From assembly GCF_005771525.1 (NCBI RefSeq), contig NZ_VAVZ01000009.1, positions 1 to 64,000 of the forward strand: a stretch of 64,000 nucleotides of DNA, read 5' to 3'. Numbering within the stretch: the first letter of the stretch is position 1; every line of letters starts with the position of its first letter. A program made the translations under genes and the position numbers. Source of the DNA: Nesterenkonia salmonea (lineage in GTDB: Bacteria > Actinomycetota > Actinomycetes > Actinomycetales > Micrococcaceae). The notes under the pieces were generated by a model, which saw nothing but the letters and a program-made list of their open reading frames with translations, was not told where the DNA came from and searched no databases. Positions 1 through 64,000 of this stretch are shown here, piece after piece.

Positions 1-67
1 CCAGGAAAGGCTGGGCCGGCAGCCCCTGACACGCCCGGGCCATACACACATTTCTGCCTATAACCCC
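1..67. repeat. Imperfect direct repeat, copy 1
   Basis: This stretch aligns without gaps to 651-717. Both copies begin CCAGGAAAGG, share TACACAC and end CCTATAACCC; roughly two thirds of positions match by eye. The copies lie on either side of the tRNA-Met gene, an arrangement that can result from duplication or from an old insertion next to a tRNA. The function is unknown. Confidence 0.5.
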
Positions 68-111
68 GTTGTGAGGAGAATGCTGCCCGCTTATCAAAGT
101 GCCGCGAATGG

Positions 112-147
112 GAAGAGACCTCCAGCCATGGGCATAGAGGTCTCTTC
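112..147. terminator. Hairpin with 11-bp perfect stem next to tRNA-Met
   Basis: GAAGAGACCTC (112-122) and GAGGTCTCTTC (137-147) are perfect inverted arms around a 14-nt loop. On the plus strand the stem is followed by TTTAT, so it may end a plus-strand transcript entering from outside the window. It also lies just past the 3' end of the minus-strand tRNA-Met, so it may act in both directions. Confidence 0.55.
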
Positions 148-159
148 TTTATCTTGCTT

Positions 160-236
160 TGGTAGCGGTGGGGGGGCTCGATCCCCCGACCTCACGATTA
201 TGAGTCGTGCGCTCTAACCAGCTGAGCTACACCGCC
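160..236 (-). tRNA. tRNA-Met (anticodon CAT)
   Basis: The reverse complement folds as a cloverleaf. The acceptor GGCGGTG pairs with CACCGCT (first pair G-U), the D stem is GCTC/GAGC, and the anticodon arm is ACGACTCATAATCGT with CAT in the loop. The T arm carries ATCGAGC, and a 3' CCA is encoded at 160-162. The initiator-type GGG/CCC anticodon stem is absent, so this is an elongator-type CAT tRNA; a lysidine-modified tRNA-Ile cannot be strictly excluded. Confidence 0.93.
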
Positions 237-837
237 ACGACAATATCCACTCCGGATGTGGTGTGTTCACAACTCCAAGTGCGGAAATGTCCAAGGAGCA
301 ATCTTTCCACACGCGCTCCGGCTGGTCAAAGCGCGGAAGTTGGGCTTCTCGATTTCTCCCCAGGAGGTTCTGCCTCGTCCTTGGAGCTCACGGCCATGCG
401 AGTCGCCGCCTGCGGCACAGGTGCAAGGAGAGGTCGTTTGATTGCGGTACTGCGGCCCCAGTCAGGCCCTCAACTTTGCGATATGTGCGGTGGGAGACGA
501 AGATCGCGTCGAACGCGAGCATGGCGAGCGAGAACCATGGCAGCCCCACAAGCACTGCGATCCCTCCATGAAGTACTCGTCCTACGAAGAATCTGAAGCG
601 AAGTCGCCAACGGGAAGAACGGTATTGACCGACCAAGAAACGCTAATGAACCAGGAAAGGATGAGCAAGACACCTATGACATGCCCAAGCTGTACACACT
701 TTTGATCCTATAACCCGCAGCACGCTCAATCGGCAAGGGGTTCGAGTTGCCATCCTCTGAAGAAAGAATGACCCGGGCGCAGCTTCCTCACACTGAGAGT
801 GTCAAGGAAATAATGCTGCACCTCGGGCCATATGCGG
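237..837. other. Gene-poor stretch between two tRNA genes
   Basis: About 600 bp without a convincing gene. It contains the second copy of the direct repeat (651-717) and a minus-strand reading frame (388-636, TTG start, 82 codons). The middle of that frame reads like a hydrophobic membrane segment (GIAVLVGLPWFSLAMLAF) followed by basic residues, but its start and end look non-coding. It may be the remnant of a small membrane protein gene. I see no RNA gene or terminator here. Confidence 0.4.
651..717. repeat. Imperfect direct repeat, copy 2
   Basis: This is the partner of 1-67. Unlike copy 1, it contains a Shine-Dalgarno-like GGAAAGG directly followed by ATG and a 14-codon frame ending MTCPSCTHF. 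That is too short to call a gene. Confidence 0.5.
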
Positions 838-909
838 AGCCCCAACCGGGAATCGATCCCGGGACCTCAGTCTTACCAAGACTGCGCTCTACCACTGAGC
901 TATTGGGGC
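838..909 (-). tRNA. tRNA-Thr (anticodon GGT)
   Basis: The reverse complement gives acceptor GCCCCAA paired with TTGGGGC, D stem GCTC/GAGC, anticodon stem CAGTC/GACTG with loop TTGGTAA (anticodon GGT), and T stem CCGGG/CCCGG. The discriminator is T and the following bases are CCG, so CCA is not encoded and must be added enzymatically, unlike in the neighbouring tRNA-Met. Confidence 0.93.
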
Positions 910-1108
910 AACGGCAGTAAACAGTAACACTGCTGCCGACGCTCCCTCAAGTTCAAGGGCACTGGCCCGCAGGGCAGTCCCAGTTTTCCCACTGGCCAAG
1001 AAGCAGAACCATCCAGCGCATGCACCTGTGGCGGTGGTACCGTCCGTATACCGGCCTGCCGCTGACCTGCGGCTAACGGACCCGTCGGCGAGACTTGCAG
1101 GAGTTCTG

Positions 1109-2650
1109 ATGCCACAGTTCCACTACGAAACGTATCTGCCATTCTCTAGGGAGGATGTGTTCACCTGGTACACGCGGGCGGGCGCGCTGACCCGGCTCCA
1201 CCCGCCCTTCGCCGGTTCGGTCCGCCAGGAACCGCCGAACGGCCCCGTCAACGGCTCGGGCTCCGTCATCACACTCAACCTCCCAGGCCTGCTGGGCACG
1301 AGCGCCACTGCAGCAGCCAAGACTCTCAGCTCCATGTTGCCATTCCCCATCCCAAGCAGCATGAAGTGGACCTCTCGCCACGAGGACTTCGAGCAGGGTC
1401 GGAGTTTCAGCGACGTCATGGTCTCCGGCCCCATGCGCAGTTGGCGCCACTCCCGTGAGTTCAGCGACGAAGGCTCCGGCACCATGCTCCGAGAGACCGT
1501 CACCTACGAATTCCCCGTGTTGTCTCACCTCCCCCAGGCCGTCACCAAGCAACTGCACCGGGTGTTCGAGAACGAACTCTTACGCGTATTCGATTTCCGA
1601 ACTCGGCAAACCACCGAGGACTTGGCCTTTCACCAGGCCCACGGCACCCTGAAGAGTCAACAGGACGACGCCGCGGCCCAGGAGTCACCGAAGCCTGAAG
1701 TACCTCAGATCGTGGCAGTCTCCGGCGCCTCCGGCATGATCGGCACACAGGTATGTGCTCTCCTCGGTGGGGCGGGCATAGAGGTCCGCCACCTTGTCCG
1801 CCGCGACCTCACCGACCCCGCCAGCACGACCCCTAAGAATGGGGAGATCGCCTGGGACCCCGACAATGAACAAATCGACGACGCCGCACTGGCGGAGGTG
1901 GATGCCGTCATTCACCTCGCAGGCCACCCGCTGGCTTCGCGGTTCACCGCAGAGCACAAGCGCAAGGTGCGCGACTCCCGAATCAAAGGCACCACACTGA
2001 TCGCGGACTCTTTGGCAAGCGCTGAGAGGGCCAATCCAAGGGGCAGGACCCTGATCAGTGGCTCAGCGATCGGCTGGTACGGCGCCACCGCTGCGGACCG
2101 ACCGCACCAGGACCAGGTCCTCAACGAAGATGTTGAAGTCGGCACCGACTTTTTGGCAGGGGTCTGCGACGCCTGGGAGGATGCCGCGCTCCGAGCTGAA
2201 GCTGCAGGTGTTCGTGTGGCCATGCTCCGCACCGGAATCGTGCAGTCGCCATCAGGCGGGGCACTGCAGCAGTTGCTGCCGATCTTTGCCGCCGGTGCCG
2301 GCGGGCCACTAGGCCAGGAGCAAGTCCAGAGTTGGATAAGCCTCGATGACCTTGCCTCACTCACCGTGCATTTGCTGCTGAACCCAGAAGCTCGCGGCCC
2401 GGTCAATGGTGTCGCTCCACACCCAGTGACCGCTCACGACTACGCGAAAACTCTCGGCAATGTACTGCGCCGACCATCGGCCATACCCGTGCCATCCTTC
2501 GGGCCCAAGCTACTTCTTGGTTCTGAAGGAGCCCAGGAAATCGTGTTGGCTGACCAGCATGTCAGCGCAGAAAAGGCCCTCCACCTGGGGTTCGGGTTCC
2601 GGCACCCCGAACTGGACACTGCTTTGCGTCACATTCTCGGCCGCCATTGA
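1109..2650 (+). CDS. SRPBCC domain fused to TIGR01777-family SDR epimerase
   Basis: A 513-aa two-domain protein. The N-terminal ~155 residues (from MPQFHYETYLPF) look like an SRPBCC/START-type ligand-binding domain (cyclase/dehydrase-like). After a Gln/Ala-rich linker, the C-terminal ~300 residues form a Rossmann domain with the nucleotide motif VSGASGMIGTQV, typical of the TIGR01777/YfcH nucleoside-sugar-epimerase-like group, ending in a DUF1731-type segment. I start at 1109 because AGGAG lies 5-6 nt upstream and the SRPBCC domain begins there; the frame is open for 27 codons further upstream. Substrate unknown. The fusion is recurrent in actinobacteria as far as I recall. A bidirectional hairpin follows the gene. 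Confidence 0.85.
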   Translation: MPQFHYETYLPFSREDVFTWYTRAGALTRLHPPFAGSVRQEPPNGPVNGSGSVITLNLPGLLGTSATAAAKTLSSMLPFPIPSSMKWTSRHEDFEQGRSFSDVMVSGPMRSWRHSREFSDEGSGTMLRETVTYEFPVLSHLPQAVTKQLHRVFENELLRVFDFRTRQTTEDLAFHQAHGTLKSQQDDAAAQESPKPEVPQIVAVSGASGMIGTQVCALLGGAGIEVRHLVRRDLTDPASTTPKNGEIAWDPDNEQIDDAALAEVDAVIHLAGHPLASRFTAEHKRKVRDSRIKGTTLIADSLASAERANPRGRTLISGSAIGWYGATAADRPHQDQVLNEDVEVGTDFLAGVCDAWEDAALRAEAAGVRVAMLRTGIVQSPSGGALQQLLPIFAAGAGGPLGQEQVQSWISLDDLASLTVHLLLNPEARGPVNGVAPHPVTAHDYAKTLGNVLRRPSAIPVPSFGPKLLLGSEGAQEIVLADQHVSAEKALHLGFGFRHPELDTALRHILGRH

Positions 2651-2687
2651 CGCGCGGGCCGGGGAAAGTAGAAAAGCTATAGAAACG

Positions 2688-2741
2688 CAACATCCGGTCG
2701 GACAACAGCGTTTGGCGCTGGCAGAGTCCTACCGGATGTTG
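2688..2741. terminator. Nested hairpin between convergent genes
   Basis: CAACATCCGGT (2688-2698) and ACCGGATGTTG (2731-2741) are perfect inverted arms. Pairing continues inward with one mismatch, and an inner stem CAGCG/CGCTG lies at 2705-2720. It sits in the 114-bp gap between the plus-strand SDR gene and the minus-strand PPOX gene, as expected of a shared terminator. On the minus strand it is followed by CGTTTCTAT, a weak T-rich tail. Confidence 0.6.
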
Positions 2742-2764
2742 TGGTTGAGTCCGTGTGGTGGGGT

Positions 2765-3241
2765 TTAGAGCTCGACGCGGCCTTTGTCACCCATGGCCGG
2801 CGCGCTGTCCGTGACAGTTGAGGCGACCAGCTTCACCAGCGCCACGGCCTTGCCCGGTCCTTCCCAGTACTGGGCAGTGTCCGGGTCCACGCTGATCAGC
2901 AGGGCCTCTGAGTCCTCGCCGCCTTTGGCGAAATAGGCCTTAGCGCCGAGATCCTCAAGTTGCTGCTTCTTATGAGCATCGTCGACCACCTGGGCGACAC
3001 CAGTGACAGAGATCCAGGTCTTATCGGCGACAAAGGCGAGGTTCACGTGGCCATCACCGAGGACGTCGTCGATCTTCTCCGACTCAGCAGGGCTGAAAAA
3101 CCACAACCGGTGCTGCTCGTCGATATGGGACACCGACATCGGCCGTGACACTAGCCGTTTTGATGAGTCCACGGTAGTGAACATACAAGTACCGATGTCG
3201 TCGATGCGGGAAATGAGTTCTTGAGCGCTGAGTTCAGTCAT
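2765..3241 (-). CDS. Pyridoxamine 5'-phosphate oxidase-fold protein (general stress protein 26-like)
   Basis: 158 aa with the split-barrel flavin-binding fold of the PPOX/GSP26 family. Visible signatures are CMFTTVDSSKRLVSRPMSV near the N terminus, LWFFSPAESEKIDDV, VNLAFVADKTWISVTG and the late YWEGP. Members bind FMN, F420 or haem; the sequence does not say which. The start at 3241 (MTELSAQEL) fits the domain boundary; a 29-codon upstream extension is poor coding sequence. It stands alone between the convergent SDR gene and the helicase on the same strand, 92 nt downstream of the latter. Confidence 0.85.
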   Translation of the reverse strand: MTELSAQELISRIDDIGTCMFTTVDSSKRLVSRPMSVSHIDEQHRLWFFSPAESEKIDDVLGDGHVNLAFVADKTWISVTGVAQVVDDAHKKQQLEDLGAKAYFAKGGEDSEALLISVDPDTAQYWEGPGKAVALVKLVASTVTDSAPAMGDKGRVEL

Positions 3242-3333
3242 CCTGCAGTGTAGGCAGGGCGAACTGGACACCAGCTCAAGACTCGCCTCTGAAACCCTTG
3301 ACGGCCCCAAGAGGCGAGCCCGGAACACGAAGC

Positions 3334-5169
3334 CTAGCGGTCACGCCAGCGTGGCTTCTTAGCAGCTTTCTTGGCGGGCCGGTCAGTATCAAATCCGCTG
3401 CGCTTCTTGCCCGTGTCGAACCTCTTGCCTCCGCTTGATGCGCCGTGAGACCCGGAATCACGCTCGAGCCGAATAAGCTCTCCACCGATCCGCGTCTTCG
3501 ACAGCGCGGCCCACTGATCTTTCGTCAGCGTCTCCGGCAGCTCCACGAGGGAGTGTGTGGGGCGGATATCGATGCTTCCGATCTCCCGGGCAGACAGACC
3601 GGCTTCATTTGCGATGGCACCCACAATGTGTCCCGGTGCAACGCCAGCCTGGCGGCCGACAGCAATCTTGTACATCGCATTTCCTGGGCCGGCCACCGAA
3701 GGTGAGCCCTTCTGGCGGGGAGCGCGAGCACCAGCATCACGGGGACCCCGGTCACGGGATGCTCCCCGGTCCTCACGTTCGAAGCTCTGCGAAGCGGCGC
3801 GGGCCAGATCGTCTTCTGCCTTCTCATCCAGCAGCAATGGGCGACCGTCGTGCACCACAGCTACTAGTGCCGCGGCGACGTCTTCAGCCGGAGTGTTGTG
3901 CTCATTGACATAACTGGTGACCAGGTCCCGGTAGTCCTCAAGGTCCTCAGTGGCAAGGGTTTGAGTAATCCGCTCAGAGAAACGATCCAAACGGGAGGCG
4001 TTGACGTCAGCAACGGTGGGCAGGTTCATCTGCTCAACAGTCTGGCGCGTGGCCTTCTCAATGGAACGCAGCATACGCCGCTCTCTCGGGGTGACGAAGA
4101 GGATCGCTTCACCGGAGCGTCCGGCTCGGCCGGTCCTCCCGATGCGGTGCACATAGGACTCGGTGTCCAAAGGGATGTCGTAGTTGAAGACGTGGCTGAT
4201 CCGGTCCACATCGAGCCCACGTGCTGCAACATCCGTGGCCACCAAGAGGTCAATGCGACCGTCCTTGAGTGATTCAACGGTCTTCTCCCGGAGATTCTGT
4301 GGGATATCACCGTTGATCGCTGTAGCCCGGAAACCACGGGCGGTGAGCTTATGGGCGACCTCTTCGGTGGCAGACCGGGTCCGGACGAACACAATTGCCG
4401 CCTCGTGGGGCTCAGTCTCAAGAATCCGCACCAAAGCTTCTGGCTTGGCGTGGTGCTTGATGAAGACGTACCGCTGACGAGTGTTCGCACTGGTAGTCGT
4501 CTTGTTCTTGACCGAGACTTCAATCGGATCGTTGAGGTAGTCCTCAGAGATCCTGCGAATCGCCTTAGGCATAGTGGCCGAGAACAGAGCCACCTGCTTA
4601 GTGTCAGGGGTCTGCGCGAGGATCTTGTCGACTTCCTCGGCAAAGCCCATACGGAGCATTTCATCAGCCTCGTCCAGAATGAGGTGCTTGACCTCACTGA
4701 GGTCCAAAGATCCCTTAGACATGTGGTCGATCACACGGCCTGGTGTGCCAACAATGACATTGGCTCCCCTGCGGAGACCCTGCAGCTGTGGGCCGTAGGG
4801 AGCGCCGCCGTAGATGGGCAGCACAGAGATACCGCTGAGTTGGGCGGCGTAGCTGGAGAACGCTTCAGCGACCTGAATCGCCAGCTCGCGAGTGGGGGCC
4901 AAGACCAGAGTGTTGGGCAGGAATCCAAGGTCGCCGGCCTCATGATCGGCAGCCATGTGAGTCAGCGCTGGCAGGGCGAAGGCGGCGGTCTTACCGGTAC
5001 CCGTCTGAGCAAGCCCGACGACGTCACGGCCAGCGACCAGGTGAGGGATGGTTTCTGCCTGGATGGGAGAAGGGGTTTCGTATCCCATCTTCTCAATTGT
5101 GCTCAGCACCTTCGGGGATAGTCCGAGGTCGCTGAACGCTAGCTGATTGGCCTGAGGTGTTTCTGTCAC
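3334..5169 (-). CDS. DEAD-box ATP-dependent RNA helicase with DbpA-type RNA-binding domain
   Basis: 611 aa. The motifs run in order: Q motif (TPSPIQAETIP), I (AQTGTGKT), Ia (PTRELAIQ), II (DEAD), III (SAT), the C-terminal helicase core with VATDVAARGLDVDRI, and VI (HRIGRTGRAGR). A DbpA-like RNA-binding domain follows (KIAVGRQAGVAPGHIVGAI), and then a basic, low-complexity tail rich in K, R, S and G. Layout and length match the CsdA/DeaD group that remodels mRNA and ribosome precursors, especially in the cold. The start is GTG, preceded by AAGGAG at good spacing and overlapping the stop of a small upstream ORF (GTGA). The ~440-bp leader is suggestive of post-transcriptional control. Confidence 0.95.
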   Translation of the reverse strand: MTETPQANQLAFSDLGLSPKVLSTIEKMGYETPSPIQAETIPHLVAGRDVVGLAQTGTGKTAAFALPALTHMAADHEAGDLGFLPNTLVLAPTRELAIQVAEAFSSYAAQLSGISVLPIYGGAPYGPQLQGLRRGANVIVGTPGRVIDHMSKGSLDLSEVKHLILDEADEMLRMGFAEEVDKILAQTPDTKQVALFSATMPKAIRRISEDYLNDPIEVSVKNKTTTSANTRQRYVFIKHHAKPEALVRILETEPHEAAIVFVRTRSATEEVAHKLTARGFRATAINGDIPQNLREKTVESLKDGRIDLLVATDVAARGLDVDRISHVFNYDIPLDTESYVHRIGRTGRAGRSGEAILFVTPRERRMLRSIEKATRQTVEQMNLPTVADVNASRLDRFSERITQTLATEDLEDYRDLVTSYVNEHNTPAEDVAAALVAVVHDGRPLLLDEKAEDDLARAASQSFEREDRGASRDRGPRDAGARAPRQKGSPSVAGPGNAMYKIAVGRQAGVAPGHIVGAIANEAGLSAREIGSIDIRPTHSLVELPETLTKDQWAALSKTRIGGELIRLERDSGSHGASSGGKRFDTGKKRSGFDTDRPAKKAAKKPRWRDR

Positions 5170-5300
5170 GGTGACTCCTTGTCACAGTTGTGCGGCTCGA
5201 TCCCCGCTTTATGCCTCAGAGTGCATGATTCTTCAGACCACTTGTGCTCGAACTGCTGGCGCTCGGCGCAGCAGTGCATGGGCACAGCAGGATTCATCAT
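5166..5300 (-). CDS. Candidate 44-aa Cys/His-rich small protein coupled to the helicase
   Basis: An open frame of 44 codons (ATG ATG AAT...) ends with TGA inside the sequence GTGA that also provides the GTG start of the DEAD-box helicase, the classic overlap of translationally coupled genes. The peptide is rich in potential metal ligands: H9, C10, C11, H19, C26, H30, H37, C39, including the pair PMHCC and the end PHNC. A stop lies three codons upstream of the first ATG, next to the palindrome GTGATATCAC (5301-5310). No clear Shine-Dalgarno precedes it. It could be a small zinc-binding protein or a leader peptide sensing helicase need or cysteine. I do not recognise a family. Confidence 0.4.
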   Translation of the reverse strand: MMNPAVPMHCCAERQQFEHKWSEESCTLRHKAGIEPHNCDKESP

Positions 5301-5611
5301 GTGATATCACGCTGGACATTTCACGGGGACGGACCACGAGGGTTTCCGGAATCGACCCGTGACGAAAACAACGCTCAACTGGACCTACCGACCGGGGACC
5401 GGGCGAGCCAGGAGTCTGCACAGATAAACGGGATTATCCGGAGAGTGCTTGGATAGTCTACGCCATAGGAGACGGTTTCACTGCATCGGGCTCAGCAGCG
5501 CCGGGTGGCGGGCCTTATGCGGGCCACCCGGCGCTGTGACCGCGTACTGCTGTGGCACGAGGGAGAATCATCACCCCATGCTGCGCTCAGCAAGCACATC
5601 GGCTTCGGGTT
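5301..5611. other. Helicase leader and DUF4282 downstream region
   Basis: This stretch holds no convincing protein gene. It contains the presumed promoter and 5' leader of the small ORF/helicase unit on the minus strand and a strong hairpin at 5496-5536 past the DUF4282 gene. The 10-bp palindrome GTGATATCAC (5301-5310) is the only operator-like sequence seen. Confidence 0.45.
5496..5536 (-). terminator. 14-bp perfect hairpin downstream of the DUF4282 gene
   Basis: CAGCGCCGGGTGGC (5496-5509) and GCCACCCGGCGCTG (5523-5536) are perfect arms with a 13-nt loop. It lies 76 nt past the stop of the minus-strand DUF4282 gene. No T-run follows on either strand, so it would be an I-shaped or L-shaped actinobacterial terminator. 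Confidence 0.6.
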
Positions 5612-6064
5612 CTAGCGGCGCTGAGACATTTCCCGACGCAGGTTTTCCAGCTCCGAGGTGGTGGCTGCAGTGTTCTGCGCGGTGCGAATCATTGACACAT
5701 AGAGCTCCAACGTCAATCGGATCAGAATGAGGTAGAAGGGCGCAGCGACCAAGACAAGCAGAAGCGTAAGCAGACCCGCAGCGGCAGACTCAGTCATGGT
5801 GATAAACGCTATGATGATGCCCACCAGAGCAAGGACACCAATCAGCAGTAGAGCAACACCGTAGATGACCGCTGCGAATTTGATGGTGACGAAGCTCTTG
5901 AAACTGAAATCGAAGAGCGCCTTGAAGAACCCTGCTGCATTGGGTCCCTGGTCACGTGGCGCCTGGTATCCACCGAACTCAGGTGGCTGGTTCTGCTGAG
6001 GCTGCTCTGGGTAAGGGGGCTGGCGTGGCTCGTCCCCGTTCGGCGGTGTAGGTGGCTGTGTCAT
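5612..6064 (-). CDS. DUF4282 membrane protein
   Basis: 150 aa. The first ~50 residues are Pro/Gln-rich and presumably disordered (PPYPEQPQQNQPP). Then comes FFKALFDFSFKSFVTIKFA, the typical entry to a DUF4282 domain, followed by two long hydrophobic segments (VALLLIGVLALVGIIIAF and GLLTLLLVLVAAPFYLILI) and a short soluble tail. Start 6064 is chosen because GGAG lies 6 nt upstream; an in-frame ATG 7 codons earlier lacks this. Function unknown; likely an inner-membrane protein. Transcribed alone on the minus strand. Confidence 0.8.
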   Translation of the reverse strand: MTQPPTPPNGDEPRQPPYPEQPQQNQPPEFGGYQAPRDQGPNAAGFFKALFDFSFKSFVTIKFAAVIYGVALLLIGVLALVGIIIAFITMTESAAAGLLTLLLVLVAAPFYLILIRLTLELYVSMIRTAQNTAATTSELENLRREMSQRR

Positions 6065-6212
6065 GGTTTCTCCATCATCATTCAAATGCGGCTGTCAGCG
6101 ACACAGCAGTGCCGCTTACTCCTCACCCTACACAGTCAATGCGGCCTGCCTCCAGAGCTCAACCACGCCAGTTCCCCGCCATTGCAAGGATCAACGCCTC
6201 TCACGCGAGGGT

Positions 6213-6827
6213 TCAGACGTTGGGGGCTTCCTCCCCGATCGTGGTGGAGGGTCCATGCCCAGTGTTGACCCGAGTCTGAGCAGGCAGACCAAGGAGTTGG
6301 GTTCGAATCGACTCCACGATGGTGTCGAAGCTGCTGTAGGAACGACCTGTAGCACCGGGACCCCCCTGGAAGAGAGTGTCCCCGGAAAACAGAACAGGGA
6401 TGTCTCCCAAGTCCTCGGAGTAGAAGCAGGTGGATCCCGGTGAGTGCCCAGGAGTGTGGATAGCGCGCAGTGTGGCGCCGGCGACGCCAAAGGTGTCTCC
6501 GGCGCTGATTTCTGCGTCGGGTTCTGATCCTTGGTGCACCTGGTTCCAGAGCATCCGGTCCTCAGGGTTGAGGTGGATGGGGCCTCCAATTTTTTCCTTG
6601 ACGTCCAGGACTTGGCGGATGTGATCGTCATGCCCGTGGGTGAGCAGGATTGCTGCCACGTTCCTTCCGTTGACGGCTGAGACCACGGCGTCGACGTCGT
6701 GCGCGGGGTCGATCACGATCACATCGTGATCATCTCCGACGATCCACACATTGTTGTCCACATCCCAGGTCCCGCCGTCCAGAGAGAAAGTGCCGGAGGT
6801 CTCGAGGTGTTCAATCCGTGCATTCAT
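6213..6827 (-). CDS. MBL-fold metallo-hydrolase (glyoxalase II-like) linked to mscR
   Basis: 204 aa metallo-beta-lactamase-fold enzyme. The zinc motif is THGHDDH (HxHxDH), with later ligands in HTPGHSPGS and FSGDTLF and the final histidine in NTGHGPST. It is 34 nt downstream of the mycothiol-dependent formaldehyde dehydrogenase gene on the same strand, with its own AGGAG 6 nt before ATG. This pairing is common in actinobacteria. I infer that it hydrolyses a mycothiol thioester, for example S-formylmycothiol released by the dehydrogenase, by analogy with glyoxalase II; the substrate is not shown by the sequence. Confidence 0.9.
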   Translation of the reverse strand: MNARIEHLETSGTFSLDGGTWDVDNNVWIVGDDHDVIVIDPAHDVDAVVSAVNGRNVAAILLTHGHDDHIRQVLDVKEKIGGPIHLNPEDRMLWNQVHQGSEPDAEISAGDTFGVAGATLRAIHTPGHSPGSTCFYSEDLGDIPVLFSGDTLFQGGPGATGRSYSSFDTIVESIRTQLLGLPAQTRVNTGHGPSTTIGEEAPNV

Positions 6828-6861
6828 GTGTACTCCTACTTCAGGTGGCTCTGCTCTGGGC

Positions 6862-7959
6862 TCATTCTGTGAGTTCGACGACGGTGCGCAGCACGTCTCC
6901 GCGGTTCATAGTGTCGAAGGCTTCTTGGACCTTGTCCAGGGTAGTGCGCTCGGTGACAAAGGCATCGAGGTCCAGCCGGCCCTGCTGATAGAGGTTTACC
7001 AGCATCGGGAAGTCTTGGGAGGGCAGGCAGTCGCCGTACCAGGAGGATTTCAGGGCCCCTCCGCGGCCGAAGACGTCAATCATCGGCAGTTCGATCGTCA
7101 GTGAGGGGTCAGGGACCCCCACGAGGACCACTCGTCCAGCGAGGTCACGGGCGTAGAACGCCTGCCTATATGTCTCAGGACGGCCGACGGCGTCGATGAC
7201 GACATCTGCGCCGAAACCGTCAGTGTGCTCCCGAATGGCGTCTACTGGATCGGTCCGCTGGGAATTGATGACGTGAGTGGCACCCAGTTTCTGTGCCTGC
7301 TCCAGTTTCCGGTCATCGATGTCCACCGCAATAATGGTGGTCGCCCCGGCGAGCTTGGCTCCGACCACTGCGGCGGTACCCACACCGCCTACGCCAATGA
7401 CTGCCACGGACTCCCCACGCTTGACCGCAGCGGTGTTGAGCACCGACCCAATACCGGCCATGATCCCGCAGCCGAGGAGCCCGACGGCGGCATTGGCTGC
7501 GTCTGGGATGTCATCGATGACAGTGCACTGCCCCGCCGCTACGAGTGTTTTCTCAGCGAAAGCGCCAATGCCCAATGCTGCCTCAAGCTCGGTCCCGTCG
7601 GTGAGCGTCATCTTCTGCTTAGCGTTGTGGGTGTCGAAGCAGTACTTCAGCTCGCCCTTGCGACAGGCCCGGCATTCACCGCACACGGCGCGCCAGTTGA
7701 GGATCACTTTGTCTCCCACTGCCACAGAGGTGACCCCCTCCCCGATCTGGGAGACCCTACCTGTGGCCTCATGTCCGAGAAGGTAGGGAAAGTTATCCCC
7801 AACTTCACCCTGCTGAAAGTGTTGATCGGTCTGGCAGACGCCGCAGGTGAGGACATCGACGACAACTTCGCCCGGGCCTGGGTCGGGAATGATGATCTGT
7901 TCAATGGCTGCGGGCGCGTTTTTGTCTTTGACAACCACGGCGTTGACGGTGAGAGGCAT
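6862..7959 (-). CDS. mscR: S-(hydroxymethyl)mycothiol dehydrogenase / S-nitrosomycothiol reductase
   Basis: 365 aa zinc-dependent class III-type alcohol dehydrogenase. It shows the catalytic zinc region [10 protein letters not shown] with GHEATG, the structural zinc lobe [15 protein letters not shown], the Rossmann motif GVGGVGTAA and, near the end, [18 protein letters not shown]. It oxidises the mycothiol adduct of formaldehyde with NAD and, in characterised relatives, reduces S-nitrosomycothiol. AAGGAG lies 6 nt before the ATG. It leads a two-gene unit with the MBL hydrolase. Downstream of fdhF, it suggests that formaldehyde and formate oxidation are genetically linked here. Confidence 0.95.
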
Positions 7960-8013
7960 GGAGCGCTCCTTCTTGAGTGGGGTGGTGCAGGGTGTGCAGA
8001 TGGGACAGAACGC

Positions 8014-10383
8014 TTACGGGGTAGCCAATTCGAGCCCAACGTCCCGCTCCACGTGATGTTCTTCTTCGCGGGTCTCTGCGGCGCAGGGTTCAAAGCGAAT
8101 GAAGATCGCCTTGAACCCTGGTGTATTGGATTCTCGGGCCACCAGATCCCGGTGGACCAGGGCATTGGCCTCTGGATAGTATGCGGCGGCGCAGCCTCGA
8201 ACGGTCGGATAGGCGACGAGGCGGAAGCGTTCGGCCCGTCGCTCCTCATTGCGGAAGACGGAGACCACATCGACTAAGTCTCGGTCGGCGAACCCTGCGG
8301 CCTGAAGATCTTGGGGATGAATCAGAATGACCCTTCGGCCCCCGGATATTCCGCGGTAGCGGTCGTCGAGTCCGTAGAACGTGGTGTTGTACTGGTCATG
8401 GGAACGCATGGTCTGCAGCACGAGGTGACCGGGGGGCGGCATCAGGTATTCAAGGTCCCTGACCGTGAAGTGGGCAAGACCGTCTTCCGTGGCGAAGGCC
8501 CGGTGATCTCGAGGAGGGTTCGGGAGAACGAACCCGAATTTGTCGCGAACCCGTTTATTGAAGTTCTCCGTGCCGAGAACCACTCGGGAACAGTGGTCAC
8601 GGATGACGTCATAGTCTTCGGCCATCGCCTGCCAGTCCACCGGGTGGTCGGCGCCAAGAATTGCCTGGGCCATGCGAGCCACAATGACCGGCTCGGCGAG
8701 TAGGTGATCGGAGACAGGTTCTAGCCGACCCTGCGTGCTGCTGATCACCGACATCGAGTTCTCCACTGACAGGAACTGAGCACCACCGGGGTGCTTATCG
8801 TCCCGATCAGTGCGGCCAAGAGTGGGCAGGATGAGGGAGGTCTTGCCGTGCATCACATGCGAACGGTTGGGCTTGGTGGAGATATGGACCGTCAGCCCGG
8901 TGCGCTTCAACCCCTGAGCCATCAGTGCGGTGTCTGAATTAGCCATAGCAAGGTTCCCGCCCAGGGAGACGAAAACGTCGACTTCGCCTTCAGCCATGGC
9001 TTTCATGGTGTTGGTGGAGTCGTGACCGTGGGGTCGCGGAGAGGTGATGCCGAACTCGGCGTCGAGCCGGTTGAGGAACCCTTCGGTGGGTTTCTCCCAG
9101 ATGCCGAAGGTGCGGTCGCCTTGGACATTGGAGTGGCCGCGGACAGGACAGGCCCCCGCGCCGGGTTTACCGAAGTTCCCCTGCAGCAGGAGCAGGTTGA
9201 CGATTTCCTTGATGGTGTCCACCGAGTGCGGCTGCTGGGTGATGCCCAACGCCCAGCAGAAGATGGTCGCCTTCGAGGCAGCCAGCGTCGCCGCCGTGTC
9301 CTCGATCTGGGCTCGGGTCAGGCCGGTCGCTCGTTCGGTTTCCTCCCAGTCGAGGTGTGTGCGGGCTTCGCGGTAGGCCTCAAAGTTCTTAGTGGAGGAT
9401 TCGATGAAAACGGAATCGACGACGCTGCCAGGGTTGGCTTCTTCTTCCTTCAGCAGCAAGTGCCCCAAGGCTTGAAAGAGTGCTTGGTCACCGCCGACCC
9501 GGATCTGCAGGTATTCGTCACTGATCCGTTCCCCTCCTCCCATGAGTCCCTTGGGAGTCTGGGGGTCCTTAAACTTGAGAAGCCCGGCCTCAGGAAGCGG
9601 GTTGACGGCGATGACCTTCCCGCCGTTTTTCCGGCATTCTGCCAGGGAGCCGAGCATGCGCGGGTGGTTGGTGCCAGGGTTTTGACCCACCACAAAGATC
9701 AGTTCTGCCTGCTCGATATCTTCTAGGGATACTGTGCCCTTGCCGATGCCGATAGTGGGGGTCATCGCGGTGCCGGAGGATTCGTGGCACATATTGGAGC
9801 AGTCCGGGAGGTTGTTGGTCCCCAGACTTCGCGCCAGGAGTTGGTACATGAACGCTGTCTCGTTGGCGGTTCGGCCTGATGTGTAGAACGCACACCGGTC
9901 GGGATCTGTGGCCCGAACATGCTCTCCTATGAGGTCGAAGGCTGCACCCCAGGAGATCGGCGAATAGTGGTCTTCGCCTTCGTGGATGATCATCGGCTCG
10001 GTAATCCGGCCGGACTGTCCGAGCCAGTATTCTGTCCGGGTTTCCAATTCGCTGATGGGATGTTGGGCCCACCACTCCGGTGTCACGATGCGCTGAGTGT
10101 TTTCCTCTGCCAGTGCTTTGACCCCGTTTTCGCAGAATTCGACCTTCTTGCGGTCACCGGTGGTGGACTCCGGCCAGGCGCATCCGGGGCAGTCGACGCC
10201 GCCGGGCTGGTTGACCCGATACATAGATCGCAAGGTCCTGCTGACTCCACCCTGTTCCAAGCCGCGCTCGAAGGATACTTTTACGGCTTTGAGTCCGGCG
10301 GCGGATCCCTTGGGCTCCCCGACTTGCAGTGTTGTTTCGTCGATGTCGCCGAACTCGACGCGGCGTCCCCGTACTTTAGACAT
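8014..10383 (-). CDS. FdhF/YdeP-family molybdopterin oxidoreductase (formate dehydrogenase-like)
   Basis: 789 aa molybdenum (bis-MGD) oxidoreductase of the TIGR01701 type. Near the N terminus is the short cysteine motif DCPGCAWPE, then the molybdopterin domain with CSNMCHESSGTAMT (the Cys of MCHESS is the probable Mo ligand), FVVGQNPGTNHPRML and GNFGKPGAGACPVRGHSNVQGDRT. A molydopterin dinucleotide-binding domain is at the C terminus (MRSHDQYNTTFYG). There is no full N-terminal ferredoxin-like domain. It follows fdhD by 21 nt and lies at the end of a run of molybdenum cofactor genes. Formate oxidation is the usual annotation; the true substrate of YdeP-type enzymes is not settled. Confidence 0.92.
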   Translation of the reverse strand: MSKVRGRRVEFGDIDETTLQVGEPKGSAAGLKAVKVSFERGLEQGGVSRTLRSMYRVNQPGGVDCPGCAWPESTTGDRKKVEFCENGVKALAEENTQRIVTPEWWAQHPISELETRTEYWLGQSGRITEPMIIHEGEDHYSPISWGAAFDLIGEHVRATDPDRCAFYTSGRTANETAFMYQLLARSLGTNNLPDCSNMCHESSGTAMTPTIGIGKGTVSLEDIEQAELIFVVGQNPGTNHPRMLGSLAECRKNGGKVIAVNPLPEAGLLKFKDPQTPKGLMGGGERISDEYLQIRVGGDQALFQALGHLLLKEEEANPGSVVDSVFIESSTKNFEAYREARTHLDWEETERATGLTRAQIEDTAATLAASKATIFCWALGITQQPHSVDTIKEIVNLLLLQGNFGKPGAGACPVRGHSNVQGDRTFGIWEKPTEGFLNRLDAEFGITSPRPHGHDSTNTMKAMAEGEVDVFVSLGGNLAMANSDTALMAQGLKRTGLTVHISTKPNRSHVMHGKTSLILPTLGRTDRDDKHPGGAQFLSVENSMSVISSTQGRLEPVSDHLLAEPVIVARMAQAILGADHPVDWQAMAEDYDVIRDHCSRVVLGTENFNKRVRDKFGFVLPNPPRDHRAFATEDGLAHFTVRDLEYLMPPPGHLVLQTMRSHDQYNTTFYGLDDRYRGISGGRRVILIHPQDLQAAGFADRDLVDVVSVFRNEERRAERFRLVAYPTVRGCAAAYYPEANALVHRDLVARESNTPGFKAIFIRFEPCAAETREEEHHVERDVGLELATP

Positions 10384-10404
10384 GGCCTGCAGATCCTTGA
10401 TCTT

Positions 10405-11310
10405 TCATTCGACTCTGAATGTGTCCTGGGGCACTAATTCTAGTCCGCCCTCGAGGCGATGGTCATGGGTGTAGACGTTTGCGCTCTTGCCGCGGGAAAA
10501 CCCGATAAGTGTAAGCCCAGCGCGCTCAGCCAAATCAACTGCGAGCGAGGACGGGGCTCCGACTGCGCTGAGCATCTCGATCCCAGCTAGGGCTGCTTTC
10601 TGCACCAGTTCAAAGGATGCCCGCCCGGAGACCTGCAGCACTGTCCCCGTCAGTGGTAGGCGGTCGGCCATCAGAGCCCACCCGATGACTTTGTCCACCG
10701 CGTTGTGGCGGCCTACATCTTCGCGCAGACACATGAGGTGCCCTTCGGAGTCGAACAGCCCTGCTGCGTGGACTCCTCCGGTTTTGTCGAAGATCTGCTG
10801 GTGATCCCGCAGAGTCTCGGGCAGTTGCAGAAGGGTCTCTGCGCTGATGCTCAGTTGAGGGCCTGCTGAAGGGGCAGGTGGGAGCGTCTTCTCCACCGCG
10901 TCGATGGAGGTGGTGCCGCATATTCCGCAGGCCGATGTGGTGAGAACATTGCGTTTTTCACTGATGGAGGCTCGGACCGCATGCGGATCGAGGTCACAGT
11001 CAATGACGTTATAGGTTTGGTTTCCGAACTCGTCTGCGCCGGCGCAGTACCGCATTCCGCGCAGTTCCTCTGACGTGCCCAACATTCCCTCCGCCACGAG
11101 GAACCCGGCCACCAGTTCAAAGTCATTGCCGGGGGTGCGCATGGTGACGGTGAACGCTTCTCCCGACAGTCTGACCTCAAGGGGCTCTTCAACGGCCAGC
11201 ACATCAACCTTGCTTCGGGAAGTGACGCCGTCTTGGTGGGGGCGGGCGGGCGCGTTGTCAGCCTCACGCAGGATCCGTGTGATCCGCTTACGCTGTGTGA
11301 TACGGCCCAT
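10405..11310 (-). CDS. fdhD: FdhD sulfurtransferase for formate dehydrogenase maturation
   Basis: 301 aa. FdhD carries sulfur from a cysteine desulfurase to the molybdenum cofactor of formate dehydrogenase. Visible are the substrate-recognition region EEPLEVRLSG, PGNDFELVAGFLVAEGM, the catalytic cysteine pair in TSACGICG, and the C-terminal GRASFELVQKAALAGIEMLSAVGAPSSLAV (read as two segments). Its position directly before the FdhF-like gene (21-nt gap) supports a maturation partnership. It is 21 nt downstream of moeA on the same strand, consistent with one operon. Confidence 0.95.
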   Translation of the reverse strand: MGRITQRKRITRILREADNAPARPHQDGVTSRSKVDVLAVEEPLEVRLSGEAFTVTMRTPGNDFELVAGFLVAEGMLGTSEELRGMRYCAGADEFGNQTYNVIDCDLDPHAVRASISEKRNVLTTSACGICGTTSIDAVEKTLPPAPSAGPQLSISAETLLQLPETLRDHQQIFDKTGGVHAAGLFDSEGHLMCLREDVGRHNAVDKVIGWALMADRLPLTGTVLQVSGRASFELVQKAALAGIEMLSAVGAPSSLAVDLAERAGLTLIGFSRGKSANVYTHDHRLEGGLELVPQDTFRVE

Positions 11311-11331
11311 GGTACGCCTCCTTCTGTCTGG

Positions 11332-12564
11332 TCATCGGATGCTGATGTGGGCCCTGCCGCCTATGGGGCCGGGGCTCCCCGGCACTGGCAGGCATTCCAC
11401 GTGCTGGTCGGTTGTGAGGCCACCGGCGGGGACGATGGCCAGAGCGTCGGCCTCCGCTAGACCCCGCATCATATGGGAGCTGGTGTGGGGTAAGGGTTGC
11501 ACAGTTTCCTGGGTGACCTGCACTGGCACCAGACGCACCCCGGTGCGGGGTCCCTGAAGCGCACTACCCGCCCTGAGAGCATGGGAGGTCGCGGCTGGGG
11601 TGATCCCTCTGAGCGCGCGGATGAGGGGCTCTCCCAGGGCCGCGAGGGCCGCAAAGCCCGCCAGAGGATTTCCAGGAAGCCCCAGGATGTATGTGCCATT
11701 GTGGCGGGCCAGCAGGGCCGGGTGTCCGGGGCGCATCGCTACTGAGTCAACGAGGATCCGGGCCCTAAGCCGCGTGAGCGCTGGGCGCAGGACATCGGCG
11801 GGTGAACCAGCTGTTCCGCCTGTGGTGATGATGACATCCGGCGGATTTTTCTCCATCAGGTCGACGAGGGCGGCGGCGTCGTCGTCGATTCTGTCACTGC
11901 CTACCAGGTCTGCTCCCATGGCTCCCAGCATGGTCGGCAGCGCGAGTCCGAACACATCGCGGACCTGCCCCGGCGCGGGATGTCCTGAGGTGATGACCTC
12001 TCCGCCGGTGAGGATCAGCCGGACCCGAGGTGGAGGGATGACCGCAAGGTTGTCATAACCAGCCACTGCTGCGGTGGCTGCCCTGGTTGCGGTGAGGATG
12101 CGGCCGGGCTCGCAGAGCAGCTGACCGGTGTGCGCCTCGGCCGCCGTCGGCCGGATATTGCGGTGCGGCTCCAGGTCAGGGGTGCCCGGGGTGGCATGGA
12201 GACGCGTGCCCTGAGAGCCACTGTGGTCGATATACCCATGTTCGGAGCGCAGCACCGAGTGGGCGCCTTTTGGTATGGGAGTTCCGGTGACTACCGCGAC
12301 GGCCTCCCCAGCAGCCAGCGGCTGCAGCACGATTCCCGGCCGGTCTGCGCGATCACTCCTCAGCGCCCACTGTGGTTCCTCGGCGGCAGTGACAGCCCAT
12401 CCGTCCATGGCGGAGGTCGCGGCATGGGGAATATCCAGCTGCGCGGTCACCGGTTCGCTGAGCACGCAACCGATCCCTTCCTCCAGGCTGCGCCGCACAG
12501 CAGGCAGCGCTTCAGCAGAAGCCGCGATGCCTCTGGCCTGTTCGAAGGGGATGGGAGAGCTCAC
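11332..12564 (-). CDS. moeA: Molybdopterin molybdotransferase MoeA
   Basis: 410 aa. MoeA inserts molybdate into adenylated molybdopterin. Signatures are the N-terminal SAMDGWAV, VVTGTPIPKGA, and the MPT-binding core IITTGGTAGSPADVL with LPGNPLAGF. The start is GTG (GTGAGCTCT), 28 nt after the DUF6457 gene. It is part of the minus-strand run mobA-like, DUF6457, moeA, fdhD, fdhF. Confidence 0.94.
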   Translation of the reverse strand: MSSPIPFEQARGIAASAEALPAVRRSLEEGIGCVLSEPVTAQLDIPHAATSAMDGWAVTAAEEPQWALRSDRADRPGIVLQPLAAGEAVAVVTGTPIPKGAHSVLRSEHGYIDHSGSQGTRLHATPGTPDLEPHRNIRPTAAEAHTGQLLCEPGRILTATRAATAAVAGYDNLAVIPPPRVRLILTGGEVITSGHPAPGQVRDVFGLALPTMLGAMGADLVGSDRIDDDAAALVDLMEKNPPDVIITTGGTAGSPADVLRPALTRLRARILVDSVAMRPGHPALLARHNGTYILGLPGNPLAGFAALAALGEPLIRALRGITPAATSHALRAGSALQGPRTGVRLVPVQVTQETVQPLPHTSSHMMRGLAEADALAIVPAGGLTTDQHVECLPVPGSPGPIGGRAHISIR

Positions 12565-12592
12565 AATGGGACTGCTTTCCGCCGGGGCTGGT

Positions 12593-12901
12593 TCACTCTG
12601 CGGGCTGGGAGCGCTGTTCGAGCAGTTTGCGGGTGAGCTGCGTGGCAGCGGTGAAAGCCTTCTGGTAGTCCGCTTGCCCGGAGGCTTCGGCCAGACCGGT
12701 CACGTAGCCGATCAGAAACGTGGTCACCGGCGCGGCGGGACGGACCACTGTGTGGGCGGCTTCTCCGGCGACCTTGAGGAGCTCATCGATGTCAACATTG
12801 GTGCCTTGGATTTCCAGGTGGCGAATGAGTTCATCGACCCATTGCGCTATCGGTTCGTGGATGGAATGCTCCGTGTGCTGGGGGCTGTCGGCTTCTGGCA
12901 T
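12593..12901 (-). CDS. DUF6457 protein, stand-alone
   Basis: 102 aa, small and acidic. The core WVDELIRHLEIQGTNVDIDELLKVAGEAAHTVVRPAAPVT... (given in part) followed by FLIGYVTGLAEA matches the helical DUF6457 domain, which in many actinobacteria is attached to the C terminus of the molybdenum cofactor guanylyltransferase. Here it is a separate gene between the mobA-like gene and moeA. The start at 12901 has GAGGAG 5 nt upstream; an upstream in-frame start adds 11 unconvincing residues. A role in cofactor insertion or as a MobA partner is inferred from context only. Confidence 0.82.
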   Translation of the reverse strand: MPEADSPQHTEHSIHEPIAQWVDELIRHLEIQGTNVDIDELLKVAGEAAHTVVRPAAPVTTFLIGYVTGLAEASGQADYQKAFTAATQLTRKLLEQRSQPAE

Positions 12902-12972
12902 GGTGCTCCTCGCGGGATTCGATCCTGACGTCACGGGACGGTTCTGACCAGGTTCTCACAGAACTCTTGTGT

Positions 12973-13611
12973 CTAGGGCTCTTCCTTGGGCTGGGCCAGT
13001 GGAAGGGTGACACGGAGTTGTTGAGCATCTTCGGGGGTGTCGACATCCCGGCCCAGGCCTGCGGGCATGAGCGGGTGCGCGGTCGGCGCGGCTGTGAGCA
13101 GCCAACGAAGCGACCGGCCCGTCTCTTCACCCGGTGCCAGGTGAGAGACGCGGTTGCTGAGCCATATGCGGTTCACGGCGCAGCTGAGCATCTGGAAATT
13201 CCCTTGCTGGTCTCGTGGGACCACGGCTTCTTCGCCAGTTTCGCGCAGTGCAGGAATCCAGTCCAGCAACCAGTCCAGCAGCGGGCCGGGGTCGACTGTG
13301 TCCACTGCAAGCAGGAGGAGCACCTCGGCGGGTTCTGCCGGTCCTACCTGCGCCAGCGCCCGCACTCCGGCGCAGACGGCTGCTGCAGGCCCCGATAGTG
13401 GCGGGACTTCACGCGTCAGGAGGACGTCGCTGGGAAGGTGGCGGCGGAGGTGATCAGAACCGACGACGACGCCTGACACCTCACGCTCGGCAAGCGCGTC
13501 AGTCCAGTGCTCGAGCAGGGTTCGGTCATTCCTTGCGAGAAGGGCTTTGTCCACTCCCCCAAGTCTGCTTCCGGCTCCGCCTGCGAGCAGCACTGATTGG
13601 ACTCGGGTCAT
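12973..13611 (-). CDS. mobA: Molybdenum cofactor guanylyltransferase-like protein
   Basis: 212 aa NTP-transferase fold. The N terminus has LLAGGAGSRLGGVDKALL, the nucleotide-binding loop and Lys of MobA-type enzymes, followed by the region PPLSGPAAAVCAGV and, later, LLLLAVDTVDPGPLLDWLL, where MobA has an acidic metal site. It attaches GMP to molybdopterin to form the dinucleotide needed by the FdhF-like enzyme. It is the first gene of the cofactor run and starts 28 nt downstream of the metB-like stop, so the operon may begin further upstream. Confidence 0.88.
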   Translation of the reverse strand: MTRVQSVLLAGGAGSRLGGVDKALLARNDRTLLEHWTDALAEREVSGVVVGSDHLRRHLPSDVLLTREVPPLSGPAAAVCAGVRALAQVGPAEPAEVLLLLAVDTVDPGPLLDWLLDWIPALRETGEEAVVPRDQQGNFQMLSCAVNRIWLSNRVSHLAPGEETGRSLRWLLTAAPTAHPLMPAGLGRDVDTPEDAQQLRVTLPLAQPKEEP

Positions 13612-13638
13612 ATCAGCTGCTGCGGGGCACTCTGCGCA

Positions 13639-14814
13639 TTAGAGCCCAGCCAGGGACTGTTCCAGATCGTCTATCAGGTCAGCGACATCTTCGATGCCCA
13701 CTGAGAGGCGCAGCAGGTTTTCCGGCACTGCGAGCTCGGTGCCGCGTACCGAGGCGTGGGTCATCTCATGCGGGTAGTTCATGAGGGACTCAACGCCGCC
13801 GAGCGACTCCGCGAGGATGAAGTACTTGGTTGCCTCGGCAACTTTGCGGGCGGCTGGTTCTCCTCCTGCCAGCTGCATGGACACCATGCCACCGAAACTG
13901 CGCATCTGTGCGGCAGCAAGTTCGTGGCCGGGGTGGGAGGCAAGACCCGGGTAGAGCACGCGTTCGATCGCTGGATGACCTTCGAAGTGCTCGGCGATGG
14001 CCTGCGCGTTGGCGCAGTGCCGGTCCATGCGCACTCCCAGTGTCTTCAGACCCCGAGTGGTGAGGTAGGCGTCCAGGGGCCCGGAGACCGCTCCGACAGC
14101 GAACTGCTGGAAGGCTATTTTCTCGGCCAGATCATCAGCTGCGGGGCCTGAGCCCAGCACTGCGGCTCCTCCAACCACGTCGGAATGCCCGCCGATGTAC
14201 TTGGTCGTGGAGTGCACCACCACATCGGCTCCTAGGAGCAGCGGCTGCTGGAGGTATGGGGTGGCGAAAGTGTTGTCCACCACCAGGAGCGCGGAGTTGA
14301 CGTGCGCCATCTCAGCCAGCGCAGCGATATCGGTGACGGCCATCAGCGGGTTGGAGGGGGTCTCCACCCACAGGAGAGTCGCGTCGTCGTGCTCAAGTTC
14401 GGCTGCCACACGGTCGTGGTCACTGAGATCCAGCGGGGTGTTGGAGACACCCCATGCGGAGTGGATCTTGTCGAAGAGACGGAAGGTGCCGCCGTAGGCG
14501 TCGTTGCCCATGACGATCCGCTGACCGGGGCGCATCAGGCCGCGGATGATCGCGTCCTCTGCTGCGAGGCCGGAGCCGAAGCTGAAGGCGTGCTTGCCGC
14601 CTTCGAGTGCTGCCAGTTGGGTTTGGAGGGCGGTGCGTGTGGGGTTACCGGCCCGTCCGTAGTCGTAGCCGTTGCGCAGGTTGCCGATGCCGTCTGGGGC
14701 GTAGGTGGTGGAGAAGTGGATCGGCGGAACGACAGCGCCGAAGACTTGGTCCACATCCTGACCGGTATGGATGGCGTGGGTGGAGAATCCGGGGTTGGCC
14801 TTGGGGTCACTCAT
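13639..14814 (-). CDS. metB: Cystathionine gamma-synthase/gamma-lyase family PLP enzyme
   Basis: 391 aa, Cys/Met-metabolism PLP enzyme. Visible are the N-terminal HAIHTGQDVDQVFGAVVPP, the PLP-contact YGRAGNPTR, GSGLAAEDA, and the lysine that binds PLP in STTKYIGGHSDVVGG, with the C-terminal ESLGGVESLMNYP. The start at 14814 overlaps the 3' end of the cystathionine beta-synthase gene by 8 nt, so the two are co-translated. Directly behind a beta-synthase, it could work as a gamma-lyase (homocysteine to cysteine) as well as, or instead of, a gamma-synthase; sequence alone does not decide. Confidence 0.92.
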   Translation of the reverse strand: MSDPKANPGFSTHAIHTGQDVDQVFGAVVPPIHFSTTYAPDGIGNLRNGYDYGRAGNPTRTALQTQLAALEGGKHAFSFGSGLAAEDAIIRGLMRPGQRIVMGNDAYGGTFRLFDKIHSAWGVSNTPLDLSDHDRVAAELEHDDATLLWVETPSNPLMAVTDIAALAEMAHVNSALLVVDNTFATPYLQQPLLLGADVVVHSTTKYIGGHSDVVGGAAVLGSGPAADDLAEKIAFQQFAVGAVSGPLDAYLTTRGLKTLGVRMDRHCANAQAIAEHFEGHPAIERVLYPGLASHPGHELAAAQMRSFGGMVSMQLAGGEPAARKVAEATKYFILAESLGGVESLMNYPHEMTHASVRGTELAVPENLLRLSVGIEDVADLIDDLEQSLAGL

Positions 14815-16348
14815 CGATGGTGTCTTTCTCTCTTTTGGCGCCTGACAGGTGGGCCAGCAGGTCGTTGCGGGTGAGCACGCCGACAATGTCTCCACGGTCA
14901 GCGACCAGAAGGGTGGGGTTGGCGCGCAGTTTGGTCAGAATATGCGGAACGGGTTCGGTGATCCCGACCAGGGGAAGGTTGTCGTTGAGGTGGTCTGAGA
15001 CCAGGTCATCGGGTCCGGCGTGGCCCTCAATGACGTCCTCCGACAGGTGGGCAACATCTACCACGCCGTAGACCTCACCGATACGGGCAGCCCCGCCCGG
15101 GCGGTCTATGACTGGCACAATGTCGACACCGTAGCGGTTCATCACGCTCACCGCTTCACGAAGTGTGGTGTCGCGGGTGATTGAGATGACCTCCGGGAGC
15201 GCATCGGAGAACATGTCCCGTTTGGCCCGTAGGAGGTCGGCTGCAGTGGCCGAGTGATCAAGTCCAGCTTTGCGGGCTGCCTGTGCTGAGCCCCCGCTGG
15301 CGATTTCACCGTCGCGGACCGCAGCGCTGATTTCCTCTGTGGACTTCACACTGATCTCTGTTCCGGTGGAGGTGGAGACCACTTCACCGAAACCGTGGTC
15401 AATCATCCACTGATCATTGAAGATCTTGGCCAAGTATCCACGTCCGGAGTCGGGCAAGACTGCGACGACGACGTCGTCGGGGCCCAGATCCTTGGCCACT
15501 CTCAGGGCGGCGGTGACAGCCAGCCCAGAGGAGCCGCCCACGAGCAACCCCTCCTCGGTAGCGAGCCTGCGGCACATGGAGAATGACTCAGCATCGGTCA
15601 CGGCATGCTTTTCGTCAGGGATCGAGGGGTCATAGTTGGGCACCCAGATGTCCTCGCCCACGCCTTCAACGAAGTAGGGTCGGCCTTCTCCGCCGGAGTA
15701 GACGGACCCGTCCGGGTCGGCGACGACTACACGCACTGGGCCGGAGGCGCGGTCAGCGGAAACTTCCTTGAGGTAGCGGCCCGTTCCGGTGACGGTGCCT
15801 CCGGTGCCTGCGCCGACCACAAAGTGGGTGAGTTTGCCCTCAGTATCAGCCCAAATTTCTGGTCCGGTGGACTCATAATGGCTGGCCGGTGCTCCAGGGT
15901 TGGAGAACTGGTCTGGTTTGAAGCCGCCCTGTATTTCACGGGCCAGCTGGTCTGAGATGCCGTAGTAGCTCAGCGGGGACTCTCCGCCTACTCCGGAAGG
16001 CCCGACCACCACGTCGGCTCCGTAGGCCCGGAGCACGTCGCGTTTCTCCTTGGCCACTTTGGGGACCGTGACAAAAACTGCCCGGTAGCCCTTCTGCTGG
16101 GCCACGAGCGCTAGACCGACGCCGGTGTTTCCGGAGGTTGGTTCAACGACCACACCGCCGGGGCCCAGCTGGCCGGACTTCTCAGCGTCTTCGATCATCT
16201 TCAAGGCGATTCGGTCCTTGATGGACCCACCCGGATTGAGGTATTCGAGCTTCACCAGCACAGTTGCTTCAATACCGGCGGTGACATTGTTCAGACGCAC
16301 CAGAGGGGTGCGTCCGATCAGCTCGACGACGGACTCGGCGTATTTCAT
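14807..16348 (-). CDS. cbs: Cystathionine beta-synthase with CBS-domain pair
   Basis: 513 aa. The first ~320 residues are the PLP-dependent fold (MKYAESVVELIGRTPLVRLN, the PLP lysine in GGSIKDRIALKM, TSGNTGVGLA, and GTGGTVTGTGRYLK). The last ~130 residues contain two CBS motifs (ITRDTTLREAVSVMNRYGVDIVPV and FTL-like LRANPTLLVADRGDIVGVLTRND, given in part) that in other members bind adenosyl ligands. It condenses serine and homocysteine to cystathionine. The start at 16348 is the conserved MKYAES; a 24-codon extension upstream is not convincing. It is first in a unit with the MetB-like enzyme. Confidence 0.94.
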   Translation of the reverse strand: MKYAESVVELIGRTPLVRLNNVTAGIEATVLVKLEYLNPGGSIKDRIALKMIEDAEKSGQLGPGGVVVEPTSGNTGVGLALVAQQKGYRAVFVTVPKVAKEKRDVLRAYGADVVVGPSGVGGESPLSYYGISDQLAREIQGGFKPDQFSNPGAPASHYESTGPEIWADTEGKLTHFVVGAGTGGTVTGTGRYLKEVSADRASGPVRVVVADPDGSVYSGGEGRPYFVEGVGEDIWVPNYDPSIPDEKHAVTDAESFSMCRRLATEEGLLVGGSSGLAVTAALRVAKDLGPDDVVVAVLPDSGRGYLAKIFNDQWMIDHGFGEVVSTSTGTEISVKSTEEISAAVRDGEIASGGSAQAARKAGLDHSATAADLLRAKRDMFSDALPEVISITRDTTLREAVSVMNRYGVDIVPVIDRPGGAARIGEVYGVVDVAHLSEDVIEGHAGPDDLVSDHLNDNLPLVGITEPVPHILTKLRANPTLLVADRGDIVGVLTRNDLLAHLSGAKREKDTIDE

Positions 16349-16450
16349 GACCTTCAGCGTACCGGCGAGCTTCTCAGTACCCCAGCCCCTGCGTCTTGTG
16401 ACGCAATAATGACGGTGCACCCTTGAGCCGCACGCGCGTAGAGTAGCCCG

Positions 16451-17479
16451 GTGATACCTCAGGCGGTCCGGGTGGTGGACATGGATGCGCCCTTCGACCT
16501 GCCGCGGACCCTGGGGGTCCTGCAGCGTGGCTATGCCGATCCCGCCATCCGTGTGGATTCAGGTTCCTTCGCCGGTGGACCTGGAGGAACACCGGGGGCC
16601 GGTGCATGGCTGGCTCTGCGGCAATACGACACCGTCGGCCGACACGTGGGGGCCGTAGCCCTACGCTTTGACCAGTTGGATACCTCCCGCGTGAGAGTCC
16701 ATGCCATCAGTGACAGTGGAGAAGCACTTGGTTCAGCCCTGGATCGGGTTCCAACGCTGCTCGGCGCAGAGGATGACTGGAGTGAAGTGGAGTTCCTGCT
16801 GGATGCTCTGGGGGACAGGATCTCCACCACGCTGGCCCAGGTGCGCCGTCGCCACCCAGGAGTGCGACTCCCGGCCACAGGAGGGCTGTTCGACCAGCTA
16901 GTGACGGCGACATTGGAGCAGAAGGTCACCCACCGTGAGGCCCGGCACGGCTGGCGGCACCTTCTCCGCCGTCACGGCGAGCAAGCACCCACGGCATCAA
17001 CCCTCAGAACCCCGGACTGGCTGAGGCTGCCCCTCACCGGTGGGCAGCTCAAACGGGTCCCGAGCTGGGAATGGCACCAGATGTGGGTTCAACCACCGAT
17101 GTCGCGCACGATCTTGCGATTGGCTGAGAGAGCTAGCAGCGTGCATCGTTTAGGGGCTTCAACTCCGGTCGAGACCAGCAGCGTCGGTGAACTGTCCGAG
17201 CAACTGACCGCGATTTCTGGAATAGGGCCGTGGACCACCGCTGAGGCGTTGCAGCGATCCCATGGGTCGGCAGATCTTCCAGCCGTGGGGGACTATCACC
17301 TGGCTCACTTTGTGGGTGAGGCCCTGACGGGGAAGCGGACTGATGATGCGGGGATGCTTGATCTGCTGCAGCCATTCCGTCCGCACCGGCAGCGCGTCAT
17401 CCGGCTGCTGAAGTTGTCAGGTTTTCGCAGCGAACGCTTCGGCCCACGGCTTGCACCGGAGGACCACCGAGCGCGTTAG
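16451..17479 (+). CDS. AlkA-like DNA-3-methyladenine glycosylase (HhH-GPD)
   Basis: 342 aa with GTG start. The N-terminal half is the AlkA-type substrate domain. The C-terminal half holds the helix-hairpin-helix LTAISGIGPWTTAEAL and, 20-odd residues on, the catalytic aspartate region LPAVGDYHLAHFV. FDQLVTATLEQKVTHREA in the centre is typical of this family in actinobacteria. It removes alkylated bases. There is no Ada-type regulatory domain. Its stop overlaps the stop of the convergent thioredoxin gene by 3 nt. Confidence 0.88.
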   Translation: MIPQAVRVVDMDAPFDLPRTLGVLQRGYADPAIRVDSGSFAGGPGGTPGAGAWLALRQYDTVGRHVGAVALRFDQLDTSRVRVHAISDSGEALGSALDRVPTLLGAEDDWSEVEFLLDALGDRISTTLAQVRRRHPGVRLPATGGLFDQLVTATLEQKVTHREARHGWRHLLRRHGEQAPTASTLRTPDWLRLPLTGGQLKRVPSWEWHQMWVQPPMSRTILRLAERASSVHRLGASTPVETSSVGELSEQLTAISGIGPWTTAEALQRSHGSADLPAVGDYHLAHFVGEALTGKRTDDAGMLDLLQPFRPHRQRVIRLLKLSGFRSERFGPRLAPEDHRAR

Positions 17480-17859
17480 CCCTGCTGAGCAGATTCGCCG
17501 TCTTCCTGTTCGGCGACCTGCTTGTGGACCTCTTCCATGTCCAGGTCTTTCACAGCGCTTACTACCTGGGTCAGCTGTTCAGCGTTGAACGCGCCGGGCT
17601 GGGAGAACACGAGGACTTTCTCGCGGAAGGCCATAAGCGTCGGTATTGAGCTGATTTGCGCTGCCGCAGCGAGCTCTCGCTCGGCCTCGGTGTCGACTTT
17701 GCCGAATGTGATGTCCGGATGCTGCTCTGAGACCTGCTCGTAGACCGGGGCGAATTGCTTGCACGGTCCGCACCAGTCGGCCCAGAAGTCGATGAAGAGA
17801 ATGTCGGAGTCCTCCAGCGTCTGCTGGAACACGTCAGAAGTCAGGTCAGTGGTAGCCAT
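17476..17859 (-). CDS. Thioredoxin
   Basis: 127 aa single-domain thioredoxin. It shows FIDFWADWCGPCKQF with the redox-active WCGPC, the cis-proline region SSIPTLMAF, and an acidic C-terminal tail longer than in E. coli thioredoxin. The start at 17859 (MATTDLTSDVF) fits the fold. The frame remains open far upstream through the tRNA-Tyr gene, which is not coding. No thioredoxin reductase is nearby, so its partners are elsewhere. Confidence 0.93.
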   Translation of the reverse strand: MATTDLTSDVFQQTLEDSDILFIDFWADWCGPCKQFAPVYEQVSEQHPDITFGKVDTEAERELAAAAQISSIPTLMAFREKVLVFSQPGAFNAEQLTQVVSAVKDLDMEEVHKQVAEQEDGESAQQG

Positions 17860-18002
17860 GGCCGCCACGATACGGCACACACCAGGTTCGTGTGGAGTCC
17901 TCAGAGGCTTTAAGCAGGCGGCGAAGGCTGGAATATGGCAGTGGCCCGGTCTCTTCACAGAAAATTCCGGGCCACTGCGCGCTTGCGCTGCGAACGCGTA
18001 CG

Positions 18003-18084
18003 TGGCGGGTGAGGGATTCGAACCCACGTAGGCTGTGCCAGCTGATTTACAGTCAGCCCCCTTTGGCCGCTCGGGTAACCCGCC
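18003..18084 (-). tRNA. tRNA-Tyr (anticodon GTA)
   Basis: The reverse complement has acceptor GGCGGGT paired with ACCCGCC, anticodon arm CTGACTGTAAATCAG with GTA, a long class II variable arm, and T arm with GGGTTCGAATCCC. The discriminator is A; the next bases are CG, so CCA is not encoded. Confidence 0.95.
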
Positions 18085-18205
18085 GTGAACGGCGCGCCCA
18101 AGCGCAAGCACCGGTCAACTTTACCGCACCCTACCCGCAATTCTCGAATTGGGGTGAGGAGTAGAATGACAGGCAGAATTCCCACCAGAATCGGAGACCA
18201 TCGAC

Positions 18206-19084
18206 ATGTCTGAACTCGATGCAGAAAAGCTTGCCGGTCGGCTCACTGACCGCGCTCCGGCGGGCATTGCTGAGCAGATCGGGCAATTGATCGAGGCGAA
18301 GGTCCTGCCTGTGGACTCTCGCCTTCCGACTGTTCGTGACCTGGCCCAGGAGCTCGGGGTGAGCGTCGGTACTATCGCGCAGGCCTGGAGCCATCTGCGT
18401 GAACAGGGCCTGGTGGAAACACGCCGTCGAGGCGGAACGCGGGTGGTCCCGAGGGCTCGGCGCCGCGCGGAAGACTTCGCGGGTCCTGGCGAACCACTCA
18501 AGCGCATGGGGTTCATCAGCTCAGGCGTACACGCCCCTGGTCCGGCAGAGGGCTTGGAAGCTACGCTGCGCATCATTGCACATGCTGAGGATCTGGGGCT
18601 CGACTCCGCGGTCCTCTCCCCCGCAAGTGGCGAGCAAGGAGTTTCTTCCCCGGTGGCAGTCCTCGCCGCAGCCACTCAGCGCACGGCACGTATCCGGCTC
18701 GGCACCACGGCCACAATTCCCGCAGGTCAGGGTGAAAACTCGGTCTCAGCGGACCTTGATGCAGTGAATCTGCTCTCAGGTGGCCGTCTGATCGGTTCAG
18801 AGGAGCAGGCCCAACTGGTCCGCACTGTCATTCCCACCGATACCGCGAGCCGTGAGCAAGAGGCACGGTATCGGGAGATCGCCGAGGCCCTTCCTGAGCA
18901 TGTGCTGATCGGCCCCAGCGATGAGATCGCCGATGCACTGCTTGCTGATCCCGACTATGTCGGCGCGCAGTATGCTACTTTCGCTCTTCCGCCGAGTCTC
19001 GACGAGACAGACTGCACTCACATTCTCAACGATGTGGCATCCAGGCTCGGCCCCGCACTCGGCTGGGCGCCCTCACCGCGCTGA
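18206..19084 (+). CDS. GntR-type wHTH fused to a compact luciferase-like (LLM) domain
   Basis: 292 aa with an unusual architecture. Residues ~15-85 are a GntR winged helix (SRLPTVRDLAQELGVSVGTI, WSHLREQGLVETRRRGGTRV). From ~100 onward the sequence reads as a luciferase-like monooxygenase: MGFISSGVHAPG, HAEDLGLDSAVLS (126-138), TARIRLGTTATIP (160-172), NLLSGGRLIG (188-197), GPSDEIADALL (236-246) and LGPALGW (281-287). Between LSGGRL and GPSDE there are only ~40 residues, against well over 100 in typical flavin- or F420-dependent LLM enzymes, so the barrel is shortened. I infer a regulator whose sensor is a degenerate or minimal flavin-fold domain, comparable in principle to MocR regulators. 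Ligand and targets unknown; the MetE-like gene is convergent with it. Confidence 0.75.
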   Translation: MSELDAEKLAGRLTDRAPAGIAEQIGQLIEAKVLPVDSRLPTVRDLAQELGVSVGTIAQAWSHLREQGLVETRRRGGTRVVPRARRRAEDFAGPGEPLKRMGFISSGVHAPGPAEGLEATLRIIAHAEDLGLDSAVLSPASGEQGVSSPVAVLAAATQRTARIRLGTTATIPAGQGENSVSADLDAVNLLSGGRLIGSEEQAQLVRTVIPTDTASREQEARYREIAEALPEHVLIGPSDEIADALLADPDYVGAQYATFALPPSLDETDCTHILNDVASRLGPALGWAPSPR

Positions 19085-19125
19085 CCCTTTCGCACCACCA
19101 CGACGGCGCAGCACCATCCCGCCCA

Positions 19126-20361
19126 TCAGAAGAGCTTCTCAGTAGCGAGTTTGGCACCGGCAGCCAGGGCCTCAAGCTTGGCGTTGGCGATGAGTGGGTG
19201 AATGCGCCCGCCGAGCCCACAGTCGGTCGAGGCGATCACATTCTCCGGACCCACTCGCTCAGCGAACCTCAGAATGCGCTGGGCGACCAACTCCGGGTGC
19301 TCCACCACGTTCGTCGCATGAGAGACAACACCCGGAACGATGACCTTGCCCTCAGGAAGCCTCACACTGTCCCACACAGCAAACTCATGCTCATGTCTGG
19401 CATTGGCAGCCTCGAAGGAGTAGTACTTGGCATTGATCTGAAGCATCAAGTCCACAATGTGCCGGAACTCGATGTCGGTGGTGTGCGGACCATGCCAGGA
19501 ACCCCAGCACAGGTGGAATCGAATCTGCTCCTGCGGCAGGCCCCGGAGAGCGTAGTTCAACGCGTCAATGCGTAACTGGGTGAAGGCGCGGTAATCCTCC
19601 ACGGAGGGTTCGGGGGAAATCTGGTCCCAGTTCTCCGCAATGGAGGGGTCATCGATCTGCAGGATCAGACCCGCGTCGATCACAGCCTTGTACTCTTCAC
19701 GCAGCAGATCCGCCCACGCATAGATGTGGGCTTCCTCATCACCGTAGTAACGGTCGGCGATCCGGGCACCGGAACCGGGTGACAAGGAGGTGATGAAGCC
19801 AGTTTCAAGCCCGGCGGCGTCCAATGCAGCGCGTAGATTCTGCACATCAGAGGTGATCTGCGCCTGGCCTTTGTACTTCAATGGACCCGTGGTTGCCGGA
19901 AACGGCGTAGCCGTGGATCCGGTGCCTATCCCGGATGCTGGATCGGCATAGGCATCATGGAAACGGACCCAATCACGACGATGAGGGAAGCTGGTGAGCT
20001 TCACATTGCGCGGTGAGGACGCCACCGGTGGCTGGGTGAAGATGTCCTCCCCTGTGACCTCCAAGCCCTCTGCGCGCTGGAAGATATAGGACCACCAGGC
20101 GCCGTAGTCCACGGGTGAACTCATCGCTTTGCCGAACTCTCCGTCTCCCGGAACGGTGATTCCCTGAGCCTTCTGCCGGGCGACCAGATCTTTGACCGCC
20201 TCGGCGAGCAGGTCGTCGAACTCGGCGGTGCGCCTCAGGGTGAGCCCATCGGCCTCGAACGATCGGGCAGCGTTGGCCTCTATGAGCTCTGTGGTGCGCG
20301 GTAGTGAGCCCGCATGGGAGACGAGAATTTGGTGCCGGGAATCCTGGATAACGGCAGGCAT
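19126..20361 (-). CDS. Cobalamin-independent methionine synthase-like (MetE C-domain family) protein
   Basis: 411 aa single-domain member of the UROD/MetE-like fold. It resembles the catalytic half of MetE and the epoxyalkane:coenzyme M transferase group rather than full-length (~750 aa) MetE. Probable zinc ligands lie in HLCWGSWHGPH and STDCGLGGR; SHAGSLPRT near the N terminus is typical of the family. The start at 20361 has AAAGGA upstream. It probably moves a methyl or alkyl group to a thiol such as homocysteine; the donor cannot be told. The gene is convergent with the GntR-LLM gene. Confidence 0.82.
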   Translation of the reverse strand: MPAVIQDSRHQILVSHAGSLPRTTELIEANAARSFEADGLTLRRTAEFDDLLAEAVKDLVARQKAQGITVPGDGEFGKAMSSPVDYGAWWSYIFQRAEGLEVTGEDIFTQPPVASSPRNVKLTSFPHRRDWVRFHDAYADPASGIGTGSTATPFPATTGPLKYKGQAQITSDVQNLRAALDAAGLETGFITSLSPGSGARIADRYYGDEEAHIYAWADLLREEYKAVIDAGLILQIDDPSIAENWDQISPEPSVEDYRAFTQLRIDALNYALRGLPQEQIRFHLCWGSWHGPHTTDIEFRHIVDLMLQINAKYYSFEAANARHEHEFAVWDSVRLPEGKVIVPGVVSHATNVVEHPELVAQRILRFAERVGPENVIASTDCGLGGRIHPLIANAKLEALAAGAKLATEKLF

Positions 20362-20638
20362 GCGGCTGCGTCCTTTCGAGAAGTTACGCCGCGCCGGGGA
20401 GCCCTGTCGCCTCGTTGTCTCTGAGGCTGCGAACTCCGCGACACAGCATGTGGTGTGCGGTCGGGTCCGCAGCGTTGCCGGCCACATGTCCCGGTGGCCT
20501 GGGGCGAGGCTTCGCATACGCGCTGCTGCGAGCGAGTCTACACAATCCACCTCAACAACTGAATTATGTTCAATATCTTGCGCTGGTGAGTCGTCGTAGT
20601 CTGTACTACACATCAATTCACCGACAGAAGGAGCGACC
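20362..20638. promoter_or_regulatory. Divergent promoter region with long MetE-like leader
   Basis: 277 bp between the divergent MetE-like and yajQ genes. On the minus strand the leader can form GGCCAC/GTGGCC followed by a TGCGG/CCGCA hairpin, and it holds an in-frame reading frame with adjacent Cys codons (TGC TGT in HTTCCVA), reminiscent of cysteine-responsive leader peptides. These are suggestions only. On the plus strand GAAGGAG precedes yajQ. Confidence 0.35.
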
Positions 20639-21127
20639 ATGGCTAAGGAATCGACGTTCGACATCGTGTCAAAAGTAGATTCTCAGGAAGTGGCGAATGC
20701 GCTGAATCAGGCGTCCAAGGAAATCGCCCAGCGATACGACTTCAAGGGCACCGGCGCCTCGGTGGAACAGAGCGGTGAGCTGATCGTCGTCACAGCCAAT
20801 GCCGAAGAGCGAGTGAAGGCTGCCAATGACGTGTTGGAGAGCAAGCTCATCAAGCGGGGGATCTCACTGAAGTCTTATGAACCGTCTGAGCCGAAGCAGT
20901 CGGGAAAGACATACCGAATTGAGGGACAGATCAAAGAAGGGATTGATCAGGCGACCGCGAAGAAGATCACAAAAATGATCCGTGATGAAGGTCCCAAGTC
21001 AGTGAAGGCTCAGATTCAGGGCGATGAACTGCGAGTATCGTCAAAGTCTCGTGACGATCTGCAGGCAGCCATCAGCATGCTGAAAGATTTTGAGGACGCT
21101 GATCTTCAGTTCATCAATATGCGCTGA
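20639..21127 (+). CDS. YajQ family nucleotide-binding protein
   Basis: 162 aa, full length for YajQ. It starts [18 protein letters not shown] and contains [24 protein letters not shown] and a C-terminal [12 protein letters not shown], all family hallmarks of two RNP-like subdomains. Relatives bind cyclic di-GMP or other nucleotides/RNA; the role in actinobacteria is not defined. GAAGGAG lies 6 nt before ATG. The stop codon lies in an 18-bp perfect palindrome. Confidence 0.95.
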
Positions 21128-21136
21128 TCAGCGCAT
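21119..21136. terminator. 18-bp perfect palindrome at the end of yajQ
   Basis: ATGCGCTGATCAGCGCAT is a perfect palindrome that contains the yajQ stop and reaches the stop of the convergent transporter gene. As RNA it would form a 7-bp stem with a GATC loop, compatible with a minimal bidirectional terminator, but no U-run follows. Confidence 0.4.
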
Positions 21137-22368
21137 CAGAGGAAAAAGATAAGCGCCAGCGGTAGGGCGATGAAGACGCCCACTACCCAGGCGAAGGCGA
21201 TGATCGTGCGGTCAACGGCCAAATCGGAGAGCCACTCGGCTCCCTTGATCGGAATCTCACGAATCCCTGGAAGGCCGTAGATCAGGATGGTGCCGAACAC
21301 GTTGAAGAACAGGTGGACCAGGGCTGCGGTCAGGGCGATCGTGCCCACTGCACCGTCAAAGGCAAAGGCGGCAACAAGGGCCGTGATGGTCGTTCCGATA
21401 TTCGCGCCCAGCGCGAACGGGTAGAGCTGGCGCAGGCTCAGCGCACCGGACCCTGCCAGCGGAACCATCAGGGATGTGGTGGTGCTCGAGGACTGGACCA
21501 TCACCGTCACCAATGCTCCGGAGGTAATGGACGTCACCGGGCCGCGGCCGATGGCGGTGTTGAGCACCCGTTGTGCCCGACCCACCAGCAATGCCTTGAG
21601 CTTGCGTCCGATCAGGTTGATCACGGTCAGGATGAGCGCGATAGCGACGACGATCATCGCGACCCCGGCCCAAACTCCCGGGAGCCATTCCAGACTCCAG
21701 GTGATCAGCTTCGCCAGAGGCGTCGTCGCGGTCTTCACCACTGTTCCGATGCCGCCGAATATCGAAGCAACAATCCCGCCGTCGGAGCCTGTAAGTACAG
21801 AGGCTGAGGCAGTCGCCATACGTTCCAGCAAACCGAATGCGATCTCCAGAGGCAGGAAGATCGCCACCGCGAGCAGGTTGAAGAAGTCATGCACGGTCGC
21901 AGCTGCGAAACCGCGCCGGAACTGTTCCTTGTCCCGAATCATGCCCAGGCTTATCAGCGTGTTTGTCAGGGTAGTGCCGATGTTCGCACCCAGGATGATG
22001 GGCACGGCGATCCCCAACGGCAGGCCACCTGCAACAAGGCCGACGGTCACCGAGGTGGTCGTAGACGAGGACTGGCTCAGCGCGGTGGCAACGATGCCAA
22101 TCATGAGACCGACGACGGGGTTGGCAGCGAACTCGAAGAGTGAGGCAGCGCGATCGCCGGCAGCGATGGAGAAGCCTGAGCCGATCACGTTGACTGCGGT
22201 GATCAAGACGTAGACGCAGACGGCGACGATCAACCAGTTCAGGACAGTGACGGTCCTGGTGGAGAATCGGTGGTGAAGGCCTGCGGGAAGCCGGGGGCTG
22301 TGAACCGTGCCAGCAACTGCGCCGGTGCTAAACGTTTCGTGCTTCTCCGGTGCTGGCAGTACAGCCAT
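21136..22368 (-). CDS. Na+/Pi cotransporter family protein
   Basis: 410 aa membrane protein of the Na_Pi_cotrans family. It shows the inverted repeat of the fold with QSSSTTTSVTVGLVAGG in the first half and VQSSSTTTSLMVPLAGSG in the second, each followed by an LGANIGTT motif (ILGANIGTTLTN and ALGANIGTTITA). Around eight hydrophobic segments are visible. No PhoU-like C-terminal domain is present. It likely imports phosphate with sodium. The gene is convergent with yajQ and divergent from htpX. Confidence 0.93.
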   Translation of the reverse strand: MAVLPAPEKHETFSTGAVAGTVHSPRLPAGLHHRFSTRTVTVLNWLIVAVCVYVLITAVNVIGSGFSIAAGDRAASLFEFAANPVVGLMIGIVATALSQSSSTTTSVTVGLVAGGLPLGIAVPIILGANIGTTLTNTLISLGMIRDKEQFRRGFAAATVHDFFNLLAVAIFLPLEIAFGLLERMATASASVLTGSDGGIVASIFGGIGTVVKTATTPLAKLITWSLEWLPGVWAGVAMIVVAIALILTVINLIGRKLKALLVGRAQRVLNTAIGRGPVTSITSGALVTVMVQSSSTTTSLMVPLAGSGALSLRQLYPFALGANIGTTITALVAAFAFDGAVGTIALTAALVHLFFNVFGTILIYGLPGIREIPIKGAEWLSDLAVDRTIIAFAWVVGVFIALPLALIFFL

Positions 22369-22597
22369 CAGCTCTCCGTTCGTGCATGGTGAGGGCGGTC
22401 CCTCGACGGTACTGGAGCGATCCAGTTGCTTTGTCCCCTGAAGGCTGACAGCCGAAAGTGAATTTCAGGTAAACAAACTGGGAACTTCACTCAAAAGATC
22501 CAGACCGTGACGAAAGTCTCACCGGAACACACAGACATAGAATGGCGTTGATCCAGGTGAACGAGTCACCACGGCGCTTTTACGACAGGAGTCAACG

Positions 22598-23473
22598 ATG
22601 CATCATCATCACGGACGGTTGCGCACCGCAGGACTGCTCGCGTTCCTGTTCGCCATGGTGCTCATGGTGGGCGCCATCGTGGCCTACTCCATGCAGAGCC
22701 CCGCAGCGCTGTTCATCTTTGCGGGTATTGGCCTGATCTCCGTTGCCTACTCCTATTGGAATTCAGACAAGATCGCTCTCAGAGCGATGCGCGCCTACCC
22801 GGTGACCCGGGAACAGGCGCCAGCGCTCTATGAGATGGTTGAAGAGCTCGCTCACCGGGCACAAGAACCAGTGCCGCGCATTTTCATCTCCCCTCAGCCG
22901 ACACCCAATGCGTTCGCCACCGGACGCAACCCTGAACGCGGCGTGGTCTGCTACACAGAGGGCATTCTCAATCTGCTGACTCCCAGGGAGCTGCGGGCAG
23001 TCACCGGGCATGAGCTGATGCACATCTACAACCGTGACATCCTGATCTCCTCGGTAGCGGCGGCAGTGGCAGGATTCCTCACCACCATCACGCAGTTCTT
23101 CATCCTCTTTGGGGGCGGTCGCGGCCGCGGTGGCGGCGGTAACCCGCTGGCACTCGTGGGTGGCCTGTTGGCGGTCATCCTGATGCCCATCGCGGCGAGC
23201 CTGATCCGTTCCGCTATCAGCCGTACCCGCGAATATGACGCAGACGCTGATGGGGCCGAGCTGTCAGGGGACCCACTGGCGCTCGCCTCAGCGCTGGATA
23301 AGCTGCAGAACGGCATCTCCCGGGTTCCGCTACAGGAAGACCCCAAACATGATGCTCACGCCCATATGATGATCGCCAATCCGTTCGGCCCCCGGGCACG
23401 GCAGATGTTCTCCACCCACCCTCCGATGGAAGACCGGATCGCGCGGCTCAAGGAGATGGCCGGTCAGCGCTGA
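22598..23473 (+). CDS. htpX: Membrane-bound zinc metalloprotease HtpX
   Basis: 291 aa M48 peptidase. Two N-terminal membrane segments (LLAFLFAMVLMVGAIVAYS, ALFIFAGIGLISVAYSYW) precede the domain. The zinc motif is VTGHELMHIYNRDI (HELMH), two further hydrophobic segments surround a glycine-rich loop (GGGRGRGGGG), and the third ligand lies in SRTREYDADADGAEL. HtpX degrades damaged membrane proteins and overlaps functionally with FtsH, which is also in this window. AGGAG lies 6 nt before ATG. Its 3' end overlaps that of fprA by 10 nt. Confidence 0.95.
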   Translation: MHHHHGRLRTAGLLAFLFAMVLMVGAIVAYSMQSPAALFIFAGIGLISVAYSYWNSDKIALRAMRAYPVTREQAPALYEMVEELAHRAQEPVPRIFISPQPTPNAFATGRNPERGVVCYTEGILNLLTPRELRAVTGHELMHIYNRDILISSVAAAVAGFLTTITQFFILFGGGRGRGGGGNPLALVGGLLAVILMPIAASLIRSAISRTREYDADADGAELSGDPLALASALDKLQNGISRVPLQEDPKHDAHAHMMIANPFGPRARQMFSTHPPMEDRIARLKEMAGQR

Positions 23474-24891
23474 GCGCGGCTGATCCGCACCATATCTGCG
23501 CGGGGAACAACCTTGACCCGCTCACGCTGGACCTCACCTGACTCGGAGGCGGCTGCACCCAGCGAGAGTTCGTGCTCGTCGAGCTTCAGCCATCCCTCCC
23601 AGGTGGTGTACTCCACGCCACGGGACTCCAACAGCTCGAGGATCGCCTCCTCACCAGGATTCTGCGCCTCGGGAAGCCGGTCAATGTCCTCCAGCAGGCA
23701 ACCGATCGTCTCCAGCGCGTCGCCCTTAGTGTGACCAATAAGCCCCACAGGGCCACGCTTGATCCAACCAGTCGCGTACGTGCCGGGGACGTGCCTGCCT
23801 TCCTCGTCAAGGACGCGCCCTGCTTCATTGAGCAGGACGCCCCGCTTGGAGTCGAACGGGATGCCTTCAATCTCTGAACCGAAGTATCCAATGGCGCGGT
23901 AGACCGCCTGCACCGGGTAGTCCTGGTACTCACCGGTCCCTGTGACATTGCCGGTCCCGTCCAGTTCCATCCGCTCAAAGCGGATCCCGGCCACTTTGCC
24001 GGTGCCCTCACCGTTGCTGTCCTGACCTTCGAGGATCTTCACCGGCTGGTGGAGGAAATGCAGGTGCAGTTTGCGGGAGGACTCCTCTGTACGTTCTTCC
24101 TGCTCGACGAGCCAGTTCGCCAGTGTGTTCACCATGGTCTTGATCTGATTGCTGGACTTGATGGCCTCATCGGAGGCTTCATCGAAGTCGAAATCCTCTT
24201 CATAGAGGACGATGTCCACATCCTCAGAGTGGGAGAGCTCACGCAGCTCCAACGGAGTGAACTTCACCTGGGCTGGCCCACGCCGGCCGAAGATATGCAC
24301 ATCAGTGACTGGTGAGGCCGCCAGGCCCTGATACACGTTTTCTGGGATCTCGGTGGAGAGCAGATCGTGGGGCTGCTTGGAGAGCACGCGCGCCACGTCC
24401 AGCGCGACGTTGCCGTTACCGATAACGGCCACCTGCTCAGCTTCAAGGGGCCATTCCCGAGGGTAGTCGGGGTGCCCGTCATACCAGGACACAAAGTCAG
24501 CCGCGCCGAAGGAACCTTCCAGCTCAACCCCGGGAATGTCCATCTCGACGTCCTTGATGGCGCCGGTGGCGAAAATCACGGCGTCGTAATGCTCCCTCAG
24601 CTCTTCAATGCTGACATCGGAGCCGATGTTCACATTGCCCAAGAGCCGCACGTCACCGCGGTCCATCACCTTGTGCAGGGCCTTAATGATGCCCTTAATC
24701 CGCGGGTGGTCAGGGGCCACTCCGTAGCGGATCAGGCCGAATGGCGCGGGGTACCGGTCGAACAGGTCAATGGAGAAGCGCAGGTTGTGCTTCTTCTGGG
24801 CCTTGGCCAAGATGTCCGATGCGTAGACCCCGGCGGGACCTGCACCGACGACTGCGACGCGTGTGGGCCGGGAGTTGAAAGTCTCAGACAC
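23464..24891 (-). CDS. FprA-type ferredoxin-NADP+ reductase
   Basis: 475 aa adrenodoxin-reductase-like flavoprotein. The FAD motif VAVVGAGPAGVYASDIL is at the N terminus, followed by DRYPAPFGLIRYGVAPDHP, FATGAIKD, the NADP-binding VAVIGNGNVALDVARVL and the C-terminal ATGWIKRGPVGLIGHTKGDA. It transfers electrons between NADPH and ferredoxin for cytochrome P450 or other redox enzymes. No ferredoxin gene is adjacent. Confidence 0.94.
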   Translation of the reverse strand: MSETFNSRPTRVAVVGAGPAGVYASDILAKAQKKHNLRFSIDLFDRYPAPFGLIRYGVAPDHPRIKGIIKALHKVMDRGDVRLLGNVNIGSDVSIEELREHYDAVIFATGAIKDVEMDIPGVELEGSFGAADFVSWYDGHPDYPREWPLEAEQVAVIGNGNVALDVARVLSKQPHDLLSTEIPENVYQGLAASPVTDVHIFGRRGPAQVKFTPLELRELSHSEDVDIVLYEEDFDFDEASDEAIKSSNQIKTMVNTLANWLVEQEERTEESSRKLHLHFLHQPVKILEGQDSNGEGTGKVAGIRFERMELDGTGNVTGTGEYQDYPVQAVYRAIGYFGSEIEGIPFDSKRGVLLNEAGRVLDEEGRHVPGTYATGWIKRGPVGLIGHTKGDALETIGCLLEDIDRLPEAQNPGEEAILELLESRGVEYTTWEGWLKLDEHELSLGAAASESGEVQRERVKVVPRADMVRISRAQR

Positions 24892-25128
24892 GGTACGGCG
24901 GGTTTCCTTTCAATGAACGCAACGAGCGCGCGAATTTACCTCAGGACAGTATGCCCTATATGGGTCGTGCGCCCATAGGTCGTATCAGGGTTTACCACTG
25001 GGCCTTCCAGTACACCCACTATGGTCAACACACCCGGTTGCCGCAGTTCTTCCCATGGCCCATAAGATGACAACACAGCGATCCGGAAACCGGTTGGCAC
25101 ACAGCGGAAGGCGGGAAGCGAGCACATA
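24892..25128. promoter_or_regulatory. Divergent promoter region fprA / SUKH-like gene
   Basis: This 237-bp gap includes an imperfect palindrome, CCTATATGGG then GCCCATAGG (24954-24978), which could be an operator. A -10-like TAAGAT lies near 25062 for the plus strand. GGAAGCG is the nearest Shine-Dalgarno-like run before the 25129 ATG. Confidence 0.35.
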
Positions 25129-25557
25129 ATGGCGGAGATGTTCCTGGATAAGTTCAAAGCCCTGGTCCCCCGGTATCTTGATGCCGAATGGACACCTGGT
25201 GAAGGGTACAGCCGCAGCGAACTCTCAGAGCTGCTGTCCGACTCAGAGTTACCTGACCGGACCAAACTGCCGCTCATTCTGGAGGAGCTCTACCTGGCTC
25301 TGGGCCAGTGCGAAGAGATTCTGGAGGCCTATCACTTCATTTTCGATCCCGATGAGCTGGTCACCGAAGAGGGGTACCTGCTGTTCTTGGAGGATGAGGA
25401 TGAACGCTGGGTATGGGGAGTGGATACCGCTGATCTGAAAGTGCCGGATCCGTTAATTTACCGCCGCAACAACGACAAGCACGAATGGACACCGGAAGGA
25501 GCAACTGTCAGTGAGTTCCTCTTCGACCTGCTTGAGTTCTCCTTCGAGGAGGACTGA
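25129..25557 (+). CDS. SUKH-like (SMI1/KNR4) small acidic protein
   Basis: 142 aa and strongly acidic. The pattern LPLILEELYLALGQ, FDPDELVTEEGYLLFLEDED, RWVWGVDTADLKVPDPLIY and the end TVSEFLFDLLEF matches the SUKH/SMI1-KNR4 superfamily, in which a conserved W-G...DP core is followed by a seFL helix. Many bacterial members are immunity proteins against contact-dependent or polymorphic toxins; others are housekeeping. No toxin gene is adjacent. Only 2 nt separate it from the HIT gene, so the two are translated together. Family assignment is by pattern, moderately certain. Confidence 0.6.
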   Translation: MAEMFLDKFKALVPRYLDAEWTPGEGYSRSELSELLSDSELPDRTKLPLILEELYLALGQCEEILEAYHFIFDPDELVTEEGYLLFLEDEDERWVWGVDTADLKVPDPLIYRRNNDKHEWTPEGATVSEFLFDLLEFSFEED

Positions 25558-25559
25558 CC

Positions 25560-26114
25560 GTGCCTGAGCAGTCCTCACGCTTCACAGCGGAGCACACTCC
25601 CGGACAGGATACGTACGACGACGCGGTGGTCCAGTGGGAATCTCACGCACCAGAAGGCTATATCTGCCCTTTCTGCCAGTTCGCTGCCGGCGACGTATCC
25701 GATCCCGGGAACCGCTGTGAATTGAGTGACCTGGTGTATCAGGATGAGGACCTTCTGGTGTTCATCGCCTGTGACGGATTCGGCCCACATGCCGGGCACG
25801 CCATGATCATCCCGACCGCTCACCGAGAGGCGCTCTATGACCTCGAGGACGATCTGCTAGCCAAGATCAGCATTTTCTCCCGACATGTGGCGCTGGCCAT
25901 CAAACGTGCCTGGGGCCCTGAGGGCACCTCCGTGAGGCAGCACAATGAGCCGGCGGGAAACCAACACGTATGGCACTACCACCTGCACGTTTTCCCGCGC
26001 TATGGCGACGATCTGCTCTACCGGCAGATCCGGCATCCGCTGGAGGTTGGATACCGGGCGCAGCTGGCCCGGGAACTCAAACCCGCCCTTGAGAAAGTCC
26101 TGGAACAGAGCTAG
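25560..26114 (+). CDS. HIT family hydrolase/nucleotidyl transferase
   Basis: 184 aa with GTG start. The histidine triad is HVWHYHLHVFPR (HxHxH), preceded by HNEPAGNQ. The N-terminal part holds a CPFC pair, a likely zinc site with later ligands, as in Hint/Fhit-like proteins. HIT enzymes cleave nucleotide conjugates such as AMP-amidates or ApnA. It is 2 nt downstream of the SUKH-like gene, an unusual pairing; its end overlaps the convergent prenyl synthase gene by 4 nt. Confidence 0.9.
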   Translation: MPEQSSRFTAEHTPGQDTYDDAVVQWESHAPEGYICPFCQFAAGDVSDPGNRCELSDLVYQDEDLLVFIACDGFGPHAGHAMIIPTAHREALYDLEDDLLAKISIFSRHVALAIKRAWGPEGTSVRQHNEPAGNQHVWHYHLHVFPRYGDDLLYRQIRHPLEVGYRAQLARELKPALEKVLEQS

Positions 26115-27220
26115 CCTTCGCGGTCGACGACGGCGTCTGCGAAACTCAGCAGCGCGGCCTTCACCGTCGACTCGGGCAGGGGTGAGATCGCGTCCTTGGC
26201 CCTGGTGGACCAGCTCCGGGCAACAGCCCAAGCCTCCTCCGTCACCGGATGCGACACCACAGCCTGGACTGCCTCCGCCAACTCAGCGTCCCCGCTCAAG
26301 TCTCGCTCTAGGAGCTCCAGAGCGGCGTGGGCGGCGTCGTCGTTGTTCTGAGCGGCACGGCGCAGCAGCAGCACCGGAAGTGTGGGCACCTGCTCCCGAA
26401 GATCCGTTCCAGGGGCTTTTCCTGATGAGACGCCGTCGGCAGTGAGGTCAATGACATCATCAGCTAGCTGGAACGCAATTCCTACGGCTTCACCATAGGT
26501 CTGCAGCATCTGGGACAGTTCGGGGTCTGTGCGCCCGTAGTAGGCACCCAGCTGCGCCGCGGCCGCCACCAGGGACCCGGTCTTATTGGCGATGACGCCC
26601 AGGTAGTGGTCGTAGGGGTCTTCACCACCGCGTGGGCCCACGGTTTCCTTCAGCTGGCCCATGACCAGGCGTTCAAAGGTCTCCGCCTGGATCCGGGGCC
26701 CGTCGTCGCCGAGCTCAGTCATCAGCTGTGAAGCTCGGGCCAGAATAAGGTCTCCGGTGAGGATCGCCACGGAGTTCCCCCAGACAACGTGGGCGCTGGG
26801 AGCTCCCCGGCGCAGCGGCGCGGAGTCCATGACGTCGTCGTGATAGAGAGTCGCCAGGTGAGTCATTTCCATCACCATAGCGGCCCTGAGCACCCGGTCA
26901 TCCACGCCATCTCCCAAGAGGGAAGTCAGGATGGTCAGAAGCGGCCTGACCCGCTTGCCGCCAGCTTCAGCCAGGTACCGCGCAGCAGAGTTGGCCAGCT
27001 CATCAGTGCTGGACAGTGCCGCCAGGAGCTGCTCTTCCACGGCATCAAGGGATTCAGTGACCTGCGCCGTGAGCTGCTCATCGTCGGCGAGAACATCGAA
27101 GCCTGCCGGAAGCTCGATGTTCACTGGGTCGGTTTTGTCCTGCGGAAGGTCAGCGGCGTGCACCGTCTGCTCGGCTGCTGCGGCGCCGGTGCTCGCACCT
27201 GAGGCTCGTGATTCGGTCAT
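26111..27220 (-). CDS. Long-chain polyprenyl diphosphate synthase
   Basis: 369 aa trans-prenyltransferase. The first Asp-rich motif is YHDDVMD followed by RRGAPSAHVVWGN; the second is FQLADDVIDLTADG. GGKRVRPLL precedes the first motif. The product chain length cannot be read safely. The position 11 nt downstream of menG, next to the menaquinone genes, implies that it makes the side chain of menaquinone (GrcC/HepT-like role). Confidence 0.92.
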   Translation of the reverse strand: MTESRASGASTGAAAAEQTVHAADLPQDKTDPVNIELPAGFDVLADDEQLTAQVTESLDAVEEQLLAALSSTDELANSAARYLAEAGGKRVRPLLTILTSLLGDGVDDRVLRAAMVMEMTHLATLYHDDVMDSAPLRRGAPSAHVVWGNSVAILTGDLILARASQLMTELGDDGPRIQAETFERLVMGQLKETVGPRGGEDPYDHYLGVIANKTGSLVAAAAQLGAYYGRTDPELSQMLQTYGEAVGIAFQLADDVIDLTADGVSSGKAPGTDLREQVPTLPVLLLRRAAQNNDDAAHAALELLERDLSGDAELAEAVQAVVSHPVTEEAWAVARSWSTRAKDAISPLPESTVKAALLSFADAVVDREG

Positions 27221-27231
27221 TGGGCTTAAGC

Positions 27232-28008
27232 CTAGCCCTTCCGGTCGGGTGCACCCTCGCCAGAGAGCTCCGCACTGTGGGAAATGCGGGAGCTGCTCTG
27301 GTGGGGCTTGAAGGCACGGTGGATGGCTACGATCCCGCCACTGAGGTTCCGGTACTCCACCTGTGACCAGCCGGCGGCGTCGATCAGCGCTGCTAGGGCG
27401 TCCTGATCGGGCCAGGCGCGGATGGACTCCGCCAAGTAGACATAGGCCTCCGGATTGGAGGATACGGCGCGGGCCACCGGAGGAAGAGCCCGCATGAGGT
27501 ACTCGTTGTAGATGACGTTGAATGGCCTGTACGTGGGGTCGGAGAACTCCATGACCGCCAAGCGTCCGCCAGGTTTTGTCACGCGGAGCATTTCGCTCAG
27601 CGCCACAGAAGTGTCAGTAATATTACGCAACCCGAAGCTGATCGTCACCGCATCGAAGCTGTCATCGGCGAAGGGCAGATTCATGCCGTCCCCTGCCACG
27701 AAGGTCAGCTCCGGGTGCCTGCGCTTGCCTACCTGCAGCATGCCGAGGGAGAAGTCACAGGCCACCGCGGTCGCTCCGGCGCGATGAAACGGGAGAGTCG
27801 ATTCGCCCGTGCCTGCCGCCAAATCCAGCACAAACTCGCCTGGTTGGAGGTCTAGAGCCGTAGTGAGCTTCCGCCGCCATCTCCTGTCCTGCCCCAAAGA
27901 GATGACGTCATTGGTGAGGTCGTAACGTTCAGCGACCTGATCAAACATGGAGGCGACGTCATGTGGCCTCTTGTCAAGGTCGGCTCGGTTCCCAGCGCGG
28001 CGATTCAC
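27232..28008 (-). CDS. menG: Demethylmenaquinone methyltransferase
   Basis: 258 aa UbiE/MenG methyltransferase with GTG start. Visible are [25 protein letters not shown] (given in part from the N terminus), the SAM motif [27 protein letters not shown] and the family signature [14 protein letters not shown]. It catalyses the last methylation in menaquinone synthesis. It is divergent from menF, with 65 nt between. Confidence 0.93.
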
Positions 28009-28073
28009 CCCAGTATTCTCCCATGAGCCGGGGCACAGCGTTCCCCTGGTGGGCCGCGTAAGATGGGTGAGCC

Positions 28074-29390
28074 ATGATCTCAGCGCCGCCCAGCCTCCAC
28101 ATCACTGCGCGCGACGTAGACCTTCCTGGCGGACTGGTGGCGCTGCTTCCCCACCTCAACCCTTCCGGCACCTGGATCCGCGGCGGCGAAGGCATGATTG
28201 GTCTTGGCATTGCGGCAAGCACCACAGCTACTGGGCAGGGCCGTTTTGACTCGCTCTCCGTGTTTTGGGATTCGCTGATCGAATCACGGGCAGCTGGGGA
28301 GAGCGGTCACGGACCTGTGGCGTTGGTCTCAGTAGCGTTTTCCAAGGACTCCGAGTCTGCTTCACAGCTTCTGGTGCCTGAAGTTCTCATCCGTCGGGAA
28401 GGTGGAAAAACCACCCTTCTACTCATCACCGACCGCCCAGAACCGGATGCGCAGGTCCTTGACCGGCACGGCCTTTGGCTGGAGCCTACAGGTGGACTCC
28501 GCGCTACGCACCCCGCCCCTGCCGCGGATCTATCGGAAGCGCGGCTGCTGCCGGGTATCCAATCCGAACGCCAGTACCTGAGCGCGATCGCCGCAGGATT
28601 GTCGGCGATTCACGACGGAACCGTCGACAAGCTCGTGCTGGCCCGGGATGTGCTGGTGACCGCCGAGGCACCAGTGCCCATCGGCACGCTGTTGTCTCGG
28701 CTCGCCACCGAATACCCCCAGACGTGGACCTACTGTGTGGGCGCGGGGCCCGGGGTCCCGCAGACTCTGCTCGGCGCCACACCGGAAATGCTGGTCCGAT
28801 TGCGCGGCACTCAGCTGTCCTCGCGGGTCCTCGCAGGCACCATTGACAGGGCCCAGCGCACCTCGACTCTGGTCCGCGACGCCAAACAGCACCGCGAGCA
28901 CGATCTGGCCGTGACCTCCCTGCTCGAACAGCTCCGCCCCATCACGGACACTCTGCAGTCACCGACCGAGCCCAGTGTGCTGCAGCTGCCCAATGTGTAT
29001 CACCTGGCCAGCGACATCTCAGGAAAATTGGCAGCAGATTCCTCAGGCCGCCTGCCCAGTCCTCTGAAGGTGGCAGAAGCTGCGCACCCGACAGCCGCAG
29101 TGTGTGGAACCCCGACGACGACGGCCGCTGACCTCATCGCCCAGTTGGAGGGTATGGACCGTGGCCCCTACGCCGGGCCAGTGGGTTGGATGGACGCGGA
29201 GGGAAACGCCGACTTCGGCATCGCCCTGCGCGGCGGAGTGTTCGAAGATGACGTCACCCCGGCCGGTGGTCGGCGACTGCGCATCTTCGCCGGCTGCGGA
29301 GTGGTGGCCGGTTCGGAGCCCGAGTCAGAACTGGCCGAAACCAAGGTCAAGCTCAAACCCATGCTGTGGGCGCTGGGGCTCGACCCCTGA
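28074..29390 (+). CDS. menF: Isochorismate synthase
   Basis: 438 aa chorismate-utilising enzyme. The C-terminal half holds the active-site stretches [40 protein letters not shown] and [14 protein letters not shown], ending [23 protein letters not shown] (in part). It converts chorismate to isochorismate for menaquinone. The opposite-strand menD and menC follow, so the pathway steps menF-menD-menC are all here. ATG at 28074 follows GGGTGAG. Confidence 0.93.
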
Positions 29391-29423
29391 TCAGTGCGGT
29401 GTCCTGCGGCAGGCCGCCTGGGC

Positions 29424-31355
29424 TCAGCGTGAAGGTGTCAGGGCCTGCAGCAGTTTGGCGTGAAGGTCTCGGAGCCGGGTCCGGTCAGTCCGCAGCTCGA
29501 TAATGCGAATGCCCACCCGATCATCCGGGTAGGACAGTGCCCGACCAAGCTCCTCCAAATCCTCGGTGAAGAAGTACTCGTGCTGGTAGGCGTCTGCGAG
29601 CGCTTCAATGTCCACTGTTTGGGGAGTGCCGAAGAGCCTTTCCACAGTCTTGGCCTGGCCAGCACGGCGTCCCACTTCACCGTGCTCCAATTGATCGAAG
29701 ATCGCGCCACCGGCATCGTTAATCACCACAATGTCCAGGTGGGGCGCCTGTTCGGTGGAGGGGATAAGCAAAGAGTTGGCGTCATGGAGAAAGGTCAGGT
29801 CTCCGACCAGGGCGGTCACTCGCTGACCCGCCGCGAGTGCCACACCAGAGGCGGCTGAGAGGTTACCGTCAATCCCAGATACTCCACGTAGTGCGTGGAT
29901 CGAACGTGAGGTGACGGAGCTGCCGGTCATGCCGGGCAGCGACCGAGTCAGGGCAGCTGCCAGGTCCACGTCTCTGATCACTGAGGATGACCCGAGCATA
30001 AGTGGCGTCCTGACTGTCTCAGCCACGAACTGGGCTGCGCGGACCGAGCTGAGGCCCCCCGCGGCGTCGTCGTCTTCACGCAGCACAGTGTCAATGATGC
30101 TCTGTGCCTTCAGCCCTTCCTCCTCCCAGGCGCGGGACCAGGCGGTCCCAGGGCGTCCGGCAAAGTCTGCAAGCTCCTGGTGGCCGGTGATGATCCGGCG
30201 GGCGAGCCGTGCATCGTGCCAGGGGCTGGCGCGGGGCTCGTACTGAACCACCTGGATGTCTTCCCGGGAAATCAGCTTCTGCACTGGCCTGGTCAGTGTG
30301 GGCCGCCCCGCCACCACTACCCGCTCCACTGCGGCGGTCAGCTCAGCGGCACGTGACCCGGGCGGAGACTGCAGCAACAGCCGGTACCCCTGCACGGGTG
30401 TCAGGTCAGTCCAGCGGGCCCCGGAGGTCGGTTCTGCGAGCATGGGGTGACCCAGTCGGCTGGCGAACTCGATGGCTTCCTGAGGGGCCTGATCTCCCAT
30501 GACGAACAGCACACGGCCTGGTTCCTCGACAGCAGGATCCCCAGCTGCGGTCACCTCATGGTTTGTCTCTGCCTCCACTGGTTCGGCGAGCCAGGGGACC
30601 TTCTGTGCGGTTTCTTTCCCGGCACCAGCTGCTGCCGCACGGTAGAGGCGTGCGCGTTCGCTGGGCGGGATCACCCCTTTGCGCGCCCAGCGCTGCGTTC
30701 CAGCGTTGCCTGGCAGTTCTGCAGGAACCAACGGGTCGGCGAACCCGATGTTGAGGTGGACCGGGCCTGCGGCGGATCGGGAGTTCACCGTGGTGGCAGC
30801 TCGGAGCAGGAGGGCCACCTGCGTCTCGGCGGCGAGCATGTCGTCACGGGAGACCGGCTCCAGGCGCAAGCTTGAATCGTGGATGTCCGACTGCTCAAGG
30901 TGAAGCTCATCGCGAACCCTTCCAGTGAACATGCCCTGCTGCCACACGGTCTGGTTCGAGCCAGTGCCGTGCATACGCTCAGGCCGGTCCGCGGTGATGA
31001 CCACCAGCGGAACCCCGGACATGTCAGCTTCCATCACTGCTGGCAGGAGGTTCCCGGCTGCTGTGCCTGAGGTGGTGACCACCCCGGCTGGTTCCCCTGT
31101 AGACAGTGCGATCCCGAGGGCGGTGAACGCCGCGGAACGCTCATCTGTCCGCACGTGCAGGGTGAAGGCGCCCAGCTGCTCCGCCTCGGCGAGGGCGTAG
31201 GCCAGTGGGGCTGAGCGCGATCCGGGGGCTATCACCATATGGCGCATGTTCAGGGCCATGCCGCGCAGGACCCGGCGGGCCAGTCTGAGCGATTCGGCGT
31301 CGTGGGAATCGTCGAACTCCCGGAACGGACCCCTCTCAGCTGCCATGGAGTACAT
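29424..31355 (-). CDS. menD: SEPHCHC synthase MenD
   Basis: 643 aa thiamine-diphosphate enzyme. The N-terminal domain shows VIAPGSRSAPLAYAL, RTDERSAAFTALG and TTSGTAAGNLLPAVMEA; the C-terminal domain has ALVGDLTFLHDANSL, the ThDP/metal motif, and IVVINDAGGAIFDQL. It joins isochorismate to the succinyl semialdehyde-ThDP adduct. The start is either 31355 or 31346, both inside the 3' end of menC, which fits translational coupling. Confidence 0.94.
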   Translation of the reverse strand: MYSMAAERGPFREFDDSHDAESLRLARRVLRGMALNMRHMVIAPGSRSAPLAYALAEAEQLGAFTLHVRTDERSAAFTALGIALSTGEPAGVVTTSGTAAGNLLPAVMEADMSGVPLVVITADRPERMHGTGSNQTVWQQGMFTGRVRDELHLEQSDIHDSSLRLEPVSRDDMLAAETQVALLLRAATTVNSRSAAGPVHLNIGFADPLVPAELPGNAGTQRWARKGVIPPSERARLYRAAAAGAGKETAQKVPWLAEPVEAETNHEVTAAGDPAVEEPGRVLFVMGDQAPQEAIEFASRLGHPMLAEPTSGARWTDLTPVQGYRLLLQSPPGSRAAELTAAVERVVVAGRPTLTRPVQKLISREDIQVVQYEPRASPWHDARLARRIITGHQELADFAGRPGTAWSRAWEEEGLKAQSIIDTVLREDDDAAGGLSSVRAAQFVAETVRTPLMLGSSSVIRDVDLAAALTRSLPGMTGSSVTSRSIHALRGVSGIDGNLSAASGVALAAGQRVTALVGDLTFLHDANSLLIPSTEQAPHLDIVVINDAGGAIFDQLEHGEVGRRAGQAKTVERLFGTPQTVDIEALADAYQHEYFFTEDLEELGRALSYPDDRVGIRIIELRTDRTRLRDLHAKLLQALTPSR

Positions 31356-32388
31356 CGTAGGCGGCTGTGAGCCGGTCGAACCACCACGCCTCGCGCGCTC
31401 CGGTGACCCGGTGCTGCTGCACCAGGGCTGGTACCGGGTCTGGTGAGCGCACGACGACGCCGCCTGCTGGGTCTTGTGCCACGGGCACCTGGATCACGCC
31501 GCCGTGCGGAATGAGCGGTTCTGCGACCACTTCTGCGTCGAAGAGGCTGACGGTTCCCAGGCCGCAGGCATAGGGCAGAGCGGGCAGCTGTGCCGCCAGG
31601 GCGAGTCCTGCTGTGAGGCCGACTGAGGTGTCCAGTGCTGAGGAGACCACTGCGGGCAGTCCGGATCGAGTGACAATATCGAGGGCTCGTCCGACGCCGC
31701 CCAGTGGCGGGACTTTCACCACCAGGAGGTCTGCGGCGCCCAGCGCGGCCACCCGGAACGGGTCTTCCGCTTTGCGCACCGCTTCATCGGCGGCGATCCG
31801 GATCGGCAGCCCCCGGCTGTGGAGCTGTTCACGCAGGTCGGCCAAGGGTTCGATTCCGGCGACTGGTTGTTCGGCGTACTCGAATGCCTCCCCGGCGATC
31901 TCCGCGATGGCTGACAGGTGGGTCACCGCCTCAGCGATGCTCCAGGCCCCATTGGCGTCTACTCGGATCCCCGCGTGTGGGAGCAGCCGGCAGACCTCGG
32001 CGACGCGGGCGGCGTCGTCCTCTCCGGTCTCTCCCGGTTCAGCGACCTTGATCTTCACTGCGGGGATGGAGTCCAGGTCGCCGTATCGTGTCAGGACGCC
32101 CTCCACCTCGGCGGGCCCTATGGCGGGGACGGTGGCGTTGACGGGCACCTGCTCGCGGACCGGGGAGCCCAACCCAGACCATGCCGCATGGACTGCCGCC
32201 TGCAGCCAGTGGGAGCTCTCCCGAGGGCCATATTCGGGGAACGGCCCGAACTCAGCCCACCCGGCAGGGCCACGGAGCAGCATGACCTCGCGACGGGTTT
32301 GGCCTCGGAACCGGGTGCGCATAGGCACAGAGACGATGACGGCGGCGTCGAGCAGCTCTGCGCGCTCCGGAAGCTGGTGTTGTGGCAC
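31336..32388 (-). CDS. menC: o-Succinylbenzoate synthase
   Basis: 350 aa enolase-superfamily enzyme with GTG start. Visible are VKIKVAEPGETG (the catalytic KxK lysine region), IRVDANGAW, YAEQPV, AADEAVRKAED and the second lysine LLVVKVPPLGG. It dehydrates SHCHC to o-succinylbenzoate. The last ~20 nt overlap the start of menD. One copy of the repeated 13-mer lies in its 3' part (31449-31461), encoding VVVR. Confidence 0.93.
   Translation of the reverse strand: MPQHQLPERAELLDAAVIVSVPMRTRFRGQTRREVMLLRGPAGWAEFGPFPEYGPRESSHWLQAAVHAAWSGLGSPVREQVPVNATVPAIGPAEVEGVLTRYGDLDSIPAVKIKVAEPGETGEDDAARVAEVCRLLPHAGIRVDANGAWSIAEAVTHLSAIAEIAGEAFEYAEQPVAGIEPLADLREQLHSRGLPIRIAADEAVRKAEDPFRVAALGAADLLVVKVPPLGGVGRALDIVTRSGLPAVVSSALDTSVGLTAGLALAAQLPALPYACGLGTVSLFDAEVVAEPLIPHGGVIQVPVAQDPAGGVVVRSPDPVPALVQQHRVTGAREAWWFDRLTAAYDVLHGS
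31449..31461 (+). repeat. Copy of 13-mer GCACGACGACGCC (in menC)
   Basis: Exact copy. Identity with the intergenic copy at 57463 extends to 17 nt (GCACGACGACGCCGCCT). The opposite strand encodes GGVVVR of MenC, a different frame and peptide from the other coding copies. Confidence 0.7.
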
Positions 32389-32440
32389 AGCCTCAAGTCT
32401 ATGTTCGCAAGTTCACAGGACGAGCTGGAAGAATAGGTCT

Positions 32441-33415
32441 ATGCCTTCATCCTCGTCTGCGCTGCGCGCGCCCGCTCGTCGCACTGGCCTGTGGATTGCC
32501 GCGCTCGTGGTGACGGGGGTGCTGTTCCTGGTCGTGTACGAATACTTCGTCCGCACCGAGTCCGGCCAGTTCCTCGACAATGTGATGCGGATGACCGCGG
32601 ACCACTTTGATCACCCGCTGCCCTTCCTGAATCCGCAGAACCGGTGGATTGCGGTGTTCATCATGGCTCCCCCAGCTGTGCTCTTCGCTGTCATCGTGCT
32701 CGCAGGTCGGAAGTACCTGGCGGGCCTGATCGCGGTCGGGACTGTGCTCGCGGCCAATATCTCCACCCAGGTTCTGAAGTACGGGATGTTGGACCGGCCG
32801 GACTTGACGGACAACCCCACGTACTGGATCAACAATTCGTTGCCTAGCGGGCACACCACGATGGCCGCCTCGATTGTTGTTGCGGTGTTCCTGGTCGCCA
32901 GCCCCAAAGCTCGGCCAGCTATTGGCGTGCTGGGCGCGCTCTGGGGCGGAAGTTGGGGTGCCTACCTGTTCATTGAGGCCTGGCATCGACCCTCCGATAT
33001 GATCGCCGCCTATCTGGTAGCGGCGGCATGGGGCCTGGTGGGCGGCTGGCTGATCTTCCGTGCCGCACCGCGGGACAACACGGTGATCGCGGACGCTGAG
33101 CCTGAGGTGGCCCCGGCAGCCGGGGTGTGTTGGTTCCTGGGGATCGTTCTCACGGTAGGCGGGATGCTGTGCTTGGTCTTCGCCGGTGGGTGGACCGGAC
33201 TCGAGCGGTCCGTCGCAGAACCCACCCTGTGGGCCTGGGCTGCGGGCACCCTGCTGTCGTTCGGACCGGCTATGCTCACCGCCGCGGTGGGTATCAACTT
33301 CTTCGGCGCAGAGACTGGCCGACGGATGCGAGGGGCGGATGTGCCTGCTGCACATGGAACCCGTGTGGTGTACCCGATCCCTCCTGAGCTACGCCAGCTT
33401 TACGACCGCGTATGA
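32441..33415 (+). CDS. PAP2-family membrane phosphatase
   Basis: 324 aa with about seven hydrophobic segments. The phosphatase motifs are KYGMLDRPD (KxxxxxRP), SLPSGHTTMAAS (PSGH) and a third histidine in EAWHRPSDMIAAY. It probably dephosphorylates a lipid phosphate such as undecaprenyl or phosphatidic acid phosphate in the outer leaflet. The start at 32441 follows the end of the antisense menC region; the longer upstream frame lies antisense to menC and is rejected. Its stop overlaps the mutY start (ATGA). Confidence 0.88.
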   Translation: MPSSSSALRAPARRTGLWIAALVVTGVLFLVVYEYFVRTESGQFLDNVMRMTADHFDHPLPFLNPQNRWIAVFIMAPPAVLFAVIVLAGRKYLAGLIAVGTVLAANISTQVLKYGMLDRPDLTDNPTYWINNSLPSGHTTMAASIVVAVFLVASPKARPAIGVLGALWGGSWGAYLFIEAWHRPSDMIAAYLVAAAWGLVGGWLIFRAAPRDNTVIADAEPEVAPAAGVCWFLGIVLTVGGMLCLVFAGGWTGLERSVAEPTLWAWAAGTLLSFGPAMLTAAVGINFFGAETGRRMRGADVPAAHGTRVVYPIPPELRQLYDRV

Positions 33416-34341
33416 CGGCCCGTACCGCATTATCCCCTGAGCCAGTCCACCACACGCTGACCTCCTGGTACCACCGGGCAGCGCGTGATCTTCCTTGGCG
33501 CCGAGAGGACTGCTCTGCCTGGGGCGTGCTGGTTTCCGAAACCATGCTTCAGCAGACTCCGGTGGCCCGGGTGCTGCCGCGTTGGGAAGAGTGGATGCGC
33601 CGCTGGCCCGAGCCTGCTGATACGGCCCAGGCCCCACTGGCAGAGATTCTCACCGTGTGGGACCGGCTGGGCTACCCGCGGCGAGCGCTGCGCCTTCAGC
33701 AGGCCGCTGTGGCGATCGTGGAGCGCCACGGCGGGCAGGTGCCGCAGGATGTGGATCAGCTGCGCGCTCTGCCTGGTGTGGGCGAGTACACCGCCGCCGC
33801 TGTGGCCTGCTTTGCGTTTGACCAGCCTGAGGTGGTGGTCGACACCAATATTCGACGGGTGCACGCCCGGATCTTTTCCGGACAGGCGCTTCCTGGAAAG
33901 ACGTTCACCGCCGAGCAGCGCAGACTGGCCCGCGACGTGTTCCCTGACCCGCAGGCTGATGGCGGCCAGCTGGCCTGCACCTGGAACATCGCAGCCATGG
34001 AGCTCGGAGCGCTGATCTGCACGGCACGATCCCCCGCATGCTCTGCGTGCCCGGTCGCTAAGCTCTGCGCATGGCGGCTCGCCGGCTCACCTCCGCCCAC
34101 TGAGGAGCAGAAGACCCGGGGCCAGAGCTGGGTTGGGACGGACCGTCAGGTGCGCGGTGCCATTATGGCCGCGCTGCGCACCGGTGGGACCACTGCACGT
34201 GATGACCTGCTCTACGGTCTACCCTTGCCGTCCGCGGATCTCGATCAGCGGCAACGCTGCCTGGAATCGCTCCTGGCTGACGGACTCGCAGAACAGCGGG
34301 AGGCCCGGATAGCCCTGCCGGGAGCCCACCCAATGTGTTGA
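33412..34341 (+). CDS. mutY: A/G-specific adenine glycosylase MutY
   Basis: 309 aa. It has the active-site glutamate region VSETMLQQTPVARV, the helix-hairpin-helix ALPGVGEYTAAAVACFAF, the catalytic aspartate region VVDTNIRRVHAR, and the four-cysteine 4Fe-4S loop CTARSPACSACPVAKLC (C-x6-C-x2-C-x5-C). It removes adenine opposite 8-oxoguanine. The C-terminal part is shorter than in MutY with a full NUDIX-like domain. It overlaps the PAP2 gene by 4 nt and is followed by a long hairpin. Confidence 0.94.
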   Translation: MTARTALSPEPVHHTLTSWYHRAARDLPWRREDCSAWGVLVSETMLQQTPVARVLPRWEEWMRRWPEPADTAQAPLAEILTVWDRLGYPRRALRLQQAAVAIVERHGGQVPQDVDQLRALPGVGEYTAAAVACFAFDQPEVVVDTNIRRVHARIFSGQALPGKTFTAEQRRLARDVFPDPQADGGQLACTWNIAAMELGALICTARSPACSACPVAKLCAWRLAGSPPPTEEQKTRGQSWVGTDRQVRGAIMAALRTGGTTARDDLLYGLPLPSADLDQRQRCLESLLADGLAEQREARIALPGAHPMC

Positions 34342-34404
34342 GTGTCTCAGAATGTGGGGAACGATCCCTCTCAGGCCCGTACTTTCCCCGATTCCGAGAC
34401 ACTC
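34340..34404. terminator. Palindromic element copy A / terminator after mutY
   Basis: GAGTGTCTC (34340-34348) pairs with GAGACACTC (34396-34404), and the inner GGGGAA (34356-34361) with TTCCCC (34384-34389). TTT follows on the plus strand, so it can end mutY transcription. The 57-nt core GTCTC...GAGAC resembles in length and arm sequence the 56-nt palindrome at 49245-49300 inside a coding region, so this may be one copy of a dispersed palindromic repeat. Confidence 0.65.
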
Positions 34405-34456
34405 TTTGGCTGGGAAGGCGTGCTCACACGCTGCCCTGGAGTTCTAGACTTCTGGT

Positions 34457-35605
34457 GTGAGGACATTTTTTGAGCACCTGCGGCGTGCGCTGAGGTCCAC
34501 GCGCCGGGTGGCTGCCAATCGGGCTCGGGCTGGGGCGGTCCGTTCCAAGCGCTCGGTGCTGCCTGCGTTGCAGATGACAGTCGCCGGTGTGGGCGCCTAC
34601 GTGATCTCTGAGCAGGTACTGGGCCATGAAACCCCGCTGTTCGCTGCGGTGGCGGCCCTCATCGCCATGGGGTTCACCAAGGAGCCCCGGCTGCGCAAGG
34701 TCCTGGAAGTCGCCATTGGCTGCACGTTGGGTGTGCTGCTTGCTGACATGCTGGTTCTCGGCCTGGGAACCGGCATCCTGACCGCAGTTCTGGCGGTGTT
34801 CGCAGCAGTCATGCTGGCCCGATTCCTCGACTCCGGTTCCGTGTTCGCGATGCAGATGGGCCTGCAGGCGTTGCTTGTGGTCATGGTCCCGGTGCCTGCA
34901 GATGCCGCTCTGGGCCCGTTTACCCGCTCGGTGGATGCGGTGGTCGGCGGCACCACAGCCTTGCTGGTCACCTTACTGACACCGAAGGATCCGCGGGGCG
35001 AACCGGTCCGGGAACTGCGTCGAGTCGCTGAGGAGTTCACACTTTCGCTGCGGGAGACTGCAGCCGCTCTGCGCTCCTCTGACTCCCGGCAGGCGTGGCA
35101 TGCGCTGATTCGTGCGCGTGGGTTGCAGTCTCAGGTGGACGAAACCTCTAAGGCCCTTTCGGCGGCCAAGGAATTGACGCATTACTCCCCCGCCCATCGT
35201 CGGCACCGGCACTACGTCCGCCGCATTGAGCACACGGCGGAGAAGCTGGACCTGGCGGTGCGGAGTCTGCGCCTGATGACCCGCCGCGCTGTGAGCACTA
35301 TCGATCACGCCAAGCTTTCCGATGCAGGCACTCTCGAGCTGGCAGGTGTGATTGAGCAGCTGGCCGATGCTTCGGCTCAATTGGGTCAGGCTGCCAGCGA
35401 GACCGGTCCGGGTTTTGACCGGTGGATGAACACCGCCCGGGACTCACTGGCCGCTGTTGCGACCGGCCTCCACCCGCAACGGCTGGACATTCACGACCTC
35501 GAAGGTGAGGCTCTGGTCCTGCTGGTGCGCACTATGGTGGTGGACCTTCTTGAGGCCTCCGGATATGAGCACGACGACGCCCTCACCTACTTGCCTGACC
35601 TGTAA
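34457..35605 (+). CDS. FUSC-like membrane protein (aromatic acid exporter family)
   Basis: 382 aa with GTG start. A membrane region at ~35-180 has short hydrophobic helices (LQMTVAGVGAYVISEQVLG, AVAALIAMGF, GCTLGVLLADMLVLGL, ILTAVLAVFAAVMLARFL) with the motif FTKEPRLRKVLEVAIG, as in FUSC/ArAE proteins. A cytosolic helical tail of ~200 residues follows. Role inferred: export of weak organic acids or a related permeability function. A copy of the repeated 13-mer lies near its 3' end (35569-35581, encoding HDDA). Confidence 0.78.
   Translation: MRTFFEHLRRALRSTRRVAANRARAGAVRSKRSVLPALQMTVAGVGAYVISEQVLGHETPLFAAVAALIAMGFTKEPRLRKVLEVAIGCTLGVLLADMLVLGLGTGILTAVLAVFAAVMLARFLDSGSVFAMQMGLQALLVVMVPVPADAALGPFTRSVDAVVGGTTALLVTLLTPKDPRGEPVRELRRVAEEFTLSLRETAAALRSSDSRQAWHALIRARGLQSQVDETSKALSAAKELTHYSPAHRRHRHYVRRIEHTAEKLDLAVRSLRLMTRRAVSTIDHAKLSDAGTLELAGVIEQLADASAQLGQAASETGPGFDRWMNTARDSLAAVATGLHPQRLDIHDLEGEALVLLVRTMVVDLLEASGYEHDDALTYLPDL
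35569..35581 (+). repeat. Copy of 13-mer GCACGACGACGCC (in FUSC-like gene)
   Basis: Exact copy, part of the 15-mer GAGCACGACGACGCC shared with 57461 and 61651. Here it encodes EHDDA. Confidence 0.7.
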
Positions 35606-35621
35606 GAGCAAACTGCGGAGT

Positions 35622-36062
35622 TCAGCTGGTGAGGGAGGCCAGCAGACCTTCCACACGGGCTTTGATGTCATCCCGGATAGCGCGTACAGCTTCGAGGTCC
35701 TTGCCCGCAGGATCCTCCAGCGGCCAGTCCTCGTAGCGTTTCCCCGGGTAGTAGGGGCAGTCGTCACCGCAACCCATGGTGATGACGGCGTCCGATTCCT
35801 GGAGCATGTCAGCAGTGAGTTCATTGGTGGACTGCGCCGCTATGTCGATCCCGACCTCTGCCATGGCTTCCACTGCTACCGGGTTGAGCTGATCGGCCGG
35901 CTTGGTGCCGCCGGAGTAGACGACCAAGCCGCCAGCTGAGAGCTCCCTGAGGAACCCTGCGGCCATCTGGGAACGGCCTGCGTTGTGGACACAGACGAAC
36001 GTCACAGCAGGCGGGGTGGATTCGGAGTGCTGATGGTTTTCCACAGTGGAGGGGCTAGACAT
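35622..36062 (-). CDS. arsC: Arsenate reductase, low-molecular-weight phosphatase type
   Basis: 146 aa with the P-loop CVHNAGRSQMAAG (CX5R), the aspartate-containing ITMGCGDDCPYYPGKRYEDWPLEDP (in part) and three cysteines overall in positions usual for thioredoxin- or mycothiol-linked reductases. It reduces arsenate to arsenite for export by Acr3, 14 nt upstream in the same unit. The start at 36062 (MSSPSTVENHQ) follows AAAGG; a 33-codon extension upstream overlaps acr3 and is not likely. Thioredoxin versus mycothiol/mycoredoxin as partner is open. Confidence 0.92.
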   Translation of the reverse strand: MSSPSTVENHQHSESTPPAVTFVCVHNAGRSQMAAGFLRELSAGGLVVYSGGTKPADQLNPVAVEAMAEVGIDIAAQSTNELTADMLQESDAVITMGCGDDCPYYPGKRYEDWPLEDPAGKDLEAVRAIRDDIKARVEGLLASLTS

Positions 36063-36076
36063 CGGGGGGACCTTTC

Positions 36077-37198
36077 TTAGCGGGTTGTGGTTGCAGCTGA
36101 GGCGCGAGCAGGCGGGGCGCTGATGGGCATAGCTCTTCCGCGGAAGAACTTCCGCGCCCACAGGGCCACATAGACCAGACCGACCAGGACGGGGACTTCA
36201 ATGAGCGGCCCGACGACGCCGGCGAGAGCTTGACCGCTGGCGGCACCGAATGTCGCGATGGAGACTGCGATTGCCAGCTCGAAGTTGTTCCCTGCAGCGG
36301 TGAAACTCAAAGTGGTGGAGCGTTCGTAGCCCATGCGGAGGATCCACCCGATCACCATGGATGCGGCGAAGGTGACAACAAAGTAGATCAGCAGTGGCAC
36401 AGCGATCCGGACCACATCCAGCGGTTGACTGAGGACTTGGTCACCTTGAAGGGCGAAGAGCACCACAATGGTGAACAGCAGCCCGTAGAGCGCCCATGGC
36501 CCGATGACGGGCAGTACCTTGTTTTCATAGGCGGCCCGGCCCATCCGTGCCTCACCGATGGTACGAGTAAGGAATCCGGCCAGCAGCGGGATGCCGAGGA
36601 AGACGAGCACTGAGATGGTGATCGCCCATATGGAGAAGTCTGTGCTGGTGGTTTCCAGCCCCAACCAGCTTGGCAGGAGCTGCAGGTAGAACCATCCGAG
36701 GAGCCCGAACATGAACACCTGGAACACGGAGTTGATCGCTACCAGGACGGCGGCGGCTTCACGGTCTCCGCAGGCTAAGTCATTCCAGATGAGCACCATG
36801 GCGATGCATCGGGCCAGACCCACGATGATCAGACCCGTGCGGTACTCAGGAAGATCGGGGAGGAAGATCCAGGCCAGGGCGAACATAAAAGCAGGCGCGA
36901 GCAGCCAATTGATCACCAAGGATGTGATGATGAGGCGTTTGTCTGAGATCACTCGCCCTGTCTCGTTGTACCGGACCTTGGCGAGCACGGGATACATCAT
37001 CACCAGCAGGCCTATGGCGATCGGTACGGAGACGCCAGCGATCTTGACTGACTCCAGGGCCTCACCGAAGACAGGTAGCGCTGCGCCGAGAAGAAGCCCG
37101 AAACCCATCGCGCCGAGAATCCACAGCGGCAGGAATTTGTCCAACAGGGAAAGCTTTTGAATGACAGCGCCTGTATCTGGAGCCTCAGAAGTCGTCAC
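36077..37198 (-). CDS. acr3: Arsenite efflux transporter Acr3
   Basis: 373 aa, ten-helix BART-superfamily permease. It starts LSLLDKFLPLWILGAMGFG and contains GLARCIAMVLIWNDLACGD, with the conserved cysteine of Acr3, and EVPVLVGLVYVALW near the end. It pumps arsenite out of the cell. It is the first gene of the acr3-arsC unit, divergent from arsR, and the operators lie 33 nt and further upstream of its start. Confidence 0.94.
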   Translation of the reverse strand: MTTSEAPDTGAVIQKLSLLDKFLPLWILGAMGFGLLLGAALPVFGEALESVKIAGVSVPIAIGLLVMMYPVLAKVRYNETGRVISDKRLIITSLVINWLLAPAFMFALAWIFLPDLPEYRTGLIIVGLARCIAMVLIWNDLACGDREAAAVLVAINSVFQVFMFGLLGWFYLQLLPSWLGLETTSTDFSIWAITISVLVFLGIPLLAGFLTRTIGEARMGRAAYENKVLPVIGPWALYGLLFTIVVLFALQGDQVLSQPLDVVRIAVPLLIYFVVTFAASMVIGWILRMGYERSTTLSFTAAGNNFELAIAVSIATFGAASGQALAGVVGPLIEVPVLVGLVYVALWARKFFRGRAMPISAPPARASAATTTR

Positions 37199-37230
37199 GA
37201 GTGCCTTATCGTTGAGAGTGCATGAGCATC

Positions 37231-37246
37231 ATCGACAACTGTCGAT
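37231..37246. promoter_or_regulatory. Perfect ArsR operator-like palindrome
   Basis: ATCGACA AC TGTCGAT is a perfect 7+7 inverted repeat in the 117-bp gap between acr3 and arsR. It is the stronger of two similar sites, placed close to acr3. Confidence 0.7.
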
Positions 37247-37267
37247 ATAACGAGTATTCTTCACTAC

Positions 37268-37283
37268 ATCGATACATGTCAAT
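37268..37283. promoter_or_regulatory. Second, imperfect ArsR operator-like palindrome
   Basis: ATCGATA CA TGTCAAT matches the site at 37231-37246 at 14 of 16 positions outside the spacer-free arms comparison (one mismatch per arm; the spacer differs). The two centres are 37 bp apart. It lies 33 nt before the arsR start. Confidence 0.6.
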
Positions 37284-37315
37284 CTAGCAGTTGTGATGCA
37301 AGAAAGGGCCGCCTG

Positions 37316-37750
37316 ATGACATTAACCGCGACGCTCCCGGACTCTTCGGCGACTCCTGCCCCGGTCGCGGAAGAGTGCTGCGCCCCGCCCCCTGGCGCCG
37401 CTGAACTTCAGGCCGAAGCTGCGGCAGACCTTGCGATCAGGTTCAAGGCTCTCGGTGATGCCAACCGCCTGATGCTGCTGGCCACCATCGCTGGCGGAGA
37501 GTCTGCCGAGGCGTGCGTCTGCGATCTCACCGAGCCGTTGAACCTCGGGCAGCCCACCGTCTCCCACCACCTGAAGATTCTGGTTGATGCTGGGTTCCTC
37601 ACCAGAGAGAAACGCGGAACGTGGTCCTACTACTCAGTGGTCCCCGGCGCCCTGGGAGGGCTCTGCGGTGATCTGTGCTCTGAGTCCGCCCTGGGAGGCC
37701 TGATGAACCCAGCAGCCTCTGCTGAGTCTGCTCCTGAGCACAACGCCTGA
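37316..37750 (+). CDS. arsR: ArsR-family arsenic-responsive repressor
   Basis: 144 aa winged-helix repressor. The DNA-recognition region is LGQPTVSHHLKILVDAGFLTRE. Cysteine pairs are C21-C22 (EECCAPP) and C67/C69 (EACVCDL). The CC near the N terminus plus one or two cysteines in the helix resembles the Corynebacterium-type ArsR, which binds arsenite through an N-terminal CC and a more distant Cys. It is divergent from acr3-arsC over two palindromic sites. GAAAGGG lies upstream of the ATG. Its stop abuts that of radA on the other strand. Confidence 0.92.
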   Translation: MTLTATLPDSSATPAPVAEECCAPPPGAAELQAEAAADLAIRFKALGDANRLMLLATIAGGESAEACVCDLTEPLNLGQPTVSHHLKILVDAGFLTREKRGTWSYYSVVPGALGGLCGDLCSESALGGLMNPAASAESAPEHNA

Positions 37751-39157
37751 CTATTTCTCTCCCAGTACTAGGCTCAGCGCTTCCGCCAAGGATCCCACCT
37801 CACGGACCGTCATACCCTCAGGGATATTCTTTTTCTCTGCAGAGCCCTTGCTTTCTGGAGTTCGGGGAACGATGGCGTGCGTGAAGCCGAGCCGCTGAGC
37901 CTCCTGCAGGCGCCTACTGAGCCCCTGCACCGGCCTGACCTCTCCCGCAAGACCGACCTCCCCAAAGGCGAGGAACCTGTTGGGCAGCGGTTTCTCCAGG
38001 GTCGCAGAGGCCACCGCTAGGGCCACTGCCAAATCTGCCGCTGGTTCGGTGATCTTCACCCCGCCCACCGTGGCCACGTAGATTTCGGACTTCATCAATG
38101 TGGCGAGCTTGGCCCGCCGCTGCAGCACGGCCAAGAGCATCGAGACCCGAGGAGAATCCAGCCCTGAGACTGCTCTGCGCGGCTGTGCGGCCTGGGACTC
38201 TGCCACCAGAGCCTGCACCTCCGCAGTAAGCGGCCGGCGGCCTTCCAGCGTAATGGTGATGCAGGTTCCTGGTACCCGTTCGGTCATCGCGGAGACGAAG
38301 AGCCCACTGGGGTCTGCCAGAGACACCAAACCGTCCTCGGTGAGGTCAAAGCAGCCTACATCGTCAGTCGGTCCGTAGCGGTTCTTCCCAGCTCGAAGCA
38401 GGCGAAGCCGCGAGTGCCGCTCCCCTTCGAACTGGCACACGACATCCACAAGGTGTTCTAACATTCGCGGCCCGGCAATGTTTCCCTCTTTGGTGACGTG
38501 GCCGACCAGAATAGTCGTCATATTGCGCCGCTTGGCGGACTCGATCATGGCGGCTGTCACTTCACGGATTTGGGTGACCCCACCGGCTGCGCCGTCGACT
38601 TCGGCCGACGAGAGCGTCTGGACAGAGTCCATGATGGTCAGCTGGGGGCCGCCCTGTTCGGCGCCAGTCTCTTCAATTTGCCCCAACGCTTGACCCAGGT
38701 CAGCTTCGGCTGCCAGGTAGAGCCCGTCCGCCACAGCACCGATCCGCTCTGCGCGCTTCTTCACTTGGGCAGCCGATTCCTCACCTGTGAGATAGAGCAC
38801 CGGTTGGGAGGTGTGTTTGCGCGCCACATCCGCGGCTGCTTGCAGCAGAAGCGTGGACTTTCCCACGCCAGGCTCCCCCGCCATCAGAATGACTGCGCCT
38901 GGTACCAGCCCTCCGCCCAGCACTCGGTCCAATTCCCCGATCCCGGTCGGCCGGAACTCAGCCACGGAGGAGTCCACCTCCGCAATGGTCCTCGCCGGTG
39001 CGGTCAGCGAGCGCGAGGGGCCCGTGCGAGCCTTCGTCTGGCCCTTCTCCACGACGGTTCCCCAGGATTGGCACTCAGCGCACCGCCCGACCCACTTAAC
39101 GGTCTGCCAGCCGCACTCTGAGCACTCGAACCCCGCCGAGGACTTGTTCTTCGCCAT
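37751..39157 (-). CDS. radA: DNA repair protein RadA
   Basis: 468 aa. The N-terminal zinc finger is CSECGWQTVKWVGRCAEC, the Walker A motif GEPGVGKST, the RadA-specific motif KNRYG and a Lon-like C-terminal domain (AADLAVALAVASATLEKPLP). It promotes branch migration of recombination intermediates. The start at 39157 has TGGAG 4 nt upstream. It follows clpC on the same strand after a strong terminator, so it is probably transcribed separately. Confidence 0.95.
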   Translation of the reverse strand: MAKNKSSAGFECSECGWQTVKWVGRCAECQSWGTVVEKGQTKARTGPSRSLTAPARTIAEVDSSVAEFRPTGIGELDRVLGGGLVPGAVILMAGEPGVGKSTLLLQAAADVARKHTSQPVLYLTGEESAAQVKKRAERIGAVADGLYLAAEADLGQALGQIEETGAEQGGPQLTIMDSVQTLSSAEVDGAAGGVTQIREVTAAMIESAKRRNMTTILVGHVTKEGNIAGPRMLEHLVDVVCQFEGERHSRLRLLRAGKNRYGPTDDVGCFDLTEDGLVSLADPSGLFVSAMTERVPGTCITITLEGRRPLTAEVQALVAESQAAQPRRAVSGLDSPRVSMLLAVLQRRAKLATLMKSEIYVATVGGVKITEPAADLAVALAVASATLEKPLPNRFLAFGEVGLAGEVRPVQGLSRRLQEAQRLGFTHAIVPRTPESKGSAEKKNIPEGMTVREVGSLAEALSLVLGEK

Positions 39158-39226
39158 GCGCTCCACGTTATCCTTTCCCCCGGACTCCTCAGGCGCCGTG
39201 GGCGTAAGAAGTCCGGGCATGAGAAA

Positions 39227-39265
39227 GGCCGGGCCCGGTCACACTCTGTGTGGCCAGGCCCGGCC
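39227..39265 (-). terminator. clpC terminator
   Basis: GGCCGGGCC (39227-39235) pairs with GGCCCGGCC (39257-39265). After one mismatch the stem goes on for eight pairs (one G-U) to a TCT loop. On the minus strand it is followed by TTTCTC. It lies 18 nt after the clpC stop. Confidence 0.85.
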
Positions 39266-39283
39266 CGTTCGCTTTGGTGCTGC

Positions 39284-41803
39284 TCAGCTTTCGATAGCTG
39301 CCGGTTCTTCGGCTGCCTCCAGCTGGTGGTCAGTCGGCATACTCCAGTCGAAAGTCAGCTCACGGTCGGGGCCAGTGCCCTTCACCGCAATGCTGATCTC
39401 CGAACCGTGCGGTATCTCACCGTAGAGAATCCGCTCTGAGAGCTGGTCCTCAATCATGGACTGGATCGCCCGGCGCAATGGTCGCGCGCCCATGGCGGGA
39501 TCGTAGCCGCGGTCGGCCAGGAATTCGCGTGCTTCCTGGGTGATTTCCACGGTCATTGCCTGCTCTGCCAACCGCTTGCGCAGCCGGTCCATGAACAGGT
39601 CGACAATCTTGACGATCTCCTGCTGTTCCAGCTGCGGGAAGACGATGGTGTCGTCTACACGGTTGAGGAACTCGGGGCGGAAGTGCTGGCGCAGCTCCTG
39701 GCTGACCTTGCCCTTCATCCGCTCGTAGTTGGTTGCGGTGTCCGAGGTGGACGTGAAGCCTGTTGTCACACCCTTGGAGATCTCACCGGTCCCGAGGTTG
39801 GTGGTCATGATGATGACGGTGTTCTTGAAGTCGACTACCCGACCCTGGGAGTCGGTGAGCCGACCATCTTCAAGGATTTGCAGCAGTGAATTGAACAAAT
39901 CAGCGTGTGCTTTCTCGACTTCGTCGAAGAGCACAACCGAGAAAGGACGACGCCGCACCTTCTCCGTCAGCTGACCACCCTCCTCATAGCCCACATACCC
40001 TGGGGGCGCACCAAAGAGCCTCGAGACTGTGTGCTTCTCGCTGAACTCCGACATGTCCAGAGTGATCATGGCCTCTTCATCACCGAACAAGAACTCTGCC
40101 AGCGCTTTGGCCAGCTCTGTCTTGCCGACACCGGTAGGACCGGCGAAGATGAATGAGCCCGAGGGACGGTTGGGGTCCTTCAGACCTGCGCGGGTCCGGC
40201 GAATAGCGCGTGAGAGGGACTTCACAGCCTCATCCTGGCCGATGACCCGCTTGTGCAGCTCCTCTTCCATGCGCTTGAGCCGGTCGGATTCCGCCTCGGT
40301 GAGCTTGAAGACGGGTATACCGGTCGAGAAGGCGAGGACTTCGGCGATCAAATCACCGTCAACTTCAGCGATCTCATCCATTGACCGAGATTTCCAGGTT
40401 TCTTCTTTCTGGGCACGCTCTTCGACGAGCTTCTGCTCTTTGTCGCGGAACTGGGCAGCACCTTCGAAGTCCTGAGCGTCAATGGCGGCTTCCTTCTCCC
40501 GCTTGACCTCTTCGATTTTGCCGTCGAATTCCTTCAACTCCGGTGGAGGAGTCATTTTCTGAATTCTTAGACGCGCACCGGCCTCATCAATGAGGTCAAT
40601 TGCTTTGTCCGGAAGGAACCGGTCATTGATATACCGGTTCGCCAGATTGGCGGCCTGCTCCAGTGCTTCTTCTGTGATGGACACCTTGTGGTGTGCTTCG
40701 TAGCGATCACGCAGACCGCGCAGAATCTGCACTGTGGTTTCCACCGAGGGTTCATCGACTTGGATGGGTTGGAAACGGCGTTCCAGAGCAGCATCCTTCT
40801 CGATGTGCTTGCGGTACTCATCCAGCGTGGTCGCGCCGATGGTCTGCAGTTCTCCACGCGCCAGAAGCGGCTTGAGGATATTGGCAGCGTCAATTGCACC
40901 CTCTGCTGCACCGGCACCCACCAGAGTGTGGATCTCATCGATGAACAGGATGATGTCTCCGCGGGTACGGATCTCTTTGAGGACCTTCTTCAGGCGCTCT
41001 TCGAAGTCACCGCGGTAGCGAGAGCCTGCGACTAATGAACCGAGGTCCAATGTGTAGAGCTGTTTATCGCGCAGCAGTTCGGGGACATCGCCGTTGACTA
41101 TTGCCTGCGCCAGGCCCTCAACGACGGCTGTCTTGCCGACGCCGGGCTCACCAATGAGCACAGGATTGTTCTTGGTCCTGCGGGAAAGGACCTGCATGAC
41201 CCGTTCGCGTTCGTAGTCGCGGCCCACCACGGGGTCCAGCTGCGCTTCACGGGCAGCTGCAGTGAGGTTGCGACCGAACTGGTCAAGCACCACAGAGCCT
41301 GCAGGGGTTCCCGAAGCGCCGCCCTGTCCGACTCCAGCACCAGCTTTCTCCTGCTGATCGCCTCCGGAGTAGCCGGAGAGCAGCTGGATGACCTGCTGGC
41401 GGACCTTATTGAGGTCAGCGTTCATCTCCACCAGCACCTGAGCGGCGACACCCTCACCTTCCCGGATCAATCCGAGAAGAATGTGCTCTGTGCCGATGTA
41501 GTTGTGGCCCAGCTGAAGAGCTTCACGCAGTGAGAGCTCGAGCACTTTTTTGGCGCGCGGAGTGAAGGGAATGTGCCCGGACGGGGCATTCTGGCCCGGT
41601 CCGATCTTCTCCTGCACCTTCTCCCGAACACCCTGAAGGTTGATGTCCAGGGACTCCAGCGCCTTAGCAGCGACGCCTTCACCTTCGTGGATCAACCCAA
41701 GCAGAATGTGCTCAGTGCCGATGTAGTTGTGGTTAAGCATGCGGGCCTCTTCTTGGGCCAGCACGACGACGCGACGTGCGCGGTCAGTAAATCTCTCAAA
41801 CAT
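39284..41803 (-). CDS. clpC: ATP-dependent Clp protease ATP-binding subunit ClpC
   Basis: 839 aa. Two Clp-N repeats ([20 protein letters not shown] and a second with [10 protein letters not shown]), NBD1 with [13 protein letters not shown], a UVR-type middle segment ([20 protein letters not shown]) and NBD2 with [20 protein letters not shown] follow each other. ClpC feeds substrates to ClpP. I give the ATG at 41803 ([10 protein letters not shown]), the family start. However, GGGAG is about 12 nt from this ATG and only 6 nt from an in-frame TTG at 41809, so the true start may be TTG two codons earlier. Confidence 0.95.
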
Positions 41804-41896
41804 AGCCAACTGACGCTCCCTACAGCATTGTCTTCCGAGAGTCCAAGGCTACGGCCATTTGCCGCCGACTCACCTACCTGTTCGCCACAGGGAAAA

Positions 41897-41944
41897 GACT
41901 GACCCCCGGCGGGAGCTCGTACTAGCCCGCGCCGGGGGTCAGTC
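41897..41944 (-). terminator. lsr2 terminator
   Basis: GACTGACCCCCGGCG (41897-41911) and CGCCGGGGGTCAGTC (41930-41944) are perfect 15-bp arms with an 18-nt loop. On the minus strand TTTTCC follows. It lies 13 nt after the lsr2 stop and would end the lysS-small protein-lsr2 or lsr2 transcript. Confidence 0.85.
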
Positions 41945-41957
41945 CTACCCGAAAATG

Positions 41958-42260
41958 TCAGCGCTTCTTGGCGTTGCGATACGCCTCGACGATGTCCCGG
42001 TGAAGGCGACCCCGTTTAGCGACGGTGTATCCATGGGACACCGCCCATTCTCGAATTTTCTTTGCCTCATTCTGAGGTGACGGGGGAGGAACTGCCTCAG
42101 CCTTGCGAACGTACTTCTTGAGAGTGTCGCGGAGCGCTTTGGCGTTCTCTTCCGACAGGTCAATCGAGTAAAACCTGCTGTCAAGACCGAAGTGAACAGT
42201 CTCCTTAGCCGGTGATCCATCTAGATCATCAACGAGGATTTCTTGTACTTTTTTCGCCAT
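41958..42260 (-). CDS. lsr2: Lsr2 nucleoid-associated protein
   Basis: 100 aa. The N-terminal oligomerisation domain MAKKVQEILVDDLDGSPAKETVHFGLD (in part) is followed by a Pro-rich linker and the DNA-binding tail IREWAVSHGYTVAKRGRLHRDIV, in which RGR is the minor-groove AT-hook-like motif. Lsr2 silences AT-rich, often foreign, DNA. An unusually strong hairpin terminator follows. Confidence 0.93.
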   Translation of the reverse strand: MAKKVQEILVDDLDGSPAKETVHFGLDSRFYSIDLSEENAKALRDTLKKYVRKAEAVPPPSPQNEAKKIREWAVSHGYTVAKRGRLHRDIVEAYRNAKKR

Positions 42261-42445
42261 GAGCGATGCACCTCACTGCAGAGTATCGACAGCCCGCGAA
42301 AACTGTGCTTGTTGTCTGCACACTGAGGGCTGATAAATAATTATAAGTGGCCAGGGACCAATTCTCTGACGACAGCTCTATTCTCGCAGGGAAAAACAAA
42401 GACCGTCAACTCAGTAAGACCCCACAAGAATTCATCTTGGTTTGT
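42261..42445. promoter_or_regulatory. lsr2 promoter region
   Basis: This 185-bp, relatively AT-rich gap lies upstream of lsr2 on the minus strand and downstream of the small membrane protein gene. An AATAATTATAA run near 42336 could be autoregulated by Lsr2, which prefers such DNA. No other feature seen. Confidence 0.35.
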
Positions 42446-42622
42446 TCACTGATGGGCTTGTGTCTCGCGGCTCGTAGTGTCATTCATCTCCTGCCGCACC
42501 GCAGCCTCAGTGGCGCGCTCATTGCGGTCAGCGCGGAAGATCGCCCGCATCGCCAACCAGAAGACCAGACCCACGCCTATCGATGGCGCAAGCACTTCAA
42601 AATACGTCCAGAAATTATCCAT
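42446..42622 (-). CDS. 58-aa single-span membrane protein between lysS and lsr2
   Basis: An ATG frame of 58 codons begins 6 nt after the lysS stop. The protein starts MDNFWTYFEVLAPSIGVGL, continues with VFWLAMRAIFRADRNERAT and ends in a short polar tail with a QEMNDTTS segment. This is one membrane helix followed by the basic IFRADRNER motif, a pattern I recall in small proteins found between lysS and lsr2 in related actinobacteria. Function unknown. No good Shine-Dalgarno, so translation is probably coupled to lysS. Confidence 0.75.
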   Translation of the reverse strand: MDNFWTYFEVLAPSIGVGLVFWLAMRAIFRADRNERATEAAVRQEMNDTTSRETQAHQ

Positions 42623-42628
42623 ATTGGC

Positions 42629-44143
42629 TCAACTTTCCGGCTTGAGGAGAGGAAACAGTATGGTTTCACGAATACCTGATCCAGTGAACAGCATCACAAG
42701 TCGATCGATTCCTAAACCGATTCCACCCATCGGTGGCGCCCCATATTCCAGCGCTCGGAGAAAGTCTTCGTCCACTTGCATTGCCTCTTCATCCCCGCCA
42801 GCTGCCTGATGAGCCTGTGCCACCAAACGCTCTCTTTGAATGACGGGGTCAATAAGTTCAGAGAAGGCTGTGCCCGTCTCCATTCCGGCAATGATGAGGT
42901 CCCATGCCTCAATCACACCAGGCTTTTCTCGATGTGGCCGGGCAAGCGGCTGGGCGGCTGGCGGATAGTCGCACACAAACGTGGGCTGAAGCAGTGTCGG
43001 CTCGACGATCTCGCCGAATAGTTCAAGGACCAGCTTCTGCGCACCCCATGCCGGGTCGACTCTCACCTGATGCCTCTCGGCGACAGCCAGCAGTGTGCCG
43101 GCATCAGTATCAGGGGTGATCTCTTGGCCTACAGCTTCCGACAGCCCGGGGTAGACCGAGAGCCATGCCCATTCGCCGCTGAGATCAACAACACCTCGCT
43201 CAGTCTCAATCTTCAGGCCCTTGCCTGCGGCCTGTGCAGCATTGCGGATCATCTCCTGCATACGGTCTGCCATCACATACATGTCACCCCAGGCTTCGTA
43301 GGATTCCAGCATGGTGAACTCTGGGGAGTGCGTTGAGTCGACGCCTTCATTGCGGAAGACGCGGCCGATCTCGAAGACGCGGTCAATGCCTCCCACTACG
43401 GCCCGCTTCAGGTAGAGCTCCGTCGCGATACGCAGCGTCATGGGCTGGTCAAACGCATTGAGATGAGTGCGGAACGGCCTAGCCTGCGCTCCTCCGTGAA
43501 TGAGCTGCAGAATGGGAGTTTCAACTTCCACGTAGTCCCGCGAGTGCAAGGTGTCACGGATGGCGCGAACCATAGCCGCACGTGTGTAGACCATTTGGCG
43601 CGCCTCATCACGCACGATCAGGTCTGCATACCGCTGACGAACTCGGGTTTCCTCGTTGAGATCGGCGTGCAGCACTGGAAGTGGCCGAAGCGCCTTCGAG
43701 GCGATGACAAACGACCGTGCCATGACGCTGAGCTCACCGCGACGCGAGGTGATCACCTCGCCGGTGACCTGGACCTGGTCGCCGAGGTCGACAGCAGACT
43801 TCCACTGCGCCAAACTCTCTTCACCGACCTCGGCCAGCGAAATCATGGCCTGCAGCCGAGTGCCGCTGCCCTGTGGCCCGCCCTCCTGCAGCGTGGCGAA
43901 ACAGAGCTTGCCGGTGTTCCGAATAAACATCACACGTCCGGTGACCGAAACGGTCTCACCAGTAGAGGCACCTGGCTCCAGATCGGGGAAGCGGCTGCGC
44001 ACGTCCGCCAGCGAAGCGCTGCGCTCGACTGTGACCGGGTAGGCCGGCACACCCTGCTCCAGCAGGCGTGTGCGCTTGTCCATGCGCACAGCGCGCTGGT
44101 CGGTGGTGTCTATGTCGGTCGTGGTCGAAGTCTGCTCAGTCAC
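42629..44143 (-). CDS. lysS: Lysyl-tRNA synthetase, class II
   Basis: 504 aa. An OB-fold anticodon-binding domain (VSVTGRVMFIRNTGKLCFATLQ, in part) is followed by the class II core: motif 2 FRNEGVDSTHSPEFTMLE and motif 3 GGIGLGIDRLVMLFTGS. GTG start with no clear Shine-Dalgarno, 36 nt downstream of the M13 peptidase gene. It charges tRNA-Lys. Confidence 0.96.
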   Translation of the reverse strand: MTEQTSTTTDIDTTDQRAVRMDKRTRLLEQGVPAYPVTVERSASLADVRSRFPDLEPGASTGETVSVTGRVMFIRNTGKLCFATLQEGGPQGSGTRLQAMISLAEVGEESLAQWKSAVDLGDQVQVTGEVITSRRGELSVMARSFVIASKALRPLPVLHADLNEETRVRQRYADLIVRDEARQMVYTRAAMVRAIRDTLHSRDYVEVETPILQLIHGGAQARPFRTHLNAFDQPMTLRIATELYLKRAVVGGIDRVFEIGRVFRNEGVDSTHSPEFTMLESYEAWGDMYVMADRMQEMIRNAAQAAGKGLKIETERGVVDLSGEWAWLSVYPGLSEAVGQEITPDTDAGTLLAVAERHQVRVDPAWGAQKLVLELFGEIVEPTLLQPTFVCDYPPAAQPLARPHREKPGVIEAWDLIIAGMETGTAFSELIDPVIQRERLVAQAHQAAGGDEEAMQVDEDFLRALEYGAPPMGGIGLGIDRLVMLFTGSGIRETILFPLLKPES

Positions 44144-44179
44144 CCCGCCAGTTTACGTCTTCTACTCCAGGTAGAAGAA

Positions 44180-46201
44180 CTACCAGATTGTCACCCGCTG
44201 ATCAGGTGAAAGGTACATGCCATCACCCTCAACGGTCCCGAAGGCGCGGTGAAAGGCATCCACGTTCTTGACCGGCTGGGTCGCGCGGAACTCAGCAGGA
44301 GAGTGCGGGTCAACGCTGAGCAGCGTCAGGGCACGCTCAGGCCGGGTGACGTTGCGCCACCCCTGTGCCCAGGAGAAGAAGAACCGCTGGTCACCGGTGA
44401 GGTCTCCGACGGCGTCGTCGTCTTTCTCCTCAGGGCCACTCACCTCGGTGATTTTCACGCCTTGGTTTCGGGCAGCCAGCCACAACTTATACGCCTTGTG
44501 GGCGATGCCTATCCCCCCGAGGTCACCGATGTTCTCCCCCAATGTGAGTTCGCCATTGACAGTGTGTTCATCATCAAGTGCTGAAGGACTCAGCGCATTG
44601 AACTGCTCGACCAGTCGGGCTGTGCGCTCCTCGAAGGCGGTGCGGTCCTCAGCTGTCCACCAGTCGGTGAGAGAACCATCCGCGCCGTAGCGGGATCCCT
44701 GATCATCGAAACCGTGACCGATCTCATGACCAATGACCGCACCGATGGCACCAAAGTTCTGCGCCATGTCCCGGTCAACGGAGAAGAACGGCAACTGAAG
44801 GATCGCTGCCGGGAAGCAGATGACGTTTTCCAGCGGGTGGTAGTAGGCATTGACTGTCTGCGGCGTCATATGCCATTCGTCGGGGTCTGGACCCTCGTCA
44901 ATTTTGGCGACGTCGCGGTCCCATTCCTTCTCCGCGGCGCGGGAAACGTTGCCGACGACGTCATCAACAGCGACCTCGACATCTGAGTAATCTGTCCATT
45001 TGGAGGGGAATCCGATCTTCGGGATGAAGGTGTCCAGCTTCTCCAACGCCTTCTGCCGTGTCTCTTCACCCATCCACTCCAGGGTGCTGATGGAGCGACG
45101 GTAAGCCTCAATCAGGGCAGCAATCAGCTCATCCATGGCCTGACGAGCCTGCTGGGGATAGTGCCGTGCAACATAGATCTGTGCCACGTCCTCACCCAGG
45201 TGACCATTGGTCAGCGCCACGCCTCGCTTCCACCGCTCCTTCAACTGAGGGGTGCCGTTGAGGGTCTTAGCGTAGAAGTCGAAATGCTCGTTGACCACCT
45301 CAGAATGCAGCAGTGGAGCCGCCCACCGCAGCAGCTGAGCGCGGAGCCAGTGCTTCCACGTCTCGACTGGGTATTCAGTCAGTGCGGACTGGAAAGCGGG
45401 CAGCACATCCGGTTGGCCGACCACGATCTCCGCCGACTGAGCATCAGAGAGCCCCCAGCCCTCAAACGCCTCACTGATCAGGGGTATCAACTGCTCAACT
45501 TCAGCACGCGACTTCAGGTTGTAGCGCTTCTGCGCATCCCGAGTGGTCACCCGGTCCCAGTGATGGGAAGCCAACTTGGTCTCCAGGTTCAGGACCTCAG
45601 ACGCCGCCTGCGCTGAGTCTGCGACTCCGGCGAGCGCGAGGAAGGTTTCCAGATGAGCCTTGTACTTGTGACGAATCTCGGTATAGGTATCTTCCCGGTA
45701 GTAGGCCTCATCAGGCAGCCCCAGGCCGCCCTGCATCATGTGCAGAAGCTCCCGCTCAGGGTTACCTGCATCGCGGGTCACACCGACCATCACGAGGCCA
45801 TCAAGTCCCTGACGCTGCCATGTGGCGGCTAGGCGCAGCAGCTCACCGGGGGTTGAGGCGGAGCCAATCTCATCCAGGCGCTCCTGGATGGGGCCCAGTT
45901 TCAGCTCTTCAGCCCGCTCAGCGTCCATGAACGCGCGGTAGAAGGTGCCGATGCGCTGCTGGATGTCTCCGAAATCGGGGTCTACATCAACCACTCTTTC
46001 GGTAGCTGTCTGCGCAGCCTCGTCGAGGATGGCGCGAACATCTGCCTCAGCCTTGTCCCGGAGTTCGAGGAAGGAGCCGTAGGCATCCAAGTCATCAGGG
46101 ATCTCAGCTGTTTTCAGCCACTCTCCGTTGACGTGGTGATTGAGATCATCCTGCGCTCGGACGGAGGAATCGATGTAGGGGAAATCGGTCTCTGTGCTCA
46201 T
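44180..46201 (-). CDS. M13-family zinc metallopeptidase (PepO/neprilysin-like)
   Basis: 673 aa, full length for bacterial M13 enzymes. The zinc motif is VIGHEIGHGFDDQGSRY (HEIGH), the third ligand is in GENIGDLGG, and NAYYHP upstream is the substrate-backbone motif. No signal peptide or membrane segment is visible, so it is probably cytoplasmic like PepO. It cleaves small peptides. Confidence 0.94.
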   Translation of the reverse strand: MSTETDFPYIDSSVRAQDDLNHHVNGEWLKTAEIPDDLDAYGSFLELRDKAEADVRAILDEAAQTATERVVDVDPDFGDIQQRIGTFYRAFMDAERAEELKLGPIQERLDEIGSASTPGELLRLAATWQRQGLDGLVMVGVTRDAGNPERELLHMMQGGLGLPDEAYYREDTYTEIRHKYKAHLETFLALAGVADSAQAASEVLNLETKLASHHWDRVTTRDAQKRYNLKSRAEVEQLIPLISEAFEGWGLSDAQSAEIVVGQPDVLPAFQSALTEYPVETWKHWLRAQLLRWAAPLLHSEVVNEHFDFYAKTLNGTPQLKERWKRGVALTNGHLGEDVAQIYVARHYPQQARQAMDELIAALIEAYRRSISTLEWMGEETRQKALEKLDTFIPKIGFPSKWTDYSDVEVAVDDVVGNVSRAAEKEWDRDVAKIDEGPDPDEWHMTPQTVNAYYHPLENVICFPAAILQLPFFSVDRDMAQNFGAIGAVIGHEIGHGFDDQGSRYGADGSLTDWWTAEDRTAFEERTARLVEQFNALSPSALDDEHTVNGELTLGENIGDLGGIGIAHKAYKLWLAARNQGVKITEVSGPEEKDDDAVGDLTGDQRFFFSWAQGWRNVTRPERALTLLSVDPHSPAEFRATQPVKNVDAFHRAFGTVEGDGMYLSPDQRVTIW

Positions 46202-46267
46202 GGATCCACCCTACGTCAGCGGCTGAGGTGCTGAAATATTGCTTCAGTGCGCCCCTCTTCGTGGGGT

Positions 46268-47173
46268 TCACTTCGACGGCGAGAGCCCTGGCCGCAGGTC
46301 CATGGTGTCGATGAGCCGAACCGGACCCACGCGTGCGGCGATGAGAGCCAGTGCGGGCTTGTCCAGGGCGCCGTCTTCGATCTCCTGAAGGGTCGTGGGG
46401 TCGACGACCACCAGGTAGTCCAGATCGAGACCATCCGCGGCCCGAAGGTGCCCGCGCAGCTCTTCAAGGTCCAGCTCCTGCCCCGATTCGGCCCGTTCCA
46501 CCAAGGCGACAAGGGCACGGGGGATGCTGAGGGCGGCGTCGTAATCCTGGTCATTCAGCCGCATATTGCGGCTGGAGAGCGCCAACCCGTTCTCATCGCG
46601 GACGATCGGCAGCGCCCTGATGCGGACTGGGAGGTTCAGGTCAGTGACAAGCCGGCGCATAATGGCGAGCTGTTCGGCATCCTTCTGCCCGAACCACGCT
46701 TCACAGACAGCGGGAGCTGGTGGGTGAAGAATAGTGAAGAGCTTTGTCACCACGGTCGCGACTCCGTCGAAGTGACCCGGCCTGGACGCCCCCTCCCACC
46801 GTTGGCCGAGCTCCCCAGTGCTCACTCGAACCAGGGGGGCTTCTGGGTGGCCCGGATACATCTGCTCCAGGTCGGGCGCGAACACAAAATCAACACCATG
46901 CCGAGTGAGCAGCTCAAGGTCCTTCTCAAACTGACGGGGGTAGTGCTGGTAGTCCTGAGGGTCATCGAACTGCAGCGGGTTGACGAACACACTGGCGATC
47001 ACAATGTCTGCGCTGGTGCGTGCCGCCTGCAGCAGTGCACCATGGCCGGAGTGCAAGGCCCCCATAGTGGGGACAATGCCGACAACCGGCTGCCGCCGCG
47101 CAGATTCTTGGGTGGCGCGTGTCACTGCGGCACGGATAGCTGTCACAGTGTGGAAGACCTGGGTCACGGACAT
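46268..47173 (-). CDS. panC: Pantoate-beta-alanine ligase
   Basis: 301 aa. It has the HIGH-like PTMGALHSGHGALLQAA, VFVNPLQF, FGQKDAEQLAIMRRLV and LSSRNMRL, which surround the ATP and pantoate sites. It makes pantothenate. It is 34 nt downstream of the DUF2520 gene; the two belong to a conserved actinobacterial group. Confidence 0.95.
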   Translation of the reverse strand: MSVTQVFHTVTAIRAAVTRATQESARRQPVVGIVPTMGALHSGHGALLQAARTSADIVIASVFVNPLQFDDPQDYQHYPRQFEKDLELLTRHGVDFVFAPDLEQMYPGHPEAPLVRVSTGELGQRWEGASRPGHFDGVATVVTKLFTILHPPAPAVCEAWFGQKDAEQLAIMRRLVTDLNLPVRIRALPIVRDENGLALSSRNMRLNDQDYDAALSIPRALVALVERAESGQELDLEELRGHLRAADGLDLDYLVVVDPTTLQEIEDGALDKPALALIAARVGPVRLIDTMDLRPGLSPSK

Positions 47174-47207
47174 ATCCTAGTGCTGCTGCTAGCTGGAGCC
47201 TTCGACG

Positions 47208-48128
47208 CTATTGCGCCAACAGGTCAAGCAGCTCAGCCGCCTGGGCCTCGGAGATGGTGCCCAGAGCCAGGGCCCGTTGAGCGGCAGACTGGGCCATGGC
47301 GATGTATGCGCCGCGCGCGTCGGAGGGCAGCCCGGAGGCAGCCAATTCCCTGAGGTGCTGCCGGACCGTTCCCGTGTCCCCGCGGGCCACTGGGCCAGTC
47401 AGCGCCCCGGTCCCCGAGGCCAGTGCGTTATCCAGCGAGGCCTGCATCAGCGGGCCCAAGACACGGGACGGATCATCGATCCCAATGCGTTCGAGCACTT
47501 CGGATGACTGAGCAGTGAGGATATTGAGGTGGTTTGAGGCATGCGCCAGAGCCGCGTGATAGGCGCCTCGGTGCTGTTCTTCCACCACAACGGGCTCGCC
47601 GCCCATTTCCACCGCGAGCGCCTGAGCCACGGGGAGGACATCTTGATCAGCGGTCACAGCGAAAGCGCTGGCGTTGAGCCTCTGCAGGTCCAGACTCATG
47701 CCGCTGAACGTCATTGCTGGATGGATGGCCAGGCCGATCGCCCCCGCCCGCTGCGCTGGTGCCAGCACACCGGTGCCGAAGCGGCCAGAGGTGTGGATCA
47801 CCAGCTGGCCGGGCTGGAAGTGACCGGCCTCTGCTATTCCGGTGACCAACTCACCGAGAACGTCGTCGGGTACAGCCAGGAGCACAAGTTCCGCACGGCG
47901 CACGATCTCCGGAATTTCCAGAACCGGCACACCTGGCAGGAGGTTCTCTGCCCGGTCTTGGGAGTCGACTGAGACAGCGTGCACGCCGACTACCTGGTGG
48001 CCTGCGTTGCGCAGTGCCGCGCCCAGCACGGACCCGACTTTTCCGGCGGAGATGACGCCGACGCCCAGCCGGCCTTCCCTGGCCCAGGGAGGCATGTCAG
48101 CGGCATACGGATCGATTGGTGTGGTCAT
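47208..48128 (-). CDS. Rossmann-like/DUF2520 protein next to panC
   Basis: 306 aa. The N-terminal half is a dinucleotide-binding domain (LGVGVISAGKVGSVLGAAL, ELVLLAVPDDVL, VIHTSGRFG). The helical DUF2520 half includes HPAMTFSG and HRGAYHAALAHASNHLNIL. The overall plan is that of ketopantoate reductase and related 6-phosphogluconate dehydrogenase-like enzymes, and its position directly before panC suggests a role in pantothenate synthesis, perhaps ketopantoate reduction. That function is inferred from context. Confidence 0.85.
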   Translation of the reverse strand: MTTPIDPYAADMPPWAREGRLGVGVISAGKVGSVLGAALRNAGHQVVGVHAVSVDSQDRAENLLPGVPVLEIPEIVRRAELVLLAVPDDVLGELVTGIAEAGHFQPGQLVIHTSGRFGTGVLAPAQRAGAIGLAIHPAMTFSGMSLDLQRLNASAFAVTADQDVLPVAQALAVEMGGEPVVVEEQHRGAYHAALAHASNHLNILTAQSSEVLERIGIDDPSRVLGPLMQASLDNALASGTGALTGPVARGDTGTVRQHLRELAASGLPSDARGAYIAMAQSAAQRALALGTISEAQAAELLDLLAQ

Positions 48129-48216
48129 CCTCGCTGGTCCTCACGTTGTTTGGGTGCACACAGGCAGGCGGGGCGCAGTTCGGGGCCGAGGACCGTGTGT
48201 ATGCGCCCAAGCAAGT

Positions 48217-49926
48217 CTAGGGGGCGGAAGTGCTGGTGGCGGCGTCGTCGAGCTTCTCTACCGCTTCTGCCACGTTCTTTTCGAACTCCGCCAATTCCTC
48301 CGGCATCATCCAGTGGTTCCGGTCGGTGAGGCGACGAGCTACGGCGGCGTACGCGGTTTCCTGTTCGAACAGGTAGCGAATCTGCTCAAGGTCCTGGTTC
48401 TTGGCCAAAGCGGTGATGGGACCTGACGGGATATGAATGTGGAGCGTGGCGACCTTCCGCCACCGGGCCAAGGGCCCCTGCTGCAGGGCGGTGGATTGGA
48501 TGCGCTCATGCGGGACCATAGTCAGCCGCCGGGTCATCCGCCCATCGCGGAGAAGGATGGCGCTGGGGGTGGTGAAGAAGCCGCGACGCTTGCGCACCAG
48601 CGGGTCGAACGCCCTAGCGCGGGCGGGAACCTCAGTGAAACCGAGCTGTGTGCCGGTGCCGCGGAGCCCCTCCATGAACACCTCCTCGGGGTGCTCCACC
48701 TTGAGGTCGGGGAACATCTCCGCGGTCAGGCTCATCACGTCATCTGCGGTGCCCACCGGCAGCAGTGTGGTGCGTGAGTCGAGTCCGTAGCCGGCAACAG
48801 TGACGATGACCTTGTACCAGCCGAAGGGCCGCCACATCAGACCCTGTTGGATTTGGATCGCCTGCACCCGCCCGGGAGGAACAGTCTGCGTGTTGGTAGT
48901 GGTCAATCCGTATTTCAGCCGCAGGCCCGCTTGAGTCATGGTGGCGGTGAAGTTCCACCCTCCGGTCAGCTGACCCCAGAATCCGACCACTGCACCAATG
49001 ATGATGGGAATCCCCACAGCGGGCTGGAGGCCGACTTCCATCACCAGTGAGGCGTCTTCCTCGCCGGTCAACCACACAATGGCTGTGGTGACGCCGAGGT
49101 AGGTGACGTAGATGCCTGCCACGATCACGACGATAACGCCGCCAGGCCCGCAGACCATGGAGGCGATCAGGCGCCAGATCGGCACGCGGGCAATCTGCCG
49201 GTCAGGCACTGGTGTGTGAGCGGGTGACGTCTGCTGCTCAGAATGTCTCGGGATGTTGGAAATGCCGGAGAATTCGCCGTTATTTCCAACATCCCGAGAC
49301 GCAGATTCCTCGGTGGCGGCACCCTCGGGGGTCTCCTCAGCAACGGATGCCGGCGCGCGCCCTGCGGCGCGGTCCATAATCTCGGTGCGCAGCTCCTCCG
49401 CCTCACGCTTGCGCAGGAACGCCAAGGTGGCGGCGGTGCCGTCGCCTTCGGCAACTTCGAACCGCAGCTCTGCGAGCTTGGCGATCCGCGCCAGAAGAGG
49501 TTGACGCAGGTCAACGGCCTGCACGCGGTCGATCCGAGCCTGGCGGTGCTGCCGGACAAATATCCCGGACTTCACCATCACATGCTCTTCCGTGATCTTG
49601 TACCGGGTGAACCACCAGGAAAGAGTGAACCCGATGAAGATCATCAACGCCAACGCCAGGAAGGCTCCACCGCCGATCAGGTAGGGCAGTGGATTCGACT
49701 GGACGTTGTCGATCAGCTCTCCGGTCCGCCACGCGGTCCAGAGGCTGGACCACATTTCCCAGTTGTAGGCGAAGAACGCCGCGGGGATCGCCACTATCGT
49801 GACCCATCCGCGCACCAGAGGGCTCAGCGGGTGGACCTTGGTCCAGGTGTCGTCGAACCAGACTTCTTTGCCGGACTCTTCTTCCTTCTGCTCTGGCTGC
49901 TCTACTTGGCCGGACTCGTTCTCCAT
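48217..49926 (-). CDS. Tandem PH-domain membrane protein (YdbT-like)
   Basis: 569 aa. After an acidic head come two hydrophobic helices (GWVTIVAIPAAFFAY, YLIGGGAFLALALMIFIGF), a bacterial PH (YdbT/DUF304) domain with WWFTRYKITEEHVMVKSGIF and QHRQARIDRVQAVDL, a long polar linker, two further helices and a second PH domain (LRLKYGLTTTNTQTVPPGRVQ). The linker segment RDVGNNGEFSGISNIPR is encoded by a 56-bp near-perfect palindrome, see separate entry. The start at 49926 overlaps the stop of the upstream PH gene. Probably an envelope protein; function unknown. Confidence 0.85.
   Translation of the reverse strand: MENESGQVEQPEQKEEESGKEVWFDDTWTKVHPLSPLVRGWVTIVAIPAAFFAYNWEMWSSLWTAWRTGELIDNVQSNPLPYLIGGGAFLALALMIFIGFTLSWWFTRYKITEEHVMVKSGIFVRQHRQARIDRVQAVDLRQPLLARIAKLAELRFEVAEGDGTAATLAFLRKREAEELRTEIMDRAAGRAPASVAEETPEGAATEESASRDVGNNGEFSGISNIPRHSEQQTSPAHTPVPDRQIARVPIWRLIASMVCGPGGVIVVIVAGIYVTYLGVTTAIVWLTGEEDASLVMEVGLQPAVGIPIIIGAVVGFWGQLTGGWNFTATMTQAGLRLKYGLTTTNTQTVPPGRVQAIQIQQGLMWRPFGWYKVIVTVAGYGLDSRTTLLPVGTADDVMSLTAEMFPDLKVEHPEEVFMEGLRGTGTQLGFTEVPARARAFDPLVRKRRGFFTTPSAILLRDGRMTRRLTMVPHERIQSTALQQGPLARWRKVATLHIHIPSGPITALAKNQDLEQIRYLFEQETAYAAVARRLTDRNHWMMPEELAEFEKNVAEAVEKLDDAATSTSAP
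49245..49300. repeat. Palindromic element copy B inside PH-protein gene
   Basis: GTCTCGGGATGTTGGAAAT (49245-49263) and ATTTCCAACATCCCGAGAC (49282-49300) are perfect 19-bp arms with an 18-nt loop. Length and arm sequence resemble the 57-nt core at 34344-34400 after mutY. Here it lies in frame in the linker between two PH domains and encodes SRDVGNNGEFSGISNIPRH, so it looks like a mobile palindrome tolerated by the protein. Confidence 0.75.
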
Positions 49927-50441
49927 CAGAGACCAGCCAGACGTGCTTGTCCGCGGGCGGCGAGCTCGTCGCGCAACCTGGCCCCCTCTGACCGCACGGC
50001 TCCCGGGATCGTGGCATCGGTTGCCGCCGAGGCGGTCTTCAACTGCACAGTGCACAGGCCGAGCTTGCGCATGATGGGCCCAGCTTCAATGTCCACGTAC
50101 TGCAGCCGTCCGTAGGGAACAGCCACCACGCGCTGCCAGAGCAGCCCACGGCGGATGAGCAGGTCGTCGGCACGTTCGTGGTAGCCGATGGCGCGAACTC
50201 TGCGCGGGACAAGAATCAAGTCCACCGCGGTCCAGAACACCAGACCTCCGATCACCAGAACCTGCAGCCAGAGCGGGAACTCTGCCCAGATCCCCGTCCA
50301 GCTCAGCACCAGCGGGGTGCCTACGATCGCGAAAGTGATCAGCCACCCGGTGATTCCGGTGATGTACTTGACGGTGATGTACTTCTCATCCACACGTGTC
50401 CATTCAACCCCTGTGGGGTCGATGGCCTCAGAGTGCAGCAT
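49926..50441 (-). CDS. PH-domain membrane protein (YdbS-like)
   Basis: 171 aa. Two membrane helices (GITGWLITFAIVGTPLVLSW, LWLQVLVIGGLVFWTAVDLI) precede a bacterial PH domain (VRAIGYHERADDLLIRRGLL, VAVPYGRLQYVDIEAGPI). It is the shorter partner of the usual YdbS/YdbT pair. I start at 50441 (MLHSEAI) because GGAG lies 4 nt upstream; an in-frame ATG 5 codons earlier is possible. It overlaps the DUF3180 gene at its start and the tandem PH gene at its end. Confidence 0.85.
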   Translation of the reverse strand: MLHSEAIDPTGVEWTRVDEKYITVKYITGITGWLITFAIVGTPLVLSWTGIWAEFPLWLQVLVIGGLVFWTAVDLILVPRRVRAIGYHERADDLLIRRGLLWQRVVAVPYGRLQYVDIEAGPIMRKLGLCTVQLKTASAATDATIPGAVRSEGARLRDELAARGQARLAGL

Positions 50442-50976
50442 GCGGCTCCGTTCCATTGTCGTCGAATCGTGTCTCACTCTGCCCGACGCCGCGGTCGGGC
50501 GGCAGTTTGCACAGCGTCTCCACCACAAACCCTGTGATGACCCACACCATTCCCCCGATCACCACGACCAGCGCCGAGGTGACGTTGGGTGTGCCGGCGC
50601 CAGCGGCCGGAGCTAGGTCGATGAGGACTCCGGCGTGCCAGCCGGCAATCAGTGAACCAGCATAGGCGCAGGCTTGTCCGGCCGCCACGACTCGGACTGC
50701 CTGCAGGGGGTGGAGTCTGCGGGCGGGACGTGACCGGTTGGGTCGTTTCTCATTGCGTGCCCGGTCTTCGGCTTCCTGGATCTGGCGCTGGTCACGCCAG
50801 ACGACCAGCCCCAGGGCCAGAACAATGAGCCCAATCGCTCCCAGGGTGATGGCGGAGGACAGCGGCAGCACTGGGGAGCTGAATCCGGCGGCAGCCATCA
50901 GGACCGTCGCAAGGTAACCGGTTAGTGCGGCGAAGACGACGATCACCAACAGCCACAGCGGTCGCAGCTGGGTCAC
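50428..50976 (-). CDS. DUF3180 membrane protein
   Basis: 182 aa with four hydrophobic segments (LWLLVIVVFAALTGYLATVL, AITLGAIGLIVLALGLVVW, AGQACAYAGSLIAGWHAGVL, SALVVVIGGMVWVITGFVV), separated by a basic loop with HPLQAVRVVAAGQACAY, the hallmark of DUF3180. GTG start inside the GTGA overlap with folBK. Function unknown; invariably between folK and PH-type genes in this group as far as I recall. Confidence 0.88.
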   Translation of the reverse strand: MTQLRPLWLLVIVVFAALTGYLATVLMAAAGFSSPVLPLSSAITLGAIGLIVLALGLVVWRDQRQIQEAEDRARNEKRPNRSRPARRLHPLQAVRVVAAGQACAYAGSLIAGWHAGVLIDLAPAAGAGTPNVTSALVVVIGGMVWVITGFVVETLCKLPPDRGVGQSETRFDDNGTEPHAAL

Positions 50977-52067
50977 GTCTCAAGCCTCACCACGTCGTCG
51001 TAGTCTTCCGCTTCTTGAGCCAGTTCACGCACGGGCCGCCCACTGAGCAGCGCCACCGGGTCCATCCAACTCCAGGGCAGCAGCACAAAGGCTCGGCCTG
51101 CCGCTGAGGGGTGCGGGACCTGGAGTCGTGATGAGTCGATGGTCGCCGAGGCGAAGGTGACGATGTCCACGTCGAGCGTTCGGGGCCCGTGCCGCTGCTC
51201 CCGGACCCGGTTGTGGTCCGCTTCAATCCGTTGAGCCAGATCCAGCAAGCCGTGCGGAGAGAGTCTGGTCTCGATCTCCACCACGCGATTGAGGAAATCT
51301 CGCTGATGGGCCGGTCCGCCCACGGGCTTGGTGCGCGCCGTCGGTGAAACCTTGACGACGACGACGTCTTCAGCTTCCTCCAGTGCCCGCACGGCTGAGG
51401 CTAGCGTGGCCCAGGAGTCACCGAGGTTGGAGCCTAGGGCCAGGACGCTTCTCACCGGGAAGGCCGCGGGCAAGTCAGGGTCGCGGTAGTGGTCAGTGAC
51501 GGAGGCGTCGTCGTGCCCAAGCTCTGCCAGAGACGTGCGGTCATAGTGTCCTAGGTGCGCCGTAGGGGTGGTGAGCGTGACGCCCTCATCGTCGGTCAGC
51601 GGCGAGTCAACCGAGCTGGTTTGGTCCTCGACCAGTTCACCCTCGTAGATGCCGGAGACTGTCTGCCGTGGGCTTTCCAGTGCGGGGCTCTCCGAGGTTT
51701 CGGAGCGGGTGCGGTGGATGGTGACCGACACATCGTCGAACGCCTGCGTCAGCGGAGCCTGCGGCTTGTGCACGGTGACTGCGGCCGCTTCGATGCGCGC
51801 GTCAGACCGGATGATGGCAGTGGTCAGGGTCTCTGCGAGCGCCTCGATGAGCGCGAATCTCCGATCTGTGACGATGTCCTCGATGAGGTCAGCCACCGCT
51901 GCGTAGGACACCGTGTCGTCCAGATCGTCGCTTTGGCCAGCAGAGGTCAGATCTAGGCGGAGTTCTGCATCAATGACCAGGGGTTGTGCTGCCGTCTTCT
52001 CCTGGTCGAGAACACCGATGAGCGCCGACAACTGCAGGCCGTTCAGCCGAATCACGTCGTACCCCAT
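50973..52067 (-). CDS. folBK: Fused dihydroneopterin aldolase / HPPK
   Basis: 364 aa. Residues ~1-120 are FolB (VIRLNGLQLSALIGVLDQEK, FALIEALAETL). After an acidic linker of ~80 residues comes FolK (SVLALGSNLGDSWATLASAVRAL (in part), SPTARTKPVGGPAHQRDFLN, HGPRTLDVDIV, VPHPSAAGRAFVL). Thus two consecutive folate steps are joined in one chain. It is part of the folE-folP...folBK run. One copy of the repeated 13-mer lies at 51504-51516 in the linker. Confidence 0.94.
   Translation of the reverse strand: MGYDVIRLNGLQLSALIGVLDQEKTAAQPLVIDAELRLDLTSAGQSDDLDDTVSYAAVADLIEDIVTDRRFALIEALAETLTTAIIRSDARIEAAAVTVHKPQAPLTQAFDDVSVTIHRTRSETSESPALESPRQTVSGIYEGELVEDQTSSVDSPLTDDEGVTLTTPTAHLGHYDRTSLAELGHDDASVTDHYRDPDLPAAFPVRSVLALGSNLGDSWATLASAVRALEEAEDVVVVKVSPTARTKPVGGPAHQRDFLNRVVEIETRLSPHGLLDLAQRIEADHNRVREQRHGPRTLDVDIVTFASATIDSSRLQVPHPSAAGRAFVLLPWSWMDPVALLSGRPVRELAQEAEDYDDVVRLET
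51504..51516 (-). repeat. Copy of 13-mer GCACGACGACGCC (in folBK linker)
   Basis: Exact copy on the minus strand (plus strand reads GGCGTCGTCGTGC). It encodes GHDDAS of the FolB-FolK linker. Confidence 0.65.
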
Positions 52068-52149
52068 GGTCCAAGGCTACGCCACCGGTCGGGTCCCGTT
52101 GAAGCCTGCCGCGCGCGCCTGACGATGCGGCATTCGGGGCGCTGCGTGC

Positions 52150-52791
52150 TTAGGTTTCGAGGGCCATCCAGTTAGACCGCACCAGATCTCTGCACTGTGC
52201 AGAATCGGAAGCGGCTGCGGCATCAATAATGTGTTGGTGCTGGGCCACAGAAGCATGGGCTCGGGCTGAGTCGAAGTGCAGGTACTCGGCTCGCCTGAGG
52301 ACCGGCATCACCTGATCCAGATGCTCGGCGAGCACGGGGTTGAGGCTCCTGCTGGTGAAGACTCCGTGGAAGGTATCATCAGCCTGAACGCACTGGTCAG
52401 CGTTCTGGGTACCGACGCCCTCGCTGAGGGCCTCATTAGCATCTTGGAGCTGGTAGAGATCTTCCGGGCGTAGGTTCGGTACTGCGAGGAAGGCGGCCAG
52501 TGCGTGGAGTTCAGCCGCTACGGCTCGGGAGTGAGCGACTGCCTCCTTGTCGTAGGGCGTGACCATGGTCGAACGGCCCGGGATTGCGGTGACCAGGCCA
52601 GTGCGCTCTAAGCGCAGAAGCGCTTCCCTGATGGGGGTTCGAGACACTCCCAACCACTGCTGGAGCTGGGTGTCGACCAGCTTCTCGCCTGGGTGGATGG
52701 CACCGGTGACGATCGCATCGCGGATGGCGCGGTAGACGTCGTCGCGCAGCAGCGACCGCTGGTGCACTGGGTTCGTTGTGGGCACGGGCAT
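52150..52791 (-). CDS. GntR-family (FadR/FCD) repressor next to acdS
   Basis: 213 aa. The winged helix shows LRDDVYRAIRDAIVTGAI, LVDTQLQQWLGVSRTPIREA and LLRLERTGLVTAIPGR. The C-terminal FCD ligand domain has a D...H...H pattern (QADDTFHGVF, HQHIIDA). It is divergent from acdS with a palindromic site between them, so it probably controls acdS and itself. ATG at 52791 or three codons upstream at 52800; TAGGA precedes both. Confidence 0.88.
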   Translation of the reverse strand: MPVPTTNPVHQRSLLRDDVYRAIRDAIVTGAIHPGEKLVDTQLQQWLGVSRTPIREALLRLERTGLVTAIPGRSTMVTPYDKEAVAHSRAVAAELHALAAFLAVPNLRPEDLYQLQDANEALSEGVGTQNADQCVQADDTFHGVFTSRSLNPVLAEHLDQVMPVLRRAEYLHFDSARAHASVAQHQHIIDAAAASDSAQCRDLVRSNWMALET

Positions 52792-52841
52792 GCCAAGCAT
52801 CCTATGCGAGTGGGGAAGTGCGCTCGCGGAAGATTCGCCAT

Positions 52842-52878
52842 TGACATATCCTCGGCTGCAATATTCAATATATTGCAA
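52842..52878 (+). promoter_or_regulatory. acdS promoter/operator region
   Basis: TGCAATA TTCAATA TATTGCA (52858-52878) is a perfect 7-7-7 inverted repeat, typical in size for a GntR/FCD operator. TTGACA at 52842-52847 is a good -35 for the plus strand, and a weak -10 (TTCAAT or TCAATA) falls inside the palindrome, so binding would block acdS transcription. Confidence 0.6.
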
Positions 52879-52931
52879 GTGGTGGTGCGATACGCCTCTC
52901 GATCGTGATGTCTATCCAAGGAGGCCCTCCG

Positions 52932-53936
52932 ATGGCCCTGTCTGACTTTGACCGCTATCCCCTGACGTTCGGACCTAGCCCGGTTCATCCGTTGGAGCGG
53001 CTCACGGAGCATCTTAGGGGCGCGCAGATCTGGGCCAAACGCGAAGACGTCAACTCTGGGCTCGCCTTCGGCGGCAATAAAACACGCAAGATGGAGTACA
53101 TCGTTCCCGATATTCTGGCCTCGGGAGCCGACACCTTGGTGAGCATCGGCGGCTACCAGTCCAATCACACCCGCCAGGTCGCCGCCATCGCAGCCAAACT
53201 GGGACTGAAAGCCCGGCTCGTGCAGGAAAAATGGGTGGACTGGCCAGACGCGGTCAATGACAAGGTCGGCAACATTCTGCTCTCCCGGCTCATGGGCGCG
53301 GAGGTGTCCCTCAGCCCCTCTGGTTTTGACATCGGCATCCGCTCCAGCTGGCAAGAGGCTATCGCTGAGGTTGAAGAGGCTGGAGGGGTCCCCTATGCGA
53401 TTCCCGCAGGGGCCTCGGAGCACAAGTTCGGGGGTCTGGGCTTCGCGAACTGGGCCTATGAGGTCGAGCAGCAGGAGAAGGAGCTCGGCATATTCTTTGA
53501 CACGATCGTGGTCTGCACAGTCACCGGATCAACCCATGCGGGCATGATTGCTGGATTCGCAGGGCAGGACCGGCCCCGTCAGGTGTTGGGCATTGACGCC
53601 TCAGCCACACTTGAGAAAACCCATGATCAGGTCTCACGCATCGCTCGGCATACTGCTGAACTCATAGGGCTGGACCGCGAGCTGCGCGATGATGAAATCA
53701 CTGTCCTGGCGGGCTGGGCGGGAGACCTTTATGGAATCCCCGTTGAGTCCACCGTGGAGGCCATGAGGACCAGCGCGCAGCTGGAGGGCATGATCATTGA
53801 CCCGGTCTACGAAGGAAAATCCATGGCTGGACTGATCGACCTGGTGCGTTCAGGCCAAATCAGCAGCGATTCCACGGTGTTGTACGCACACCTTGGCGGA
53901 CAGCCGGCCCTCAACGCCTACTCAGGAATTCTCTGA
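52932..53936 (+). CDS. acdS: 1-Aminocyclopropane-1-carboxylate deaminase
   Basis: 334 aa PLP enzyme. It shows [20 protein letters not shown] with the PLP lysine, [32 protein letters not shown] and [18 protein letters not shown] with the Tyr-Glu pair that separates ACC deaminases from D-cysteine desulfhydrases. It converts ACC to 2-oxobutyrate and ammonia. AAGGAGG lies 7 nt before ATG. It interrupts the folate cluster together with its divergent GntR regulator and is convergent with folP. Confidence 0.92.
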
Positions 53937-53973
53937 GCTACGGGGCACTGTGACACTCCGCCGGCGGGCAGGT

Positions 53974-54810
53974 TCAGCGCAGCGCGGTGAGCACAGCGAG
54001 AGCATCGGCTGTGGGACGCGGGTCGTGGACCCGGGCTGCCCAGCAGCCAGCGTGAGCTGCGTGGATGCTCAGGGATGCCGTGGCTGCGTCGCGCTGTTCA
54101 GGAGGTCGGGGTGCGCCTTGAGAATCGGCCAACAGTTGGCCGAGAAATCCTTTGCGGGAGACACCTAAAAGTATCCGGTGTCCCAGGTCGGTGAATCGGG
54201 ACAGATGACGCAGCAGCTGCCAGTTCTGGTCGTGGGTCTTGGCGAAACCGATCCCGGGGTCAAGAATGATCCGCTCGGCAGAGACGCCAGCGTCCAGATA
54301 GCGTTGGCGGATCGTCAGCAGCTCAGTGATCACCTCACCGACCACGTCACGGTACTCGGCTCGGTCCTGCATGGTGCGGGCATCTCCCCTGTTATGGGTG
54401 ATGACCACCTCGCAGCCGAAACGAGCCACCGTGCGGGGCATCGCCGCATCAGTGAGGAGACCGGAGACATCGTTGATGATGAGCTCTGATGCCCGGTGGC
54501 CGGCGAGCTGCAGTGCAGCCTCTGCGGTGGCCGGGTGCCGAGTGTCGACAGAGATGACCGCTGAGACGCCGAGCAGTCTCTCCAGCACTGGCAGGATCCG
54601 CTGCTGTTCGTGGTCCGGGTGGACAGGTTCGGCGCCTGGGCGGGTCGATTCACCACCGATGTCGATGATGTCGGCTCCGGCGTCCAGTAGGCGTTGGGCC
54701 TCTTCTACGACGACGTCGATCTCCTTAACGGCACTCTGGCTAGCGCTGATGAACCGGCCACCGTCGGAGAAGCTGTCTGGGGTCACATTCAGGATTCCCA
54801 TGATGTGCAT
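53974..54810 (-). CDS. folP: Dihydropteroate synthase
   Basis: 278 aa TIM-barrel enzyme. It shows MGILNVTPDSFSDGGRF, DIGGESTRPGAEPV, NDVSGL, LDPGIGFAKT and LGVSRKGFLG, covering both pterin and pABA sites. It starts 11 nt after folE. The ATG at 54810 or in-frame 54801 are both possible; GAGG precedes the first. Confidence 0.95.
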   Translation of the reverse strand: MHIMGILNVTPDSFSDGGRFISASQSAVKEIDVVVEEAQRLLDAGADIIDIGGESTRPGAEPVHPDHEQQRILPVLERLLGVSAVISVDTRHPATAEAALQLAGHRASELIINDVSGLLTDAAMPRTVARFGCEVVITHNRGDARTMQDRAEYRDVVGEVITELLTIRQRYLDAGVSAERIILDPGIGFAKTHDQNWQLLRHLSRFTDLGHRILLGVSRKGFLGQLLADSQGAPRPPEQRDAATASLSIHAAHAGCWAARVHDPRPTADALAVLTALR

Positions 54811-54821
54811 GATGGAAGGCC

Positions 54822-55394
54822 TCAGCTGTGCAGGATGAGGCTCATAGCCTCAGAGCGGGTCGCAGCGCTTCTTAGGGCCCCGCGCACGGCGGAGGTGACG
54901 GTTTTCGCTCCGGGTTTTGAGACTCCGCGCATGGACATGCAGAGGTGCTCAGACTCGATCACCACGATCACACCCTGTGGCTGCAGGTGCTCCATGAGCG
55001 AATCAGCGATCTGGGTGGTGAGCTGCTCTTGAACCTGGGGGCGCTTAGCAAAGATGTCTACTAGACGGGCGAGCTTCGACAGCCCTGTGACTTTTCCTTC
55101 TTCGGCCGGGATGTAGCCCACATGCGCCTTGCCGTAGAACGGCACCAGGTGGTGCTCACACATGGAGTAGAAGGGCACGTCCCGCACCAGCACGAGTTCT
55201 TGGTGCCCGATGTCGAAGGTAGTGCTCAGCAGTTCTGCGGGGTCCTGGTGGAGCCCTTTGAATGCCTCCGCGTAGGCCTTGGCCACCCGGGTTGGGGTTT
55301 GTTTCAGGCCCTCCCGGTCCGGGTCCTCACCGATCGCCAGGAGGATCTCGCGCACGGCGGCCTCAATACGGGGCAGGTCGACTGCATCCGTCAT
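54822..55394 (-). CDS. folE: GTP cyclohydrolase I
   Basis: 190 aa. The start 55394 ([19 protein letters not shown]) has GGGAGGA upstream. It has the zinc cysteines in [19 protein letters not shown] and HLCMSMRGV, and [14 protein letters not shown]. It opens GTP for folate. It lies between ftsH and folP on the same strand. Confidence 0.96.
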
Positions 55395-55495
55395 CACGCG
55401 TCCTCCCTCATACGGCGGCGCATACTGCCGATACATCTGCCACGTATAGGCGGGTTTTCTGGGCGGCATTCGCCGACGAATGGCGGGATGCGGTC

Positions 55496-57403
55496 TCAGC
55501 CATTCTTTTCCTCGATCACCAGCGGGCGGTCGGGACTGGACTCCCAGACCTCGCGGATGGGGCGCTTGGTCACATTGGTGAAGATCTCAGCAACCTCGTG
55601 GGCGTTGAGCGTTTCGACCCGCAGCAGCTCTTCAGCGAGAGTATCCAGGATGTGCCGGTTTTCAGTCAGCGCCCAGTAGGCCTCATCGTGGGCTTCATCA
55701 ATGATGCTGCGCACCTCGGAGTCGACGATCGCCGCCAGGTTCTCGGAGTACTCCTTACCTGAGGTCATCTCCTTCCCCAAGAAGGGGCTGGAGTCCCCGG
55801 AGCCCAGCTTCACGGATCCGACCTTAGCGCTCATGCCGTACTCGGTGACCATCCGGCGTGCAGTGTCGGTGGCTTTCTGAATGTCATTGGCGGCACCGGT
55901 GGAGGGGTCGCGGAAGACAATCTCCTCTGCCACCCGGCCACCCATGGCGTAGGCGATGGTGTCCAGCAGCTCATTGCGCGTGGTGGAGTATTTGTCATCT
56001 TCGGGGATCACCATGGTGTAGCCCAGGGCGCGCCCCCTGGGGAGGATCGTGATTTTGGTGACCGGGGCCGAGTAGTTCAGTGCTGCAGCAACCAGCGCGT
56101 GACCGCCTTCGTGATAGGCGGTGACTCGACGTTCGTGGTCCTTCATCAACCGGGTGCGTTTCTGCGGACCTGCCATGACCCGGTCGATCGCTTCATCTAT
56201 AGCGCGGTCATCGATCAGGTCGGCGTTGGAGCGGGCCGTGAGGAGGGCTGCCTCGTTGAGCACATTGGCAAGATCCGCGCCGGTGAACCCGGGGGTTTTC
56301 CGCGCGACTTGTTTGAGGTCCAGGTCAGGCACCATGGGCTTGCCCTTGGAGTGGACGTGCAGGATCTGCTTACGGCCGTTGAAGTCTGGCGCTTCAACCG
56401 GAATCTGCCGGTCGAACCGGCCGGGGCGCAGCAGCGCTGGGTCGAGCACATCGGGCCGGTTGGTTGCGGCGATCACGATGATATTGGCGTTGGCGTCAAA
56501 GCCGTCCATCTCCACCAGCAGCTGGTTCAGGGTCTGCTCACGTTCGTCGTTACCGCCGCCTACGCCGGCTCCGCGCTGACGCCCGACGGCGTCAATCTCG
56601 TCGACGAAGATAATCGCCGGTGAGTTCTCCTTGGCCTGCTTGAACAGGTCACGCACTCGGGAGGCGCCTACGCCGACGAACATCTCGACGAAGTCCGAAC
56701 CCGAGATCGAGTAGAAACTACCACCGGCTTCACCGGCCACTGCCTTGGCCAGCAGTGTCTTACCTGTGCCGGGAGGGCCGTAGAGCAGGACACCCTTGGG
56801 GATCTTGGCGCCAAGACGCTGGAACTTCTCCGGTTCGGAGAGGAATTCCTTGATCTCGTGGAGTTCCTCTACAGCTTCCTCGGCTCCGGCAACGTCCTGG
56901 AAGTTCACCTGCGGCATGTCCTTGTCGAACATCTTGGCCTTGGACTTACCGAACTGCATGACCCGGGATCCGCCGCCGGACATCCGGAGAATGAGCCAGA
57001 TGAAGATCGCAGCGATGATCAGGAACGGAATCATGAACCCGAGCATTGACAGCAGCCAGTTCGACTGCTCTGGCTCGTCGGTGTAGCCGTCCAAGTCAGC
57101 TCCGGCGATGGACTCCGCGACCGTTTCCGCCCGCGCCTGGGAGAAGTGGAAGTGTACGGCGTCTTCGTACTCAGTGCCGTCGAGTTCAAAGGACTCCGCG
57201 AGGGTGAGGTCCACCCGCGAGTCACCGTCGTCAATCCGTGCCTCGGTGACCTGGCCGTCCTCAATGAGCTCCATGCCCACATTGGTGTCGACCCGCTGGC
57301 CGGCTCCGGAGGAGCTGAACAGCGCCGGAACCGCCACAAGCAGAATCAGCACCGCTAGGAGGATCCAGAACAGCGGCCCGGTAAAGATCTTCTTGAAGTT
57401 CAT
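55496..57403 (-). CDS. ftsH: ATP-dependent zinc metalloprotease FtsH
   Basis: 635 aa. Two membrane segments ([18 protein letters not shown] and [21 protein letters not shown]) bracket the periplasmic domain. The AAA module has [19 protein letters not shown], the second region of homology [21 protein letters not shown] (in part), and the protease motif [10 protein letters not shown]. It degrades membrane and regulatory proteins. GGAG lies 4 nt before ATG. A 20-bp inverted repeat and a 13-mer copy lie just upstream. Confidence 0.96.
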
Positions 57404-57599
57404 TCAGCTCCGTCGCGCGCGTGCGAACACAAGGATAAGGGTCAGCTCTATACGGTACTAGAGCACGACGACGCCGCCTAAGCCGGGGTGCCGGAAGTTC
57501 GCCTCAGGCGGACTCACCGCCCATAAGGGACCGCCTATAATCGGCGAGCCGAGATCATAGCGAAGTGGCAGTTGAGGCCGTTTGTCCGCCAGCTAAAAT
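57404..57599. other. ftsH upstream region
   Basis: 196 bp between the membrane-anchored gene and ftsH. It contains the inverted repeat GCTCTA (57445-57450) / TAGAGC (57459-57464) and a copy of GCACGACGACGCC (57463-57475). On the minus strand TATAGA inside the repeat could serve as a -10 of an ftsH promoter. No gene seen. Confidence 0.45.
57463..57475 (+). repeat. Intergenic copy of 13-mer GCACGACGACGCC
   Basis: The only copy outside genes. Extended identity: TAGAGCACGACGACGCCG (18 nt) with 61649-61666, and GCACGACGACGCCGCCT (17 nt) with 31449-31465. Confidence 0.75.
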
Positions 57600-58232
57600 T
57601 TAGGGGCCAATAAGGGGCCTCCCCCCGCTCTTCGTCCAATAGTCCGGGTACTTCTTCGTGCCACGATATTCACTGAGGACCCCCTCGTGTGAACGGATCC
57701 AGGCTGCGCCGGTGGAGTCATGAAAGAGTAGCTCCACGAGCGGACGGCGGTTCTTCTTGCGCCGCTTGAGCCACTCGTGCTTCCAATATTCCTGGGCTCC
57801 CGCAGCGATTTCGTTCCATTCGTTCTCTTTGCCGGTGGGAGGCAAAAACTTTGGGGACCCAGCATAGCGGCACTCGTCTCCCTTGAGATTCGGAAAGAAC
57901 ACCGCGAATCGCACGTCATAGACGGGCGCCGACGAGGTGTTTTGTAGCACAACATGGAGATTCTCCTCCCCGTCGTCTCCCAGGGAGGTCTCAGTCCAAC
58001 CCGCCACAGACTCAGCTTGGGCCCGCTCACGAATCGCCGAGTCCGTTTCGAACTGTTGTCTGGCGATTTCCGCCTGCTTCTGGGCTGCGTGAAGCTGCTG
58101 GGTCGCAGCGTTTGCCTGCGTGCGCATCTGAGCGAACGACCCTTTTGCATAAACTCCCGCGACTATAGCGGCAACGGCTGCGAGACCAGTCGCAATTGCC
58201 ATGACTGTATCCGGGTTGAAGCCCCATTCCAT
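57600..58232 (-). CDS. Membrane-anchored coiled-coil protein between hpt and ftsH
   Basis: 210 aa, family not recognised. An N-terminal membrane segment (VMAIATGLAAVAAIVAGVYA) is followed by a coiled-coil-like stretch (AATQQLHAAQKQAEIARQQF) and a soluble domain with HVVLQNTSSAPVYDVRFAVFF, which reads as a beta-sandwich strand pair, and YWKHEWLKRRKKNRRPLVELLF. The ending is basic. It starts 10 nt after the hpt stop with codon use slightly less GC-rich than its neighbours. The usual hpt-ftsH adjacency of actinobacteria is broken by this gene, so it is probably an insertion. Similar head-plus-beta architectures occur near phage-defence genes, but nothing shows that here. Confidence 0.65.
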   Translation of the reverse strand: MEWGFNPDTVMAIATGLAAVAAIVAGVYAKGSFAQMRTQANAATQQLHAAQKQAEIARQQFETDSAIRERAQAESVAGWTETSLGDDGEENLHVVLQNTSSAPVYDVRFAVFFPNLKGDECRYAGSPKFLPPTGKENEWNEIAAGAQEYWKHEWLKRRKKNRRPLVELLFHDSTGAAWIRSHEGVLSEYRGTKKYPDYWTKSGGRPLIGP

Positions 58233-58242
58233 CGTAGATCGC

Positions 58243-58794
58243 CTACTCGTAGACGTGCGGCGCCAGGATGCCGATGCAGTCGAGATTGCGGTACTTCTCA
58301 GCGAAATCGAGGCCGTAGCCCACAACGAACTTATTGGGGATGTCGTAGCCGATGTACTTCACGTCAATCGGCACCTTGGCCGCATCGGGTTTGCGCAGCA
58401 GAGTGCAGATCTCCACCGAGGCTGGCCCCCGGGACTGCAGATTGGCCTTGAGCCAGCTCAGTGTCAGTCCAGAGTCAATGATGTCTTCCACGATCAGCAC
58501 GTGTCGGTTCATCAGGTCAGCATCGAGGTCTTTGAGGATGCGCACCACGCCGGAGGACTTGGTGCCGGAGCCGTAGGAGGAGACGGCCATCCAGTCCATG
58601 GCGATATGCGAGCTCAGCGCGCGGGAAAGATCCGCCATGACCATCACCGCACCTTTGAGCACGCCGACAATGAGCACGTCCTTATCGGCGTAGTCGCGGT
58701 CAATCTCGGCGGCGAGCTCGCCGATCCGAGCCTGGATCTGGTCGGCGGTGTAGAGAACTTCTTCGAGGTCGTCGTGGACGTCCTGGGAATCCAT
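58243..58794 (-). CDS. hpt: Hypoxanthine phosphoribosyltransferase
   Basis: 183 aa. The PRPP motif is [17 protein letters not shown], with [16 protein letters not shown] at the start and [15 protein letters not shown] at the end. It salvages hypoxanthine and guanine. GGAG lies 3 nt before ATG. It lies downstream of tilS as usual in this group. Confidence 0.96.
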
Positions 58795-58849
58795 CGGCTC
58801 CGCAGTGCTCCTTGGTCTCTGCCGCGCCCGCCGATTCGGCGGACGGTTC

Positions 58850-59869
58850 TCACCCTGATGGCGGAACGATCACCAGTTTTCCATAGTCCGGGCTCTGACG
58901 CGCACCACGGTGAACTCGGATGTGTCCCTCCAACTCCACAGGGCCCGCGGAGCGGCTGCCGGTCACCAGTTTCTCGGTCGCTGAGAGTCGCTCGAAGCTG
59001 GGGTTGGGTCCCCCGGCTGCGGCCACCGCCAGGGCGATCACCCGTCGGCGGATGGCAGGCGGTTCGGCCCGCAGGGCCTTGAGCTTCAAGCGGAGCGCGC
59101 CGGTATGGTCCGGGTCCTCAAGGAGGGCGGGAAACACGTCTTTGGCCTGGGACTCCAGGTAATCGGCGTCAGCCGCGGCGATCTTTGCGGTACGGGCCAG
59201 TGACTCCCGGATGGAGCCGGAGAGTTCCCGTTCCAGATAGGGAAGAACCTGCGTACGGATCTTCGAGCGCAGGTATCTGGGGTCGGCGTTGGCAGGATCG
59301 TCCCACCAGTCCAGTCCATGGTGGCGGCAGATGGATTCAGTATCTGCTCGACTGAGGTCCAGCAGCGGCCTGCGGAATGGGCCGCGCGCCGCCGGAATCC
59401 CCGCCAGGGACCGGGTCCCGGAACCGCGGGCCAGGCCCAGAAGCACCTGTTCGACCTGGTCGTCCTTGGTGTGGGCCAGCATGATTCTGGTGGCGCCGAG
59501 GTCCTGCATCGCTTCCCGGAAAGCCTGATAACGGCCGGTCCGCGCAGCAGCTTCCGGCCCCAACGGAGAATCGGAGCGGACCGTCGCAGGGTAGATCCTG
59601 ACGGGGTCAAGTCCTAGGTCTTTGAGTTGGCTGACCGCTCTGCCTGAGATCTCCACGGAGTCCGGGTGCAGGTGGTGATCCACCACGATGCCGCCTACGC
59701 GGGCGGTCGCCGAGGGGCCGCTGGTGCGCTGATGGTGCCAGGCCGCCGCGGCGGCGAGCGCCAGGGAATCGGCTCCCCCTGAGCAGGCCACCAGGGTCAG
59801 ACCCTGCTGGTCAAGCATGTCGCCGGCGGCCTTGCGCGCCGAATGCAACGCTGACGGAGCTCCTGGCAT
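58850..59869 (-). CDS. tilS: tRNA(Ile)-lysidine synthetase
   Basis: 339 aa. The PP-loop is [16 protein letters not shown], with HHLHPDS and [22 protein letters not shown] downstream and a C-terminal substrate domain. It converts the CAT anticodon wobble C of tRNA-Ile2 to lysidine. The start at 59869 is where the domain begins; a 62-codon extension overlaps the DUF2342 gene and is rejected. It is 10 nt downstream of the DUF2342 gene. Confidence 0.93.
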
Positions 59870-59879
59870 CGCCGCCACC

Positions 59880-61019
59880 CTACCCCTGCGGGGTGAAGCC
59901 CATTCTTCCGATCCAGTCATCGGGGTTATGCAGCTCAGTTTCGGTGGGGAGGTGTTCCGGGGACTCCCAGATGGTGTTGAAGCGTTCCATGCCGACGGTC
60001 TCGACGATGTGGCCCACGAACTTCTGCCCGTCGCGGTACTGGGCGGCCTTGGCATCCAGCTGCAGAAGTTTGCGGATCACTTTCTCCAGTGGGGAACGGT
60101 TCTTTCCGCGCTGCTCGAACCGGCGGCGGATGGTCTTGACGGTGGGCACGATGGAGGCGTCGACGGCGTCCATCACCACATTCGCATGGCCCTCCAGCAG
60201 GCTCATCACCGCGGTGAGATGGGACATGATCTCCCGGTCTTCGGGAGACTGAATTGCCTCCAGGAGGCGGTTGCGGGGGTGGGTCTCAGCCGCGGCGTCG
60301 CCCTGTCCGCCGGATTTCTGCTGTTTCAGTTCCTGCCGCAGACCCTTGACCGCTTCGGCGATCCGCTGCGGCAGCGCGTCAGCCTGGCTCATAGTGGAAA
60401 TTGACAGTGTGCTGATCGAAGACATCAGGTGGTCCCGCAGCCACGGGGCGGCGGCGAACTGCACGCGGTGAGTCTGTTCGTGCAGGCAGACCCAGAGCCG
60501 GAAATCACTGCGGTCCACGTTGAGCTGCTTGGCGATCTCCACAATATTGGGCGCCACCAGGAGCAGCCGGCCGGCCGGGGCCTGCTCCGAGGTGTGAAAG
60601 GGGTCGAACTGGCCGAGCACATTGGCGGAGAGGAAGGCGAGGATTCCGCCCAGCTCGGCTCCGGCGGCGGCTGAGCCCAGCACCTGCGCGCTGGAGCCTT
60701 CACTGAACAGCTGTGGCTTCTTCTCCGCGGCTGCCTCGAGAGCCGGTCTGAGAAGTTTGCGGAAACTGTCAGTGTTGGCCGCGGACCATCCGGGCCGGTC
60801 CACCACCAGCACATCACGCTGGTCAGCGCCCAGTCCCTCAGCGGCACTCAGCCCGGTGATGGTGTGGACATAGCTGACGGCCTCGGCAGCTGACTGACGC
60901 AGATCAGCGACTTCTTGTGCGGCTGCTGGGGGCTTCAGCGGCGGCCCCGGCGGAACCAGACGAGCTGCTGCGGATTGTGCCACGTCCCAGTTGATGATCA
61001 GATCGGCCGGTGAAGTCAT
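59880..61019 (-). CDS. DUF2342 zinc-dependent metalloprotease-like protein
   Basis: 379 aa. The zincin-type motif is VCLHEQTHRVQF (HEQTH), with the probable third ligand in SLLEGHANVVMDAV. It starts MTSPADLIINWDVAQSAAARL, typical of the F420-biosynthesis-associated/DUF2342 family near tilS in actinobacteria. Protease activity is not shown by homology alone. The 195-codon upstream extension on this strand is antisense to a methyltransferase gene and is rejected. Confidence 0.88.
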   Translation of the reverse strand: MTSPADLIINWDVAQSAAARLVPPGPPLKPPAAAQEVADLRQSAAEAVSYVHTITGLSAAEGLGADQRDVLVVDRPGWSAANTDSFRKLLRPALEAAAEKKPQLFSEGSSAQVLGSAAAGAELGGILAFLSANVLGQFDPFHTSEQAPAGRLLLVAPNIVEIAKQLNVDRSDFRLWVCLHEQTHRVQFAAAPWLRDHLMSSISTLSISTMSQADALPQRIAEAVKGLRQELKQQKSGGQGDAAAETHPRNRLLEAIQSPEDREIMSHLTAVMSLLEGHANVVMDAVDASIVPTVKTIRRRFEQRGKNRSPLEKVIRKLLQLDAKAAQYRDGQKFVGHIVETVGMERFNTIWESPEHLPTETELHNPDDWIGRMGFTPQG

Positions 61020-61085
61020 AGGTCCATCACACCATAGGAGCCTGGCTGTCAGCTGCCCGTAACCGCTCACGATAGGTTTAACGCC

Positions 61086-61880
61086 ATGTCCGCGCACCCT
61101 GAACCGCATGCCCTGCCTCATCCCTGGACGGAGGATCCGGAGTTCGTGAGGCTCTACGATGTGGAGAACCAGGGACTGTGGGACTTCGACTTCTACCGGG
61201 AGCTGGTCCTCGAGCTCGGTGGGCGCCGTGTGGTGGACATTGGGTGCGGCACCGGTGTCCTGGCGGTGGCCCTGGCCCGCGATGGCCTCCACGTCACCGG
61301 TGTTGACCCGGCCGGTGCGATGATCGCCACCGCGCGCCGCCGTGTGCGGAAGGCTTCCGCGGAACACCGCGTGGATCTCATCCAGGGCACAGCGGACCAG
61401 GTGAATCCCTCCTCCTTCGACGCCGCCATCATGATGGGGCATGTGGCCCAGTACTTCCTCTACCGCGCCGAATGGGACACCGCACTCAGTGATGCGTACC
61501 GCGCGCTGGAGCCCGGCGGTTTCCTGGCGTTCGAGTCCCGCAATCCGCACGGTCTCGATCATGACGCCTGGGACGAAGAATCCACTCGGGAGACTCAGGA
61601 GCACCCTGAGGGTGGTGAGTTCACTTCATGGCTTGAGGTGGTGAGGATAGAGCACGACGACGCCGATGGGCCCCTGATCACCGCACGGGGGCATAATATT
61701 CTCCCCGACGGCCGGTACCTCACAGCTGACGAGCCGCTGCGCTACCGGCCGCTTCCTGTGCTACGCGATTCTCTCCACCAGGCCGGCTTCACTGTGGAGC
61801 AGACCTGGGGTGACTGGGATCGATCCTCGGTGACGCCTGACTCCCCCGAGCTGATCCTGTTGGCCCGTAAGCCCTCATGA
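61086..61880 (+). CDS. SAM-dependent methyltransferase
   Basis: 264 aa class I methyltransferase. The SAM motif is VVDIGCGTGVLAVALA, followed by VTGVDPAGAMIATA and DAAIMMGHVAQYFL. The rest has ARGHNILPDGRYL and an acidic C-terminal half. Substrate unknown. Divergent from the DUF2342 gene. A 13-mer copy lies at 61653-61665 (IEHDDADG). Confidence 0.85.
   Translation: MSAHPEPHALPHPWTEDPEFVRLYDVENQGLWDFDFYRELVLELGGRRVVDIGCGTGVLAVALARDGLHVTGVDPAGAMIATARRRVRKASAEHRVDLIQGTADQVNPSSFDAAIMMGHVAQYFLYRAEWDTALSDAYRALEPGGFLAFESRNPHGLDHDAWDEESTRETQEHPEGGEFTSWLEVVRIEHDDADGPLITARGHNILPDGRYLTADEPLRYRPLPVLRDSLHQAGFTVEQTWGDWDRSSVTPDSPELILLARKPS
61653..61665 (+). repeat. Copy of 13-mer GCACGACGACGCC (in methyltransferase gene)
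   Basis: Exact copy; identity with the intergenic copy extends to 18 nt (61649-61666). Encodes EHDDAD. Confidence 0.7.
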
Positions 61881-61959
61881 GACCTTTCAGACCTGGCTGC
61901 ATTCCGTCTACGGTGGAATACGGAACCAGGACGACGACGCGACGGGAGAGGAAGTTCTG

Positions 61960-62454
61960 ATGAGCCCCGCAGGCCGTGACACACACGAACGGCAGTCCCT
62001 CTCGGATGCGGTGAAAGATCCTGACCCCAAACCGCCCTTGGGGCCACCACATGACGCCTGGGCCACGGTCGGCCTCGCAGTGTTCTTCGCCTCAGGGCTG
62101 TACTTCGTTGGACACAGTCGGGCGGAGAACGACTGGATCGGCTGGTCCGGGCTGATCCTTTCCTTCGCGGCTCTGTTAACCTCTCTGCACTACTTCGTCC
62201 GCGCCTACGGGTTCCGCTCGAAGGGATGGCAGGAGAACATCCCGACCGGCGCGTACTTCGCCCTGTTCTTCGCCTTCTTCTCCACTATCTCCTTTGTGGC
62301 GCCAGCGCTGTACAACCAGTTCGCTGAGGAAAGCCGTCTTGGTCTTGTGCTCAGCTTACTCTCCGTCTCGGCTCTGACTGTCGCTACTCTCCGCGCCGCG
62401 CTGGGCCACGCGCCGAAGCCGGAGATCAGCTCGAGTCTCTCAGATGAGGACTAG
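61960..62454 (+). CDS. Four-helix membrane protein of unknown function
   Basis: 164 aa. A polar N-terminal ~30 residues is followed by four hydrophobic segments (AWATVGLAVFFASGLYFVG, WSGLILSFAALLTSLHYFV, GAYFALFFAFFSTISFVA, LVLSLLSVSALTVATLRAAL) and a short acidic tail. GAGAGGAAG precedes ATG. Its stop overlaps that of the convergent DUF2332 gene. No family recognised. Confidence 0.7.
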   Translation: MSPAGRDTHERQSLSDAVKDPDPKPPLGPPHDAWATVGLAVFFASGLYFVGHSRAENDWIGWSGLILSFAALLTSLHYFVRAYGFRSKGWQENIPTGAYFALFFAFFSTISFVAPALYNQFAEESRLGLVLSLLSVSALTVATLRAALGHAPKPEISSSLSDED

Positions 62455-63476
62455 CGCCTGAGACTCTCGAGGTACTGACCATGAGGGCCAGACCGGGCCA
62501 GCGGTTGCCCATCCAGGGAAAGAACAAAACCGGAACGCTCTGGGTCCTCGCCAGGAATCTGGTCTGCGATCTCCGGGAAGACGCCCAGTCCCTCGTTACT
62601 CACCCACCGTGCACCTGAGCCGCGCACCAGCTGGACGAACCTCTGCCGATCCTGAGCTGGGAGGTAGACCAGCACCGCGGAATGGAAGACCACCGGGACG
62701 GTGCCCTGAGGCACCTGCGCCAGCAGGTCAGGAAGTTCCGCATTGAGGTCGCCGGATACCAGCAGAGGAGGATCGGCAGCCACCAACTGAGCACCAGCGG
62801 TGATGCGCTCCAACCGGTACTCCATCCCCGGCCAGACCAGGGCCTCCAGCCACTGACGGTCGGCCGCATCAGTGAGTTCAAGCGGATTGAGGTCGATCCC
62901 TGCCCGCCATGCCACCTCGGGGAGGCGGTCCGGGGCGTCCACACCACGGAGTTCGCAGTTCAGCTGCACAGAGGAGGTGAGTCTGCCCGATGGGGCGAGT
63001 AAGGCGGCGTCGTCGTCTCCAGTGGTGTATCCGATGGGCCAGGCATCCGGATAGAGGCAGAGTCCAGCGGAGCAGCCGACCTCAATCAGGGCCAGCGGCT
63101 TTCCGGTCTCAGCGGCGATCTGTGCAAAGGCCAGGTTCAGCACCGCGATTCTGCCGGCTTCATTGGTCTGGGTGCGTCGGCGGCGCATGGTGTCGCGCAC
63201 ATGCTCCCAACGGGGAAGAAGGACCTGACGCGCCTGTGGCCAGGGAACCAGAGGAACACCATGCACTCTGGCTGCGGCGAAGAGGAGGTTCGGCTGCCGT
63301 TTGGCGGGTTCGAGTTCCAGCAGCAGCTCCAGCACCTGGTGGTCCTGCGCGACGGCTGCGGCCCATTCGGCGTAGAGGGCGGAGACCTCTGCCGCCTCCA
63401 CCTGAGCGAAGTGCCGGTAGAACTGCTGAATCCTCCCCAAGTCATCAATGTCGATCTCCTGCATCCCAGAGAGCAT
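62451..63476 (-). CDS. DUF2332 protein
   Basis: 341 aa. Family hallmarks are QTNEAGRIAVLNLAFAQI, IEVGCSAGLCLYPDAW, WRAGIDLNPLELTD, WLEALVWPGMEYRLERI, VVFHSAVLVYL and RWVSNEG. The IEVGCSAGL segment resembles a SAM-binding glycine motif, so a methyltransferase fold is possible. Starts at 63482 (GTG), 63476 and 63464 are all in frame; 63476 has GAGAG at the best spacing. Confidence 0.85.
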   Translation of the reverse strand: MLSGMQEIDIDDLGRIQQFYRHFAQVEAAEVSALYAEWAAAVAQDHQVLELLLELEPAKRQPNLLFAAARVHGVPLVPWPQARQVLLPRWEHVRDTMRRRRTQTNEAGRIAVLNLAFAQIAAETGKPLALIEVGCSAGLCLYPDAWPIGYTTGDDDAALLAPSGRLTSSVQLNCELRGVDAPDRLPEVAWRAGIDLNPLELTDAADRQWLEALVWPGMEYRLERITAGAQLVAADPPLLVSGDLNAELPDLLAQVPQGTVPVVFHSAVLVYLPAQDRQRFVQLVRGSGARWVSNEGLGVFPEIADQIPGEDPERSGFVLSLDGQPLARSGPHGQYLESLRR

Positions 63477-63523
63477 ACGCACTCTCGCAGACGCGGTGAG
63501 GCATCAGTTGCTAATCTGGCACC

Positions 63524-63853
63524 ATGCCTTGGTTTGCGTGGATCGCCATCGTCGCAATCCTGGTGTTCGGGATCACCCAGATCATCAGCATGGCCACCGG
63601 CAGGCCGTTGCCAGGCGGCAGCGATGACGACGAGGTGAAGAAACTCAGGAAACGGGTCGACGAGTTGGAAACAGGCTCCGACTCCGCCGAGATCGAGCAC
63701 AGCATTCCCAGCAAGTCTGAGGTCAACCTCGCAGCCGAGGACCGTTGGCGGATCGAGATGCTCGAAGCCCGGCTCGAAGAGCTGGAGAAGAACCGCAAAG
63801 ACAACGACAACGAGGACCCCAAGCCGGGCACACCGCGACCGCCCCAATTGTAG
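63524..63853 (+). CDS. Small single-span coiled-coil membrane protein
   Basis: 109 aa. It starts MPWFAWIAIVAILVFGITQI, one membrane helix, then two charged heptad-like stretches (DDDEVKKLRKRVDELETG, RWRIEMLEARLEELEKN) and a Pro-rich end. The plan recalls PspB-like or DivIVA-associated small proteins, but no family is certain. It stands between the DUF2332 gene and hsdM. Confidence 0.7.
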   Translation: MPWFAWIAIVAILVFGITQIISMATGRPLPGGSDDDEVKKLRKRVDELETGSDSAEIEHSIPSKSEVNLAAEDRWRIEMLEARLEELEKNRKDNDNEDPKPGTPRPPQL

Positions 63854-63905
63854 TACTCCACTTCGGTGCCGAACCGGGTCTGACCCTCTCGATAGGGTGG
63901 CTATC

Positions 63906-64000
63906 ATGGTGACTGGAGAGCTCAAGAGCAAGATCGACCGGATCTGGGATGCGTTCTGGACCGGTGGCATGTCGAATCCGTTGGAGATCATCGAGCAGAT
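63906..64000 (+). CDS. hsdM: Type I restriction-modification methyltransferase subunit HsdM, N-terminal fragment
   Basis: ATG at 63906 opens a frame reading MVTGELKSKIDRIWDAFW, then TGGMSNPLEIIEQ to the window edge. This is the characteristic start of HsdM N6-adenine methyltransferases (helical bundle before the catalytic domain). Only 31 codons are inside the window. Downstream hsdS and hsdR are expected but not visible. AGGGTGG lies 5 nt upstream. Confidence 0.88.
   Translation, partial: MVTGELKSKIDRIWDAFWTGGMSNPLEIIEQ

Follow-up and report, generated by a model that had tools for sequence, protein, structure and literature searches.

Palindromes flanking AbiEi-DUF559 genes in Nesterenkonia point to a putative protein-and-site system with lineage-specific words

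The long persistence of small palindrome families in compact genomes still needs explaining, and work on it has, in our view, centred on one protein class, the RAYTs. Many copies of another kind, the Rickettsia palindromic elements (RPEs), are inserted in frame in genes. In the passages of the sources drawn on here, REP sequences with TnpA-REP/RAYT are dispersed palindromes with a usually single-copy gene beside them, protein and palindrome co-evolving (PMC8266576), and other REP families with GTAG or CGTC tags, as well as REPINs, are likewise small dispersed palindromes, some of them genic (PMC3733652; PMC3116915). The same passages describe AbiEi of Streptococcus as binding two 23-bp inverted repeats 3 bp apart and Rv2827c as binding repeat pairs 13 bp apart, both with autoregulation (PMC7319586), and VsrA of Caulobacter, a DUF559/Vsr-like nuclease, as a predicted endonuclease of mismatch repair with a functional link to a cytosine methyltransferase (PMC12907096).

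The palindromes described here resemble a REPtron, as far as that account goes, in that a gene is flanked by a dispersed palindrome, whose arm sequence we call a word: word A in Nesterenkonia haasae and N. sphaerica, word C in genome G017, and a word beginning TGGGGCG in G004 and G018. They differ in the partner, which is an AbiEi-like protein with a DUF559 domain and not a HuH (Y1) transposase, in the sites, which are about 57-75 nt long with two sequence-conserved half-sites, and in copy number, about ten rather than hundreds. No HuH family occurs among the Pfam and PADLOC matches of the AbiEi-DUF559 proteins, and no common GTAG tag was seen by eye in 41 copies with 25-nt flanks; CGTC lies inside the conserved GCGTCTC edge of both arms in most word-A copies and is thus part of the arms, not a one-end tag. 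With HuH protein and GTAG tag absent, the system falls outside the REPtron family and is alike in arrangement only; from the other REP families and REPINs, in so far as their accounts were considered, it is set apart by the lack of a visible tag motif and by another partner gene. RPEs, as we understand their definition, differ in that only one of the ten word-A copies here is genic (by inspection). AbiEi antitoxins of type IV toxin-antitoxin systems share a related N-terminal part and an operator made up of a pair of long inverted repeats spanning 49 or 59 bp, by the portion of the source used (PMC7319586), but here a nuclease-like domain is fused, and sites lie on both sides of the gene and genome-wide. 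VsrA has the DUF559 domain in common but a methyltransferase-linked repair role (PMC12907096), and palindromes are unmentioned in the passages of its description considered. No link of DUF559 or AbiEi-nuclease proteins to palindromes was found in searches of open-licence PMC papers, and the nuclease-gene-linked palindromes with their lineage-specific words point, on sequence comparison, to an unrecorded protein-and-site system.

The window, which is the whole stretch of 64,000 nucleotides analysed (N. salmonea, hereafter the window genome), contains the following features:

49245..49300, minus strand: 56-nt palindromic site of word A with an 18-nt spacer, inside the PH-domain gene
49239..49305, minus strand: the same site plus short outer edges, input to covariance model R1
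48217..49926, minus strand: gene for a 569-aa bPH_2 (bacterial PH) domain protein; the site falls in its hypervariable linker (from Pfam and reading frame)
34344..34400, plus strand: 57-nt palindromic site of word A, diverged copy, 2 bp past the mutY stop
33412..34341, plus strand: mutY-like gene preceding the second site, so named by inspection and in the first-pass annotation

The arms of site 49245-49300 (GTCTCGGGATGTTGGAAAT / 18 nt / ATTTCCAACATCCCGAGAC) are perfect over 19 bp around the 18-nt loop, exactly as the first-pass annotation had it. This is the longest perfect arm in the window with loops up to 40 nt, and in three first-order Markov shuffles of the window the longest arms were 10, 14 and 11. 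The annotation also placed the copy in frame in the linker, and indeed it corresponds to residues 209-228 of the 569-aa protein, encodes ASRDVGNNGEFSGISNIPRH, and is common to four species (the window genome, N. haasae, N. natronophila and N. sphaerica); the palindrome was not seen in the other orthologues read. The host is a membrane-protein gene, the start codon of which was picked by inspection, and a Pfam run on frame 48217-50055 matched bPH_2 in three stretches. On the linker-length check proposed there, the element adds no length, linkers being 57, 62, 66 and 72 aa with the palindrome versus 74 and 67 aa in two orthologues without it. Because the linker is unalignable elsewhere and no longer in the carriers, an exact insertion cannot be drawn. 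Codon-level selection on this copy was considered and rejected, the excess of same codons in the arms being non-significant against N. haasae (8/10 vs 307/477, p 0.51), N. natronophila (7/10 vs 239/442, p 0.36) and N. sphaerica (7/9 vs 226/418, p 0.19).

The second palindrome starts 2 bp after the mutY stop (34339-34341) and is, as had been proposed, a relative of the first, though a diverged one with less perfect arms (18/22 positions complementary); its counterparts are h4a in N. haasae and s1b in N. sphaerica. When the window genome (3.28 Mb, 140 contigs) was searched by sequence, by a nine-copy covariance model and by pattern, 10 word-A sites and two sites of a related word B (GTCTCAGAACTGCRGGAACT; C86:115505 and 116613) were found. 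The dispersed palindrome family, noted earlier from two members, is thereby confirmed, a genome-wide covariance search having been set beforehand as the check for further copies; the refuting outcome named there, a lack of such copies, did not arise. In each word-A element a 17-bp spacer separates two half-sites of 20 bp in inverted orientation (consensus GTCTCGGGATGTGGGAAACT), and the whole runs over 57 nt from GTCTC to GAGAC, the sole exception being the 56-nt PH copy.

Among 30 genomes of the genus, the word-A model (E up to 0.1) matched in five, namely the window genome, N. haasae (G007) and N. sphaerica (G027) with 13 sites each, G014 with three weak sites and G020 with one weak site. In 245 genomes of the family, the 57-nt pattern with up to two mismatches occurred in seven, exact matches being found only in the window genome, N. 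haasae and N. sphaerica; a reversed-pattern control gave one match each in three genomes. All ten word-A sites of the window genome have N. haasae counterparts matched by both 3-kb flanks (at locus a46 the two flanks pair with two different N. haasae sites), and all ten have counterparts in N. sphaerica, seven matched by both flanks and three by one flank only. The extra site of N. haasae is related to the one next to it but inverted, at a place where the window genome carries just one, and N. sphaerica has an additional site, s86. Recent movement of word A was looked for and not seen, the ten sites being common to the three species, and no occupied and empty versions of a site that would give its exact ends were found.

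Some differences around individual sites may be mentioned. In N. haasae (L104, C40:141201-143548), three ordinary genes (171, 358 and 191 aa) in a stretch of 2.2 kb are bracketed by two related word-A sites in inverted orientation; the whole lies between guaB and a sulfurtransferase gene, where the window genome carries one site only. Three word-A sites (L083, L085 and L086, compared with L098, L092 and L101) mark places, perhaps by chance, at which the window genome and N. sphaerica are not collinear, and the site stays with one flank. The spacer of the site upstream of dnaK (L081 compared with L107) fits N. haasae better when flipped relative to its flanks (12 vs 8 of 17); the site may have been inverted.

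Conservation within the site is concentrated in the arms. In the orientation given by the flanks, arms of matching sites are identical at 12-20 of 20 positions, mostly 15 or more, and spacers agree at 5-12 of 16 or 17 positions with N. sphaerica (mostly 5-10) and, when the window genome is compared with N. haasae, at 8-16 of 16-17. Compensatory stem changes, a feature of structured RNA, are absent in the 32 word-A sites, neither the arms (outer pairs 527/640, shuffled mean 520.5, p 0.14) nor the spacers (inner pairs 71/192, mean 76.5, p 0.86) showing covariation. With word B included (37 sites), outer pairs rise to 616/740, above all 5000 shuffles (mean 567), since a change of word alters both arms together; this set held 36 of the 41 copies, four of 56 nt and one of 60 nt being left out, plus one more site. 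Conserved arms, freer spacers and the lack of covariation suggest two inverted half-sites at a fixed spacing, recognized in double-stranded DNA by one protein, so that the word-A element resembles a pair of half-sites for a DNA-binding protein rather than an RNA hairpin.

A candidate for such a protein is encoded between phoU and a phosphoglycerate-mutase-like gene (gpmA; names by inspection), where a 1-kb gene of N. haasae and N. sphaerica carries a word-A site on either side. The arrangement recurs in the window genome, with word B on both ends; G017 has two word-C sites (GTAAAGAAACTGCCGGAACT) around an AbiEi-DUF559 gene after phoU, and in G014 the locus holds one word-B site immediately bordered by the two flanking genes. 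A single comparison of this locus covers the genomes with phoU on the plus strand (G000, G007, G006, G027, G025, G020, G017, G002, G001, G005, G028, G029, G015, G024, G016 and G018). The upstream site, a palindrome of AbiEi-operator size, lies about 70-130 bp ahead of the start codon, and the downstream one 10-40 bp past the stop. Residues 15-156 of the protein match a PADLOC AbiEi model (best E 1.8e-8), one such model being matched by 4/5 members and Pfam AbiEi_4 by 1/5 (E 0.11). In the C-terminal part, 5/5 members match DUF559 (best 8.3e-5), with the DUF559 and other nuclease matches of the first member lying below Pfam curated cut-offs. E215, D247 and QYxGxHH are invariant in the five members and may have catalytic roles in an acidic PD-(D/E)XK motif. 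NCBIfam gave one weak match to the protein, and no solved structural relative was found at E up to 1.

We identified 86 AbiEi-DUF559 matches in 27/30 genomes of the genus, 70 of which entered a flank test, the other 16 being mostly fragments. On one side or both, 59/70 genes had an inverted repeat of 15/18 or better no more than 280 bp away, compared with 46/206 control genes and 31/300 random window pairs; on both sides it was 31/70, compared with 3/206 and 0/300. The same word (at least 13/16) stood on both sides of 35/70 genes, 2/206 controls and 0/300 random pairs, the remaining 35/70 failing this test; controls were genes of 230-400 aa called by a crude ORF script in stretches of G004, G022 and G018. 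The words of the 35 same-word genes form 27 clusters at 13/14 and 18 at 12/14. In other genera of the same family (one genome each), homologues occur in 21/30, and 17/30 loci share a word on both sides versus 5/300 random window pairs; this test took 30 of 62 matches, and its random windows came partly from loci holding real sites.

At a threshold of at least 12/14, words agree in 3/3 pairs above 80% protein identity, 8/10 at 60-80%, 8/27 at 50-60%, 7/276 at 40-50% and 5/1062 below. Over 53 genes as a whole, protein and word similarity showed no significant correlation (rho 0.05, p 0.085), with rho -0.08 below 45% protein identity. Many flanking palindromes of different words open with a similar outer edge, e.g. 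CATCGAG or CGAGTGG, possibly a common motif of a wider family. The three AbiEi-DUF559 matches of the window genome comprise one with word B, one with its own word and one without a clear palindrome, and none of them has word-A flanks. A second homologue (L228, G000:C64:21754-22611) has its own palindromes on both sides (TGGCCGATTATGCCG...).

Outside chromosomes, 6/72,556 plasmid records held a match, and three Arthrobacter loci were compared: L326 and L327 have similar palindromes on both sides, and L325 has a 15-of-18 repeat on one side only. At L327 (NZ_CP012477.1), the gene lies among phosphate genes (a DUF47 protein, a phosphate transporter and pstB), as near phoU in Nesterenkonia. In viral contigs, 249 stretches fit a pattern and none was confirmed.

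At phoU-gpmA, the divergence of the window genome from N. haasae starts and stops at the palindromes. In 100-bp bins, the window genome and N. haasae are 84-94% identical before the first palindrome (76% in the last bin), 47-76% between the palindromes and 94% in the bin after the second. The cassette proteins of these two genomes, with word B on both ends in one and word A on both ends in the other, are 62% identical, versus 72% between N. haasae and the more distant N. sphaerica, both with word A. Part of this loss of identity may come from fast evolution, since between N. haasae and N. sphaerica, too, the cassette has diverged somewhat more than its flanks. Nevertheless, the word change on both ends would be explained best by a joint replacement of the gene and both palindromes, a step that leaves the window genome with no visible partner gene for word A. 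Word-A arms are no more decayed there than in N. haasae (p 0.92), and because N. haasae kept the word-A cassette, this leaves upkeep of the sites by the word-A cassette protein unsupported. The replacement may be recent, or something else may hold the sites.

Other words are dispersed as well. Word C occurs at 12 places in G017 and at three weaker ones in G014, with single marginal matches (E 0.04-0.08) in three more of the 30 genomes, and the word beginning TGGGGCG occurs at several places each in G018, G004 and G022, with single stronger matches in G009, G019 and G026. The stretches fetched contained six paired sites in G004, six in G022 and three in G018, and by eye the six of G004 match the six of G022 by spacer sequence. 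Among 13 sites of G004 and G018 compared, the locus in common with the word-A/B family is phoU-gpmA; two further sites are some 1.2 kb away from a gene adjoining a word-B site of G014.

Taken together, we consider it probable, with some reserve, that the word-A sites are cognate sites of the AbiEi-DUF559 (Vsr-like, PD-(D/E)XK) protein, two of them flanking its gene and about ten being scattered, in a scheme that would comprise binding, autoregulation, cutting and spread. The AbiEi-like part would probably bind both half-sites, as AbiEi antitoxins bind paired inverted repeats, and the 57-bp sites fit that geometry, the AbiEi and Rv2827c operators being 49 and 59 bp in all by the portion of the source considered. 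From the upstream site, the protein may repress its own gene; the nuclease part may nick or cut at the sites, and repair after cutting could then spread or exchange sites together with the gene cassette at low frequency. The PH-gene copy would go back to an old insertion into a linker that tolerated it, with the reading frame kept.

On a wider view, judged from genome comparison alone, AbiEi-DUF559 genes in Nesterenkonia and related genera may represent a second, unrelated instance of a REP/RAYT-like way of life, with a chromosomal nuclease gene between two flanking palindromes, a small stable population of sites, protein and word changing together, and cassettes replaced by recombination at the palindromes; we put this forward tentatively, at somewhat short of even chances. 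If true, this protein-unrelated arrangement would allow general features of palindrome persistence to be tested, would indicate what a common and little-studied type of protein is likely to act on, and would be a source of candidate DNA-binding nucleases with long, readable recognition words.

A rival explanation, which we regard as unlikely, is that the sites are ordinary operators of an AbiEi-like regulator with a small regulon, the nuclease domain having no part in spread. Places and arms conserved in three species would suit it, as would the binding of paired inverted repeats by AbiEi proteins in the part of PMC7319586 used, and one site lies upstream of dnaK and one between the divergent guaB and sulfurtransferase genes (names by inspection). 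However, the neighbours of word A seem to have no common function (genes by inspection), one of the ten copies is inside a gene (by inspection), and some stand close behind stop codons. Also against an operator are the second palindrome after the stop in many cassettes and the meeting of the G004/G018 sites with the word-A/B family at phoU-gpmA and, for two others, about 1.2 kb from the gene next to the G014 site.

It is improbable that the sites are remnants of a miniature inverted-repeat transposon with an unseen transposase, the nuclease-like gene lying between copies by chance. Their fixed length, inverted ends, in-frame genic copy and inverted pair around 2.2 kb in N. haasae recall such elements, but in its own genome the word occurs only in palindromes, plus one weak 19-nt match, no transposase was noticed among the neighbouring genes inspected, and flanking pairs of many different words recur on AbiEi-DUF559 genes.

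The first-pass annotation had suggested that the palindrome might double as a terminator, for which we find no support, and an RNA hairpin or bidirectional transcription terminator is very improbable. The long stem, and the several copies close behind stop codons or between convergent genes, would agree with this reading; nevertheless, both the hairpin and the terminator versions are disfavoured by the lack of covariation within word A and by placement, with one copy within a gene, one between divergent genes and at least one between genes on the same strand that may form an operon (crude ORF calls). There is no Rfam match within 34000-50000 of the window and, by eye, no strong T run after either window copy; terminator scans gave no match at either but, confined to loops of 3-8 nt against the 18 nt of the site, carry no weight. 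Finally, an RPE-type element colonising genes is hardly credible. The in-frame linker copy kept in four species agrees with the gene-colonising reading of the first-pass annotation, but only one of ten copies is genic and most are intergenic, the sites are inherited stably, and the family is tied to a nuclease-like gene, so that the Rickettsia analogy is a loose one.

Two further palindromes deserve mention in their own right. In another genus, G060 (C5:638617) and G085 (C8:597212) carry one 57-nt palindrome each, GTCCCGC...GCGGGAC, with GGAAAC and TTTCC at the same offsets. At 41897-41944, the window itself holds a strong GC-rich 48-nt palindrome (GACTGACCCCCGGCGGG...), unrelated in sequence to word A and perhaps a terminator.
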